Shown: positions 1-64,000 of the stretch, piece by piece
Layout of the letters: each line of letters begins with the position of its first letter
Numbering within the stretch: the stretch's first letter is position 1
DNA from: Acholoe squamosa
Taxonomy: Eukaryota > Annelida > Polychaeta > Phyllodocida > Polynoidae
NCBI GenBank assembly: GCA_949317995.1
Contig: OX439050.1
Location: 22,398,061-22,462,060 of the forward strand
DNA length: 64,000 nt
Direction of reading: 5' to 3'
Translations under genes and position numbers: made by a program
Notes under the pieces: model-generated
The model's input: the letters and a program-made list of their open reading frames with translations, nothing else
Told to the model about the DNA's origin: nothing
The model's database searches: none

Positions 1-65
1 GAAATAACACAATATTAAATCAACTTAATTATTACACTATCACAAAAGAATCTTATTCTCGCCAG

Positions 66-220
66 ATAACCCATACCTCATCATAAGCCTCCCCACATAA
101 GCCATACCTCATCTGAACCCTCCCCGCATAACCCATTACTCATCCAAACCCTCCCCGCCTAACCCATACCTCATCCTAACTCTCCCTGCCTAACCTGCAC
201 CACATCCAAACCCTCCCTTA
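66..220. repeat. 31-bp minisatellite, about 5 units
   Basis: Five degenerate head-to-tail units of about 31 bp, each a variation on ATAACCCATACCTCATC followed by AACCCTCCCCGC. The array stops about 60 bp before the left end of the DIRS element. No coding potential is visible. Confidence 0.7.
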
Positions 221-280
221 GTGAAATCTGTATTGACACAATATGATCCGCCTGTAGTCTTGTATGGCGTTTGCTACTGA

Positions 281-352
281 TTTTACCTCGGGAATACTTC
301 GGGTATTTCCGTAACCGATGAGATATGACCGAAGCTGGTCACGTGACGACAG
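281..352 (+). repeat. DIRS left inverted terminal repeat
   Basis: Starts TTTTACCTCGGGAATACT and ends in GGTCACGTGACGACAG. Its reverse complement matches the right repeat around 6013-6085, with mismatches clustered in the middle. The first ~45 bp are also complementary to 5734-5778 in the internal region. Confidence 0.85.
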
Positions 353-1083
353 TTTGGATCGAGCGTCCGTGTTTGGCAGACGGTTTCAAACTTCCAGGTG
401 AGTTTTTGATCGGTTTTACCCGTTTTACTGCCCTTTTCTGGGCAGTTTTTGCCCTATTTTAAGGGTTTTTGTTCTTGTTTTCCTTCTGGCCAAGGTTACG
501 CCGCTGGGGTACCTTTTTAGCGCTAGAAAATAAAGTTTTTCTCTAAAAGACGGTCGTCGTGTCGGCAGGCCGTAGAGAGATCTTACATTTTACGTATTCC
601 TGGAGGAATTCCGCTGGAATTCTCTCGATACAGGGATCTAACAGGGTTTTTGAGCATTCCCTGATGTTTGGCACCCTATTTGCCTTCAGTTTGCACCTTT
701 TTCGGGCAGTTTTGGCCGATAGCGATCGAAAAATTCTTCGTTGGGGCTCGCCGGTCACCAGCGCCGTTGTACATGTGTACCTAAAGTAGGACACGTCCGG
801 AGCTACCTAGAGTACACCTCAGCGAGTATTACATAGCGCTCGGCGAGCTTCGCCATTGTGTTACCGCTAAGTGGGTCTACTCCAGGTACATGTTTTTCTA
901 GTCCTGCTCTAAGTACATAGCGCTCGGCGAGTTTCGCCGTTGTGTTACCGCTAAGCGGGTCTACTCCAGGTACACGTTCTAGTCCTGCTCTAAGTACATA
1001 TCGCTCGGCGAGTTCGCCGTGGCATTACCGCTAAGCGGGTCTACTCCAGGTACATGTTTTCTAGTCCTGCTCTAAGTACATAG
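353..1083 (+). other. DIRS leader with consensus splice donor and tandem repeats
   Basis: No convincing ORF. A 76-codon open stretch at 559-789 resembles no DIRS protein. A perfect metazoan splice-donor consensus, CAG/GTGAGT, lies at 395-403, and the same string recurs right after the gag stop at 2586-2594. From 831 the leader consists of 81-84 bp tandem repeats that run into the start of the gag frame. Confidence 0.5.
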
Positions 1084-1170
1084 CGCTCGGCGAGCTTTGC
1101 CGTTGTGTTACCGCTAAGCGGGTCTACTCCAGGTACACGTTCTAGTCCTGCTCTAAGTACATATTGCTCG
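831..1170 (+). repeat. 81-84 bp tandem repeat, 4 units plus a partial fifth
   Basis: Units begin at about 831, 915, 996, 1078 and 1159. Each contains ACATAGCGCTCGGCGAG, then TTACCGCTAAGCGGGTCTAC, then CTAGTCCTGCTCTAAGT. TTACCGCTAAGCGG contains an inverted repeat (CCGCT/AGCGG). The last full unit forms the first ~20 codons of the open gag frame, so the repeat is partly coding or the true start is elsewhere. Confidence 0.85.
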
Positions 1171-2583
1171 GCAAGTACATCTCAGTCCAGTCCCACTGCT
1201 GTGGAGAAGGGGAAGAAATCACATAAGAACTCTAGTTCAAGCTCCAGCTCTGCTAGATCTTCATCTAGGCATGCTAAGGATAAGGGTGCTGAGAAAGACA
1301 CTGTGAGTTCAGTAAACTCTGAGAAGGAGCCTGAAGTTCAAACTACTGAGACTCCCAGTGCTCCTGTGCTGTTGGTCCAGCAGCCACCTCAAAGATGGGC
1401 TCCTCCTATGCCCTACTACCAACAGAGTTATGATTACTATCAGGACCCTTATCAGCCGATGGATTATGCCTATGGTATGGATCACATGGCCTACCAGTGT
1501 GAACCAGTAGAGGAGGAAGGTCAGGGTTATGTGGTTCTAGGCCCACATGGACAGGCACATGCGTTGTCAGTAGTTGATGATGAGGAGGAAGTGGCTTCTG
1601 TGCAAGGTGATTTTGAGGCACAGTCGTCAAAGGCTAAGCCACCTCCAATTGACCATCTCAAGGGGCTAACTGGAAGCCTAGCTGAGAGTATCCAGTCCTA
1701 CAGACGGGAAAAAGCGGAACTAACCAAGGAAGGCCCCACCGTACATGAAGCCCTCTCCGATGCCATCAATTCCTATTTTGAAGAGACTTATATTGCCCAG
1801 GACTTAGAGAAAGCGGCTAAAGAATTTCCTAGGCCTTCAAATGTGCAGAGACTGGTAGCACCTAAGTTAGAGGAAGCAATTTTCAACTCTGAGGCACTTT
1901 CCAAGAATGCGGCAGTACGTATGCTGGATGTATCTCTTCAGACCCTGCAGAAAGGGGTGGTCTCGGCCATTGCAGCTATGGCACCGTTAGGCTCGATGAT
2001 GTTGGAGAAAGGGCCCGTGGACCAACAACTGGATGCCTTTGGAAGGGATTTCAATAAGGCAACCAGACTACTGGTTAATGTGTGCAATGGGCTATCGGTA
2101 AAGAGGAGGGACTTGCTAAAACCTTTCCTTGCTAAGCCCTATGCTAAGGCGCTCACTAAGACCAACATTGATGGGGACCCACAATGGCTTTTTGGGGGCA
2201 ACCTGGAGGCTCGTATTAAACAAGCTGAGGAGGATAAGAAGATCTCAGACAAGGTTCTAGCGTCCAAACACCCAGGGCCTCAGGATTCTCATTCCCAGTC
2301 TAAGAGGCAGAAGGTCATGGGCACAGCACCTGCTCAAGCCTGGGGACCTAGGCACCCTTATGGACAGAACCACTACTATGTCCAGGGCCCTAGGGGCCGC
2401 TACCCTGCTCCGCGCCATCAATACGCTCAGCCGAGATTTCAAGTGGCTCATGGCTACAGGCAGACTTACTCTCAGAATTACCAGACACAAGGCCAGGGTT
2501 ACCGCTTCAAAGCACCTCGTCCGCAGGGCCAAGGTCAGCAGCAGCAAGCCCAACAGGGTTTTTCCAAGAAGGGGCCCAAGTAG
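1105..2583 (+). CDS. gag: DIRS gag-like protein (ORF1)
   Basis: Open frame of 492 codons, the first ORF of the DIRS element. Gag-like proteins of these elements are thought to package the RNA. Visible parts: a Ser-rich, Lys-rich N-terminus (about residues 30-60), a Tyr/Pro/Gln-rich stretch (about 95-130), an acidic patch (about 150-165), an alpha-helical middle (about 180-370), and a Gln/Gly/Arg/Tyr-rich basic tail (about 400-490) that could bind nucleic acid. No CCHC knuckle is seen. The frame opens at 1084 after a stop and has no ATG until 1408, so the coordinate given is the first near-cognate codon (GTG). The real start may come from splicing or lie at 1408. It ends at TAG 2581-2583. A GGGTTTT heptamer in the right phase for -1 slippage lies at 2556-2562. 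Assignment rests on position and composition. Confidence 0.7.
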   Translation: MLPLSGSTPGTRSSPALSTYCSASTSQSSPTAVEKGKKSHKNSSSSSSSARSSSRHAKDKGAEKDTVSSVNSEKEPEVQTTETPSAPVLLVQQPPQRWAPPMPYYQQSYDYYQDPYQPMDYAYGMDHMAYQCEPVEEEGQGYVVLGPHGQAHALSVVDDEEEVASVQGDFEAQSSKAKPPPIDHLKGLTGSLAESIQSYRREKAELTKEGPTVHEALSDAINSYFEETYIAQDLEKAAKEFPRPSNVQRLVAPKLEEAIFNSEALSKNAAVRMLDVSLQTLQKGVVSAIAAMAPLGSMMLEKGPVDQQLDAFGRDFNKATRLLVNVCNGLSVKRRDLLKPFLAKPYAKALTKTNIDGDPQWLFGGNLEARIKQAEEDKKISDKVLASKHPGPQDSHSQSKRQKVMGTAPAQAWGPRHPYGQNHYYVQGPRGRYPAPRHQYAQPRFQVAHGYRQTYSQNYQTQGQGYRFKAPRPQGQGQQQQAQQGFSKKGPK

Positions 2584-2588
2584 GGCAG

Positions 2589-4478
2589 GTGAGTCCCTTC
2601 CCACTACATAACACTGTCCCATCCTTTCAAGGGGGTAACATTCTGAAGTGTGCTGATGCTTGGTTTAAACTCACCAAGGACCCTTGGATCTTAGCCATGT
2701 CTCAGGGTGTCACCATTGACTTTAATGCCTTACCATCCCAGGACTGGGTGCCTCCTCCATATAAACTTGATCCAGTAGAGGTGGCCTTTATGGATAAGGA
2801 AGTAGAGAAAATGGTAGCTAATGGTATTATTGAGTTTACAGTACATGAACAGGGCGAATTCATTTCCAATGTTTTCCTGCGTCCCAAGCCTAATGGGGAT
2901 TACAGGCTTATATTGGATTTGACAGATATGAACAAGCAGGTCATGTATGAGCATTTTAAGATGGCCTCCCTACAAACTGCTGTGGACCTTGTCACCCCTA
3001 ATTGTTTTATGGGGAGTGTAGATTTAAAGGATGCCTATTACTCTATTCCTGTACGAGAAGATTATCGTAAATTTCTGAAGTTCAGGTGGAATGGGGTCCT
3101 CTACCAGTTTGTAGGGATGCCAAACAGTCTTTCATGTGCACCAAGAGTATTCACTAAGTTGCTCACTCCCCCCTTCGCAAAGCTAAGGGAGGAGGGACAC
3201 ATCTGTTTCCCCTACATTGACGATTCTTTTATTATGCATGAGTCAAAAGAAGGTTGTGAGCAATCTATCAGAAGAGTGTGTGAAACCCTGGATCGGTTAG
3301 GCTTTGTAATTCACCCAGATAAGTCAGCCTTTGTAGCCTCGCAAAGGGTGATCTTCTTGGGTTTTTGGATTGACTCTATGGATATGTCTATATATCCAAC
3401 TCAGGAGAAGGTAGACAAATTCATGTCAGATTCCTACTTGCTGCTGGGGAAAGTCAAGCCAAAAATCAGGGAGGTTGCATCTCTCATAGGTCTTATGGTA
3501 GCTTACTCGGCAGGAGTTCAATATGGGCCTGCACATATTAAAGGACTTGAGAAATGCAAGAATGAGTGGTTAGCCTACCGAAAAGGGAATTTTGATGCAA
3601 AAATGGTACTTTCCAAGGATGCTATACAGGACATACTATGGTGGCAAGCCAGCATACCAACTGCTAAGAAGGCACTGGATGTAGGTCCACCAGAGTTTGA
3701 ATTGTATACGGATGCATCGGATGACGGCTGGGGTGCACACAGGGGGAACGTCAGAACTAATGGCAGATGGCTTCCCTCTGAGGTGGACTTCCACACCAAC
3801 ATCCACGAGACCATGGCAATAGAATATGGGCTAAAATCGTTGTGTAAAGTGAGAGGGGCTCATATTAGGGTCATGACAGATAATACCACGGCACTTGCAT
3901 ATGTGAGACATATGGGAGGGCTGCAGTCTCCAATGTGTAATCTGGTATCAAGAAACATCTGGAACTGGTGTGAGTCTAGAGGGATCTGGTTGACAGCGGC
4001 TCATGTGCCGGGAGTGGATAATGTCATCGCTGATCATGAGTCACGCCATTTCCAAGATGAGATTGAGTGGGAGATAAATGACTCAATTTTTGAAATCATT
4101 TGTGAAAGGTTTGGGAGGCCTCAGGTGGACATGTTCGCCTCTAGAACAAATTGTAAAGTTCAATGTTTTGTGTCACGTAGGCCAGAACCAGAAGCATGGA
4201 AAGTTGACTCTTTCTCATTCACATGGCCTAATAAGCTCTTATATTGTTTTCCTCCGTTCAGCATTGCAGGCCGAGTGCTTCAACGCATATTGAGGGCAGG
4301 GGCAAGGGCAATCCTCGTGATGCCGGATTGGGAGAGTCAACCCTGGAAGGCAAAAGCCCACAAGTATGCGGTGGACTACGTACGGTTCTGCAAGAGAAAG
4401 AACAACCTACTACCTCATGGGGCCCCTACAAGCCTACAGTTCATAGGAAGTCTACCAATTATAGCTTTCCTTTTCTGA
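2589..4478 (+). CDS. pol: DIRS reverse transcriptase-RNase H, with a C-terminal methyltransferase-like region
   Basis: 629 codons. RT: fingers and palm about residues 60-260, with VDLKDAYYSI (motif A, catalytic Asp), GMPNSLSCAPRVFTKL (motif B) and the intact catalytic box YIDD at residues 209-212. RNase H follows from about 365: ELYTDAS (Asp375), HETMAIEYGL, MTDNTTAL and HVPGVDNVIAD carry the expected acidic residues and the late His. After it, from about residue 500, PQVDMFASRTN, DSFSFTW and FPPF resemble the region after RNase H in DIRS elements that has been compared with phage Dam methyltransferases; I infer that by pattern. The start shown is GTG, and the frame is open upstream inside gag in the -1 phase, so expression as a gag frameshift product or from a spliced RNA is likely. 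It overlaps the recombinase ORF by 235 bp. Confidence 0.9.
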   Translation: MSPFPLHNTVPSFQGGNILKCADAWFKLTKDPWILAMSQGVTIDFNALPSQDWVPPPYKLDPVEVAFMDKEVEKMVANGIIEFTVHEQGEFISNVFLRPKPNGDYRLILDLTDMNKQVMYEHFKMASLQTAVDLVTPNCFMGSVDLKDAYYSIPVREDYRKFLKFRWNGVLYQFVGMPNSLSCAPRVFTKLLTPPFAKLREEGHICFPYIDDSFIMHESKEGCEQSIRRVCETLDRLGFVIHPDKSAFVASQRVIFLGFWIDSMDMSIYPTQEKVDKFMSDSYLLLGKVKPKIREVASLIGLMVAYSAGVQYGPAHIKGLEKCKNEWLAYRKGNFDAKMVLSKDAIQDILWWQASIPTAKKALDVGPPEFELYTDASDDGWGAHRGNVRTNGRWLPSEVDFHTNIHETMAIEYGLKSLCKVRGAHIRVMTDNTTALAYVRHMGGLQSPMCNLVSRNIWNWCESRGIWLTAAHVPGVDNVIADHESRHFQDEIEWEINDSIFEIICERFGRPQVDMFASRTNCKVQCFVSRRPEPEAWKVDSFSFTWPNKLLYCFPPFSIAGRVLQRILRAGARAILVMPDWESQPWKAKAHKYAVDYVRFCKRKNNLLPHGAPTSLQFIGSLPIIAFLF

Positions 4479-5449
4479 GGCGATGCCTCCAAAAGGAAGG
4501 GTATGACAAGGCTTCCATTGACCTTATGATAAAAGCTTGGAGACCATCTACAAGGAAACTTTATACGACTTACATAAACAAATGGATAGTTTTCTGTGTT
4601 GAACGGGGTTATAACTGGATGAAGGGCACTATGCCACAAGTGTGTAAATTTATGAGAACTTTGTATGACTCGGGAGTAGGTCACGGAGTTATGAATGTGG
4701 CACGATGTGCTTTGGGAACCCTGTTACCACAGGTAGATGGGGCGCCTATCGGGCAACATCCAAACATTTGCCATATGGTGAAGGGTACATACGAAGATAG
4801 ACCTAGTGGACCAAGGTATGACACGTTTTGGGACGTTACAAAGGTATTCAAGTTGTTCAAAAGTTGGGGGGATAACAGTTCTTTGTCACTTAAGAAGTTA
4901 TCATTGAAACTAGCTGTCTTGATTTTGCTTGTCACATCTCAAAGAGGGCAGACAATCTTAGCGTTAAGGACAGATGAACTGTCTTGGGAAGACAGGAATG
5001 CTGTCTTCAGACTCAGTACTCTGTTAAAGTCTAACAGAGTGGGTGACCCCTTAAACACTGTGGTCTTGAGACCCTACATACTAAATGAAAAGCTCTGTGT
5101 GGTCAGCACCCTCAAGGCATATCTCACTAGGAGGCAAAAGGTCCATGAAAAGTCTGAACGACTTAGGAGGAAGCTGAACCTTCCACCTCTTAAAAATCCA
5201 CTGCAGCTCCTTATGAGTTACATTTCGCCTCATGACGGAATCAGTAGGGATACCCTGGCCAGGTGGACCATTGCCACTCTAGACATGGCTGAGATTGACA
5301 CTTCACGTTGGAAGGCCCACTCTACTCGGGGGGCCTCAGCTTCAGCTTCCACCAAGGTAGGATCCTGCTTAAATGCCGTAATGCGCCTGGCAGGGTGGAA
5401 GTCAGCTGACTCATATCGAAAATTCTACAACAAGCCCATCGAAGGTTGA
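4244..5449 (+). CDS. DIRS tyrosine recombinase (YR)
   Basis: 401-codon open frame encoding the recombinase expected to integrate the circular DNA copy. The first ~75 codons overlap the RT ORF in another frame. The protein proper seems to begin near FPFLRRCLQKEGY. A helical core-binding domain follows (about 80-200). The catalytic domain shows Arg234 in TSQRGQT, His359 and Arg362 in HSTRGAS, Trp385 in GWKSAD, and a Tyr at 391 or 395 in SYRKFY. That completes the R-H-R-(H/W)-Y set, so the enzyme looks intact. There is no ATG before about residue 93, so a -1 shift from the RT frame, internal initiation or splicing must supply the N-terminus. The stop is TGA at 5447-5449, about 290 bp before the internal complementary region. 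Confidence 0.9.
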   Translation: MFSSVQHCRPSASTHIEGRGKGNPRDAGLGESTLEGKSPQVCGGLRTVLQEKEQPTTSWGPYKPTVHRKSTNYSFPFLRRCLQKEGYDKASIDLMIKAWRPSTRKLYTTYINKWIVFCVERGYNWMKGTMPQVCKFMRTLYDSGVGHGVMNVARCALGTLLPQVDGAPIGQHPNICHMVKGTYEDRPSGPRYDTFWDVTKVFKLFKSWGDNSSLSLKKLSLKLAVLILLVTSQRGQTILALRTDELSWEDRNAVFRLSTLLKSNRVGDPLNTVVLRPYILNEKLCVVSTLKAYLTRRQKVHEKSERLRRKLNLPPLKNPLQLLMSYISPHDGISRDTLARWTIATLDMAEIDTSRWKAHSTRGASASASTKVGSCLNAVMRLAGWKSADSYRKFYNKPIEG

Positions 5450-5733
5450 TACAGAGCATGTAGCTACAAACTTGCTGAGACTAGAAGATTAGTTTTTCTT
5501 GAACGTTCAAATGTATGGGTTATCTGGTGTATGAATTGCATTGGTTGGTTATTTGACTACTCCAGATTACTAGTGTATTGTGCTTTAACCAAGTTGGTTA
5601 TGATAAAGGTCAGAAAATTAAAGGTGTTGAATTGATTCTGTTTTGGTCTTGGTTAATTATTAAATTGATAATAATTGAGAATTATTGATAATAGCCAAAA
5701 ATCTTTATGACTAGAAAAACACATTGGCTTTCA
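5450..5733 (+). other. DIRS 3' non-coding segment
   Basis: AT-rich stretch between the YR stop and the internal complementary region. I see no ORF and no clear AATAAA signal. It includes a short inverted AT motif (ATTGATAATAATTGAGAATTA) around 5650-5690. Confidence 0.4.
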
Positions 5734-5878
5734 ACATCTCATCGGTTACGGAAATACCAGAAGTATTCCCGAGGTAAAATTTTGGAATTTTGGGAAACTT
5801 ACCGTAGGGTACCGGAGGGAAGTTGAAGTAAAACTTCTTATTTTACCGAGGGAATACGGGGTATTGGAGGAACAGATG
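5734..5878 (+). repeat. DIRS internal complementary region (ICR)
   Basis: 5734-5778 is the reverse complement of the left terminus (from 281), with one or two mismatches. 5779-5878 is the reverse complement of the right terminus (about 6040-6139), essentially perfect. The two halves abut, so this is an inverted copy of the joined ends, as described for DIRS-1 and used in the single-strand circularisation model. Confidence 0.9.
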
Positions 5879-6654
5879 CCCTTCCCACCCTACCCGTATT
5901 CTTTCGAGGTTATTATTATTATTATTATTAAAAATTGAAAGGTCTAATCTGGTTGTTTCCAGAAACTTGTGTGTGTTTTTCTACTCATAAGATTTTAGGT
6001 TTTCAAGTCTGTCGTCACGTGACCAGCTTCGGTCGTATCTCATCTGTTCCTCCAATACCCCGTATTCCCTCGGTAAAATAAGAAGTTTTACTTCAACTTC
6101 CCTCCGGTACCCTACGGTAAGTTTCCCAAAATTCCAAAATATGGCTCTAGATCCCTAAAATAGCCATGGTGACATGAGCCTTTTTTTTTTGGCTTAGTGA
6201 CATGGCCAATTCCTTAAAAAATCGACAAAGGGACATGCCCTTTTCTTAAAATCGACACAGGGACATGCCCTTCCCACCCTACCCGTATTCTTTCGAGGTT
6301 ATTATTATTATTATTATTAAAAATTGAAAGGTCTAATCTGGTTGTTTCCAGAAACTTGTGTGTGTTTTTATACTCATAAGATTTTAGGTTTTCAAGTCTG
6401 TCGTCACGTGACCAGCTTCGGTCGTATCTCATCTGTTCCTCCAATACCCCGTATTCCCTCGGTAAAATAAGAAGTTTTACTTCAACTTCCCTCCGGTACC
6501 CTACGGTAAGTTTCCCAAAATTCCAAAATATGGCTCTAGATCCCTAAAATAGCCATGGTGACATGAGCCTTTTTTTTTTTGGCTTAGTGACATGGCCAAT
6601 TCCTTAAAAAATCGACAAAGGGACATGCCCTTTTCTTAAAATCGACACAGGGAC
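5876..6654 (+). repeat. 389-bp tandem duplication of the DIRS right end and flank
   Basis: Two near-identical copies, 5876-6264 and 6265-6654 (one extra T in the second), each beginning at ATGCCC. A third ATGCCC at 6655 closes the second copy. Each copy holds the (ATT)n stretch, the right ITR (6013-6139 and about 6402-6528) and about 125 bp of downstream sequence. Confidence 0.9.
6013..6139 (+). repeat. DIRS right inverted terminal repeat (first copy)
   Basis: Begins CTGTCGTCACGTGACCAGC, complementary to the inner end of the left repeat. It continues through CCTCGGTAAAATAAGAAG to TTCCCAAAATTCCAAAA at the element end. A second copy lies at about 6402-6528 in the duplicated unit. Confidence 0.85.
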
Positions 6655-6687
6655 ATGCCCATTTATTAAAATTGAAATATATGACAT

Positions 6688-7140
6688 GATTCAAGAAGGC
6701 TTTATTGACTAATGTAAGGATACATTCATGTCAGCACCAGATCAACATTGATTAAGTTATATAGTGTTTATATATAGAATACAATTTATCGCAGAAGGCT
6801 TGCTTGATGATTTGCAGTAGGGGTTTACCGATAATATCTGAGAAAGTTTTCTGTTATCGTTATGGTTTTGTAGTAGTCTACAAACTTCAGGTATTCCCCT
6901 TCAAAGACTCAAGATTAAAGATGATTCAAGATTCAAGATGGCTTTATTGACTAATGTACAGGTACACTTATGTCAGCACCAGGTTTTCATTTACAATGTT
7001 GTAGACAGATTTTATATACGAGTATATATAGTTCACAGCTCCTGGCCTTTTAGATGATTTACAATATGGGGCCACTGCTAGTATTTGAGAAAGTTTTCTA
7101 GTGTCATTGTGTCTTTTATAGTAATCAACAAACTTGTGGT
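6688..7140. repeat. Two degenerate direct repeats of about 220 bp
   Basis: 6689-6900 and 6921-7140 share GGCTTTATTGACTAATGTA, ATGTCAGCACCAG and GAGAAAGTTTTCT. TTTATTG at the start would be a polyadenylation-like CAATAAA on the minus strand. These may be 3' tails of minus-strand retroposons. Confidence 0.6.
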
Positions 7141-8194
7141 GTTTTGTTTTAAACACTGTCCGCGCGTTTCTCATCTCGGGCATGTTACAATGTTAGGCCT
7201 GTTTGGCCTACGAGTACACTGTATCGTAGGCATGGTTTCCCCTTACAGCTATGAGTCAGAATGCCTACCTTTACCACTTCACAGTCTCCAAACTCTGGGA
7301 TGGTACCACCAAATGTTATACAGTTTGCTCAAATCACTTCCTAAAAGACTTCTCTGCAAGCCTACCTTGTTGTCAGCATGTGTTATTAATCCCTTTCAAT
7401 CATTTTTGGACAGTTATTGTCAGAATGGTTTTCAAACTTTGTTGTGGGAATGGCCATCAGAGGAAGTACTGCTCTGCACATGTGTAAGGGGAAGTTTTGC
7501 TTTGGGAAGTTGTGCCTGGAGAGTGAGAAAGCACATGGCAATGTTTACATTCTGACCAAGGTCAGAAGCTCCTTTGTAAAATTCTGGCCATCACTTCCTC
7601 CTGCTTTGGCCTCAAAGGGTGGCCCAGCAAATCTTGCACCTTTTCTTTCAGGTGGACATTGCTGACACCTGAGTCATTTTTGACATCCCCACATGTGGGA
7701 TCACTCTCCTAACACAGTAGGTTACCCTTGCCAGTTACCAGCTTAGGGACCTCCCCTTGCACATGCTCCCTGAGGCACTTCCAGTCAAAATAAAATGGTG
7801 GTGGATTTAAAAGGCAGGGAGGTGATACATTCAACTTGGATTCTGACCTGCTACTAATTCAAGGTAGTACCAGGCATTTATTTGAAAATACCAAGCCCCA
7901 GATTATTATGTGTAGATGCCAACAGTATAAAGAGGGAAACTGAAAAGGGGACCAGCCACATTTTTTGCAGGCTCCTCAATTGTCAGCCCATTACCCAAAC
8001 CAGAACCCAGAAAAGCTATTGTCTGGGTTCGTGACAGAACTAGTTACAATGTAAGAAGACATGATTGACATCTTGCACAGTAATACACAGGGATGTAAGA
8101 TTTCAGAATTTTGTCTGATTTCAGAATTTTCAGATTTAGAGATGCCTATAGATTTACACAGATTTCTATTCTCAGATAAACTTTTTGCAATATT
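7141..8194. other. Non-coding stretch, nothing identified
   Basis: Open frames up to 156 codons occur (for example 7085-7555), but they have Cys/Leu-rich random composition, no domain motif and no supporting context. I see no RNA gene, TIR or long repeat here. Confidence 0.4.
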
Positions 8195-9990
8195 TTACAA
8201 TAAATTTAGAACTTTATATGTATCTTCAGAATTTTTCATACATCCTGACCCACATTCCTGATTACAGTATGTGCACATAGAGTTGACAGGTTTCTTTCCT
8301 TTATATCTTCTTGACAGGCTGTCAAGTGTACAGTTATTGTCAGTTTGGAGTTTAGCAATAATGCTTCTTATTTTTTTAGGTGATTCTGTATGCGTTTGGT
8401 ATTCACGCTCTTCATAAATGTCATTGAGATCATCTTTACACATCCTAATAATTCTACACTTGCCAGTATTCTCTGGGTTATCAATGTACTGGTTATATTT
8501 CTGAATATGTGCATCATTTAATCTTCTCTTTATATTGTTTTTGAGTGAGGACTTTGACCAAACAAAAGGATCGAGCCAGACATTCTTACAACCGATTTTA
8601 AACAGGAGATATTGGATATCTTTAAGCCATTGGTGATTTTCACTCTTCATGGTAGAGGAGGCCTCATTTAGAATAGGGTTTTTCGATCCATGCTCAAGCC
8701 TCAGCCAATGTAGAATGTTCAGTACGATTATTTTGGATTCAATGGGAACACTCACCAAGTGCAAGAGTAGTACTTGCATATTTTTATATACCCAGAGCAA
8801 ACTTGCAACTTTAAGAGTAAAACACTTCTACCGGACAGGCCTTTCTGACACCTTCAGGTTAAGTCCTCAATTATAAGAGTTACCGGTTGCTTTCTGTACG
8901 CAGAAAGTATTTTGAATTTATCACAGATATTGGTTAGAGTCACATAATCTACCTGTGTTAAATACCTGTCCAAAAAGAAAGAAAGGACTTAATGTCCGAG
9001 AACCCTTGAATGTCTGAGCCCCTCGATGGTCCCCGGACGTAAAACTAAACAAACAAACCTGTGTTTTCTTATAGAATCTACAAGATAATATGTTTATAAC
9101 CTCGACACTTAACAGTTTAAAGATTGTAAACAGATCTCTTTTTGACTTTACCTCTGATCCACTTATAGACATAGAACAGTTACTAGATGGCATACCCCAT
9201 ACTGGGCATCCAAATAAGAGGATAGGGTCGATCTGCTTGTCAAACAGTGACATAAACAATTTGGTGGATACATTATGTGATGTACTCAAAGCTTGTCTAA
9301 TAGAGAATAGTGCACGCTTTGCCTTTAAAATCCTTTCTGATTTCATTTTCTTTAGACTCCCATCCCTAGATAGACGTAAACCTAAATATCTATATGAGGA
9401 CACACATTCTAGTAAATTATCTTGAAAGAAGATTTGTGTTGACATCTCCGTTGCTTGAGACATGACCATAATTTTTGTTTTCTTTGTATTAACTGAGAGT
9501 TTCCACATCTGGCAGTATCTGTCAAGCCTGTTCAGGCTCTCCTGAAGGCCAGCTTCTGATCTGGAGATCAGGACTGAGTCATCTGCCCATGAGAGTGAAT
9601 TCAAAGATAAATCACCAAGATCAACGGGGTCACAGTTTTTGTGGAACATTTTGTGGAGGTCATTCTGAAATAGGTTTGATAGAATAGGGCTAAGATTACA
9701 TCCTTGTTTTACACCTGTTGTTGATATGAAGCTCTCAGTTATGCCACAGTCAGTTTTTATAGCATACTTGTTCTGGTCATGGGCTGATCTAATGACTCGC
9801 TATGAGTTACCTGATATTCCTGCCTTTAGAAGTTTGTAGAAAGGCTTGGTCTGTCTATTGAGTCAAAGAATTTACAAAAATTTCAACAAAGGCTTTGTAC
9901 AGCCTACCCTGCTGATTTTTAACATATTTGTTGAATAGAGTGTTAAGAATCATAATATTATCAAAGCTTTCCCTCGCATTTTGTATTGAT
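8195..9990 (-). pseudogene. LINE retrotransposon copy 1: RT and C-terminal region, 5'-truncated and decayed
   Basis: Reading the minus strand from about 9990: RT motifs GRLYKAF, FFDSID (catalytic Asp region, frameshifted near 9840), TGVKQGCNLSPIL (9650-9720), LSWADDSVLIS (the xxDD box, in the 9649-8921 frame), NTKKTKIMVM and YRYLGLRLS. A foreign-looking patch around 8945-9060 interrupts the frame. The C-terminal part resumes at 8800-8195 with RSIIAKLQTDNN and a CTYC cysteine pair. The layout fits a jockey/CR1-like non-LTR element; the exact clade is not certain. The 5' truncation at about 9990, where it abuts the tail of a second copy, is typical of LINE insertion. At least two frameshifts make it dead. 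Confidence 0.8.
8945..9060. other. Possible small insertion within LINE copy 1
   Basis: The LINE frame breaks here at sequence containing AAGAAAGGACTTAATGTCC and GGTCCCCGGACG. A similar string (AAAGAAAGGACTAATGTCC) occurs at 17895-17915 beside the 46-bp minisatellite, so this looks like a dispersed short repeat. Confidence 0.35.
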
Positions 9991-10305
9991 GGTACAGAGC
10001 AAAATAATACAATATGTTTCGCATCCTGAGTTGTATTACATTGTGAACAGATAGGATCCATTTGTTTCTTCCCTTTATAGCTTCTTGATAAACTATCACA
10101 GATACAGTTGGTATCAATGCGTAATTTATTGATATAGCTTCTAATGGTTGGTGAGTGTATGTGACTCAGATACTCACTTTCTTCATATGGCTCATTTAGA
10201 TCATCCTAACAAGTCTTAAGAACACCGTACCTCGCAGCATGCTTTTCATCATTGATGTATTGGTTGTACTTTTCAATATGTAGATCATTGAGTCTCCTTT
10301 TTATT
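9990..10305 (-). pseudogene. LINE copy 2, C-terminal fragment with zinc-knuckle motif
   Basis: The minus-strand frame from 10061 encodes CSQCNTTQDAKHIVLFC, a C-x2-C...H...C motif typical of the end of jockey/CR1-type ORF2 proteins. 10080-10305 matches 8290-8530 of copy 1 at the nucleotide level. The frame then runs into the truncated start of copy 1, fusing the two. The upstream part continues beyond an insertion at 12138. Confidence 0.7.
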
Positions 10306-12137
10306 AGACCCGAGGTTCGACCTCGGGTCTACTTCTACTGTACACCTTTTCGCCGGAGGTTTTTGCGGAAAGGGGTAATGTGCACCATAAATTGACCATT
10401 GTGATTTGCTTTGGAGTGAGCGTTAAATTGGCAATGGTATTTATTGTATACACGTTGATGTTAAATTGACCATTGCAAAGTACTATGGATTAACTTGGAA
10501 ATTGCAGTGGTATATTATGCATATTACTATGGAAAAGAAATTGTAAATCGTATAGGTATTGTATAGTGTTGGTCGATTTATGGTAGGTCTACCCATAGTC
10601 AGCAGCAAAACATTATGTCAGTGGTAGACACTGGACGCGGTTTGGGGCTAGTACATACGCCGTGAGTAACACAGCCCAATGCCTCTTTGATAGCCTGTAT
10701 ATAGCAGACACTGGACACGGTTTTGCAGGATGTGCAAGGGGTGCAGCCATTTCTTGAGCTGGTTTCCAGCATGCTACACTGTAAAAAAATGTGTGTTGAA
10801 CTTACAGTGTCTAGCTTCTCTCACCACCACCCTCTCCCTACACTGTAAAAAATGTTTGTTGAACTTACAGTGTCTAACTTCTCTCACCAACACCCCCTCC
10901 CCACACTGTAAAAAATGTGTGTTGAACTTACACTGTCATGCTTCTCTCAACCATCACCCCCTCCCTACACTGTTAAAAGAAGTGTGTTGAACTTACACAT
11001 GCTACTCTCCTGGTGGTGCACATATGCGCGGGCACTGACACTTTCCTCTGTGAAATTGTGTAATGTATTTCTCGCCATGAATATGACCTTAGCTGTCGAA
11101 ATGGTTTTAAACAACGATTACTCACTCACTCATGCTACTCTCCACCACCAACCTTTCTACACTGTTAACAGAAGTGTGTTGAACTTACACTGTCATGCTT
11201 CTCTCCACCCCCACCCTCCCTACACTGTAAAAAATGTGTGTTGAACTTACAGTGTCTAGCTTCTGTCACCACCACCCTCTCCCTATACTGTAAAAAAATA
11301 TGTGTTAAACTGACAGTGTCTAGCTTCTCTCAGCCACCACCCCCTTCCCACACTGTAGAAAAAGTGTGTTGAACTCACACTGTCCTGCTTCTTTCCACCA
11401 CCACACTTCCCACACTGTTAAAAGAAGTGTGTTGAACTTACACTGTAATGCTTCTCTCCACCACCACCCTTCCTACACTGTTAAAAGAAGTGTGTTGAAC
11501 TTACAGTGTCTAACTTCTCTAACCACCACCCCCTTCCCACACTGTAGAAAAAGTGTGTTGAACTCACACTGTCCTGCTTCTTTCCACCACCACACTTCCC
11601 ACACTGTTAAAAGAAGTGTGTTGAACTTACAATGTAATGCTTCTCTCCACCACCACCTTCTCCCTACCCTGTAAAAAATGTGTGTTGAACTTACAGTGTC
11701 TGGCTTCTCTCACCACCACCCTCTCCCTACACTGCATGTTTGTTGAACTTACAGTGTCTAACTTCTCTCACCACCACCCTCTCCCTACACTGTAAAAAAT
11801 GTGTGTTGAACTTAGAGTGTCTAGCTTCTCTCACCACCACCCTCTCCCTACACTGTTAAAAGAAGTGTGTAGAACTTACACTGTCATGCTCCTCTCCACC
11901 ACCACCATTCCTACACTGTAAAAAAGGTGTGTTAAACTTACACTGTCATGCTTCTTTCCACCACCACCCTTCCTACACTGTAAAAATGTGTGTTAAACTT
12001 ACAATGTCTAGTTCCTCTCCACCACTATGACCCCGCCATCCCTACACTAAAAAATGTGTGCTGTTCGTCAATATCTGAACGAATATTGAAAATTGAATTG
12101 AAAATAACATTGAAAATTGCATTAAGAAGTCGGGTCT
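10306..12137. mobile_element. Unclassified 1.8-kb insertion splitting LINE copy 2
   Basis: The LINE homology stops at about 10305 and resumes at about 12140, so the interval is an insertion. Its left end is a palindrome at 10306-10330 (AGACCCGAGG, 5-nt loop, CCTCGGGTCT). Its right end is AGTCGGGTCT, giving short inverted termini. Most of the body is the hairpin minisatellite. It codes for nothing. No clear target duplication is seen, and the class is unknown. Confidence 0.6.
10770..12060. repeat. Hairpin minisatellite, about 19 units of 61-66 bp
   Basis: Each unit carries ACACTGTAA, then about 16 nt including GTGTGTTGAA, then TTACAGTGT. This is a 9-bp inverted repeat able to form a hairpin. 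CTTCTCTCACCACCACCCTC follows as spacer. Some units have TTAAAAGAAG in the loop or a mutated stem. Open frames across it (10730-11674, + strand) are by-products of the repeat. Confidence 0.9.
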
Positions 12138-12350
12138 TTTAGGTCTTAGACCTAACCTGCTCCATCTTGAGGGACATAAGGGAGTACTTAGACCATGCAT
12201 AGGGGTTGAGCCAGACCTTACAACCAATCTCACATAACAGGTACTGTAGATCTTTTAGCCATTGGTGTTTATCATTCTTCATTTTGGAGAAAGCCTCTTT
12301 CAGAATAGGTTTTGTTGTACCTTGTTCTAGTCTTAACCAAAAAAAAAAAG
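12138..12350 (-). pseudogene. LINE copy 2, internal fragment
   Basis: Minus-strand sequence matching 8540-8710 of copy 1: shared GAGCCAGAC, TTTTAGCCATTGGTG, TCATTCTTCAT and CAGAATAGG strings. It continues the interrupted LINE copy upstream of the insertion. An A-run lies at 12340-12351. Confidence 0.65.
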
Positions 12351-12351
12351 A

Positions 12352-12962
12352 ATATTAAGTAAAGTTATTTTGGGTTTGGGCTACTGTGCCATGGACATGT
12401 CCATTTCTTAAAATCGACATGGGACATGGGGACCCCCCATCAAAGTCCCCACTGATGCATGCATATACAGACTCCCATCACCATACCTTTAGCACTGACC
12501 CTAAACATGCATCATCCTTCCACACAACAGCATGCAGTGTTGAAGCCATGAACAAACACTTCTTCGAAGCAGACATCTGCAGGGAGGGACAGTTTTGACA
12601 TGTTATTCGTGACAGGCCTGACTGCTGTCTAGCAACCCAAAGAGATGAAATAAAATATGTATGTAGACCTACAGACAAACGTGATATACCTATGTATACA
12701 CTCAACGTTATTTGTGAAGATGAGTTAGTACCTATAAATAGATGTGTGCTCATGTATACATGTTCGATTTTACAATCCATTCCATGTTACAACCAGGCGT
12801 CATACGGTGCATCAACCTGCATACAATCAGCCTACCTGAATGTGGTGAAACTCTCAAGTCAGCACTTTTACTATGTTATAACTCTTTGGATCAGATAAAG
12901 TTCCATTTCAGAACTTTTGGTAAAATGAAGTTACCATTCTGAGGTAATGATTGGTGATATAC
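12352..12962. other. Non-coding stretch with a short dispersed repeat
   Basis: 12385-12430 (GGACATGTCCATTTCTTAAA, ATCGACATGGGACATG) matches the flank repeat beside the DIRS right end (6180-6260 and 6225-6270). Otherwise nothing is recognised; short ORFs on both strands have no support. Confidence 0.4.
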
Positions 12963-14119
12963 TAGGGTAGGTTAACCTAAAACAACCACATACCTTGAGT
13001 TGACCACCTGCCACCTTGTTCTCACTATTACATCGACTGTATGGGGCTGTACCTCTACTATTCCTGAAATAGAGTTGTTATAGTATCCCATGGACTGGCC
13101 ACCTATGATATGTTGAGTAGTTATCATTGTATAAAAATACACCAAAGTACCCATTTTTGACTGGTTTTTATCATGGCCAACTGGCCATTTCTTCAGAAAT
13201 CTTTAACTTTGGTTGCAGATTCTGAACATTGAGATTGTTCACATGTACCAAATATTGATTCTAGACATAGATATACATCATAAGTAAATGATGACATAAA
13301 CAAATGTTCAGGAATGTTAAATACTTTCAGTTTAGGACTCGTTTTCCCAGGCATGCCAATTTCACCTTGAAATGACCACCATTTCACCTTGAGTCGACCA
13401 CCACTCACAGAGAGAGCTATGCCTTTAATTGAGAAGAAACCACTGATTATGTAGGATTACATCAAAAGATTCATATCCATAATATCTTGGGACATTGCAT
13501 TCTCTAGATGATATCTCTATGCATGGGTTTCAGACTTTGCTGTTTTCCTATTATGAGTAGTATGCAAAGGAACCATATGACATCAAGAACATAAATGCTA
13601 AGTCAAGCAAAATGTTACTGTGGTGGATATTGATAGATAATCGTAAAATAAAGCCTTTGTAATGCAGGGCTTGGATTATTACCTCTAATTGGATGGGAAA
13701 GGCAATTATGATGAACATAATCTTTACTGAAATATCCCTTCCAATTTAGCTGCTGCAAAACATACATTTTCATTACAATACAGCACCATCAACAGTAACA
13801 TATTGTATATTTATGTAAGAAACTTATTCTTTTTTGAAATTATGGCTTAATGAAAATGGCCCCATTCAAAGGCTGTGTATCAAGTGGTCGTCTCAAGGTG
13901 CAAAGTGGTCATCTCAATGTGAAAATGAACTAAATGGAATGTTCTTAGTAAGGATGATAAACTAGATATATATCATACACATGGGTTCTCAAGATATAGC
14001 AGGTAAAAAAGCCCTAAACAATTATCTTTCATTCAGTGCCTTTTGGAAGTCTGAGGTATTACCCACTACAAATCCCTCATTGAAGGCCTGCACAGTCCTC
14101 TTTAGGTTAATCTACCCTA
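12963..14119. mobile_element. Non-autonomous DNA transposon with 19-bp TIR and TA flanks
   Basis: Left TIR TAGGGTAGGTTAACCTAAA (12963-12981). The right TIR is its inverse complement with one mismatch (14101-14119). If the outer TA is the duplicated target, the ends are GGGTAG...CTACCC, as in TA-inserting families. Subterminal motifs of the type CCTTGAGTTGACCACC recur at 12995 and 13390 and in inverted form near 13885. No transposase ORF is present. Confidence 0.7.
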
Positions 14120-15340
14120 CATATCATTCAGACTTCTCTTGAAAAAAATATCACCCCTTATTCAAACAGCTACACCCTAATTTTAATCTAAGTATGCACA
14201 GCCAACGATGATTTTCAACATACTAGTTTTATAGGAGAGTGAATAGATTGGGGTCCTCTCATTGGCTAATAATTAAACCTGCTAAGTCCGTATACTATAC
14301 TGACATACTTAACTACAGAAATGAATCAGAGTTTGAGAACCAGGCATATGGCAAATGCTAGACTGGGATGAGACTATTAGAGTCAGTAATTAGTAAAAGC
14401 CAAAAACTAAGATGTCTGCAGTACGACTTTGATTTAATGATTCACGTCTTGGTGGGTGGTAGCGTCATCCTTTGACAAACCGAGTTGCTAGTTGGAATAG
14501 TGTAAATCTTAATTAGTTTAATTAAGAAGTATGACTACAAAGTCAGATTGAAGGAAATGTGCGAGGTGATATTCCTTTTACTTCATATTCTTAAATCTTT
14601 ATGGCTTAAGTGCTTAATGTATCGCACTCAATAGTCTTTATGATGTATGAATTGCTCCCCTGGCCCTGCATTCATGCATTATCCTGTCCCTGTGGTGTTA
14701 GTGCTTGCAGTGCAGAAAGAGTTGGCATGATGCTTAATGGCCCTAGATTCAGCATAATTTATGGATATAGCTCTGGCGAGTTACTCGCTGCAAGCATCGT
14801 GGTGACAAAAAAAACATGAACCTCGAGGCATCATGCCGCCCTTAAAATGTTAAGGCCTGTGCATATGCCACATACATTGCAAATTGTCTAAAGAATAATT
14901 GTTACATATGCCAACAAAGTATTTGAATAAGGTCTGACTCCGACGTCTTTCTCCCAGTGATCACTAAAACTAGTTCAATGTTGATTTAACATTGAAAGGT
15001 GATGGATCAACATTGATCGAACAGTTGCCAATATTGATCTGTGATTGTATTCACATTGGTATAACACTGTCAGGTTTAATCAGTCATGGGTTTGCTAATT
15101 TTTAAACTGCACCAGCCTTCAGGATTTAAACATTTCTATGCATGTCATAGATTTATATAAAAAGTAAATCATGCACTTTTTCACCAAAGAGGGCTGGTCT
15201 CTCCGCCTCCCCTATCCCCAATGTTAATAAAAGTGACTACACATGTATACCCTTAGTCGGACAATTTGTCAGTGCAATGAACCGAATGGAACACCTGCTT
15301 TAGAGCCTGTATCAATAAAACCAGAATCACGCAGGTATTT
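14120..15340. other. Non-coding stretch with a decayed palindromic MITE
   Basis: 14660-14860 has pieces of the TTAA-type palindromic family (CCTGCATTCATGCAT, GGCGAGTTACTCGC, GGCATCATGCCGCCC). 14975-15060 has a locally repeated AACATTGA motif. No gene is seen. Confidence 0.4.
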
Positions 15341-15359
15341 TTGTAGCCCATGACAGACG

Positions 15360-15500
15360 CTAGGGTAATGTAAACATGACGTGACGTGACTGTGACGTCA
15401 CATGGACGCTGTGCGTGCGGGCGTCCATCGTAAAGGCTACAGTATGATGTCCCCCGGGTACCAGCGGTTCTACATTGTCTAATGGTAAGCTATTCAAGCA
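15360..15500 (+). promoter_or_regulatory. CpG-rich patch with CRE-like TGACGTCA
   Basis: A short CpG-rich island in AT-rich DNA: GACGTGACGTGACTGTGACGTCACA at 15378-15403 includes a perfect TGACGTCA palindrome. A donor-like ATGGTAAGCT follows at 15481. It could be a promoter or first exon of a host gene, but no exon downstream can be supported. Confidence 0.25.
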
Positions 15501-16157
15501 ACAGGCTTGGCTGTCTGTCTGTAAGGTCTAGATCACCATGATCATTTTGTTTAAGATTTTAGGTAATATGTGGAATTTTATTCCCTTTTATAGGTATTTC
15601 CTATTGTAAATTGAGAAAATTAGGAGGGTTTCCTAATTTTTGGGGATCAGTGAATGGCATCACTGAGAGTGAGACTTCTTGCAGTGAAACACAGTCATCT
15701 TAGTCATCCATGCAAATTAAAATGATAGCTAACGACCCCTGCAGAATGAAAACAGAATAACCATGTTATAGCAGCAAAATGAGTCCTTAATCTATAGGGC
15801 TGCATCCACTGCGACGAATGGACCATCCATCTCCCTTCATCCGTTTTTTCCTCCATAGAAATCAATGATGAAATGGATGAAACCCTTTATAATAACAAAG
15901 AATTAAAGCTGTCACAAGTAATTGCCAGTCCAGCCCCTCTTATTGTTGGCTCCCTGTGAATCCAATGCATGGGCCCGGTACATGTATCATCAATAAAGGA
16001 TTTCTTCGTATCATCAGGACCCATATCTAGTTGTTGAGAAGTGCAGCTAGTATCTGTGCCTGGGATAAAGAGTGTACTTAACGTAATGTCTCCATGCTGC
16101 CGGAGCCTTGTTAGGGGCATTAGTGAGTGACTTAGCGAGCTGTATGCAGATCCATAC
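15501..16157. other. Non-coding stretch, nothing identified
   Basis: A minus-strand frame at 15887-16159 is open but has no recognisable motif. No repeat longer than a few tens of bases is seen. Confidence 0.4.
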
Positions 16158-17990
16158 ATGTATCTATCGTACTGGCTCCATATGGCTGTTGTAGGCCTCA
16201 GATATCCTGTTTACAAGCTCTGTATGGCTGGTAAAACCCTCAAATATGTGTACCAGCTCTGTCTCACTATTGTAGACTTGTGTATGCCCTCTGTTGTACC
16301 AGCTCTGTCTGACTGCTGTAGACTTGTGTATGCCCCATGTTGTACCAGCTCTGTCTGACTGTTGTAGACTTGTGTATGCCCCATGTTGTACCAGCTCATG
16401 TCCTACCAGCTCTATATGGCTGTTGTAGACCTGTGTATGCCCCATGTTGTACCAGCTCCATATGGCTGTTGTAGACTCGTTTATGCCCCTCACTGTACCA
16501 GCTCATGTTGTACCAGCTCTATATGTCAGTTATAGACCTGTGTATGCCCCATGTTGTTCCAGCTCCATATGGCTGTTGTAGACCTGTGTATGCCCCATAT
16601 TGTACCAGCTCATGTTGTACCAGCTCTATATGGCCGTTGTAGACCTGTGTATGCCCCATGTTGTACCAGCACCATATGGATTTTGTAGACCTGTGTATGC
16701 CCCATGTTGTACCAGCTGTATATGGATTTTGTAGACCTGTGTATGCCCCATGTTGTACCAGCTCTATATGGCTGTTGTAGACCTGTGTATGCCCCATGTT
16801 GTACCAGCTCTATATGGCTGTTGTAGACCTGTGTATGCCCCATGTTGTACCAGTATTATATGGCCGTTGTAGACCTGTGTATGTCCCATGTTGTACCAGC
16901 TGTATATGGCCGCTGTAGACCTGTGTATGCCCCATGTTGTACCAGCTCTATATGGCTGTTGTAGACCTGTGTATGCCCCATGTTGTACCAGTATTATATG
17001 GCTGTTGTAGACCTGTGTATGCCCCATGTTGTACCAGCTGTATATAGCTGTTGTAGACCTGTGTATGCCCCATGTTGTACCAGTATTATATGGCCGTTGT
17101 AGACCTGTGTATGTCCCATGTTGTACCAGCTGTATATGGCTGTTGTAGACCTGTGTATGCCCCGTGTTGTACCAGTATTATATGGCCATTGTAGACCTGT
17201 GTATGCCCCATGTTGTACCAGCTGTATATGGCCGTTGTAGACCTGTGTATGTCCCATGTTGTACCAGCTGTATATGGCTGTTGTAGACCTGTGTATGCCC
17301 CATGTTGTACCAGTATTATATGGCCGTTGTAGACCTGTGTATGTCCCATGTTGTACCAGCTGTATATGGCTGTTGTAGACCTGTGTATGCCCCATGTTGT
17401 ACCAGTATTATATGGCCGTTGTAGACCTGTGTATGTCCCATGTTGTACCAGCTGTATATGGCCGTTGTAGACCTGTGTATGTCCCATGTTGTACCAGCTG
17501 TATATGGCTGTTGTAGACCTGTGTATGCCCCATGTTGTACCAGCTGTATATGGCCGCTGTAGACCTGTGTATGCCCCATGTTGTACCAGCTGTATATGGC
17601 CATTGTAGACCTGTGTATGCCCCATGTTGTACCAGCTGTATATGGCTGCTGTAGACCTGTGTATGCCCCATGTTGTACCAGCTCCATTTGGCTGTTGTAG
17701 ACCTGTGTATGCCCCATGTTGTACCAGCTCTATATGGCTGTTGTAGACCTGTGTATGCCCCATGTTGTACCAGTATTATATGGCCGTTGTAGACCTGTGT
17801 ATGCCCCATGTTGTACCAGCTCCATAGGGCTGTTGTAGACCTGTGTATGCCCCATGTTGTACCAGTATTATAATTATATAGCTGGTGTAACTGAGAAAAG
17901 AAAGGACTAATGTCCAAGAACAACAGTCCCTTGCTGGACCTGTGTATGTCCCATGTTGTACCAAGTCTATATGGCTGTTGTAGACATGTG
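16158..17990. repeat. 46-bp minisatellite, about 38 units
   Basis: Unit: TTGTAGACCTGTGTATGCCC, CATGTTGTACCAGC, then a variable TCTATATGGCTG-like segment. Variants (GTCCC/GCCCC, GTATTATATGG/CTGTATATGG) are ordered into 92- and 138-bp higher-order units: CAGTATTATA recurs at 16851, 16989, 17081, 17173, 17311, 17403, 17771 and 17863, all multiples of 46 apart. The minus strand is open in several frames for up to 225 codons because the unit lacks stops. These peptides (repeated MGHTQVYN, WGIHRST) are not supported as proteins. Confidence 0.95.
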
Positions 17991-18425
17991 TATTATATGA
18001 TATACCTCATGTCGTTGCCTCGGTGCAACAAGGTCACATCATCTGCATTTTTCAATTTTTGCAGGAGAGGCAAAAGAAGTGTTACAATTACTGAAGCACA
18101 CAGTTGACACAACCTTATTGCACTGGGGCTTTTGGACACAGACATCATAGACAGAGCTTCAGTACTCTTATAGTATGAAAATAAGGGCTGATAGATTTTA
18201 ACCAGAAGAAAACTCAACTTTGTCTAAATGTCATTAACGACCTTGTTGCATTGAGGAGACGTATGTACCAATACTGAATCTCAATGTAAGAAAAGATATT
18301 TAATAAAATTAAACTAACTGGACTCAAGTTTTCTGGGTTGCATTGGTCACTGGCATTGGTCATAACTTTGAATTGCAGAAAAGCAAGACCCTTAAGTCTT
18401 AGACTGGTGCCAGTCAAACCACCCC
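17991..18425. other. Spacer between two minisatellites
   Basis: Unique-looking AT-rich sequence with no ORF of note. It separates the 46-bp array from the GATGTA-type array. Confidence 0.4.
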
Positions 18426-18429
18426 CCAA

Positions 18430-19780
18430 CCATTTAGCCCCTGGACATAAAGCACCTGGTCAATACTGATGTACTGAGGTACACTGATGTACATTGACTT
18501 ACACTGATGTACAATACTGATGTACTGCTGTAAATCACCATCCTGCTGACATACTGGAGGCGCTGCTGACTTACTGGAACCACTGATGAAGTACCGCATA
18601 CTGGAGGCACTGCTGATGTACTTTAGGCACTGCTGATGAACTGGAGGCACTGATGACATAATAATGATGTATGGTAACGTATGATGACGTACTGGAGGCA
18701 CTGAGGATGTAATAATGACGTATGATGACATACTGGAGGCACTGGTGAAGTACTGGAGGCACTGATGATGTACTGGAGCCACTAATGACGTACTGGAGCC
18801 ACTGATGACGTACTAATGACATATGGTGATGTATGATGACGTACTAGAGACACTGGTGATGTACTAGAGGCACTGATGATGTTTGGTGATGTATGATGAT
18901 GTACTGGAGGCACTGTTGACATACTAGAGATACTGATGATGTATGGTGATGTATGATGACGTACTGATGATGTATGATGACATAATGATGATGTATGGTG
19001 ATGTATGATGATGTATGGTGACGTACTGATGACATATAGATGATGTATGATGATGTATGGTGATGTATGATGACGTACTGATGATGTATGATGACATACT
19101 GATGATGTATGGTGATGTATGATGATGTATGGTGACGTACTGATGACATATAGATGATGTATGATGATGTATGGTGATGTATGATGACGTACTGATGATG
19201 TATGATGACATACTGATGATGTATGGTGATGTATGATGATGTATGGTGACGTACTGATGACATATAGATGATGTATGATGATGTATGGTGATGTATGATG
19301 ACGTACTGATGATGTATGATGACATACTGATGACATACTGATGATGTATGATGACGTACTGATGATGTATGATGACATACTGATGATGTATGATGATGTA
19401 TGATGATGTATGATGACATACTGATGATGTATGATGATGTACTGATGATGTATGATGACATACTGATGATGTATGATGACATACTGATGACATACTGATG
19501 ATGTATGATGACATACTGATGATGTATGATGATGTGTGGTGACGTACTGGTGACGTATAGATAATGTATGATGATGTACGATGACGTACAGTGACTATGA
19601 TGACGTATGGTGATGTACAGTGATGTACGGTGAGGTGACTTATGATGTTGTACTGTTCCTATATATATATATATGTGAGTAAAACTGAAGTATTGTGAGG
19701 TCCGATGGCGTATGGTGACGTACGATGGTGTATGATGATGTACAATGACATACGGTTTATACTTGTGCGAGTTAAAAAAA
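18430..19780. repeat. GATGTATGATGA-type minisatellite with a 114-bp higher-order unit
   Basis: Built from degenerate 9-12 bp words (GATGATGTATGATGACATAC and relatives). Between about 19031 and 19373 a 114-bp block beginning GACATATAGATGATG is repeated three times (19031, 19145, 19259). The first part (18430-18930) is more diverged and contains TACTGGAGGCACTGATGA words. The minus strand is open for up to 341 codons (Ser/Ile/His/Tyr-rich), which I treat as a by-product of composition. Confidence 0.9.
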
Positions 19781-20400
19781 AAGTACTCTGAGGTATTACG
19801 ATGTACTTTGACATGACATACTATGGATCCATCAGTGAGTCCAAAATAAAGTTTAAAGTATGATGACAATAAGTGACGTGCTATTTATGGATAAGAGGTT
19901 GTGGTACTGGTAGTATTTATGGATGAGTGGGTGTCTGGTAGAAAATTGGTTAAAATATGAGGTTTACAAAATTTAGGCCAAAAGACATGGGGGCCAAAAG
20001 GTTTTGCGGTTGAATGGTTTGCGGCCAACTGACAGTGGGCCAGGTGACATGAGGCTACTTGACTGAGGGGCTAAAAGACATGGATTCGTCTTAGACCCAT
20101 GTACATTGCCTCCGGACATTGCCACTTCTGTTATAACCTTTGTCAACCTAATACATGACTTTTGGATGAAATACGTGGTCAATGACCAGGTCTCTGAGAT
20201 ATCATCAAAGTCTGTGCTGGGAGAATGGTTGCTACCATAATGGCAGATAATCTGTTTAGAGATGGCCAGTGGTGCATGACAATGTCCCATTACCCACCGC
20301 CATAAAGCACCCTGCAGTTCCACTAACTACCCTAATATCCCAAATACCCACCTCCATACTCCACACACACAGAATTACCAGATTGTCATCATTAACCAGC
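19781..20400. other. Non-coding stretch, nothing identified
   Basis: Contains a 116-codon minus-strand frame (19973-20323) with no recognisable motif. A locally repetitive GGCCAAAAG / GGCCAACTG pattern occurs at 19975-20080. Confidence 0.35.
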
Positions 20401-20403
20401 CAA

Positions 20404-20560
20404 GTATTTGAATGAGCGCCTGTCTCAAATAAGGGCCGGGGGTACAGGGGTCATGAAATATTTCTTAAGCACTAAAAGTAGAGTTTGAATGAGCGCCTGT
20501 TTTCTATAAATGCCGGGGAAATGAGGCCTCCAAATCAAAGACCGCTGGGGCGTTTGAATA
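20404..20560. repeat. Fragment of the CCRTAATGG / AAGCGCC MITE family
   Basis: GAGCGCCTGTCTCAAATAAG and TTTCTTAAGCACTAAAA match the bodies of the complete copies at 35455-35647 and 56636-56833. The ends are not preserved here. Confidence 0.55.
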
Positions 20561-23500
20561 CGATGGTACGTTAAGTTTCAGGGTCTCAAACAAGTGCTAG
20601 TTTCAGAATTTGGTTGGTTATTTGTAGGAACTAAAGCTGCAAATTAAAAGGTTACATATATATTCCAGGGAAATGTGGCATCTATAGATAGATACGTAGT
20701 ATTTATACCCATATGCAAGCCCGGCTCAGTGGCGGATCCAGGATCTGCAGAAGGAGGGGTTGCGGCCCAAGAGGACGGGGCTCACCCCCTAGTTTTGAGC
20801 AAATTTTGGGGTCCTAAATAAGTAATCAAACGTACTGAGAAAAAGCCCGCGCCCTCTAAATCCACCACTGCAGCCCCACGGTTTGATCTCTTGAGTGTGT
20901 AAGATCAAAAATACCATTGCTGATAAATTATGATAGAATCTGAAAATAAAATAAAAAGTCCAACAATTACTGCGGCAAAATGAAGCACTAATACTTCAAT
21001 GCTGTAATAATATTTTGAGTAGTACACACATTGCTTGATAGCCTTATCAAGCAAAGACTTCGAACATTATTAGCTGGAATGATGCATATGTACCAGCACG
21101 AAATGCAAGTTGTATGTAAACCATTTGGCCAATAGAGGGCCACTCATGTTAAGTACGTAAGAAACCAATTCAAACACCTACAATACCTATGTATAAAGTC
21201 ATGGCTCATATTTTAACTTGAGTCCAGTGAGGTTTTTTTTAAGTGTAACACAAAGCGTGGCAGTAGCTGTTCACTTGTACTAATGTTTCTCCTGCACCAT
21301 CATGTTCTTAAAAATCAAACAATGATTACATCAAACTTATCACGATAAAGGGAGCAATTCAGCGATTTAAAACATACCTGTTTAGAAATTCCATGTTAGG
21401 TCAAACAATGATCATTTGGGCCTAACTTCTCTATTGCACTTTGAGTCCACAGATTTCCTCTAACATGTTGAATAAGTTAATTGTGAAAGACTTTCATTTT
21501 TGTGTTGACACAATGCTGGTATTCCATTCTTGCCAATGTATGTGTTAAGGGCAAATAGAGATAACTACAGTGATACCTTATGGCGTAAGACGTGGCTTAT
21601 GAGTGAGGATTTATTCCTCGTGTTCCTTATAGCAATACTGAGGTCCAGTGGGTCCGCCATTGCTTGATCTTGGACTTGGCGAGATAAGCACTGATAATGG
21701 CCCGCACGTTGGGTACCAGGTGTTACATAATGTACCCAAAAATTCTGCAGTGAATGGAGGAAGTCATCTCATTGGTTGAAGAAAAATCCCGGGTCAGCCC
21801 CCGGGTCAGCGAGGATATCAAACCATAGATCAGAACAAAACCAAGCCTCAAGTCGAGGTGCGTCTTATACGTGAGATATTATTACCGTAGGAGACTTGTC
21901 CTATGCTCTTTTTGCACCAATCGATATATCAAATAAATTCTAATGTAAAACATTTGATTCTCTCTAAAGTTAGGTCATGTGCAATGCCTGCTTTTTTGAG
22001 TATGGGTAATGCCACAAATGCATCAGCGCGTTTATATTTATATTATCCTGGTAACAGAAAAAAAAACAAAGTTATTCAGCTTGATAAGATATCTTGCAAC
22101 CAGCTCAATTTGCCATAACATAATTTGTATAATGGTATATCAATAGTACATATCAATCAATTCAATACAATACAAAGTCAGTGTTTCAAAAACCTAAGTT
22201 ATCTATATAAAATAATACTATAAATGAAATTCTTTGTCATACTTTGATAACAACTTCGTTGTAACCGATTCTACTTTTGTCTGTGTATGGACATATCACA
22301 CCGGGGGCGAAGTAAAACATAATTTGAAAAATACTTACACAAAGCTTAATTAGTATATCTAAGACAGTTTCAATGTTGTTGTTTTGTGTGTTTTTCTTTT
22401 TTTTTAATTCAAAGAAGTGTAGAAACCCCCTTACAAGAGCTTCCATGACAAGTCACTTTTTTGCTGCACATGAGTCTTTATCTTACATTCCTTTCTATCA
22501 AATCTTGTAATTAATTATTAACCAGACTATAGGGAGTGGCGCCCATTTTGATAATCATTCTTCAAGCACAATCACCAAGGTAAGGTCCACAACCATAAAG
22601 CAATACCCTAGTTGCAATACCCCTGCTTGGAGAGTGATTGATGAACAAATGGAAGTCGCTAGTTCACGTGACCACACGAAATGCCTGATGGGACATAAAA
22701 CAGTAAGGAGTGTGGAAAAGGGAGGAGCGGGGAATAAAAAGATGGAGGGAAGAGAAGAAGTATCATTTCATGAGGACTGAGAGGGTAGCGTGACACCCTG
22801 AGAGCGATACCAGGGACGTTGAAGTATCAGGTTGCTAGGAGTGATTTGAGATGGAATGAAGGCTACCAAGGATGAAGCACATCTTTATTGGGGGGGGGGG
22901 GAGGGGAGGTGGGGGCCCCACTGTGACCACCTTGAATCGTTGGCGTAAGCATGATGACACCTGTACCAGTCTGTAGCAAAAATTTGTTTTGCCCTAGCAG
23001 GCCATTCGGTCCTGCTAGATTTTGTTGTTCTACATTCCCGGATTGATCTTTGCAAGACTGAATACCCCAAGATAATCATTGACAGGAGAGAAATGATAGA
23101 AAAAAAAACAAGAAATAACTTACCATTTCAAGAAATAAGTCACCATTTCAATCATCTAACTCTTTAGACCTTTTGTTGTAAAGAAACAAACAACCTTATA
23201 AATAATGGTCCGATTTGCAAGCTGTAAAAAACAAAATGTAGCCAAATGTCCCAAGATAACAGACAGACATTCGGTCCGCCAGTCTGACAATTTAGGCCAG
23301 CCCGGCAGCGGTTTTCCGACAAAAGCTCATATCCTGACGAGTGATATTGACTGCTGTACATGCCTATGATTATCGAATTAGTGTAGGCGAGATGTTTTTG
23401 GTGAAATTTTTATCTGATTTGAGGCTCAGAGCCCCATTTTCCATCTATCCCATTAGCATATTGATCTAATTGCGAGCTTTTGGATTAGTGTGCCCCCCCC

Positions 23501-24784
23501 CTGCATTTTCCTACACCACTGAAGAAGTGTCCTAAAATTAAAACTGAATTCATTCTGTCTCATCTATAGAAGACTATCACTGTTATACGGACGTGAAATA
23601 TCTGCGCTGTGAAGCTAGACTTGGTTTTATACAATGGAGGGCTTATAGAATGAAAAATAAAGAAAAAAAGTAATTAAACAAAAAAAAGAAAAAAAAGAAC
23701 TACAACAAAAAGAAAGAAAAAAAAATACACTGCAAAAACAGAGCTCATGCAGTGGTTGTAGTGAATGTTGGGCTAGACTCAGCTTATTCGGCGCTGACAG
23801 GCTACAACCTCAGTCGATTGACCTGTGACCTAACCTATTGACCTGTGACCTAGCCTGCGACACAAACGTACACCCAAAACCCAACCCAACCACCCTACCC
23901 GCCAATCACATGACTCGGTCGTGTTGCAGACGGATCCATATATATTAGATATTTAAACTGGTTTGAAAATATGCAGTGGACTTTCAGGGTGAAGTGCCGG
24001 GGGGGGGGCACCTAAAAGTAGAGATTTATGCACTATAATTTAAGTTGTCGATCAATAACAACATGTCTAATGCTTATTTGATAGCTGTCGGATTTGCCCA
24101 TGTAAATCGCGAACTTTAGTTTACTGCTGCTTAACGCCCATGGACCCTCACCCTTGCATATGAATCACCTAAGCTTTACCACAGTCCAATACATCTATGG
24201 TTTTATTCTGGTAAAATATATGACAGAATATTGTACAATATATTTTATTCAAGACCCAAAGGGTGGGAACTTGGACATACAACTTTGACACACCCACATC
24301 TAAAACACATAAACACAGTTTTGAACCATCAAGGATGGACAATATGCACTTGTCGCTCGTTAATTGCCAAGGATTGTTTGTGTGCATGTATTTTGTGGGG
24401 TGAAATCGTGAGAGGGACAAATAAACAGTCTTATGTGGTTCATCTAAAAAGAGAAATGTCAGATTAAAAAAAGAAAACGTCTGGGAACACGATCCGGGAA
24501 GTCCCGATATACAAACAATGTTAGTATTAAAGTTCTATAGAACTGTAAAAAGGAGAAAATAAGGGGAAACTATGGGAAGGGCTAGGAAATAACATCATGA
24601 CCTGTCTCTTTAAAGACAACTTGTTTTACTAATCACTGATAGGGGCACAGGCCGTAGAAGACGGACGAGCCATCAGGTACATGTATATAAATATACCAAG
24701 ATGTGATTAATCTGATTAGCAATAACACGGTATATCCTTAATGTGAATTTCTAATATCCCCGTGTGCACTTTTCCCTTTTGAAG
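20561..24784. other. Long non-coding tract
   Basis: No supported gene. Items seen: a piece of the GTCTTATACG family at 21855-21885, an A-rich tract at 23650-23735 and a G-run at 22891-22917 (G-rich enough for a quadruplex). Short ORFs (21903-22118, 24169-24467) have no motif or context. I see no tRNA or other RNA gene. Confidence 0.4.
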
Positions 24785-24962
24785 TGCATGGCTATAATGT
24801 ATGTGAAGTAAGTTACCACCGATGACTATACTTAGTCTTGACCCTTTGCATTGTAATATTGCAGATATTGAAAAGATCTTGTATTAACTTCATGCCCATG
24901 CAATAAAAATTCACCAAACTCTGAAGCTTCCATTGCTCTCACTGCTGTGTAGTAGTGCCTCT
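24785..24962 (+). repeat. Dispersed repeat, copy a
   Basis: About 178 bp from GCATGGCTATAATGTATGTG to GTGTAGTAGTGCCTC, repeated almost exactly at 26561-26735. It includes GCAATAAAAATTC, a possible polyadenylation-like signal. Confidence 0.8.
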
Positions 24963-25194
24963 CCTCCACCCAAGATCACACACAAAAGAACCCCCCCCCC
25001 CCCACCCCATGACCACACCCTGGAGTTGGCCATGGGGAACGAAGTAAAGTTTAAGAAGAGGGAAAATGAAATATCAAACATGATCTATCAAAAATCACAT
25101 ATTCAAAAATAGAAATGGCATTGCCAACTCCCTCACCCCATATGCACACACTGTATAGTACTGACATGAAAACCACCTCACTGCCCTCAGGTGG

Positions 25195-25330
25195 CCCCTC
25201 AGCCGTGACGTCACGACTGGCTGCTGTCCTATAGACATGCGCACTGACCCCTGGCCTCGGGTCAGGTCAGCCCAAGGTCACGCCAGGATGGTACCAGCGG
25301 CAGGACACCTTCCAGGTACCAGCTAACATG
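25195..25330 (+). promoter_or_regulatory. CpG-containing patch with CRE-like palindrome
   Basis: GCCGTGACGTCACGAC at 25203-25218 has a perfect TGACGTCA core. GC content is raised through about 25330 (GGTCACGCCAGGATGGTACC). No transcribed feature can be tied to it. Confidence 0.2.
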
Positions 25331-26094
25331 GGGTACTTCCGTTTAAAGCTGATTCTGGGAGAACTGGCGCTGTAGAGCATGTTCCTGGTTCATGGTTACA
25401 TTTTTCATTTCTGTGTTTCTAGTAGTTCCACTGACTGCCCTCAACTAGTAGTCATATTGCCCTGTGTACGTGCGGGGTCTTAAATACGCACCGGCCACAA
25501 GCACTGAGGTGTAGGGGTGTTGAGATATCAAAATACAGTAATCTAATCTTGAATAAACGCTGGTTTTGAATAAGTGCTGGGGAAGAGCCTTCTTGAAATC
25601 AGTGAGCGCTCTGCTGGTTATATAGGTCAATACAATATAACCCCTGCGGAGAGAGGGCACTCAGGCTCAGCCCAAAGAGCTGTTAATTGCTGTTGATGCA
25701 TCAGAGGAGGAAAAGGAAGGGATGTAAGTTTTTAAAAGTGTGTGTCAACTAGCTTGACTTGTCTATAATCTCTCTATCTGGTTATGTGCCTAAAAATGGG
25801 TGTTCAAATTTTCAGGATGTCATGCTGCCACTTTTTAGGATGGATAGAGCGTCATTCCGTCACCTTTTATGCATATGAAAATATACTGTGAACTTTTGAA
25901 ATTGTCTCTGTCAATCAATTGTTAACAATTTATTATAGACAGATGTTTGCACCAGTTCACCTTGTGTCTCTTGTCAGCTAGAGCTGATCAGGTTTATTGG
26001 CAGATACCTTTATAAGGTATCTGCCATTATTATGGCATTACCACCCCTGGAATCTTCCATTTTTAAAGGCCATGTTTCCCTCTCTCAGTACCCA
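25331..26094. other. Non-coding stretch
   Basis: Contains TTGAATAAACGCTGG-type words (25545-25580) distantly like the AAGCGCC MITE family. Nothing else is recognised. Confidence 0.35.
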
Positions 26095-26410
26095 GTACAA
26101 AAGTGTACCTGGAGTATGGTTGTAGACCCATAGAACATAGAAAACTCATTCAACTGTGGCCATTCCAACCCAGTAATCCTCATTACTGAATAAGGTCTGG
26201 CTGAAGAGATTTCCCTACGGCCAGTTATAGTCTACTAATTGTCTCTCCACCACTCTAAGCTGTCCAAATTGGATGTGGCCCAGTAGTAATTGGGTCGACA
26301 TGCTTATACCTTCTGTCAGGACAACTGGTTGACAAGTACTATATAAATCTATTATTGGAAACCAGAAATGGCATGTGGCAAGTCTAGTATCCGCGTTGGT
26401 TCTCATTTAA
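26095..26410 (+). repeat. Dispersed repeat family, + orientation copy
   Basis: 26100-26285 is the inverse complement of 30565-30745 (shared words GTACACTTTTGTACT-like, CCCATAGAACATAG, CTGGCTGAAGAGATTTCCC, CCAAATTGGATGTGGCC). Its right part (26300-26410: CCTTCTGTCAGGACAACTGG) recurs at 27075-27185. Confidence 0.75.
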
Positions 26411-26560
26411 ATATATGACGTCATGTTGTAAGGCCTTCTAAAGGGCAGGTTCCACATTTCATTATTTCACACAAAAATTGAAAGCTTAGAAATCAATGTT
26501 CTTACTACTTTTGGTTGTATCAAGCATTTATGAAGAATAACTTATGAAAACTTATGTAGT

Positions 26561-26796
26561 GCATGGCTATAATGTATGTGAAGTAAGTTATCACCAATGA
26601 CTATACTTAGTCTTGACCCTTTGCATTGTAATATTGCCAATATTGAAAAGATCTTGTATTAACTTCATGCCCATGCAATAAAAATTCACCAAACTCTAAA
26701 ACTTCCATTGCTCTCACTGCTGTGTAGTAGTGCCTCCACCACTCTAAGCTATCCAAATTGGATGTAGCCCGGTAGTAATTGGGTAGACATGCTTAT
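26561..26796 (+). repeat. Dispersed repeat, copy b, joined to the CCAAATTGGATG family
   Basis: 26561-26735 duplicates 24785-24962. It passes directly into CCACTCTAAGCTATCC...GGGTAGACATGCTTA, which matches 26250-26305 of the neighbouring family. Confidence 0.75.
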
Positions 26797-27075
26797 TTTT
26801 TATTTTTTTTTGGACTCGCTCATTGCATCAATGAACTGTTATGTTCATTTAAGTGAAGCTATAGAGCAGACCAAGTTTTATTAGATTTTTCAACAACAAA
26901 ATAAGGAACAGCAACTACAAAACACAAAACATGACAATAGTCAATTTGTACAAGATCAACAACATTGGAGAGTTCAGGAGCTGGTCGACTGATCATAGTA
27001 ACATACACACATGCATTTTTGTTATAAGATAGTATAAGATATAATGTACTGGTATAGTAGCTAAGGTTTACATAA
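26797..27075 (-). mobile_element. Probable short retroposon insertion with an oligo-T end
   Basis: The family sequence GACATGCTTA / TACCTTCTGTC, continuous at 26300-26315, is split here by about 278 bp. The insert starts with a T-rich run (TTTTTTATTTTTTTTT), i.e. an A-tail on the minus strand, and has no ORF. The insertion is clear; its class is inferred. Confidence 0.55.
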
Positions 27076-27190
27076 CATATACCTTCTGTCAGGACAACTG
27101 GTTGACATGTACTATATAAATCTATTATTGGAAACCAGAAATGGCCTGTGGCAAGTCTAGTATCCACGTTGGTGCTTATTTAAATATATA
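27076..27190 (+). repeat. Continuation of the split dispersed repeat
   Basis: CCTTCTGTCAGGACAACTGG through TATCCACGTTGGT matches 26308-26402. Confidence 0.7.
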
Positions 27191-27359
27191 TCTCTAAGCA
27201 AAATGGCCTGAAGACCGAGAGACATTGTTGGGCGATAATAGGGTTCCGAGAGTAAGCCGATTTTCCAGAGGAGTCCATAGCTGTTTGAATTTCTTTCCTA
27301 TGACGAATTGGTGGAAAGTTATGGCCATTTTTGTGATGTTATAGCTTTAAAAAATCATT

Positions 27360-27655
27360 ATACCACGATTTCTGGGTTGCTCAGTGCTTTTTGCTGGATA
27401 TTCCCATGCACATACCTGTCGATATTGCACACCCTGTAGGCTGTAACATCAATTTTGTAAGGCGTGCTGTTATCCATGGATAACCTGCACGCCGTGGGTT
27501 ATCCATGGATAACCCGCACGCCTCTCATGTCCTTCCATGTCATATGTTACATGTTAAAACCTATGGAATTTTTCATTGCCATGGTATGGGTCGAACCTGC
27601 AATCTCAGGTCCTTAGTCCACTCCCTATGCACTGCGCCACAGGGACTGACGTGTA
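27360..27655 (-). mobile_element. tRNA-derived SINE-like unit, copy 1
   Basis: Reading the minus strand from 27655, CCTGTGGCGCAGTGCATAGG looks like a tRNA D-arm/A-box. GCAGGTTCGACCC, about 40 nt on, looks like a B-box. A body follows with two 16-bp palindromes GTTATCCATGGATAAC (about 27471 and 27499). A second copy with the same layout lies at 33485-33785. Confidence 0.65.
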
Positions 27656-27669
27656 ATGGTCTGGGTTTG

Positions 27670-28115
27670 CTTGGTAAGCTTGTAGAGGTAGGCGGGACGA
27701 GTCCCAGTCCGGGCGTATATTTTTGTTCCCTACTGTCAGCATTCAAACATAGCCAAGCCGAGACAGCCGCTGAAGGAGGAGACGCGGTGGTCTAGTGGTT
27801 AGCGCACTGCGCTCAGCCGTTAGAGGTACGCGGGTTGAGTCCCGGTCCGGGCGCATCTTTTTTCACCGTGCACCTGCTGCCAGCCAAGCGCCGAGGTGTA
27901 CAAACACTATTTTTCGCTGTGTGCCGCTGCCATAACCGCGAGACGCATTCAAAGCAAGCCGAGCCGAGAAGGGGGCTGTCGCTGTCTGCTGCCGGGCGCC
28001 GAGGTGTAGATCTAGTCTAACACGGTCCGGGCACATCTTTTTTCGCCCTGTGCACTGTAGCTGTCCGCTGCCGGGCGACGAGGTGTATGTACCGATCGTG
28101 TACAAACACTACTGC
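27670..28115 (+). mobile_element. Cluster of tRNA-derived SINE-like units
   Basis: The best unit is at 27786-27857: GGTCTAGTGGTTAGCGC (A-box like), GCGGGTTGAGTCCC (B-box like) and a TTTTTT pol III-type terminator at 27855-27862. Partial copies with the same GTCCGGGC(G/A)CAT-T-rich ending lie at 27690-27730 and 28022-28045, and GCCAAGCGCCGAGGTGTAC-like tails alternate with them. Acceptor-stem pairing is poor, so I do not call a functional tRNA. Confidence 0.6.
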
Positions 28116-28248
28116 AAGCGTCCCAAAAAACCCTTTATTTAGATCCATTTATTCCTCAAAGCTGCCCTTTTTTGCCACTGACACTTAAAACAGATAGGTT
28201 TTGGCTGGAGGTAGGGCGCAGGTGAACCGGCTCAGGCCGAAAAGGCTG

Positions 28249-28550
28249 CTAGTTAAAAAAATTATTTTGCTTATTCTTTTCCGAAACAAATTTTTTGGGG
28301 GGCATGCTCTTTAGGGGGATGAAACACCCCAGATTGATACCAAACATTCCATATCCGTGCAAACTGACACCTATTTGGGGTTTTGACAAAAATTTGTCCC
28401 AGTCCAAAATTTTGTTTCGCTTAATTTCAGTCAAAACAAATTTTCAATAGTGCGAGGTCGATCGGGAAAAACTACCACAGATCCATATCCTACAATGCAT
28501 TGTTGAAATATTTTGTTTGCATAATTAGCATAATTATGCAGTGTCATAGG
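28249..28550. repeat. Dispersed repeat, copy 1 (second copy 28972-29125)
   Basis: CTAGTTAAAAAAATTATT, GCTTATTCTTTT and CATTCCATATCCG recur at 28972-29080. CATAATTAGCATAATTATGC at 28519-28540 recurs at 29093-29115. The second copy lacks about 120 bp in the middle. Confidence 0.7.
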
Positions 28551-28971
28551 AACTCAACAAGACTGTATATTAATTTGTAGGGCCAGACTGATACCCCTCT
28601 ACCTTGCTATAGTATTGCATTGACGCTTGGAACAAAAAATTCCCTTCATGGCTGCATTTTGGAAGCTAACTTAATTACGCTTAGGCATAGGTGAAAATGA
28701 ACATCACCATGATGATCGCCAGCTCGAGATACCCTCAATTCATAAGTCTTACTATGGGAGAGCTTCTATATGAGGTTTTCGGCCCCCCCCAGCCCCCCAC
28801 CCCCCAATCCCCCACCCCAAGAAAAAACAAACTTTTCTCAACCGTGCTTCCCTAAAATGATTATATTTTTGGCCAGCCATCGCCACAAAAAGAGCCTTTA
28901 GATAGATACACTTAGACCGTGTGGTTCGCGCACACAGGGAGCATCTGAGAAGAGTGGCTAAAATATCCCCC
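28551..28971. other. Non-coding spacer
   Basis: A C-rich run at 28782-28820 is the only notable feature. I see no gene. Confidence 0.35.
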
Positions 28972-29124
28972 TAGTTAAAAAAATTATTCTGCTTATTCTT
29001 TTTCGAATCCAATTTTTTAGGGGGCATATTCTTTAGGGAGACAAAACACCCCCGATTGATATGAAACACTCAATATCCGCAAATATTATTTACATAATTA
29101 GCATAATTATGCAGTATCTTGGTA

Positions 29125-30130
29125 CTGTTCAATATAATATAGATATCAATTACTCACTATTTGTAAGCAATTATTCAATATAATTTATATTAATAATTAC
29201 TCATTATTTGTCAGCAATTAGTCAATATACATCAGTATTTACTCACTATTTGTCAGCACTCAGTCAATATATGCCAGTTCTTAGTCATTATATAACAACA
29301 CTTAGTCCACATATGTCAGTTATTACTCACCATTTATCAGCAATTAGTCAATATATGTTAGTAATTACTCACCATTTGTTAGCAATGAGTAGAAATTTGT
29401 TAGTATTTACTCACAATTTGTCAGCAATTAGTCAATATGTAACAGAGAAATAGCCATTGATTCAATTGTGCATTTTGCCTTGACTGGTATTTGAAAAAAA
29501 TTGTCAGTATCTATGGACTATTTGTCAGCAATTACTTAATATATGTTAGTAATTATTCACTATTTGTCAGAAATTAGTCAAAACATGGTAAAATTACTTA
29601 AATTTTATCAGCATTTAGTCAATATGTTAATAATTGTTCACTATTTGTCAGCAATTATTCAATATATGTCAGTATTTACTCACTATTTGTCAGCACTCAG
29701 TCAATATATGCCAGTTCTTAGTCATTATATAACAACACTTAGTCCACATATTTGTATTGACTAATTGCTGTTATATAGTGACTAAGTACTAACATATATT
29801 GACTAATTGCTGACAAATAGTGAGCAATTACTAACATATATTGACCAATTGCTAGTGAGTAATTACTAACATCTATTCATTAAAATACGAGTAAATACTG
29901 ACATATAGTGATTAATTACTGATGAATTCTGAGTAAATACAGACATGTATTGACTAATTGCTGATATATAGTGAGTAATTACTGACATATATGGACTAAT
30001 TGCTGAAAAATAGTGAGTAATTACTGATATATTTTGACTAATTGCTGACAAAGAGTGAGTAATTACTCACTTTTTGTCAGTGATTAGTCAAAATATATCA
30101 ATGTAATTACTCACTCTTTGTCACTTTGAT
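29125..30130. repeat. AT-rich minisatellite arranged as two inverted halves
   Basis: The left half (29125-29757) is built of words such as TATTTGTCAGCAATTAGTCA and ATATGTCAGTATTTACTCAC. The right half (29757-30130) has the inverse complement (TGACTAATTGCTGACAAATA, GAGTAATTACTAACATATA). An ~85-bp block at 29228-29310 is repeated exactly at about 29668-29752, next to the turning point. Confidence 0.85.
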
Positions 30131-30560
30131 AATACACTTTGATATCTGTCAATAAACAGCTGAAAAATAGGCATTGGTGCATTATGCTTTGCCTGGCATC
30201 ATTTTTTTTCGGTGGGGGTTCATAATTCGGACTTGCATACTTATGGTGACTAAGTATTGATATTAAAAAGATTAACAGCCTTTAATTCATTGGTGTATCA
30301 TGCCTTAGCTTGCATGATGCACTCTATCTCAGAAACCATCAGGAATATGGATCTAAAAGTTTAAAAAACGGAATCGGCATGGTTGAAAATCTTGAAATCG
30401 ATATATTACATGTCCAAATCTGCCAATTAACTACAGAATAATGGGCATTGATCCATTTGTGCATCATGCCTTGAAATCTGTCGAAGACAGCTGAGAAATA
30501 GGCATTGATTCATTGGTGCATCATGCCCTGATTGGCAGAAGGGATAAGCACGTCTTCCCG
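30131..30560. other. Non-coding stretch with repeated GCATTGRTKCAT words
   Basis: ATAGGCATTGGTGCATTATG-like phrases recur at 30165, 30445 and 30500. No ORF is supported. Confidence 0.35.
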
Positions 30561-30760
30561 ATTACTAGCTGGCCACATCCAATTTGGACAATTGGTGGAG
30601 AGACAATTAGTAGACTATAACTGGCTGTAGGGAAATCTCTTCAGCCAGACCTTATTCAGTAATGGGGATTACTGGGTTGGAAGGGCCACAGTTGAATGGG
30701 TGTTCTAGGTTCTATGGGTCTACATGCATACTCCAGGTACACTTTTTGTACTTTAATGGA
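30561..30760 (-). repeat. Dispersed repeat family, minus-orientation copy
   Basis: Inverse complement of 26100-26290, from GGCCACATCCAATTTGG to TCCAGGTACACTTTTTGTAC. The two copies are 4.3 kb apart in opposite orientation. Confidence 0.75.
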
Positions 30761-31179
30761 AAGGTTTCAATATTTAATCTTCAAGAGGTCATCTGCCACT
30801 ACAACAATGTTGTACTTATCAGTTACTTTTTTTTAAAAGTATCTTAAACCTCCTTAAGCCTTCATAATAATTGCATCCTTTACCTTTGTATTCATTACCT
30901 TTGCATCCTTGTTGTTAACTGATAAATATTTTAAGTCAATGTCCGGGTGTCTGTAATAAAATGTCTATAGTAACATAGCACCTTCAGCCTATCTGTTGTA
31001 TTATACATAGATATCACCATCCAGACAGTGTACCTGCTATACCTGCAGCAACAAGAAGGGTCAAGAACCTACTGGTTGTTTAATTATGTATTAGGCCTAC
31101 CCACATATTGATATAACAAGAATACCTCTTCGTTGTTCAGACCACTGTACGTACATTTATAATCTAAATCTACCTTTAT
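30761..31179. other. Non-coding stretch, nothing identified
   Basis: AT-rich sequence with no long ORF, TIR pair or RNA gene that I can see. Confidence 0.35.
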
Positions 31180-31620
31180 ATGCAATACATTTGCTGTAGA
31201 TTAACATAATCTCTTGCTGTAATTCTGCACTTCTAGTTTCTGTAAATTTACAGCAATAGTTGCTAGATCCTCAGTTGCCATCAAGGGTTTCTGTAAATTA
31301 ATATCTTGCTGTATATTTACAGCAAAACTTGCTGTTCATTCACAGAAATATTGCTCTTAATTTACAAGACATCTTTCTGTAATTTTGCAACATATTTTGC
31401 TCTTAATTTACAGCATATGTTTATGTAGACCTGAATGATCTTGCTGCATGATCACAGTGGTTGTTACCATATGATTACTGTGAATTGTGCTGTAAAATTA
31501 CAGTGACACACCTCATGTAGATTTACAGCAAAAAGGTACTGGAACCAAAATTGCCAGAATAATGTGCTGTAAAATAACCCTGGCTACTACTAACAGTGTA
31601 TTTTTAAGTGTACTAGACAA
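31180..31620. repeat. Cluster of TGCTGTAA / TTACAGCA palindromic words
   Basis: CTTGCTGTATATTTACAGCA, TCTGTAAATTTACAGCAATA and TGTGCTGTAAAATTACAGTG occur about every 40-70 bp in both orientations. It looks like a decayed palindromic repeat region, possibly of MITE origin. Confidence 0.5.
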
Positions 31621-32169
31621 GATCTATGACACCTACAGCAAAAATCTGCAAGACATTCAGGATTTGCATCACATGTGAGCTGCATTATTTTCTCATCCAA
31701 ATATTAGAGAAGAACACATAAAATAGACGACCTATTCCAGTCAATGGACTATTCAATTTGATCCTTTGCCATGTCCATAGCCACCAGACAACTGCTCCCA
31801 ATTTGTGATAATATGTATAGCTTTATCCATTTTTCCATGAAAACCAAACTAATCTCGTTAGAAACGACCGAATGCCACCACCCCCCCCCCATCTCATTCA
31901 TTCCACATTTTGGTTCCACATCAATACTTTATTTGCTGTTTCTGGATGGAAAATGTCCACGTTTTCTAATGAATATTTAATCGGTGACAACCCGTGCCTT
32001 TGTGGGCTGTCTAGTTCTGCTTTTGTCCGACAGCTGGCGTTGTCAATATTTGATGTTGAAAATGATGGAACCCCACTGAAAGCATCCAAGTTCACTTTTT
32101 CGTTGCTGAATTTGTACCGAGTGTGAAATTGTACAGGGATGCGGTGGGATGATCTGTCACTAGATCTAT

Positions 32170-32368
32170 GTGAGGTTATATGCCCATCATGCCCATTGGT
32201 CGTCATGATGGACCAATCAGACTGCTCGCCAGCACTTCATTGGAGCATCATGCCGACCCTGCAGGAGTTTGTCGGCATGGCGCATGAATGTAACTCGCCA
32301 GGGCTGCATTCATGCATCATGACGACTACTGGGCATGATGCATTAATGCATCAGCAGCCCATAAAGGG
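32170..32368. mobile_element. TTAA-type palindromic MITE, partial copy
   Basis: Contains CATCATGCCCATTGGTCGTC and its inverse, CAGGGCTGCATTCATGCATC, and ends AAAGGG next to a TTAA at 32369-32372. The left terminus is degraded. Confidence 0.7.
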
Positions 32369-32369
32369 T

Positions 32370-33484
32370 TAAGGCTGAAGCATCATGTAGGGAATTCTGC
32401 CAAGGCAGGTACTAAAGCTATCTATATGGTCCCATGAGAAATATTTGGTGTGTTCAGAGTAAAGTGTGCATTCCACAGATTTTCATCCGATTTGAGAGAA
32501 ATAAAAAGTTTCATATGTTCTTATTGTGGGATCCCTGTTGCATTTCCCCACAATTCTGGCAAAATCAAATTCTTTTGATTTGACCGGAAGTGGGTGGTAT
32601 TTAATATATTAGGAAGATGACCGGCTTCAATGGAATACCCACTTAAGTCGGCTTGTACAATGTATGGGTCTTTATAATAGCTGGGTCTTTGAACATGCGC
32701 CAGTCTTGAATAAGGCCTGATTTATATATTACATCACACTTTTTTATGCTCTTTTGGACACCCCCACCCCACCCCTTTGTCACATTTTTACTATAGAAAT
32801 GTAAAGGACACCCCCAACCACTCTGGTGTGACATAATTTATGGATCAGCCCTAAGTACCAGGGGAACAGTGGTAATATTAGTGAGGTTAAGATATAAACT
32901 GGAACGGCTACGTGTACATGTAACGTCATAGGTCACGTGGGGGGAATCCCAACCTAGCAGTATAGACCTTGTAGGCTAGACGTTTTGGACGTGTAGGGGC
33001 TGCTCTAGACGTACATGTAGGGAGAATAGAAATATATAAGAAATAGATTTATGCAGGGTTGTAATAACCCTACACAATTGTTTTATAGGTGTCTCTCTAC
33101 CTACTACAACCCTAGATTGCACTTACAATTATATCACTTTGTAATTACCTGTTGTTTATAACCTTAGATGCACTCAACTGGAACTACATACCTGAGGTGG
33201 TGATTGCTACAAACAGTACTATAATTCTTAAACACATTACCTGTCCCTGTACTGGAACCTGTACCTGTCGCCCTTGCCAGGTACAGGTACAAGTTCCCAA
33301 ATCTTAACCTTTCTATGCCTTCGAACTGGATAAACGCATTCCTATGATAGCTCACATTAAAACATTATGAAAACAAAGGATTTTTATCATGAAATCAATC
33401 CAATAAAATTGTAAACCTGTGGTATAACCACTTGGGTTGGTTATTCACAACCAAGGTACCTAGCTTCACCTTGTGCCCGTGTTA
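32370..33484. other. Non-coding stretch
   Basis: No gene is seen. 32640-32730 has TCTTGAATAAGGCCTG-type words. A small inverted motif around 33255-33290 (CTGTACCTG...CAGGTACAG) is noted. Confidence 0.35.
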
Positions 33485-33785
33485 TAACTATAGTTATTAC
33501 ACGATTTCTGTGATTTTGGTTGCTTTTTCTGGATGTTCCCATTCTGATACCTGTCGATATTGCACACCATGATGCATGCATCATGACTTTGTTTGGCATG
33601 CCTGATATCCATGGATATCAGGCACCCAGTGCCGGTTATCCATGGATATCAGGCACGCCTTACAAATTTGAGTCATATGTCACATGTTAAAACCTACGAG
33701 AATTCCATTGCCAAGGGCAGGGGTTGAACCCATACACTACTGATTTACATGCTAGCTCCCCATGCAGTGCACCACAGGGACTGAT
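33485..33785 (-). mobile_element. tRNA-derived SINE-like unit, copy 2
   Basis: Same layout as 27360-27655: head at 33785 (CCTGTGGTGCACTGCATGGG on the minus strand), GGGTTCAACCC B-box-like motif, and a body with CTGATATCCATGGATATCAG (33602-33621) and TTATCCATGGATATC (33641-33655). The copies share the AAACCTA(T/C)G...ATTGCCA segment. Confidence 0.65.
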
Positions 33786-33984
33786 GAGAAACAGTGCGTG
33801 TTTGCCTGTATATATACAATGTCGTAGGTTGGGTCTGGTTAGGAACGGCATTATAAGGTGAGAATGGCACTATAATTATAGAGTCAATCACACCAGTAAG
33901 TCAGAGGTCTATACTGCTGGACGCATTTTTCAACCTGACATGCTGACTTGTATAGACTTCAATGTCACACCTTAGCATACAAGC

Positions 33985-34050
33985 CCTTGTGGCCTAATGG
34001 ATAGAGCTTGGGACTCTCTATCTGAAGGTAGCAATACATGGTTTATCATC
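33985..34050 (+). other. tRNA-like sequence, degenerate
   Basis: GCCCTTGTGGCCTAATGGATAGAGCTTGGGACTC resembles a tRNA 5' half with a good A-box (TGGCCTAATGG). The T-arm is decayed (GGTAGCAATAC). It may be a tRNA pseudogene or the head of another SINE. Confidence 0.4.
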
Positions 34051-34290
34051 ACATTTTCCCCCAATAAACATTGGTGGGTGACAGAACCTAAAAAAAAAGC
34101 ATTTTAACCTTAAAAATATTTTTTTCAAAAGATGTTTTTTCAATGTTAAAAAACATTTTTTTTTTGTTTGCAACGAAGCCATTAAAGTTTACCCAGTGGT
34201 CTGTTTACTCACAGTGGATGTTCCTTTTCTAATGAATGCATGATGCATTTTGATGCACTCTGATGCATTAATCATGTTATAAAATAAGTA

Positions 34291-34381
34291 GTTAATGGAT
34301 AATTCATGACTCGTGCCTGATATCAAAGGATCGTTTAATATCCTTTGATATTGAGCACTCATCATGAATTATCCATTAATT
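34291..34381. repeat. Snapback hairpin, about 38-bp arms
   Basis: ATGGATAATTCATGA...GATATCAAAGGAT is followed after a few bases by the inverse complement ATCCTTTGATAT...TCATGAATTATCCAT. It abuts the nested MITE at 34394. Confidence 0.75.
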
Positions 34382-34393
34382 GCTTGTTCAATA

Positions 34394-35435
34394 AGGGAAC
34401 GTTCAACAATTACGTCACTGCTTAGTGGAAGGGTGGGTGGGGGGGGGGGGGTTGGTTGGGTTGCTCTATATGTTCCATACACAGAAAAAAATAATGTTCA
34501 AAATCTTAGTCAGATGTTAGTCAAAAAGGCTAACTTTCTAACAATACCTAGTCAAAAGCACGTGCCTAAGTGTCCAAGTTTTTCTTAGTCAAATATGACT
34601 AACCATTAGTCAAAGTGCCCAACTTGCCTTGGCTTGCCTGATTTTGACTAAGATTCCTCAATGGTTTTGACTAAGTATGCAATCTAATAATGGTGAGTGT
34701 AAGCTCTGTATAGGATCCACATCCCACAAATAATAATCTCATCATTTAGGAAGCATACATGTGAAATGCCTCACATCATTTTCATTAGAGCCCCGGAGTC
34801 AATTACTCTGGGTTTCCCTAAAAGAAGCAGATACATCTGTGGATATTTTACTTATCTAGATTCCCACAGAAAAGGTGTAATTATCTGTCTACCTAGTTTA
34901 TTTAACAAATCATTAAACTATTTGACATATTTTGCCAAGCTTGATGTTATATTGAATTGTGAAAGCCTCAAAATTATACAGCGCCTGAAAATCCCCATCA
35001 TTTTGATATCCATCGAATAGTTTATGGTACACAGCCAACAGAAAAATCCTGTTTCAAACCACGCTGCCACCTGGTGTGTAAAGGCAATACTATGCCAATA
35101 TAGCTTAGTCAAATTCACTAAGAGATCTTAGTCAAAGTGACTAAGTGACAGTGACTAAGATAAGTTAGCTTGCCTGAAACTCCCAGCAGATACCTTATTC
35201 AAGATTGTGGTTGGAGAGAGAAACTGATATGGGTAGTCAATGTGACTAAAATAAACTAGACATTGTTAGTCACACATTAGTCATATGTACTAACTAAGAT
35301 TATTTGGACGTTTTGACTAAGTTAAGTTAGACTGACTAACATGGATTTTTTTCTGTGTACAAAAACAGTGACAAAGGGGTGGGTGGGTCCTGAAAAATGC
35401 CTAAATAACAGTGACATAATTGTTGAACGTTCCCT
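34394..35435. mobile_element. Short TA-flanked MITE carrying an inserted element
   Basis: TIR AGGGAACGTTCAACAATTAC at 34394 and its inverse (ATTGTTGAACGTTCCCT) ending at 35435, with TA on both sides. Without the inner element (34480-35357) it would be only about 165 bp. Confidence 0.8.
34480..35357. mobile_element. 878-bp non-autonomous transposon (CACAGAAAAAAAT family), nested
   Basis: TIR CACAGAAAAAAAT at 34480, inverse ending at 35357, flanked by TA on both sides. Subterminal TTAGTCA / TGACTAA words are dense at both ends. No transposase ORF is present. A relative lies at 41699-43688 (shared CCTCACATC.TTTTC, CTCTGGGTTT, CACAGAAAAGGTGT and CACTGCCACCTGGTGTG-like words). Confidence 0.85.
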
Positions 35436-35454
35436 TACCCCTTGTGCTGGCTTA

Positions 35455-35647
35455 CCGTAATGGCCCGTATTAGCGCCCAGCGCTGATTGATTTCATTCCC
35501 ACTGTACCTTCGGTGATTATATGATACAGGCCCTTATTTGAATACTGTTTTCAGTGCTTAAGAATGATTTCAGTGCCCCTTTATCCCCCATGCTTATATG
35601 AGACCGATGCTTATATGAGACCCCGGCACTTAAACGGGCCATTATGG
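35455..35647. mobile_element. CCRTAATGGCCC MITE, complete copy
   Basis: TIR CCGTAATGGCCCGTATTAGC and right CGGGCCATTATGG, flanked by TA (35453-35454 and 35648-35649). The body has TTTTCAGTGCTTAAG and GCTTATATGAGACC words shared with 56636-56833. Confidence 0.8.
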
Positions 35648-35689
35648 TATCCATGTATTATTCTCTTAATACCATTGTAGGTATTGCCG

Positions 35690-36110
35690 TTTCGAGATCC
35701 TACTGATATCAGGATAACTATATTATCGAAGCAATAACTTACTCAATTTGAGTAGGTTTATTACGGTATGTTTACAAGAGGACTTGCAAATGCGTTTCAA
35801 CCTTTCATATGCCTATAGTCAGTATCCCGTAAGGTGGTAATGCTCTCGCTTAGATAATGGTTAGGCCATTTCGAGACCAGGTTAGCCTACCAGTTCGGTA
35901 GGACTGCACAAAGGTTCCCCGATCGTAGGAGGACGGCGGAATATATACCTCTCGTTACGCCGCCCAAGGCCACCAGTGGTGCCCTCTTATGAGAGACATA
36001 GTAGACGCTCCCGAAGAGCGCCTATCCTACCACGATACGGTACATAGTAACAGTCTCGAATACTACGGACCTTGATACATAGTAAATACGATTCCCTACA
36101 CCATTCAATA
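35690..36110. other. CpG-dense segment of unknown nature
   Basis: Sharply different composition: CGATCGTAGGAGGACGGCGG, CTCGTTACGCCGCCC, GACGCTCCCGAAGAGCGCC. Small perfect stems are visible (CCTACC-AGTTC-GGTAGG at 35889-35905; CGCTC-CCGAA-GAGCG at 36006-36020). TGGTAATGCTC and CCATTTCGAGACC could be decayed pol III boxes. No ORF; not recognised. Confidence 0.35.
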
Positions 36111-36303
36111 CTGCCTATCTGTCCTGGCGCTAAGGGATCTTGAAAGCTAATTACAAATGTTACACACCCCTATATCCACAAGTTTTATAGCGATTTAAAG
36201 AAATGTCTGTGTCCATTAAACGTCCATTACTCTTGTCTCTATGCCTAAAAAGGCCCCCATCGCCCTGAAGATACCGCATCATCCAGAAAACACTGGAATA
36301 GAC

Positions 36304-36430
36304 TGCACTGTAAAAAGAAAAAAAAGATCTATGAGGGATCCTTGTATAACTGAACAGTGAACCACCATAATTATAAAGAAGTGAGCCAGTTTTTACAATA
36401 AGCCCCAGTTTGACATCATTTTTACAGTGT
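36304..36430. mobile_element. CACTGTAAAAA MITE, short copy
   Basis: CACTGTAAAAAG at 36306 and TTTTTACAGTG at 36420-36430 are inverted ends of a ~125-bp element. The body (GGGATCC, AACTGAACAGTGAAC, AAGCCCCAG) matches copies at 39486-39660 (minus), 40655-40868 and 45945-46158. Confidence 0.7.
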
Positions 36431-39400
36431 GTGAATAAGAGCCTGTCTTCTTCAATAAACAAGCCTCTATGCTTATAGTATAAGCACCATGGTACCTTTT
36501 CCTAATGTCACACAGTATTCATTTCCTAGTATGGAGATAATACTAAATGTTCATGCTTGGTATCACTAGTTGAGTGGGGTGAGATATTTGTGGTCTGTGT
36601 ATGAGAGACCTGTCGGTATGTAAGGAGATAACAATGACCACGTCGGCTGAAACCAATGAGAGCATTTCACAAAACCAAAGTCAATTTGGTTGTGATAGGG
36701 ATCAGTAAAGAAACGGTTTCTGAGTGGGAAAATGGAGAAAGATTGCTGGAATTACGCAGCTGAGTACATCTGTAACAAATGTAAAGATAAACACCAAGAA
36801 ATCAACGTGGTTCAGATTGCAGGTCCAAACATTTTGAAGAGGGGAGCTATGGATCGTTTTTTCTTTTGATAAAAATCGTATAAAAGAGAATAAATTCTTC
36901 AATGAAAAGCCAATGGCGGGGATGTCAAAAGGTTGACATGTAAGTTCAATGAATTTTGGTGACTTTGTATTGTCAGAGTGACGACCTTTCAAATCTTTGA
37001 GTTGTGCAAAGCTGCGTCTGGTAGCTGAACACAATTATGCATTACATGTCTTATTTACCGACATCACTTTGGGTCCTCATGATGACGACCCACAATTGTA
37101 TATGTATCATCAGTTTGACAACCCAGGCCGTCAGCACTGTCAACCTCATGTCCCCCTGGGATGTCAGTCTAAAAAAGCTAGAATTGGAATAGATATAGTG
37201 CCGATCCTTCTTATAGCTAGTAGGTCAATCTTTGAAGTTTCAGTATCTCGTAGGCTATCTTTCTTGACCAAGGAAAGATAATCAAGTGTCATTACATCTG
37301 TAATTTGTCAGTACGAATAAAAAAAAAAGTCCAGACTCACTATATTCATAAACAAGAATCCCAGCCTTGCATGCAACTAGAAAATGGCAACCATCAGAAT
37401 AGCACTCTAGTAACTTGAAGTGGTTGGGAAAATGAATGATGAATCACCAGAGAACACTTAGAACATAGGCATAAGTCTTCAGAAAGAATTCTATTATGAT
37501 ATTAGCAACATAGGCCATGAACATACCCTTAGTCGATACTTTACATGTATATAGAAATATCGCATTTGAAATATGGTTATTTTGTTATTTGACAAAAGGG
37601 TTCTCATACAATATGTGCAAACATGCTAACACAGACTAGATGCACCTAGAGTATAGAGTTGACCTGGATGGCAGAGGGCCATGGTATAAAGTACGCAATC
37701 TGTGCGTCATGTATGGCACATTTTGAAATAAGATGACAACCTTTTCTCACCTCAGGCCAGCGTCCCCTGTCAAAGTATGATGGATGCCTCCACCCACAGA
37801 GGAGTACCGGGCAGTGCTAGAGTGGGTTATTCATACACGAGAAGATGCTTCTGGTGTGTATAGCCTGGGTAAAATGAGGAGCATTTTCTTAAAACACATT
37901 GCTTAATTTTATCATCTGACTTTGCTCAAAATCCAGTTGATTTGGCAGGCCAATTTCGACATGTCTCTTGACACACTCTTCTCTGGCACAATCCTGGACA
38001 CATACAAGTCTGACTGAGGGTTATCCCACGCTAGGCAGATAATATCTCTGGGTTACAATCTATAATTGACAGGTCAGAAAAACGTTACATTTTTTCTAAT
38101 GGTGGCAGGAATCAAACTGAAATCAGGTGTGGTTGAAGACTTCCTCTGGTTGTCATGGCCACTCAACTAATGCTTTACATATTTTTGTGGGTTTTTTTCT
38201 GAAGTGTACTTAGGGCTGGCACCAGAAATGATATCTGACTTATCTACCATCGCATATATATCTGTAATCTCAGGACCGTGACCAAGTTATTTGAAGGAGC
38301 CAGAATGACTAGGTAGGGGGAAGGTTGGTATACACATACATAGGGCCATTATCGTTTCACTCAGTTCTTTGTTTTTACTATTTTATTCCTCATGTATTTT
38401 TGCCTTGTTTCATCACGCGGTGCTAGATAATTGCTGCTATTTTTGACGGTAGTGTGGGAGGAAGGGCATGGTAGTAAGGTGCAGGGAGTACCACTGTTTA
38501 ACAGTTGACCTATTTTTTTTCTTTGAAAGGCCCAACTGTATTGTATGGTAGCATATTTGAATTTGAATCGCCTAGTCTTTTAAAGACAAATGCTACAGGC
38601 TGACCAATGTTAGATCTTCTATTGATAATCCCAAATAACTTTTCATAGTAATAGTTTGGTATATAAGGAATAGGAAAATGCAAAAGAATCCCTATGTTTC
38701 TATGCATATTTTGATTTTATGACCACTTAATTAAAAAATACCTTAACTATAGAAACGAATGGGAAAAACATTTTATCATATTTTGCACCACAGTGAACAA
38801 CCTTCTATTGATTCATCTACGGCACTCTCTCAGTATATAAAGGACATCTTTACAAACTTTCAAAAGAAGAAAAATGGAGGGTCGCCATTGAAATGAAAAA
38901 GTTGTGAATTTTAATTTTCCCCTTAACTATAGGGTCCTATGGGAATTCAAATGGCATATAAATATCTTTAATGTATCTATAGTGATCAGAAATGAGCTGA
39001 AAGAAAAGTGGTCCAGTTCTGGGGGGGAAAAACTTATTAAAATAGTATAAATGATGAGTTCTGATTTCTGCTACCAGGTGGCTTCTGTGTACCAGGTAGC
39101 ATTTGTCTTTAAGATTAATCAAGGAGAACAACCTTCTCCAATGATAATGTGAAACTACTTGAAGTGCTCCGATTTGTTTTGTTTTTTTTCATGCTAGGAC
39201 CATAGAGTTATCGTTATACGCCTTTTTGGAGTTCCTATGGTTGGAGCGGGGAGTGACTGTAGGGGTAAATCGCATGAGGGTCTAGACGATAGTGAGATTT
39301 AGAATCCTCAGACGTACCCCTAACTTTTGGCCAACCCTATGTCTATGAGGTGCACTAGGTCTCCATCCTTGCTTATTAGCGCCAGGTATGCGAGGTATAT

Positions 39401-39485
39401 ATATTTCAGTAGGAAATCACTAGATATAAGCTGCATTCAGACTTAAGGAATATTCTATAAGCTGCAGCATACTTGCCTACATAAA
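36431..39485. other. Non-coding tract of about 3 kb
   Basis: Small ORFs (36702-37034 minus, 36997-37281 plus) overlap each other on opposite strands without motifs. No TIR pair, minisatellite or RNA gene is recognised. Confidence 0.35.
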
Positions 39486-39660
39486 TGCACTGTAAAAATA
39501 AGTCAAAATCAGAGAAAATAAAGGATTTCACCGTAATTTTAATAGAGATTCCTTAAAACACTGTACTTGACTATAATGCCATCTGGGGCTTCACTGTAGC
39601 ATCTCCACTGCTTTCCTGTATTGTTATACAATTATGATGATTTACTGTTCAGTTTTATGA
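39486..39660 (-). mobile_element. CACTGTAAAAA MITE, inverted copy
   Basis: Reverse complement shows GAACAGTAAATC, GTGAAGCCCCAGATGGCA, AAGGAATCTC and a TTTTTACAGTGCA end, collinear with 45945-46158. Confidence 0.65.
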
Positions 39661-40483
39661 GGATGTCTGGTAGATTTAACAGTTATTTCTTAGCGTGTGG
39701 CACCTCCAAACCCCGCCCTATGCTGTGTACATTGAAGGCAAACTTGGCTGTGCTCTCTGCCTTGGAAGTCTCCACCACCCATTGTGGGGATTACTTTGGC
39801 TGTGAAGAGGCCGCACATTAATGAGATATAGCCACATAATATCTGTTTATGACTGGGCTAGATGTACAGTACAATGCACTCAGGGTCATATGCAGCAACT
39901 ACACATCCTGATGGGTTTGACGTGTCCAGAAACTACCCTCAAGGGTTAAGTTAGATAAGTACTAGGGGAACATTAGTATTGAAATTCATACCTGTCAACC
40001 TTGAATAACTCTCCGAGTTCTTAAGGACTTGGAAAGCGTATTTATACATGGTTATAAAAGGGCATTTCTTTTTGTACTGAAGAACTATTTCAAGACACTG
40101 CAGTCACAGCACAATATGCAATGCTGGTGCTTGTTCAAATAAAAAATTGAAAGCTGTATTCTATTACACAACTAACAAAGTAAGTTGTATTGACATGTTT
40201 TCAGTCTAAATAAAATTGATGCTAGAAAAAAAAAGAAAAGAAAAGCAGATGGCACAGGCAGGCATACATACCATTATTTGGTAATGCTTTCATAACTACT
40301 CTAACAAAGGACTCATAACTCACATATTCCTCCCACTACGTTTTGAAGGTAAAGATTCTGCTAAGAATTCATGAGGCTATTCAGACCATAAATATATGTC
40401 ATGTGTGCCTTATGAATCATTACTAACATTTCTCAAATACAAGATAGGTATCAGGGGCTATACTGTGTTAAATCTATCCAGGT

Positions 40484-40648
40484 AGTTAAATCCTAAAAGG
40501 GCCGCATGATGCCTCCGGGTTCATGATGCACCAATGCAGTCCACGAGAGTACTTGCTGCCAACTAGATTGGTGCATCATGCAGACCGTCTGATGTGTATC
40601 AACGCTGTGCATGAATGCAGCCAAGGCAAGTTACTCACTGCAAGTGCA
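40484..40648. mobile_element. TTAA-type palindromic MITE, degenerate copy
   Basis: Begins near TTAAATCCTAAAAGGGCCGC. Contains TTGGTGCATCATGCAGACCG and GCATGAATGCAGCCAAGGC. The right end is lost. Confidence 0.6.
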
Positions 40649-40654
40649 TACGGT

Positions 40655-40868
40655 AGAAAATAACTGTTGAACCTCCAGGGATCCACATGAAACTGAACAG
40701 TGAACTGCATTAATTGTATTGCAGGGAACCAATGTAGTTATTACAAGAAACCCCAGGTGGCAGTGCAGTGGTACATAAATGTACAAGGAATGGCTGTGAA
40801 AATAACGACTGCTCTCTGGCAACTTTGGGATAGGATACTAGCGTTATTTTGATGACAATTTTTACAGT
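40655..40868 (+). mobile_element. CACTGTAAAAA MITE, copy with decayed left end
   Basis: AACTGAACAGTGAAC, ACCCCAGGTGGCAGTGCAG, GGCAACTTTGGGATAGGAT and a TTTTTACAGTA right end align with 45945-46158. Confidence 0.65.
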
Positions 40869-41698
40869 ACATGAATGCTTCATGAAAACCAAGTAGTATA
40901 ATACACTGAAGCATTATGCAGACCTTAAATAGCTATAACTGCTGTAGTACATATGAATAATGGTATACACACTGGTATAAAGAGCCAGAAATGACAGGAA
41001 CAGCTACAAAGAACCCACACAATCATCAATTGTTTGTGATATATGATAACTCATCCATCAACAGAATTGATTGTATCTTTTGACTTCTTCATTCAACTCC
41101 TCTATATATTAGTGTCCGATTAATCATAGCCCCTATATTTGTTCCAGCTGTAAACTCTAGCATTATAGCCTTAAACACTAGTTGATACTATTCAACCCTT
41201 GCTGCACTTTGCCTCATTCTGTGCTGTTAATACACTATTCTACCTCATAATTGTATGAGAGAATCTTAGCTGGGGTATGGATACTTATTTAGACGAGACC
41301 TAAAGTTACTGCACCATGTGGATTACCTAGAAATAAGCCAAAACTGAAAGATGGGTACTAAGGTAACTTTAAATAAAGTTACCTTTGTACTTGTTATTGT
41401 AAAGAGACCGAGTTACCCTGGTACTGACAAATATAAAACCTCTGTATACTACTGTTCTAGACAATGCCAGCTTGCAGATTTTAGTCCAGATGATTGTGCA
41501 TGTTGTACCACACATCTCAACGGTGTAGAACTACTTAAATCGGTAGAAATAATGTGTAATGGCCCCATTAAGTTGTGCTGTTGGAAGATGCAGTCATGGG
41601 AAGCCCAATCTTATCAGAGCTGCATCCATGTATCATGCAGACTCTGCAATGCTGATACCTTCAGACAGGGTCAGCATGATGCATGAATGCATCCCTGC

Positions 41699-43688
41699 AC
41701 ACAAAAAAATATTTTGAATATCTTAGGCCTTTCGCCTAACATTTGTTGGACTTGCTAAGCCAAGTTGGGAGTTTGCACGTCCCCAAACCACCAAAGTTTT
41801 CTTGGGAGTTTACGCCTAACCCTCAGAAAAAATGCCCGACTTGCCTGATTTCTCCTAACTTGCCTTAGACTTTTCCACTAACTACATAGACTTTCAAGCA
41901 ACATAGCAATTCTCTTAATTCTGAAATGGTAAGTGTAAACTCCACATAGGTTAAGACATCCAAAACAGAGCCTCTCCATTTAAGAAGCAAGTTCAATACC
42001 TCACATCGTTTTCTTTGCAACCCGTGAACTTTGTTGCTCTGGGTTTATCATAATGTCAAGGATGTGGATATATGAGTAAATTAATTTTTCACAGAAAAGG
42101 TGTTTCCATTATTCTTCATTGCTCCTTCAATAACAAATATATATTTATTAAGTGTTCTGTTAGATCACATGCCAGGTTGAATTGTAGAGGCGTTATTATG
42201 TCAATAGTCATTGAAAGCACCATTATTCTGACATTCATAGGTTTTTCCATGATATGCACTTACCATAAAAATCCTCATGCAAACCACACTGCCACCTGGT
42301 GTGAAAAATATCTACTACCCCTTAGACAAAACTGCTACTCCTTAGACAAAACTACTACCCCTTAGACATGGCTAAGTCAAGTCAGCTTGCCTTAATAGGT
42401 TAGTTACCGTAATCTCCTGCGTATAAGGCGCGTCTTATACGCGAATCAGATCGTGACTGGGTCTTATACACGGGAGGGTAATTGCCTTGAGCTGGGGGTG
42501 CGCCTTATACGCGGGGTACCTCCAATTTCCAATCCAGAAAGATGCACACAGGGTCATATATTTTCTTTAACCAAAGAAAAGGTGTAGTCTAACCCATGGT
42601 GCTCTAAATACCCTTAACCTGCTGAATGAAACATGCCATTCTGCTCACCATAAAAGTGTTTGGAAATGTGTGTACATCCAACTCACTGAGAGCTTTGTCA
42701 ATTACACTATTGACCTTTTAATCAAGAGAATCCATGCAGCATTATAATCAATAATCCTGGCCATAGTATGTGCTGCCACCTGGTGTTGTATGAGCTGTAT
42801 GTCATTCTCTATTCTCTACATTACAAACTACTGGTATCCCAGCATGCAATGTCTCTAGAAGACATGCCTATTTCTCTGTTATATCAGTGTGGGCCTAGAT
42901 AATCATTGGGATGGTATGATATGAACAAATAAGAAATTCAGTTTGAACTTGTCTTATTTATAACTTGTTAACAAATAATGCAAATTATAGGATTATTTCT
43001 TTAAAAAAAATGAAGTTTTGTTCCTTTCAAATTGATTCTAAATAACATCAGTTGTGGGCCATATGAAGACAATTGGCATCAATAGTAGCTAATCAGTTAA
43101 ATGATTCCTAGAATAACACCAGGGGGCAGCACACACTATGGCAGGATTATTGATTATAATGCTGCATGGATTCTCTTGATTAAAAGGTCAATAGTGTAAT
43201 TAACAAAGCTCTCAGTGAGTGGAGTGTACACACATTTCCAAACACTTTTATGGTGAGCAGAATGGCATGTTTCATTCAGCAGGTTAAGGGTATTTAGAGC
43301 ACCATGGTATCAGCTACACCCTTTCTTTGGTTAAAGAAAATACATGACTAGTTGGGATGTTGGGAAAGAAAATAATTTAAGGAGAAGGCTTGACCTACCC
43401 CTTCTGGTTGCGCCTTATACGCGGACCAGCCTCCCTTAGTTGGGGGTGCGCCTTATACGCGGGGTTTTATAAAAATCAATTCAGAAGGATTAGGTGCGCC
43501 TTCACGCGAACTGGCCTTCTCTGAGTTGGGGCTGCGCCTTCTACGCGGGCTGCGCCTTCTACGCGGGAGATTACGGTAATACTACTAACACAATAGTAAG
43601 ATGTGACTAACATGTTGGGTATTTTGCCTAATGGGTGACTTTGTCTAAGTTAGATTAGTATTTACTAACTTGGATTATTTTCTGTGTG
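41699..43688. mobile_element. CACA-ended transposon (relative of 34480-35357) with a 1.16-kb insertion
   Basis: Left end CACACAAAAAAATATTTTG at 41699; right end GGATTATTTTCTGTGTG to 43688. Inner words (CCTCACATCGTTTTC, CTCTGGGTTTATC, CACAGAAAAGGTGT, CACTGCCACCTGGTGTG) match the 34480-35357 element. The inserted fold-back element occupies 42417-43576. Confidence 0.75.
42417..43576. mobile_element. Fold-back transposon with about 245-bp inner inverted arms (CGTATAAGGCGCG family), nested
   Basis: Ends CCGTAATCTCCTGCG (42417) and CGCGGGAGATTACGG (43576), flanked by TA on each side. Near the ends are repeats of the GCGCCTTATACGCG word. Arms 42553-42800 and 43112-43350 are inverse complements at roughly nine bases in ten (for example TTAACCTGCTGAATGAAACA). 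A ~300-bp non-palindromic centre separates them. Non-coding. Confidence 0.85.
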
Positions 43689-44305
43689 GTAAGTCTGACC
43701 ATATCAGTATGAAAAATTGTCCCATCAAACTTCAAGGGGTAGACTGGCTTCATTCTCTGATTATGCGATCGTTATTATTATATGTCAGAAAATAGTATTT
43801 ATGCGGGATTGAGAGTATCAGACGAGTGTCCTCTACTGTACCGCCACCTCCACCCTCCCTACCCTGCCTGTTGTCATGAAGTAGAATGGAAGGAACTGCA
43901 GCCAGTCTATTCTAGGCGTAACATCTATAGGCCATGGTTTAGTTGTATATAGAGCATACCCTGGTCCCCACCAGAGAAATAACGCTATGAAAACAGGAAA
44001 AAATGTATAGTTATCCACAGGGAAAACACTCATAGGGATTTGGAATATTTACACATAGGAAAAAAGATTTTGACACCCTCCGAGCTTCTTTTAGTCTGTC
44101 GATCATTGGAGGGTACATCCTCACCAGCCAGCATATATGGTTTACTGCCAATTGTTTAATTGATAAAACTCATCCAATACCTATACTCATTATCAGCTGA
44201 TGTGTCATATTCCCAGGTCATATTCAAATGCGTCATTTTTTCTAGATCACCATACATGTATAGTGTCTTTCCTAATGTCTCACTTAACTAAATGGCTTGT
44301 TAGTT

Positions 44306-44742
44306 TTAAACCGAATTCCCACCAATGCAGCATGGTGCAGAGCGTTACAGCACATTTATTGTGCTGCAGGTGACGTGCTGCGGGGTAAATGACGTGCAGT
44401 ACCTCTGCAGCATGATAAAATGTGGATCTGTGGGACTCTTTAACCCTATATAACCTGCAGTACAGCACAGTGCTTTGTTTTAAAAGTAGAACATTTTCTA
44501 CTTTGAAATGGACGTGCTCCACTGTGCTGCCTCATGCAGAAAATGTTCTACTTTTAAAATAATGCACTGTGCAATACTGCAAGTTATATAGGTTTATAGA
44601 CTCCCAAAGATAACCATTTTACCGTGCTGCAGGTTTACTGCAGGGTATTTCCATAAATTACCCTGCAGCATGACACTTGCAGCACAAAGAATGTGCAGTG
44701 ACGTACTGCACCGTGCTGCTTTGGTGGGAATTCGACTTAACA
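44306..44742. mobile_element. Fold-back MITE, palindromic along its whole length
   Basis: CGAATTCCCACCAATGCAGC at the left and GCTGCTTTGGTGGGAATTCG at the right. The inner part is also inverted about a centre near 44520 (AAAGTAGAACATTTTCTAC / GAAAATGTTCTACTTTTAAA). TTAA stands near both ends. Rich in GTGCTGCAG words. Confidence 0.75.
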
Positions 44743-44779
44743 TCCCTATCACGATAATAGTCTGCTCTACTTTTGAATA

Positions 44780-45349
44780 GGTGAGGCTCCACTACGCGAT
44801 TTTTTGGTACAGTCTCACCTAATTTTATCCCTATAGTGCCTAAGGTATATGGTGTTGATATTCCTATATTGTAAACATGAGATTCAAAATTGTAAACATG
44901 AGATTTCAGGGGTTATTTTATGGGTGATCTCTCTCCTTGCCATATTTACCAACTAACCTGCACCTGCATAGACTCTGTGATTGGGTGGGAGTTCAATATA
45001 TAAACATCAACACAGCAAAATATAAATAACAACACAGCAGTCACACAGATCATAGGGTCTTGTACTGTAAAAATCAAACCTGTCTGATGTTGAGTTGCAG
45101 AGAGTCATCAGTGTGAAAGTCTGCAATATTTACATTAGGTCAACTTGATTTAGTAAACAAAAACATCTTTTGGCAACAAAAATTGCCTGCGATTATACAC
45201 AAAGCCTTCCGCACATAAACAGAAAGCTCTCTCAATCTTCTATTTACACCTTGAAATAATAACAAATACCACTCTATAATCTGTGTTTGTGTCTGCTTCT
45301 GTGAGAATAGCTCCGATTTTCAGCAAAAATCGCGTAGTGGAGCCTCACC
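44780..45349. mobile_element. 570-bp transposon with perfect 25-bp TIR and TA flanks
   Basis: TIR GGTGAGGCTCCACTACGCGA (first 20 of 25 bp, 44780-44804), exact inverse at 45325-45349, TA on both sides. The flanks (GTCTGCTCTACTTTTGAA / ATGACGTGCTGTGCTGC) suggest insertion into a second copy of the fold-back family at 44306-44742. Confidence 0.9.
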
Positions 45350-45412
45350 TAATGACGTGCTGTGCTGCACTGCACCGTACCGTGCTGCATTGGTGTGAAA
45401 TGGCCTTAAATA
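45350..45412. repeat. Right-end fragment of the fold-back MITE
   Basis: GACGTGCTGTGCTGCACTGC, CACCGTACCGTGCTGC and ATTGGTGTGAAATGG correspond to the right end of 44306-44742. Confidence 0.6.
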
Positions 45413-45944
45413 TGCAGGCACTAGGTCCCCCTGATATCTATGCCTTATTGTGTTCAGATATGCCCACCAGGCACTTTACATCCAGTTCCTCTTTTTTGTA
45501 AAATCTTCACTTTTTCTTATGAATTCTGCCTCAGGTAACAAATCACAGATAACTCTCACATGGAAGTCGGTGGTAATCTCTATTGCCCATTGGTTATCTG
45601 TCAGACGTTGATAAACGTCTAGAAAGAAAATGCAAAATATGTTGCCTGGGAAAAAGTATATAAAGTATGCATCTCTATTCACACTATCTAGTATGTATGC
45701 ACAACAGCCACAACAAGGCAAATTCATAGTGTTTCAAGGTTACATGGGCTAACATTCTATGGTAGGCATGTTATTTTTTTAATGTTATTTCTCTTTGGTA
45801 GCAACTCTCCAACTCATGGTGGTGACTTGCAGAAGTTTAGATTAACTAGAATATATCACCCCATAATGGCCTATACTACCTTTTCCTGCCCAGTTTTCAT
45901 TCCCACCAGTACAGATTAGCTGGTACATTAGCAGTATCTGTGGC

Positions 45945-46158
45945 TACGGTCTAAAAAATAACTGTTGAATCTAGCAGGTATCCTTGAAAAACTGAACAGT
46001 GAACACGCGTTATTGTATTGCAGTGAAGCAGTGTAGTTTGTACAATGAAGCCCCAGATGGCAGTAGGTTAGTACAAGGAATCTCCGTGAAAATAACAATG
46101 GATCGCTAGCAACTTTGGGACAAGGATTTCACCATTAGTTTAACAACATTTTTTACAG
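45945..46158 (+). mobile_element. CACTGTAAAAA MITE, long copy
   Basis: AAAACTGAACAGTGAAC, GAAGCCCCAGATGGCAGTAG, GGAATCTCCGTGAAAATAAC and a TTTTTTACAGTA end. This is the reference for the three relatives at 36304, 39486 and 40655. Confidence 0.65.
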
Positions 46159-46159
46159 T

Positions 46160-47985
46160 ATATGCTTGAATAGGGAATATAACAAGCATAGCAAGGTTTT
46201 TCTTTCTGAGGCATGGTAGTAAATACATCATTGAGGCTGAGAGGGTTCTTTTTATAAAAAAACAAACAAAAAACAAACAAAAAAAAACACAAAAGCAGTT
46301 ACACAAGCGTGTCCTTGTATAGACAAGAGCTTGAGGCATTTCACACCTACGTCAAGCTTTTTAGGTGCTCCAACATAGATCTTTCTTAACATCTATGTTC
46401 TCTGCCTGGGGTCTCTCTTACATTTACATGTAGATGATAATAAGTATAATTCTTTCCCAGAATGAGCATACTGGTGTATCTTGCAAATGAAATTTACTTT
46501 TAAAATACTGTGTGTGTTAAATGAATAACAGGGAACAATTTCAGAACTTGTATTTGTAGCATCCTAATGCACGAGGAATAGATTTACAACAAACAAAATC
46601 CACCAAATCCCATGTAAATGTGAAAACCTTAAGGGTGGTTATGTAAATTTTTCCTTGGCCTATTAGTTTTATCTTGTGCCTTAATCTCAAAGTTCATGCA
46701 GTATACAAGAAATAGAGTATATTACTCTGGTTAGAAGATTTAGTTGAACACAAAGGATGAATGATCGTCCATGTCAGGGCATTCAACCTCAACTGAGATA
46801 GGTCTCCATAATTATGACTATACCTGATCCTTTTATGTCTAAAGTCACAATCTTAGACAGGATCTACCTAACATGACTAAGGGGCTCTGAAAGGCGGAAG
46901 TACATGACTATCAGATAATCTAGTACATGTCAATCCTCTAAGTGCCACATAGTACTTAAATCTTATACTCTTCACACAAAAAATGTAGGATGGCTAGGGT
47001 CTTCTAAATGAACAGCATAAAATAAACGAGTTAAAACCCGTCAACGTGAACGTGTCTGCCCTGGCACAGACTCTTCATCCTGATGATTTTATAAATATGG
47101 CTTGGGCGGAGGGCCTTACCTGACGACCCTAAAGCTGTCAACATAGGCATAGAGGTTGTTTTGCCTCGTTTTTTTCTTCTAATGCAAGCAGTTTTATGCT
47201 GCTCACTTTAATGACCCCATTTTATCAGTGCATTATGCATTTATGCATTACGCCGAGCATTATCGGATTATTTCACTGCTAGGGATTAGCATGATGTTCC
47301 AATACTATACTGGCGAGAACTGTATCGGTGAATCAAGCCAACAAAGTGTTATGGATTTTGAGGCATTATATGACCTTAAAAGTGTTATCTATGTTGACTT
47401 ATACATGTAAGGAGTCTTGTAGATTTGCTCCTAATGATGTATTCAATATACTATAATACACTTTGTCCATAAAGGCTGCCTGCAGCTCTACCTACTGAAT
47501 GGCTGGAGGCACTTGTGGAAAGATACACCTGGAGATAGTCTTGGTAGCCAAGTGTGCATTGGAATGGTTCAGAACTTATATATGAGTGACCTATATTTAT
47601 TTCATAGTTCAAACGTCTAAGATACCTCCAAAATATGGATTTATGTACAGAACAGTGGTCAAGGAGGGAACCATGGAGACTCTTACAGGTAGGCCAGTAT
47701 TTTGGTATACCATCATAATACCTCGCGTATAAGGTTCACCTAAATCGCGTATAAATAAGGAACACCCCCGACTTACACCCAGCTTATAAGGTGCACCTGG
47801 AGTGATTTTGATGTTGTTCTATAGTTTGAAATCCTCACCATATAAGCTGCACCCCTAACTTTTGCTCGGGCGCAGTAAGGGTCCATCGTCACGTATAACC
47901 AATGCCAGATTTGATAGTAAATGGCACCTCATCGGTGAATCATGACAACCAAGGAACATCAACCTTGAGGCAATTATACAACTCT
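46160..47985. other. Non-coding tract with a decayed GTATAAGG-type repeat
   Basis: 47720-47890 (CTCGCGTATAAGG, CTTATAAGGTGCACC, CATATAAGCTGCACCC) is a diverged member of the family seen at 42417-43576 and 62839-63010. No gene is seen elsewhere in the interval. Confidence 0.4.
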
Positions 47986-48022
47986 TAGCCCTTTCTGAGC
48001 CACTGATGCATTAACGTATCAT
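47986..48022. repeat. Left part of a TTAA-type MITE split by the Ngaro element
   Basis: TAGCCCTTTCTGAGCCACTG followed by ATGCATTAACGTATCAT matches the left arm of the family. The right part continues at 53637. Confidence 0.75.
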
Positions 48023-48191
48023 TACTGCATCAGCTTGGCTAAAGAAAGGAGGTGGGAGGCAGGACTTGGAGAAATAAAACAAAGTTTATTACATTTGTTG
48101 TTATATGAGATAACAAATGAACATTTTGTTTATACAATAAAAGACATGGTATTGTATGACAAGGTAAAAAGATGTATAAAATAGTAAATGC
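48023..48191 (-). repeat. Ngaro B2 repeat
   Basis: 169 bp, from TACTGCATCAGCTTGGC to AAAATAGTAAATGC. It is nearly identical to B1 (two substitutions seen). It marks the downstream end of the element. Confidence 0.9.
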
Positions 48192-48247
48192 TGTAATATG
48201 AGAGGTAAATGAAATGAAAATTAAAAGAAATAGGTGTGGGTGGGTGG

Positions 48248-48458
48248 GAAAATTGAGATGTTGACAGTGGAATGGCGGTGAGGTGAATGGACTGAGAGTT
48301 TGTTGGTGAGCGGTGAAGGGGTGTGGACAAATGTTGGGTGTAGTAAATGGTACCTATACCAAAGTATAGGTGGGGATGTAGTGTTGTGATGGTTTGAGGG
48401 TTAGCCACCAGCTGGCAGCAATGACCACCCCTTCGCCCATTCAGGCTCATGAGTTACC
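48248..48458 (-). repeat. Ngaro A2 repeat
   Basis: 211 bp, from GAAAATTGAGATGTTGAC to CAGGCTCATGAGTTACC. It is joined through CAT (48459-48461) to B1. The small ORFs on either strand here are by-products; the same frame appears in A1. Confidence 0.9.
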
Positions 48459-48461
48459 CAT

Positions 48462-48630
48462 TACTGCATCAGCTTGGCTAAAGAAAGGAGGTGGGAGGCA
48501 GGACTTGGAGAAATAAAACAAAGTTTATTACATTTTTTGTTATATGAGATAACAAATGAACATTTTGTTTATACAATAAAAGACATGGTATTGTATGACA
48601 AGGTAAAAAGATGTATAAAACAGTAAATGC
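48462..48630 (-). repeat. Ngaro B1 repeat
   Basis: 169 bp copy of B2 lying between the YR ORF and A2. Confidence 0.9.
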
Positions 48631-48725
48631 CAAGCCTGCAAGGTAAGAGGTGTGGGTGGGTGGGTGTGAAATTATATTTAAGGTGTATGAATTGATATAC
48701 GTGAGAAATGTTTGTGTGATGACAG

Positions 48726-49745
48726 TCACTTATGTTGCATTGCTTGTATGAGTTTGAGATTAACCGAATTGTTGGATTTTGTGACAATGTAGGTCTTATA
48801 TGCGTCTGATTTCCAATCCGCATATCGTTGGACATCCAGTTCTGTGGCTCCTGCCACTACGGCCTCAGTTGCCGCTGTCACCCTAAGGCAGTGGAGGGTA
48901 TATGTGTCCTCGGGGATTCCTAGGTCCACCAGGCCCCTTACCCAGTGCTTCCTCACTTCCGAGGTGGGGACCGGTTCCCTTGTTCTTGGGAACATAAACA
49001 AGGGGTCTGTCTTGTATATTGTCGGGGTGTCTGTGTACATCTGTGTCACGGCGCTCACTACACAGGTCTCCTGGTGCTCTGAGGCCATCATGTGCAGCAG
49101 TCTTGACTCTCCAGTTTTCTGGAGTGTCTTTCCTGACTTGATCATGACACTGATGGAATTGTCTGTTCTGTAGATATCGCCTCTTGTGAGGTGGTATGTA
49201 GCGGAGAACTTGGCCTTTGATGGCGGCGTGACCTCCCCTGGGCGGAGGGCCCCGTAGTACTGGACCAACAGGGCTGCCCTTATTACATTGTTGAGTGGGG
49301 AGCCATGGAGTCTTATCACAATTGGTCTCAGTATATCCATTGGGACTGATTTCTTGACCTTGGGGACATATTTCTTGTTTCGATTTATGGCATCCATTGC
49401 CCTGGTTACGCGCATGTGAGTCATGGGATATTGCCGGCCTGTCACCAGGGAGACATGCACGCGAGCATGTGACATATAGTTCCTTATGGTTGCTGGTGGT
49501 TTGAGGTGGAGGGCCAGATACTCTAGATATGTACATACCAGGCTGTGGTGGACATTGTATGGGTCTGCCTGGACCCACCACATGAATCCCAGGAATGTCG
49601 ACGCCCCTATCCTGTTGTTGCGCTGCGTGCCTTGGGCTCGTGCTGCCGCCTGCCGCTCTGATGCTTTCTGCTGTAGGGAGTACACTGCCGGATCTGCAAG
49701 TGATATTAGGGGACAGTTTATGAAGTATGTCGGTACGAGGAACAA
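48726..49745 (-). CDS. Ngaro tyrosine recombinase (YR)
   Basis: 339-codon frame encoding the recombinase expected to integrate the circular DNA copy. An N-terminal core-binding region (about residues 40-140) is followed by the catalytic domain: Arg168 in YYGALRPGEV, His285 and Arg288 in LHCLRVTA, Trp311 in YADWKS and Tyr316 or Tyr319 in AYKTYIV, so R-H-R-(H/W)-Y is complete. The frame opens just after a TAA near 49770 and has no ATG before about residue 54, which lies inside the domain. The coordinate given is a TTG. The start must therefore come from a +1 shift out of the RT frame, splicing or non-ATG initiation. The RT frame stays open across 863 bp of this ORF. Confidence 0.9.
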   Translation of the reverse strand: MFLVPTYFINCPLISLADPAVYSLQQKASERQAAARAQGTQRNNRIGASTFLGFMWWVQADPYNVHHSLVCTYLEYLALHLKPPATIRNYMSHARVHVSLVTGRQYPMTHMRVTRAMDAINRNKKYVPKVKKSVPMDILRPIVIRLHGSPLNNVIRAALLVQYYGALRPGEVTPPSKAKFSATYHLTRGDIYRTDNSISVMIKSGKTLQKTGESRLLHMMASEHQETCVVSAVTQMYTDTPTIYKTDPLFMFPRTREPVPTSEVRKHWVRGLVDLGIPEDTYTLHCLRVTAATEAVVAGATELDVQRYADWKSDAYKTYIVTKSNNSVNLKLIQAMQHK

Positions 49746-51222
49746 CAGGTAACAGGTTATTTGACATTATCAAATGGTGAGCTTCTTTGAGATATGAATC
49801 ATTAATGTGAGCCCAGCTCAACCTGTCAGCAATAAGATTGTCTACACCGGGTACATGAGCATAAGTGATATGAATGTCAAGTCTGGCCTGTAATAACCAT
49901 GCTTTCCTGGCGGCATCTAGTATTACTTTGTTACGCCCCCTTCCTGTGGTGAATACTGCCACTGACCCTTCATTATCACAATGGACTTTAATATGCATGC
50001 CCCTATGTGATTCATCAGTAAGGGTTTCTAGTGCTACTGCTATGTTCGCTGCTTCAAGTTCACTTATGCATTCCACGGGGTCCTTCATGTGCGCCACCTG
50101 TTGCCAGTATGCCTTGGCGCCATCCGTGGCACCAATACCTGTGAGGCAAGCATCTACATAAATATGGCGGTCAGCATGTAGGTGTGGGATAATGGCTACT
50201 CCATTCCAGTCTTGCACGAAGTCAATGAACCACCTCAGGTCCGACTTCATTTCACTGTTCACATTAATGTAGAAATGTTTCATGTTTCGCAATGCCTCCA
50301 GCAGTTTGCTAACAAACAGGCGGGCAGGGTGAACACACTTTGCAATATGTAACAACCGGCCTAGTAGTGATTGCAGTGTCTTTTTAGTGATAGATCTCTT
50401 TTTAATAACCCAGCGTACCTGGTCAAGTACTTGGCGCAACTTGTCACTTGGTACTGAGAGGGTCATGTCGACGGTATTTACATTTATGCCTAACCACCTG
50501 ACAATTGTGGAGGGGGGTTGGGCTTTGTCCACGGCCTCCATCAGGCCCAATTCTGCGAACAGCTGTCTTGCCCGCTGGAGTTGGCGCTGTGCGGTGACCT
50601 CATCTGGTGAAATAATTATTAAGTTGTCTAAATACATGTGACATGTTATATCCTCCGCTCTCAAGATTCTAACAATTGCCATGGCCACACGTTGCATACT
50701 AGCACTAGATGCTCTGGCCCCGAAGGGCAATGTTGTGTCACAATAGTACCTGCCCTCCCACATCATACCCAAAAGGGGGAGGTCCAGAACATCAGACGAG
50801 AAGTGTTTGTATGCCCTACTGAGGTCGGCTGTACTGAGTACACATCCCTGCCCCATGGCTATAATATCATTTACTAACAGATCCACCATTGGTAGTGAAT
50901 GTTGCCTCATTTTTCCACACACAGTATTCTTCTGAATGTACGCATTAACTGATGACTGTCTAGGGAAAGTCATATCAATGATGACTCGGCGATCAGCTGA
51001 GTCCCTCTTTTCTCGCGTCATCAATGGTGACACGTGCATCCATTCATCGAATAGCGGCCTATCAAAGGGACCTATGATACCTCCTAACTTGAGCTCTTTT
51101 TGAATGAATTTTGATACACTATCAGGATGCATTTTTGTGCTAGGGTGGTTGGGGACGCCTTTAGTGTCAGATGTAGGTCCTATGTATCCCATCGGGAATC
51201 CGAACCGTATATAATCTAACAA
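49746..51222 (-). pseudogene. pol: Ngaro reverse transcriptase-RNase H, main part
   Basis: The open frame begins upstream of 51222 and stays open to 48883; the recognisable protein ends near 49760. RT: RVIIDMTFP, STADLSRAYKHF (catalytic Asp region), LPFGARASSASMQRVAMAI, and the catalytic box reads YLDN (residues 197-200 counted from 51222) where RTs normally have YxDD. RNase H: HIYVDACLTGIGA (Asp357), ISELEAANIAVAL, VHCDNEGS and HVPGVDNLIADRLS retain the acidic residues. No methyltransferase-like tail, unlike the DIRS element. The N-terminus is cut off by a one-base frameshift near 51265. With the YLDN change this copy is unlikely to make active RT, so I mark it as a pseudogene. It is otherwise free of stops. 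Confidence 0.85.
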
Positions 51223-51245
51223 CTCCTGCTCATCTGCGTCATTGT

Positions 51246-51878
51246 CTAGATAATTTTCCCATGCTGGAATATTGTGGGAAGTGGTATTCTAGCACCCATT
51301 GCATTTGGTATCCCTGTGGCTCGAACTATTTCATATATACGGGCCCATTCTCCCTTAACAGAGTCATTTATCCGTGGCCAGTTGTCTATCCTGTGCTGTG
51401 CGAAGGCTTTTGGGCTTAAATCTACCCCGAGACCCGAATGCTTGCCTTCACACACTAATTTAACGACATCAAAGTCCGGGTTCATACCTGAATGTGGCGA
51501 GTTGTGTCGGCCCCGGTTGGCACTAGTCGGTGAGTCGGAATGTGCACTGGTGGTGCCCTCCGGTGCCAAGTCTAGGCACGAGATGTCACTAAGTCGGGCC
51601 GGCCATGACAAACGGTGTCCTGTCTTTATGGGAGTACTATTCCATGGTGCTGCGGCTGTTAATGTTCCAATAATTGAGTCATAATCAGATACAAATGGCC
51701 CTTTGATTGTATGAGGGGCACAGAGGCCGCCATTTTGGATCTCGCCCAACGTCTCGGCGCCGACGAGATGTGGCCCTGCACCAATGAGCGCGTTTTTGTC
51801 CATAGCGCAGTGAGTGGGCGGGGCCATGACGTCAGAGTTGTTTATGTTTTGGCGCTGCGCACATGGCGGAGGGAGCAC
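51246..51878 (-). pseudogene. Ngaro RT ORF, N-terminal part, frameshifted from the RT
   Basis: 210-codon frame between gag and RT. Its end, TGIPNAMGARIPLPT, is the conserved lead-in to the RT fingers of such elements. About 15 bases after that block it runs off-frame to a TAG, while the frame continuing as IPAWENYLD leads into the main RT ORF. One base seems lost near 51265. The N-terminal ~140 residues (Ser/Thr/Pro/His-rich) show no domain. No other function is suggested. Confidence 0.75.
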
Positions 51879-51925
51879 GTGGCGAGCTGTGGAGTACAGA
51901 GTCTTAGTATAGGCGGGCGCTGGTT
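51760..51925 (+). promoter_or_regulatory. GC box plus CRE-like palindrome inside the Ngaro element
   Basis: GTGGGCGGGGCCATGACGTC at 51814-51833 combines an Sp1-type GC box (GGGCGGGGC) and TGACGTCA-like bases; the surrounding 165 bp is CpG-rich. It lies between gag and RT, overlapping the start of the RT N-terminal frame. It could be an internal or antisense promoter; this is inference only. Confidence 0.3.
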
Positions 51926-51955
51926 GGTCATAGTGTAGACATTCAGCGCCCGAGA

Positions 51956-53191
51956 TTAGTTTTTTGCGGGTCCTGGCTGGTTGGGAGGATGGACATTGTG
52001 AGAAACCATGCCCTTAGGGTTCTGTGGGTTGCCGGGTTGATGTGTGTGGGTCGATTCGAACATCTTGTTGTTACATGCAATTACGTTGTGTGGCAATTGT
52101 TTGCCCTTCCCATAACAGAATGCACAAACATGTAAGAATCTCACACCCGGGGCATCATGATGTGATTTCTGCTTGCATCCCTTGAGCTGATTGAACTCCG
52201 GGCATGTGACCAAGATCTTACCATTAGTGTTACCAACTGTCCCGGTATTTGGCTGATTTAGTCTTTCCTGTTCCATCGGAGCAAAACAAAGATGGAACCG
52301 GGCATTTTGAATTAGTTGGTATTTGTCCCACTGAAGGTTTTTCTTTTCCACCTCATCAAATACATGCTGTGACCATGCTAGAACATTCCTCCATGGTCGT
52401 GTGAGTGAGTCTGACGATACCTCATATAGATGTTTCGAGATGTGGGCCTGATCCTTTGGGTCAAAGGCCTGTGGGTTCTGAAGTAGTGCTATTAAGGCAT
52501 TTATGTATTCACCACTTTTCAGGGAGCTTCTAACTGCTAGCTTTTCTTTGAGTGTACGTACCCCTTCTCTTTCTACAAACATGATTGGTTTGCCAATGAG
52601 CTTGTCATTATAAATGTCAGTAATGAAAGGGTTCTTACCCTCCGTGGGTGTGTGGGACATATCCTCTCTACGTATGCAGGCATCTATGAAGTTGGCAGCG
52701 GCAGGCAGCTGCCGTAATTCAGCTGGTGGTGGTATCTGCCCGCCACGTGCCACAGTACCTGCAGCACCAGATGGCTGTGCATATATGGATCCAGCCATAG
52801 TACCCTGATTACCTATGCTACCTGCGCCCTGTGTGTGAGGTTGGCCGGTGGTTACCTGGTCCTTCTGGGCTACGCTCACCAGTAGTGCTAGTTGTGTGGT
52901 GACGGTGTCCATTGTAGCTTTAACACCTTGAATATCACTCCTCATGATATTTACGTCAGATTCTAATGAGTCCAATCTAAACACAGCAGAACCAGACAGA
53001 CTGTTGATGCTACTGGAGTTAGAGTGGTTTGACCTTGCCGTAGAGTGACGGGACCTCCGGGACCTCGTGTTGTTCTGAGAACCATTTACTGATGTGGGGG
53101 CCCGGTCAACAGTTATAAACGATATGTCCGGATCTGTGGAGCTAGTCCCAGACAACTGCTGGGACATGTCATTGTTGGAAATTGCAGACAT
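51956..53191 (-). CDS. gag: Ngaro gag-like protein (ORF1)
   Basis: Open frame from 53305; the first in-frame ATG is at 53191, used here (411 codons). As the first ORF after the A1 repeat it is expected to be the RNA-binding gag-like protein. Visible: a Ser/Arg/Asn-rich N-terminus (NNTRSRRSRHSTARSNHSNS), a coiled-coil-like SLESDVNIMRSDIQGVKATM stretch, a middle region with PAAANFIDACIRREDMSH and EKKNLQWDKYQLIQNARF, then a Cys/His cluster: CPEFNQLKGC, KSHHDAPG, FLHVCAFCYGKG, which fits the zinc-binding region of Ngaro gag-like proteins. An ATG in another frame near 53265 opens only about 25 codons. Stop at 51956-51958. Confidence 0.8.
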   Translation of the reverse strand: MSAISNNDMSQQLSGTSSTDPDISFITVDRAPTSVNGSQNNTRSRRSRHSTARSNHSNSSSINSLSGSAVFRLDSLESDVNIMRSDIQGVKATMDTVTTQLALLVSVAQKDQVTTGQPHTQGAGSIGNQGTMAGSIYAQPSGAAGTVARGGQIPPPAELRQLPAAANFIDACIRREDMSHTPTEGKNPFITDIYNDKLIGKPIMFVEREGVRTLKEKLAVRSSLKSGEYINALIALLQNPQAFDPKDQAHISKHLYEVSSDSLTRPWRNVLAWSQHVFDEVEKKNLQWDKYQLIQNARFHLCFAPMEQERLNQPNTGTVGNTNGKILVTCPEFNQLKGCKQKSHHDAPGVRFLHVCAFCYGKGKQLPHNVIACNNKMFESTHTHQPGNPQNPKGMVSHNVHPPNQPGPAKN

Positions 53192-53425
53192 ATTAGACCG
53201 TGCTAGTGACCTCCGCGTGGTCTGGGAGCGTCCTAGACCTTGTGGAGGAATTTTCCGTCGTAGACATTTTGCCTGCAAGAGTTGGTGAATAAGACACCTC
53301 GCCAATTCCTATATCCCAATATAAATTAAATACTACCTTAATAATGTAGGCCTGATAAAAGAGGTGATATTGTAGTTAAAAGTCCATGTATATGGTGGCC
53401 AAAAGGTGTATGATTGCACTGGATT

Positions 53426-53636
53426 GAAAATTGAGATGTTGACGGTGGAATGGCGGTGAGGTGAATGGACTGAGAGTTTGTTGGTGAGCGGTGAAGGGGT
53501 GTGGACAAATGTTGGGTGTAGTAAATGGTACCTATACCAAAGTATAGGTGGGGATGTAGTGTTGTGATGGTTTGAGGGTTAGCCACCAGCTGGCAGCAAT
53601 GACCACCCCTTCGCCCATTCAGGCTCATGAGTTACC
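53426..53636 (-). repeat. Ngaro A1 repeat
   Basis: 211 bp, matching A2 with about one substitution (GACGGTGGAA against GACAGTGGAA). It marks the upstream end of the element; the CAT at 53637-53639 adjoins the interrupted MITE. Confidence 0.92.
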
Positions 53637-53836
53637 CATGCCCATTAGTCATCATGATGCAGCCCTGGTGAGTAACTTGCCTGGGCTACATTCATGCATC
53701 ATGCTGACCCTACAGGGCTGATACAGTCCCAGAGAGTCAGCATGAAGCTCCAATGAAGTGCTGGCGAATAGTCTCGCCAGCACGTCATTAAACGATGGGC
53801 ATCATGCACTCCTGCATCAGTGGCCTTTAAAGAGTC
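53637..53836. repeat. Right part of the TTAA-type MITE split by the Ngaro element
   Basis: CATGCCCATTAGTCATCATG through CTCCTGCATCAGTGGCC and TTTAAAGAGTC. It continues the left part at 47986-48022. Confidence 0.75.
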
Positions 53837-55287
53837 AAGAATTCTATGGTGTGAAAATATCAAAAGCACCAAGTGTCATAGAGCAATTGTACGACCAAAG
53901 CTGTCTTCCTTCCTTTACTTACATATGAAAATACTCTCTTACTCTCTTCTCTTTCATATCATGTCATTTACCATATATAGCATGTTGTCTATAATCAACC
54001 AGTACGTGCAAAAGATTACATGATTGAGAGGTAGCAAAAGCATAACAAGAGGCATGTAAATACATTCACAATATATGAATAGTGGTCAGGGTTATTAATT
54101 GATAGGGCCAAATTCAAAATACACCCGTGTCACTTGTCTTCTAATAGTAGAATATTCTTGCTGAAATCACTATACCTTGGCTTGAAAAAAAATGTAATTT
54201 GTGAAAAAAAAACACGTCATCTGTTCATGAGATATCTTGGATTTTCTTTATAATGATAAGCAATCCTCAGGCATAAGTGATGTTGAACCTTTTTTTTCTG
54301 ATTATTATTTAGACCCAAGTGAAAATCTTTAAGTGTTAAGTATGGTCTTCTTATTATACTCGGCTTTGTGTGTTTGTACGTGTTTCCTACAAATGAAGGT
54401 TAGGGCTCTTCAGGCTATGGCACACCTGAAGTGTGTAAAGCCATTCATGTTGGGTGAATGTACTCTTAGGGACTGGCCATTTTTCCACACAAGGATGGTG
54501 GCGATGGTATATCTCATGAACATGCGAAATTCCGCCCCCCCCCCCCAAAAAAAAAAAGAAAAGGCTGAGAACTTTGAGGGGGTTTGGGAGGGGCAAGGGG
54601 GCAAAAATCACATGGGCACTTTGCAACCTCCCACCTGTCCAAAAGCAGGGGTTGATTTATTTTTGCACCCCAACCCTCAAATCCACTACCCAAACTAATC
54701 AAAACATGGCCAGTCCCTTATTCCAACTAACCTTTTAATTATGAAGGTTGGCCGGAGGTTAGAGGAGTTCTCAGCAGTAGTTAGTTTGAAAATCAATGTG
54801 ATTTAGCCCCAGGCAAAGAACAGAAGTATACATCGATACTAAAGTCACTCTTGTGGATTTGAATTAGTAGTTCATATTCATCCTATATATGATTTAAATA
54901 GCCAAGGAACGCATAGAAAAATAAGAAAAGGTCATGTATCGTATCAAGTGTTTATGACTAATTTCCTAACACGTAAACTAGTCAAATAACCTTTCAAAAA
55001 TATGAATTCCTTTGAACGCATGTAGTTTATAATAACAGATCATGTAAGGTGAGAAAGAAATATGGTATTTGTGAACAGGAGTCCATCTGTTTGTAGTGTG
55101 TATGATTTAGAGTAAAAGATTGAGTCACCTTTATTTTACCTTTACAGACATGCAAACATATCATTTCATTGAGGTAGGCGTGGCTGGGCATCATCCCCCC
55201 CCCTTAGTCAGGGACTCAGTGTGTGGTGATTTACATTCCTCTCCCACACATGCATATGTCTTTCTACACTGATAACCACACAAAGAG
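53837..55287. other. Non-coding tract
   Basis: Only a C-run/A-run at 54533-54557 stands out. The open frames at 54333-54702 on both strands derive from it and show no domain. Confidence 0.35.
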
Positions 55288-55291
55288 TTAA

Positions 55292-55551
55292 CCCTTTGAG
55301 AGCTGCTGATGCAGGAGTGCATCATGCCCATAGGTCGGCATGATGCGTCCACTGAAGTGCTGGCGTGTCTGCTCGCCAGCACTTCAGTTGAGCATCATGC
55401 TGAATGGTAGTGGGAGTGAATTAACCCCATACTAGGGTCGGCATGTTGTAATGTAGCCCTGGTGAGTTATTCAGACAGGGCTGTATTAATAATGCATCAT
55501 GATAACCAGCAATGGGCATGATGCATAAATACATAAGTGGCCCTCAAAGGG
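55292..55551. mobile_element. TTAA-type palindromic MITE, best complete copy (260 bp)
   Basis: CCCTTTGAGAGCTGCTGATG at the left, preceded by TTAA (55288-55291); GTGGCCCTCAAAGGG at the right, followed by TTAG. Both halves are internally palindromic (GCATCATGCCCA/TGGGCATGATGC; CTGGCGTGTCTGCTCGCCAG). TTAA flanks and CCC...GGG ends recall piggyBac-type MITEs. No ORF. Confidence 0.8.
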
Positions 55552-56003
55552 TTAGGTCTGTATATAGGAATGCTGACTGCTAAATCTCTGTGGCCATTAA
55601 CTGAATAGGTCACATGTAGCAAAGGTTGAGCCATTGTCTTCCACCACATTCCACTACAGGACTTTTATACTGAGTGATGTCAGAATCTTAAGTTTCATTG
55701 GTGTCCCACAATTGCCTTACAGCCTTGAGTGCTACCAAATTGTAGGCAATTTTGTGATTTCATGCTATGTAGATAAGAAAATGTGTTTCACTTGTAAAAT
55801 TGTTGCAGTGGTATTTAGCCATGATGCTGCCAGGTAAGAAGAAATAATATAGTCGCCTGTTTGTTTCTTTGTTTTCATATAAAATAAAAAACAACAACAT
55901 TGGAGCCTTGAAATACTCTCATATTGCCTGATGGTGTCGTGCAGAAGCCGGTTTCCAGAAGCCAAAGCTGGCGCCATCAATTGCTAGCAGCCTTATATAA
56001 CTA

Positions 56004-56179
56004 CAGTCGACCCTTGCTTTCTCAGATATGGAAAAAGCAAGGAAAAATGTCTGAGGAAGCAGATTATCTGAGGAGTTAATTCCAAATATAATAGAAAACA
56101 TAGCAGTAGTTCCAGATTTCCTGTCTGAGGTAATGAGGGATCTGAGGAATCAAAGGGTCGAGGACGTGAGGGTTGACTG
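56004..56179. mobile_element. pogo/Tigger-like MITE (176 bp)
   Basis: CAGTCGACCCTTGC at the left and GAGGGTTGACTG at the right, flanked by TA on both sides. CAGT-CGACCC type ends with TA targets are typical of pogo/Tigger derivatives. The ends are partly inverted inside as well (TCTGAGG words in both orientations). No transposase. Confidence 0.75.
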
Positions 56180-56214
56180 TACATCAACTCTTTAAGGGGT
56201 GTGTGATTTCATTT

Positions 56215-56412
56215 GTCAGTAATCATGTTACCTTGTTGACATGATGTTCCAATGCAGTCTTATTGCCAGCATTGCAGTGGAACATCATGCCAGCTTTGTG
56301 TATTGACCCAGTATGGTTGGCTTGATGCCTAAGTACAACCCTAGAAAGAAGACTCACCAGGGCTGCATTCATACATCATGACGATCAATGGGCATGATGC
56401 CTTATTTGTGCT
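56215..56412. mobile_element. TTAA-type palindromic MITE, partial copy
   Basis: GACATGATGTTCCAATGCAG, CAGTGGAACATCATGCCAGC and CACCAGGGCTGCATTCATAC belong to the family. The ends are eroded. Confidence 0.6.
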
Positions 56413-56635
56413 AGCTACTGGGATTTTCCGTTAGAGTACCCCTTCTGAAAACCCACAATAATCCACTGCTTTTTGGATGGAATGAAACAAACATGAACAA
56501 AATGCACCACAAAGAGCTATTTAATGTTTTATGTTTTCCTTAATGGGTTAACCTGTTTGCTGCATGGTGCATGCCATGCTGCAGGACATCAGGGTGGGAT
56601 AACGTGCAGGAGGAACTTTGATATAAATAGAGATA

Positions 56636-56833
56636 CCATAATGGTCCATTTAAGCGCCCGTGTCTCAAATAAGCACCAGTCTCATATTTATAAGCGCCTT
56701 GGGTACAGGGTCATTGACATTTTTCTTAAGCACTAAAAACAGTGTTCAAATAAGCGTCTTGTCTCGTATAAGCGCCAGGGTACAGTGGGAAGGAAATCAA
56801 TGAGCGCCCGGGCTCTTATACGGTCCACTACAG
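56636..56833. mobile_element. CCRTAATGGCCC MITE, second complete copy
   Basis: CCATAATGGTCCATTTAAGC at the left; ACGGTCCACTACAG at the right; TA on both sides. The body shares TCTCAAATAAGC and TTCTTAAGCACTAAAA with 20404-20560. Confidence 0.75.
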
Positions 56834-57300
56834 TAGCAGCTCATGCATGGCACTAGGTCACCTCAGGGGAATATATTGCATCTACTGCTTTGATAAAGGT
56901 GAGCAACAATTACATTAGACAGGTTTATTCTGTAAGCTCTATCAGAGGTGGAATCTTCCAAATATGGAAAACTGGCAATATTTGTCCAAAACCAAGTATG
57001 TTATGTCCTGTACTTTTTTTTGTTATTATTGTGAATCAATGTGATTTCTGTAGTGCCTGAAAATTGACTTTGTTAAAAGGAGTGCTATTGCATGCATGGA
57101 ATCTTAGTCAATAAAATAATTGCCAACAACAACATTCAGTGTATTTAGGGCGATATAGTGCTGTAGAAGCACTTTAGTACACATTAGTTGTATAATGTAA
57201 GATTAAGTTATTATGTCAATGGTCAGATGGATGGAGCTTTTACATGTCATTAACTCATCAATCAGACCAGGGCGTGTCCCATACCTAATCAGGGACCATC
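56834..57300. other. Non-coding stretch, nothing identified
   Basis: AT-rich, no ORF of note and no repeat recognised. Confidence 0.35.
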
Positions 57301-57302
57301 TT

Positions 57303-57686
57303 AACTCTCTAAGGGTGCCATAAGTGCATTAATTCATAACGCCCATTGGTTTTTATGATGTACAAACAAGTGTACTATATATACCCAGCTCTAGTAAATA
57401 GCTCACCAGGGATTCACCAATGCATCACGCCAATAAGGGGATTAAACATCCCTAAAGGTTGGCATAACACATCAATTGGTTTATGTACTATGTGCTGGTG
57501 AGTGACTTTGATCCCACCCTTTATAGAGGCTGCTAATACATTAATGCATCATACCCATTGGTTGTCACAATACATGAATGCAGCCCTGGTGAGGGACAGC
57601 ATGATGCTCCAATGAAGTGCTTGATTGGTGCATCATGCCGGCCAGTGGGCATGATGCACTCCTGTATAAGTGGCCGTTGAAGGGTT
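57303..57686. mobile_element. Two adjacent TTAA-type palindromic MITE copies
   Basis: 57303-57535 is diverged (ATTCATAACGCCCATTGG, TGCTGGTGAGTGAC). 57536-57686 is better kept (TTAATGCATCATACCCATTG, TTGATTGGTGCATCATGCCG) and ends GAAGGG next to TTAA. Confidence 0.65.
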
Positions 57687-57689
57687 AAT

Positions 57690-60600
57690 AAAAGGGTTAA
57701 ATTAGTGTACTATCAACATTCAAGACTACAGGAATAAAACTCTCTAGGTAACCAGAATGAAAGTTAAAACTTGTCAAAACCTGGTTGGAAATGTCAAAAT
57801 GACCCAATCAGCCCTGCTAGTATGGGGTCATACAAAAGAGTACAGGACCATCATTCAAGGTTAAAAGAACCCCAGGGTCAGTCAAAGTTTGAATGTGAGA
57901 AAAACTATATGCATTTGCAAATTACCAGCAGTATGCTTGTCAAATTTTAAGATTTTCATTCTGGGCACAATAGCCACAAATCTAGCATACGGCTAGAGCT
58001 GCAATGACTTAAAACCAAACCCAGTCGGGTATGTATACATGTGTACAAAAGTATATAGACACTTAACTGGAACCTCAAGGTCTCAGTGTTTCTCTTGAGA
58101 TCTGCCAGCGTCCAGATCCTCCTCAGCCACATCCCACTTCCTGTAGTCAAGGAGAGGCTCTGGTCATGCGACTTCCTGTTTGTTCCTTCAGTGTTTGCCG
58201 GGAAATCTTTGGTGACCCACTGACAGCCGAAATAACGCCTCCACTGTCTCGCTGGTTGCAATCACATTGTTGGCCCAGGGTATCCCCTGGGCTATTGGAG
58301 CCGGGTTTTCAGCCAGATCCACAAATTTGTAATCACCAACTTTAGGGTGTAATTATTCAGTGATATACTGTTAGTTTACACATTTTTCAAAAGCCAAAGG
58401 AAAGTTTCAAATCTCATCTATCAGACAACTTTTTGTCCTTTATGGTGAGTGATGTCTTTCTCTACGAAAAAAGCTGCTGTACTTACGTCATGTTTTTGGG
58501 AGCTATACTGACTACAAGTCTTTTAACCATTGGGTCTATGGGTCAGATAGATTTTGGCGATGAAATTAGCACATGGAGTCCTATGGGTAATCACCAAGTG
58601 AGACACTTTTTTTCAGCAGGCAATGTTTACAGTGTCCAAGCTATACACATAACACATTGGGGACTGAGCGATAAACTAAGCATGCTAAGGATAAAGTTTT
58701 CTGTACAACGCCTATGCCCTGGCCTCAGACAAGCTGGTAGGCGTTAAGCACAGAATAAAACACAGAAAGGCGGCGAAACACTGCACAGTGGCCCTGATGC
58801 TTGTCTACCCACTGCCCTTAGCTGTTTTTATGCCTTTTTTACTGCAACCAGATCATGTTTAGGCCTTGCGTTGATGCCGTGTCTGGCAACTAACTGCCTA
58901 CAGCTGCGGAAGGTGTAAACGGAGTTACAATGTGTGTGTTCAGTCCCAGTACTGGCATTACCTGCATGTTTAACTTGACAATCACTATCTTTGTTAATAC
59001 CAGGAGTACAAGACAATGTAGTATAACATTTTGACACAGCGTGTAATGGAGATTAAGAGAAGAGAATCATATTTCAGCTTTGAGTAAGATTAAAAAAATC
59101 ACTGTACAAATAGACTGAAAAAGGGCTTATATAGCAGATTCTCACCTTGGTTCTTTATGATAATGGCCTTACTATGCTAAATATTAATTGCATAGATATT
59201 AATTTTGACTTATCAGTGTGGGTAACTCAATTGAGATACTGAGTGACATATTTCTACTTATACATTGTACTTACAGGTTGTAGATAGTAAAATCAATTCA
59301 TTGCATGAAGCCCTGGGCCATATGTGATCTATATCACAAGTTCAATCTTTTAGATATTGCTGCTAGGCCTGCCTTTCAGGTATAATGTATTTGGGGTTCC
59401 AGGGGTAACATAAATATCCCATAAATCCCTCCTCTCTTGGACATGTAGCATCAGTGGTACATTCAATATTGTAATATCGAGGTAGAAAACGCATATTCTG
59501 ACAATCTCTGTTTTGATGATTGAAACCAGGGAAATGTTTGGATTTCCAGAGAGGGAGATATAGAGAGAGACAGAGAGAGAGAGACAGGGAGAGACAGAGA
59601 GAGAGAGTCAGAAGAGAGGCAGACAAAGAGATAGGCCGAGAGGCAGTCAGGCAGGCAGACAGATAGTTGCTGCTGTGGTCAATGAAACTGAAAGGTATCA
59701 ATTAGAGGGAGTACAGAGGGAGTCACACTGACTTTCCAATCAGCGATAATCAAGACCTAACATTAGAGGGAGTCCATGTGCAGCTAGCACATGTAGATAT
59801 ATGTGATATTCTGTCACCATCGTATCTCTAGATACTCAACAAACAGACCAATGTATAAAAAGATATAAATGTACATAAATGCAAACACAAAAAGAGGAAT
59901 GTACACATACACCGAAAAGGGGAATACTGCTGGTCATGAAATGGTACCACATAGTTTCACATCTAGATGGTTCCTGTTTCCCAGAGAAGGTTGCAGCACA
60001 TGTGACACAAGCCTGTGTTACTTTCTGTTTCACTTAAAAAACATCCGCACAGAAAGAAGAACACTGATCGCTTTGACACATACTGCACAGATCACAGTTT
60101 GTTTCCCACATAACATGTATGAAGGCATGTTGAATGAGGTTGACACCCTCACATTTAGTTTGTCAACTCCACTTGACATGCGTAATGAAGACACATCACA
60201 TATTCCTGATCCATGCACCTGAGTACTAGGTAATACTGTGAGACAATTATGTAATGGTCAAGAGCAGTCAATAGCTATGTACCAATGGGTCAATCAAGGC
60301 AGGTCTATAATAGAAGGCAGGGAATATCATAGTCCCACAGGCCAGCAACAACAAGGCACTTTTTCCTATCTACAGAACTTCTTCTTGCCTTAGGACCTCT
60401 ATGCAGTCCATAAGACAAGGGCATGGAGGTGCATGGCAATGCAATATGGCTCCATGTACTATAGATACTGAGATTATAGATTGTGGGTTAGCATACAATC
60501 TTTTGGTATTTTCACTGACCCACATATAAGGTGACTAGCCTCTCCTGTTGAAGAATTCAGGATTGTGAGTGTCTATAGTGATATTCAATAAAAAATACAA

Positions 60601-61238
60601 ATTTAACAATGGAATAGAATTCACTACCATTCATTGATAGTATTTACAAACTTTAGTGATCTGTTCTTCATGAAAACAAAATGACACAGATACATCAAAT
60701 GTCTCAAGTGTTGGTAGTACTTCTTGGTAGTGATTAATCCTGGTATCAAAGTGGTTGTTTGCCCCATCTATTGGAATATTCTAGAACAATTATGTATGTC
60801 AAACCATCACATGTCAAGTGCCTTCGACATGGCCGTGACCCTAGTCAACTCACAGATAACATGACATTTTAAAGCATGTCAAATCATAGGAGGATTACTG
60901 TGTGCTACAGTTGTCATGGTGACATATGTGCATATGTCCTAATGATGTTTGCTCTCTGTGTCAAATCAAGTTGACATGGGTATACTTGCCACTTTGTCAG
61001 GAAGACTTTTTTCAGTGTGTATACCTTTCACTGTTTAATTAAGATATGAACTAACATACTTGTCATGTATTATTTGTTTGTCAAATATAGTCAACAAGGA
61101 AATAGGAAAACTAAAAGTAGCACTCTTTATACACTCATGTAATTTTCACGTGCACCCCTTTTTCAATAGAGAAGAGAAAATGATAAAATGCAGTGGAACT
61201 TAAGGAGTGCAGGCTCATGTTCCCTTTTCATTAGTTGT
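57690..61238. other. Non-coding tract of about 3.5 kb
   Basis: Contains a GA-rich microsatellite at 59548-59615 (GAGAGAGACAGAGAGAGA). Small ORFs at 57956-58261, 58433-58747 and 59869-60222 have no recognisable domain; I do not call them. No RNA gene is seen. Confidence 0.35.
59548..59615. repeat. (GA/CAGA)n microsatellite
   Basis: Runs of GAGAGA interrupted by CAGA and GGGA. The Leu/Ser-rich minus-strand frame across it is a by-product. Confidence 0.85.
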
Positions 61239-61239
61239 A

Positions 61240-61587
61240 TCCATGCAGTCTACTCCCCATCATTGGTGCATCATACCGACCCTTCAGGAGTGTATCAATC
61301 CCATAGGGTCGGGATAACCTGCAGGGATGTCACTTGTGGTCATGTATCATAGTGACTAAGGAGCAGTGCATGATTTACACTTTAAGGGCCGCTGCTGCAC
61401 TAATGCATCATGCCCATTGGTAGTTATGATGCGTGAATGCAGCCATGGTGAGTAACTCACCAGGGCTGCATTCATGCCTCATGCCTACAGGGTTAATACA
61501 CCCCATACCTGACTGTCAGCATGACCCAATGAAGTGCTGGCGAGCAGACTCGCCAGCCCTTCTGCATCAGTGGCCATTGAAAGGTTA
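61240..61587. mobile_element. TTAA-type palindromic MITE, fragment plus a longer copy
   Basis: A fragment at 61240-61330 (ATTGGTGCATCATACCGACC) and a fuller copy from 61383 (GGCCGCTGCTGCACTAATGC) through CTGGCGAGCAGACTCGCCAG to GTGGCCATTGAAAGG before TTAA. Confidence 0.65.
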
Positions 61588-61959
61588 ACTATATATGCAG
61601 CCGTAAATCTTACATTATCCATGTATTCCTACTATACATGCCTAATAAGCTGTTATTCCATTCTCATACCATGGTTATCACGTTCTTGAATGATTTTACG
61701 GTGCCGACAGCTGATAATGAAGTTCGAATAGTATGCGCTAAATGAACCCATGTTGACACTTGAGATGAGACGACGTGACAGCAAATTGACATCAAAGATT
61801 TAATTCGATATTAAAAAAACTATAGCAGTAAGACCTTAATGCGTATAGAGGATGAAAGTAGACATTATATTCTCTCACCTACCTTCAATTTGCCATGATT
61901 TGACCTGTATATGTAACAGGATTGAAGATATAAAAATCAAATCGAGCGAAATTTCTCCA

Positions 61960-62153
61960 TCATGTTGACTGCGTAGCGGACGGATTATTTACTGCGGCGA
62001 GACACAAGTTGTCATGTTGGCATATGCTCTAAGGGTATTCTGGCTGTCGCGCGCAGTCCTTACCAGCGGTTCTACTATGAAAATACCCCTTGGACACACG
62101 TTGACGTAATATTTTGCGTCCAGGCATTCTGGTTGTCTCGCCAAGAAACCAAG
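61960..62153 (+). promoter_or_regulatory. Candidate CpG-rich promoter / 5' UTR
   Basis: CpG-rich against its surroundings (GACTGCGTAGCGGACGG, CTGTCGCGCGCAGTCC, TTGACGTAATATTTTGCGTC) and immediately upstream of AAGATGGCGG, a string often found at the first exon of metazoan housekeeping genes (YY1-type site with start codon). Inferred; no TATA box is seen. Confidence 0.35.
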
Positions 62154-62215
62154 ATGGCGGAGTACGGATTATGTCGACTCGCAACAAATAACATTGATTT
62201 TCATGGCTTTATAAG
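62154..62215 (+). CDS. Candidate first coding exon of a host gene (partial)
   Basis: ATGGCGG in a strong start context (AAGATGG) opens 20 codons plus two bases, MAEYGLCRLATNNIDFHGFI, ending at TATAAG/GTAAAA, a fair splice donor at 62215/62216. Read without splicing it meets a stop one codon later. The product is not recognised. It would require exons beyond 62216, none of which I can identify in the remaining 1.8 kb, so the gene would continue outside the window. It could also be chance. Confidence 0.3.
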
Positions 62216-62262
62216 GTAAAATAATTATTTTAATGGTTGAAACCATGGTATAAACACCATAG

Positions 62263-62376
62263 ATAACAAATATAGGTGCACACGGTGATTCTAGGGGCTA
62301 GATAAAAAGCACTCGGCCTATGGCCTCGTGCTTCTTATCTGCCCCTAGAATCACCTAGTGCACCTCTATTTGTTAT
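62263..62376. repeat. 114-bp near-perfect snapback palindrome
   Basis: Left arm ATAACAAATATAGGTGCACA...GATAAAAAGCACTCGG, loop CCTATGG, right arm CCTCGTGCTTCTTATC...TGCACCTCTATTTGTTAT. Arms are about 53 bp with only a few mismatches. It lies 48 bp after the candidate splice donor. Confidence 0.9.
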
Positions 62377-62639
62377 ATATGCCCTTACTAAACATAGACA
62401 ATGATGTGCACATAATCAACATAGGTTTTTGAAATGCCAACATCATACGCAGCATTCAGGCTAATATTGTTTGGGCTAATATTCAAGGTACCATACATAG
62501 ACTGAACATATGGTGTTACCTTTATTACAGTGCTTTTTGAGCTCTTTTGGTTGAGATTTACATTTCTCAGGCATGTTCTAACCCCAGGGTTCCACCCTCC
62601 GCTCCCTATCATCCTTAGCCTGTTACAGGTTGCACGGTG

Positions 62640-62830
62640 TTTTAATGAATTCTGTCAATTGATAGTCATGATACATGAATACAGTCCTGGCAAGTCTTCT
62701 GTCTAAAACAGCATTCAATCAGGCCAACCAAAAGGGATTGGTGCATTCCCAAAGGGTTAGTGTGAGCCACCAATGCACTGCTGGTGAGTAGAATAACCTA
62801 TACTGCATCCTGGCAGCATGTTGACAATGG
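62640..62830. repeat. TTAA-type MITE, decayed copy
   Basis: ATTGATAGTCATGATACATG, ATACAGTCCTGGCAAG and TGTGAGCCACCAATGCACTG follow the family order with many changes. Confidence 0.45.
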
Positions 62831-62835
62831 AAGGT

Positions 62836-63205
62836 ACCGTAGTACCCTGCATAGAGGGGCACTCTGCGAGTTCAAGGCAGACCTATAAGGCGCACTTGGG
62901 GCTGTTTTTGGCCATCTTGACTCAGATTCTAATGTAATTTAACCCCACGTATAAGGCACACCCTTATTTTGGGATGGTCGTATAAGGCACACTTGTAGGG
63001 GTAGTTTCACATGTATAGGGTAGCTCGCCCCTGACTCTGACAACTAGGTATGTTGATACCTTAAGTTGACCACCCTGCCTTATTTCAAGTTATTTCCCCA
63101 ATAAATCAGGATTTGTGCAGGATATTAATATTGTAGTAAATGGTACAAAAGCCTAGTGGTCGAGTCAGGGCGGGTTACCCTAAGCTGCACCTTATATGTG
63201 AGATA
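62836..63205. repeat. GTATAAGGCGCAC-type repeat, decayed copy
   Basis: TACCGTAGTACCCTGCATAG at the left; CTATAAGGCGCACTTGG, ACGTATAAGGCACACC and CGTATAAGGCACACTTG inside. It relates to 42417-43576 and 47720-47890. TTAAGTTGACCACC at 63062 recalls the 12963-14119 element. Confidence 0.5.
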
Positions 63206-63544
63206 GAACTGTGATGGAAGCATCATGCGGTCACAAAAGGGTTAGCACTCCCCTTCATCTCCTGTTTCTCAGCTCCTCCATTTTCCCTTCACCTCCCTCC
63301 CAGCCACCCCTCTAGCAGTCCCCTTGACCCTGTAGTGTACCATCAGTGTGTGTTGTATGATAGAGTTGTAGGAGGACTAGATCTATATACTAAGAAATGT
63401 GCTGTTTACTTTTCACGACTACATCGCCCTGCGTCAAAACAGGATGGTTGGAGTGAACATAGGGGAGTGTGTACACTATACAACTCTGCCTACAAACAAG
63501 AACACACTGATAGTGATAGGTGTCCACACTTAGTGTGGGAAATA

Positions 63545-64000
<456 letters not shown>

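Follow-up and report, generated by a model that had tools for sequence, protein, structure and literature searches.

The closest described relatives of the element analysed here are the Ngaro retrotransposons of Cafeteria burkhardae (PMC8547959) and Xenopus (PMC9210276), which, in the Ngaro passages of these papers, show the same A1-ORFs-B1A2B2 organisation, with a gag-like ORF, reverse transcriptase/RNase H (RT/RH), a tyrosine recombinase (YR) and no methyltransferase. The Cafeteria elements measure ~6 kb, against 5.6 kb for ours, and likewise occur as solo AB repeats (PMC8547959), while a hydrolase ORF is described as a feature of amphibian Ngaro (PMC9210276). The model of insertion stated in PMC3266345 for DIRS1-like elements requires an identical short core in the circle and the target for such retrotransposons, and the DIRS-1 mechanism is called experimentally not fully proven in a passage of PMC5633606. 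The Ngaro passages of PMC8547959 and PMC9210276 give no junction rule; here, judged from empty paralogs, the two end trinucleotides differ in origin.

The window element and its MITE target

The window, a stretch of 64,000 nucleotides from Acholoe squamosa, contains one such element inserted in a MITE. Its features, in window coordinates, are as follows.

47989..48019 (or 48022), +: MITE, left part, with the CCCTTT end and with TTAG before it at 47985-47988; aligns with paralogs at 61380, 55554 and 32373
48020..48022, +: CAT of the left junction, the element's first three bases, as judged from left CAT in 22/23 insertions and from empty sites
48020..48191, +: outer copy of A, the split direct repeat of the left end; 98.8% identical to 48459-48630
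48248..48461, +: inner copy of B, the split direct repeat of the right end; 99.5% identical to 53426-53639
48459..48461, +: CAT where B and A meet internally, presumed to be the circle junction; CAT also in nine other elements read
48459..48630, +: inner copy of A, from self-comparison
48726..49745, -: YR ORF, 339 aa, with R (YGALRPGE), HxxR (HCLR), W (DWKS) and Y (KTY); PF00589 E=6.4e-4, under the curated cut-off
48883..51222, -: RT/RNase H ORF; RVT_1 E=8.7e-12
51246..51878, -: 210-aa ORF lying between the RT and the gag-like ORF; matches in 3/3 relatives (97, 42 and 35%)
51956..53305, -: gag-like ORF1 with a Cys/His cluster, from ORF reading and comparison with relatives
53426..53639, +: outer copy of B, from self-comparison; it ends in CAT, three bases shared with the target
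53637..53639, +: CAT of the right junction, probably target-derived in view of other insertions (empty sites, junction counts)
53640..53834, +: MITE, right part, with TCAA after it at 53835-53838; from alignment with MITE paralogs

Read directly, CAT stands at 48020-48022, 48459-48461 and 53637-53639, which confirms to the base the junctions reported in the initial annotation. In self-comparison the A pair differs at 2 of 172 positions and the B pair at 1 of 214, and both pairs terminate exactly in CAT. The insertion adds 5,617 bp net, and apart from the ambiguous 3 bp no target sequence is duplicated. The MITE borders are TTAG and TCAA where TTAA would be expected, and we read them as ends of TTAA type; the left part, originally placed at 47986-48022, is better set at 47989-48019 (or 48022). 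Joined, the flanks of the window copy give GTAT-CAT-GCCCATT, and CAT stands at the join in all seven BLAST matches that cross it: MITE paralogs at 61380-61557 (+), 55554-55288 (-), 32373-32219 (-) and 56404-56261 (-), a short match at 57533 (+), and two further matches to opposite, inverted MITE ends (55288-55346 and 32186-32265). Global alignment, which placed four of the first five (all but 56404), again gave CAT in each of the four. These paralogs, of the kind originally suggested as stand-ins for the empty site, show an ATCAT empty site and no longer duplication, in agreement with the earlier description of a precise insertion.

The element is a recent Ngaro-type (split-direct-repeat) retrotransposon, and its first classification as such is supported. 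The split direct repeats run A, B, A at one end and B at the other, with the internal pair 3' of the YR ORF, and RT/RNase H and YR lie on the same strand. The RT motif is YLDN in the window copy and YLDD in the three relatives read. The RT frame stays open down to 48883, overlapping the YR ORF below 49745; Ngaro elements are described as usually without long ORF overlap (PMC3266345, in part). RNase H was recognised by alignment with the window's DIRS1-like ORF only, not by Pfam. A methyltransferase was sought and no Dam match was found at E<=0.1 in the first 520 aa, or at E<=1 in the whole ORF; by comparison, the DIRS1-like ORF of the same window gives Dam E=0.0017, under its curated cut-off. 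Membership of the DIRS1-like or PAT groups was rejected, the repeats being direct and not inverted in self-comparison and a methyltransferase not being found. The catalytic positions of the YR are kept in all three relatives (L009, L011 and L026), whose PF00589 matches (E 2.3e-4, 6.1e-6 and 8.2e-6) are likewise under the curated cut-off, and a search of the YR against solved structures gave no match at E<=0.1. The gag-like ORF1 (449 aa) has no Pfam match and its Cys/His cluster is kept in 3/3 relatives; the zinc finger of this ORF varies within Ngaro. A scan of the viral_contigs set confirmed no relatives in viral contigs.

End trinucleotides across insertions and empty sites

CAT makes up 2.3% of the trinucleotides in the window. 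For one copy alone, agreement over 3 bp is an event of ~2%, and other copies were therefore needed. Both ends were read for 23 insertions of family 1, comprising the window element and related subfamilies. The left end is CAT in 22, while the right end is CAT in 7, AAT in 13 and GAT, TAT and CTT in one each; in the target letters, position +2 is A in 22/23, +3 is T in 23/23 and -1 is T in 16/23. The odd left end belongs to L018 (TAT left, AAT right), and the right end without A at +2 (CTT) to L027. Some family 1 copies are old, so that isolated deviating bases may have arisen after insertion. At the internal junction, 10/10 elements read have CAT, the window copy included. A second family has left CAT in 17/17 and right CAT in 2 of the 10 read without selection, a further 3 of 13 unselected right ends not being found. 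Four more right ends (L125-L128, 4/4 CAT; 6/14 if they are added) are not included here, their selection having depended on a BLAST match that extended to the repeat's final base, among the matches listed (best 40). A third family, represented by one copy (L096), has CAT at its left and internal junctions.

Left CAT is thus combined with a right end other than CAT in 15 family 1 and 8 family 2 insertions and the reverse in none (sign test p = 2.4e-7). It had been suggested to check whether other insertions always share CAT or another trinucleotide; the two ends differ in 16/23, which lack the identical 3-bp core seen in the window copy at its ends, internal junction and empty site. Outside the table of 23, only a right end was read for L016 (CAT), L020 (unclear), L023 (CAT) and L028 (CCT), and only a left end for L042, L047 and L051 (CAT in 3/3); matches stopped short of any end in L040, L053, L054 and L055. 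L021, L022, L024 and L025 were counted as one insertion. Three B places (C17:54120114, C17:21167473, C9:32748203) and four A places (C17:40138355, C17:23462597, C5:17786799, C3:75079932) were left out. Where an alignment stopped early, the ACC or TACTGC motif served to set the end by eye, among others for C6_628, C9_719, C10_122, C1_1016, C3_659, C3_308 and C5_460.

Empty sites were sought with the joined flanks of 17 insertions (sets of 8 and 9), and crossing matches were obtained for four of the 17 among the matches listed (best 40 per set), two segments accounting for all of the best 40 in the set of nine. Joined flanks of L026 and L027 from a separate comparison, in which the core was misplaced, were left out. 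Three insertions with right AAT could be compared in this way. The empty paralogs have AAT in 9/9 for a full element on C1, in 11/11 for a full element on C15 (11 read of at least 31 crossing matches), and in 5/7 for a solo repeat on C9, the other two having GAT. Against these paralogs, the inserted unit runs exactly from CAT to ACC (or CCC), with neither duplication nor loss. Additionally, one empty paralog was read for each of two solo repeats whose right end is CAT, and both paralogs have CAT. All these empty sites are paralogs rather than alleles, identity being only ~85% or less for the C9 unit, and the direct comparison of right end with target covers 3 of the 23 informative insertions, all of family 1.

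Because the left trinucleotide is constant, the right one varies and the empty paralogs carry AAT or GAT, left CAT comes from the element and the right trinucleotide, where this could be compared, from the target. For the three right-AAT insertions, taking paralogs to represent the target, this origin is shown. It also indicates that the window copy probably hit a CAT target, its matching end letters having different origins, one in the element and the other in the insertion site.

A proposed mechanism and its alternatives

We propose, with a probability of about 0.68, that the circle is joined precisely, with either one strand's join inherited or a blunt join, and with little core identity needed. 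The internal B-A junction would template a circle reading ...ACC-CAT-TACTGC..., which the tyrosine recombinase would open immediately 5' of CAT on the window's + strand. The opened circle would then be joined to the target just before a trinucleotide, in family 1 nearly always NAT. Either the exchange of one strand only would be inherited, namely that of the + strand, whose polarity is the one of first-strand cDNA, or the joining would be effectively blunt, because randomly resolved mixed cores would yield both polarities. On this reading, CAT identity is therefore not required at +1 in family 1 and, if the same rule holds in family 2, not at most core positions there. We infer the one-strand step solely from the polarity, and the sequences would look no different after biased mismatch repair or a blunt join.

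Such repair defines the best-surviving alternative, an improbable one, in which two strands are exchanged and the heteroduplex core is always resolved the same way by host mismatch repair. The letters expected are those seen, but the bias would have to be total in both families, with left CAT in 23/23 informative cases and the reverse in none.

Slightly less probable again is the reading first given to the window copy, a two-strand exchange through a shared 3-bp core, in which circle and target carry the same trinucleotide and the ends match the internal junction. It fits the window copy, where the internal junction and the empty site have the same CAT, and 7/23 insertions, and it is the model stated for DIRS1-like elements (PMC3266345, in part). 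The joining of both ends by one common trinucleotide, CAT or another, is not supported, as the right end is other than CAT in 16/23 family 1 and 8/10 unselected family 2 insertions. Furthermore, an empty site lacking CAT had been named as evidence against it, and CAT is absent from 27/27 empty paralogs of the three right-AAT insertions (25 AAT, 2 GAT). If paralogs stand for the target, the shared core is refuted as a general rule, and all that could remain of it is a requirement for identity at +2 (and at +3 in family 1).

It is quite unlikely that insertion aims at MITEs, as a resemblance between the element's A end and the MITE end (TGCATCAG..TGGCT..AAAG) might suggest. The local alignment score of 26 was reached by 6/1000 shuffles against the MITE and 4/1000 against the left flank, and MITE-like sequence lies near the join in C5_115 and, by eye, in C10_659. 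Nonetheless, 1.8% of 797 60-mers from the window, MITE copies among them, and 1/77 element-interior pieces score as high, and the comparison was one of six; MITE copies are common in the window, and the C1 and C15 elements sit in other repeats. After the test with shuffles the resemblance was judged too weak to retain. A shorter element flanked by CAT through ordinary 3-bp target duplication agrees with the window copy alone and is highly improbable, as the flanking trinucleotides disagree in 16/23 insertions and the internal junction is CAT in all ten elements read.

Comparison with known systems

Tyrosine recombinases that tolerate core mismatch act in integron cassette insertion and on the coupling sequences of Tn916, and integrons join one strand only. 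By analogy, Ngaro integration might proceed by single-strand exchange, first-strand cDNA or one circle strand being joined by the recombinase to one target strand and the other strand completed through replication or repair. We regard this version as tentative and rather doubtful; it would account for the fixed sides on which the trinucleotides of element and target lie, and for the fact that core identity is scarcely needed. Integrons and Tn916 are bacterial DNA elements, likened here to a Ngaro-type element by mechanism alone, not by homology.

Many insertions and their paralogous empty sites in one genome allow element letters to be separated from target letters, and the polarity that emerges is strict. 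The different origin of the end trinucleotides offers a hint about the way in which these elements are joined to DNA, and the number and order of strand exchanges become testable. More practically, it suggests a rule for annotating ends, one fixed and one target-derived, and cautions against interpreting such trinucleotides, on the strength of one copy, as target duplications or as shared cores. In the literature searched, outside the reviews of Poulter and colleagues and most subscription papers, we found no statement of this polarity for Ngaro, and one may be in print.

DIRS1-like elements, as presented in the relevant parts of PMC3266345, differ in having inverted repeats and a methyltransferase, but they too insert precisely without target duplication and have a trinucleotide at the internal junction. 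In Table 3 of that paper the start differs from the end in 10/28 rows; by our reading, seven of these ten match the circular junction at the start only, one at the end only, and two are unclear; this one-sidedness resembles the pattern reported here. In those elements (PMC3266345) the match lies at the 5' end of the coding strand, in the Ngaro-type element described here at the 3' end.

The window element and its insertion site

The Ngaro-type element lies in the stretch G000:C16:22398061-22462060 of a 1.48-Gb genome assembled in 63 contigs, and is organised as follows:

48020-53639, Ngaro-type element; ORFs on the minus strand; plus-strand repeat order A-B-A-ORFs-B

Read on the coding strand, this order is the A1-ORFs-B1A2B2 layout given for Ngaro elements in PMC8547959 and PMC9210276. 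The copy looks like a recent insertion, because pairwise comparison finds 2/172 differing sites between its A copies and 1/214 between its B copies. It encodes a reverse transcriptase (RT; RVT_1 match, E=8.7e-12), a tyrosine recombinase that retains the catalytic positions and has a weak PF00589 match below the curated cut-off, a gag-like ORF and a 210-aa ORF, and a Pfam-type search of the RT ORF gave no methyltransferase match. Since the RT motif in the ORF at 48883-51222 reads YLDN, versus YLDD in 3/3 relatives, the RT of this copy is probably inactive.

The initial annotation described a CAT at each end of the element and at its internal junction, and proposed that a circular copy had recombined with a MITE through this shared core. 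The three CATs are present where it placed them, and both repeat homologies end exactly at CAT. When the joined flanks were searched with BLAST, all seven join-crossing matches, which come from MITE paralogs in the window, carried CAT. Of five paralogs submitted to re-alignment, four again showed CAT and the fifth did not align. There is no longer target duplication, and the observation is confirmed for the window copy.

End trinucleotides of other insertions

Searches of the same genome placed the B repeat at at least 40 sites and the A repeat at at least 35. Junctions were taken from the retrieved loci, with some ends placed by eye, and each insertion read at both ends was entered once. This gave 23 family 1 insertions with A and B repeats approximately 68-99% identical to those of the window. 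Full elements account for 8 of them and solo AB units for 15, the latter defined by B directly following A with flanks on either side (L010, L012-L015, L017-L019, L021, L027, L044, L045, L052, L058, L066). Solo units are thus the commoner form among copies read at both ends. The left trinucleotide was CAT in 22 insertions and TAT in one; the right was AAT in 13, CAT in 7, and GAT, TAT and CTT once each (AAT 5, CAT 2 and TAT 1 in the full elements alone). The target mostly conforms to (A)T/NAT, with A at -2 in 12/23, T at -1 in 16/23, A at +2 in 22/23 and T at +3 in 23/23. The right end was not CAT in 10/15 solo units, which fits the expectation if these arose by recombination between the two B copies.

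A YR search of the genome scored 119 places, among which near-identical copies, with a YR around 35% identical to that of the window element, define family 2. Its left ends were CAT in 17/17 copies (L095 and 16 others). Thirteen right ends were attempted without selection and ten resolved, giving CAT twice and CAA, AAT, TAC, AAC, TAA, AAA, AGT and TGT once each, with A as the middle base in 8/10. Four further right ends all read CAT, but these copies were picked by their match to the last base and are hence biased. The internal junction, read in one family 2 copy as GCGCACAC/CAT/TAACCC, is CAT in 10/10 elements from three families (the window element and nine others).

Two composite arrangements were also seen. 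One element closely related to that of the window (L009, G000:C11:32205800-32213800) has an additional AB unit on one side (A-B-A-B-A...B), and both of its internal junctions read CAT. On C13, two family 2 elements lie in tandem (L132, G000:C13:37858765-37858795) with GCGCACAC/CAT/TAACCC as their common junction, an arrangement that insertion of one copy at the other's end, or of a dimer, would produce. A preference of DIRS-1 for inserting into its own copies has been reported (PMC5633606).

Empty sites and the polarity of insertion

Joined flanks of 17 insertions were searched in the genome, and the crossing matches of four were retrieved and read. For a full element on C1 (left CCT/CAT, right AAT/ACC), all nine listed crossing matches read CCT-AAT at 96-99% identity, followed by ACC in eight and CCC in one. 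For a full element on C15 (left GCT/CAT, right AAT/GAT), the 11 matches read, of 31 listed, were all GCT-AAT-GAT (~97% identity). A solo unit on C9 (left GGT/CAT, right AAT/TAT) had seven listed matches, all of them read: five with AAT (~85% identity), which depart from the filled site at the second base before the join, and two more distant ones with GAT. Two solo units with a right CAT have empty counterparts that also carry CAT, namely one paralog (L074) of the unit at C1:101664 and, for L015, window positions 60667-61016. In the insertions with readable empty paralogs, the right-end letters are therefore those of the target, and the left CAT came with the element.

In terms of sequence, the element adds CAT...ACC, ending in CCC instead in the C15 copy, between two adjacent target bases, with neither loss nor duplication. 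Strand exchange across a spacer leaves mixed cores at both junctions; if these were resolved at random, both polarities should occur. Spacers of 6 to 8 bp between the arms are typical of tyrosine recombinase sites (PMC3212892). Where the right end was not CAT, the left was CAT in 15/16 family 1 and 8/8 family 2 insertions, the exception being L018 (TAT left, AAT right). No insertion had the reverse polarity, CAT on the right with a non-CAT left (sign test on the 23 informative insertions of the two families together, p = 2.4e-7). On the simplest reading, only one strand's join would be inherited, or the join would be effectively blunt; the inherited strand would be the window plus strand, which has the polarity of first-strand cDNA. 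A constant repair bias could instead resolve mixed cores, a less economical explanation. Precise joining at the element's CAT, with left letters from the element, right letters from the target, and either one strand's join inherited or a blunt join, is the account we favour, at odds of roughly two to one, a figure kept slightly lower because the direct test of the right letters' origin covers three of the informative insertions. The precise join at the element's CAT is supported. The proposed shared core does not extend to the family: CAT is a property of the window insertion site, and other right ends are mostly not CAT.

Comparison with DIRS1-like elements

The same window contains a DIRS1-like element:

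280-6141, DIRS1-like retrotransposon; inverted ends, internal complementary regions 5736-5780 and 5779-5878
1105-2583, gag-like ORF
2589-4478, RT/RH ORF with a weak Dam match (E=0.0017)
4244-5449, YR ORF

A 390-bp tandem duplication (5876-6660, 99.5% identity) takes in its right end, and long tandem arrays lie at 16249-17865 (46-bp units) and 18465-19747 (20/52/114-bp units).

In the model for DIRS1-like elements, a 3-bp circular junction recombines with a genomic site of the same sequence, and no target bases are duplicated (PMC3266345). The section of that paper that holds its Table 3 describes the trinucleotide as complementary to the junction in almost all elements and makes no remark on side bias. 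Start and end trinucleotides are unlike in 10 of the 28 elements in this table; by our own reading, seven of these agree with the circular junction only at the start, one only at the end, and two are ambiguous. The DIRS1-like element of the window behaves in the same way: it starts with ATT, the trinucleotide of its circle junction, and ends in ATA, which differs from it. On the coding strand, the end that agrees with the junction is the 5' one in DIRS1-like elements; in the Ngaro families described here it is the 3' one.
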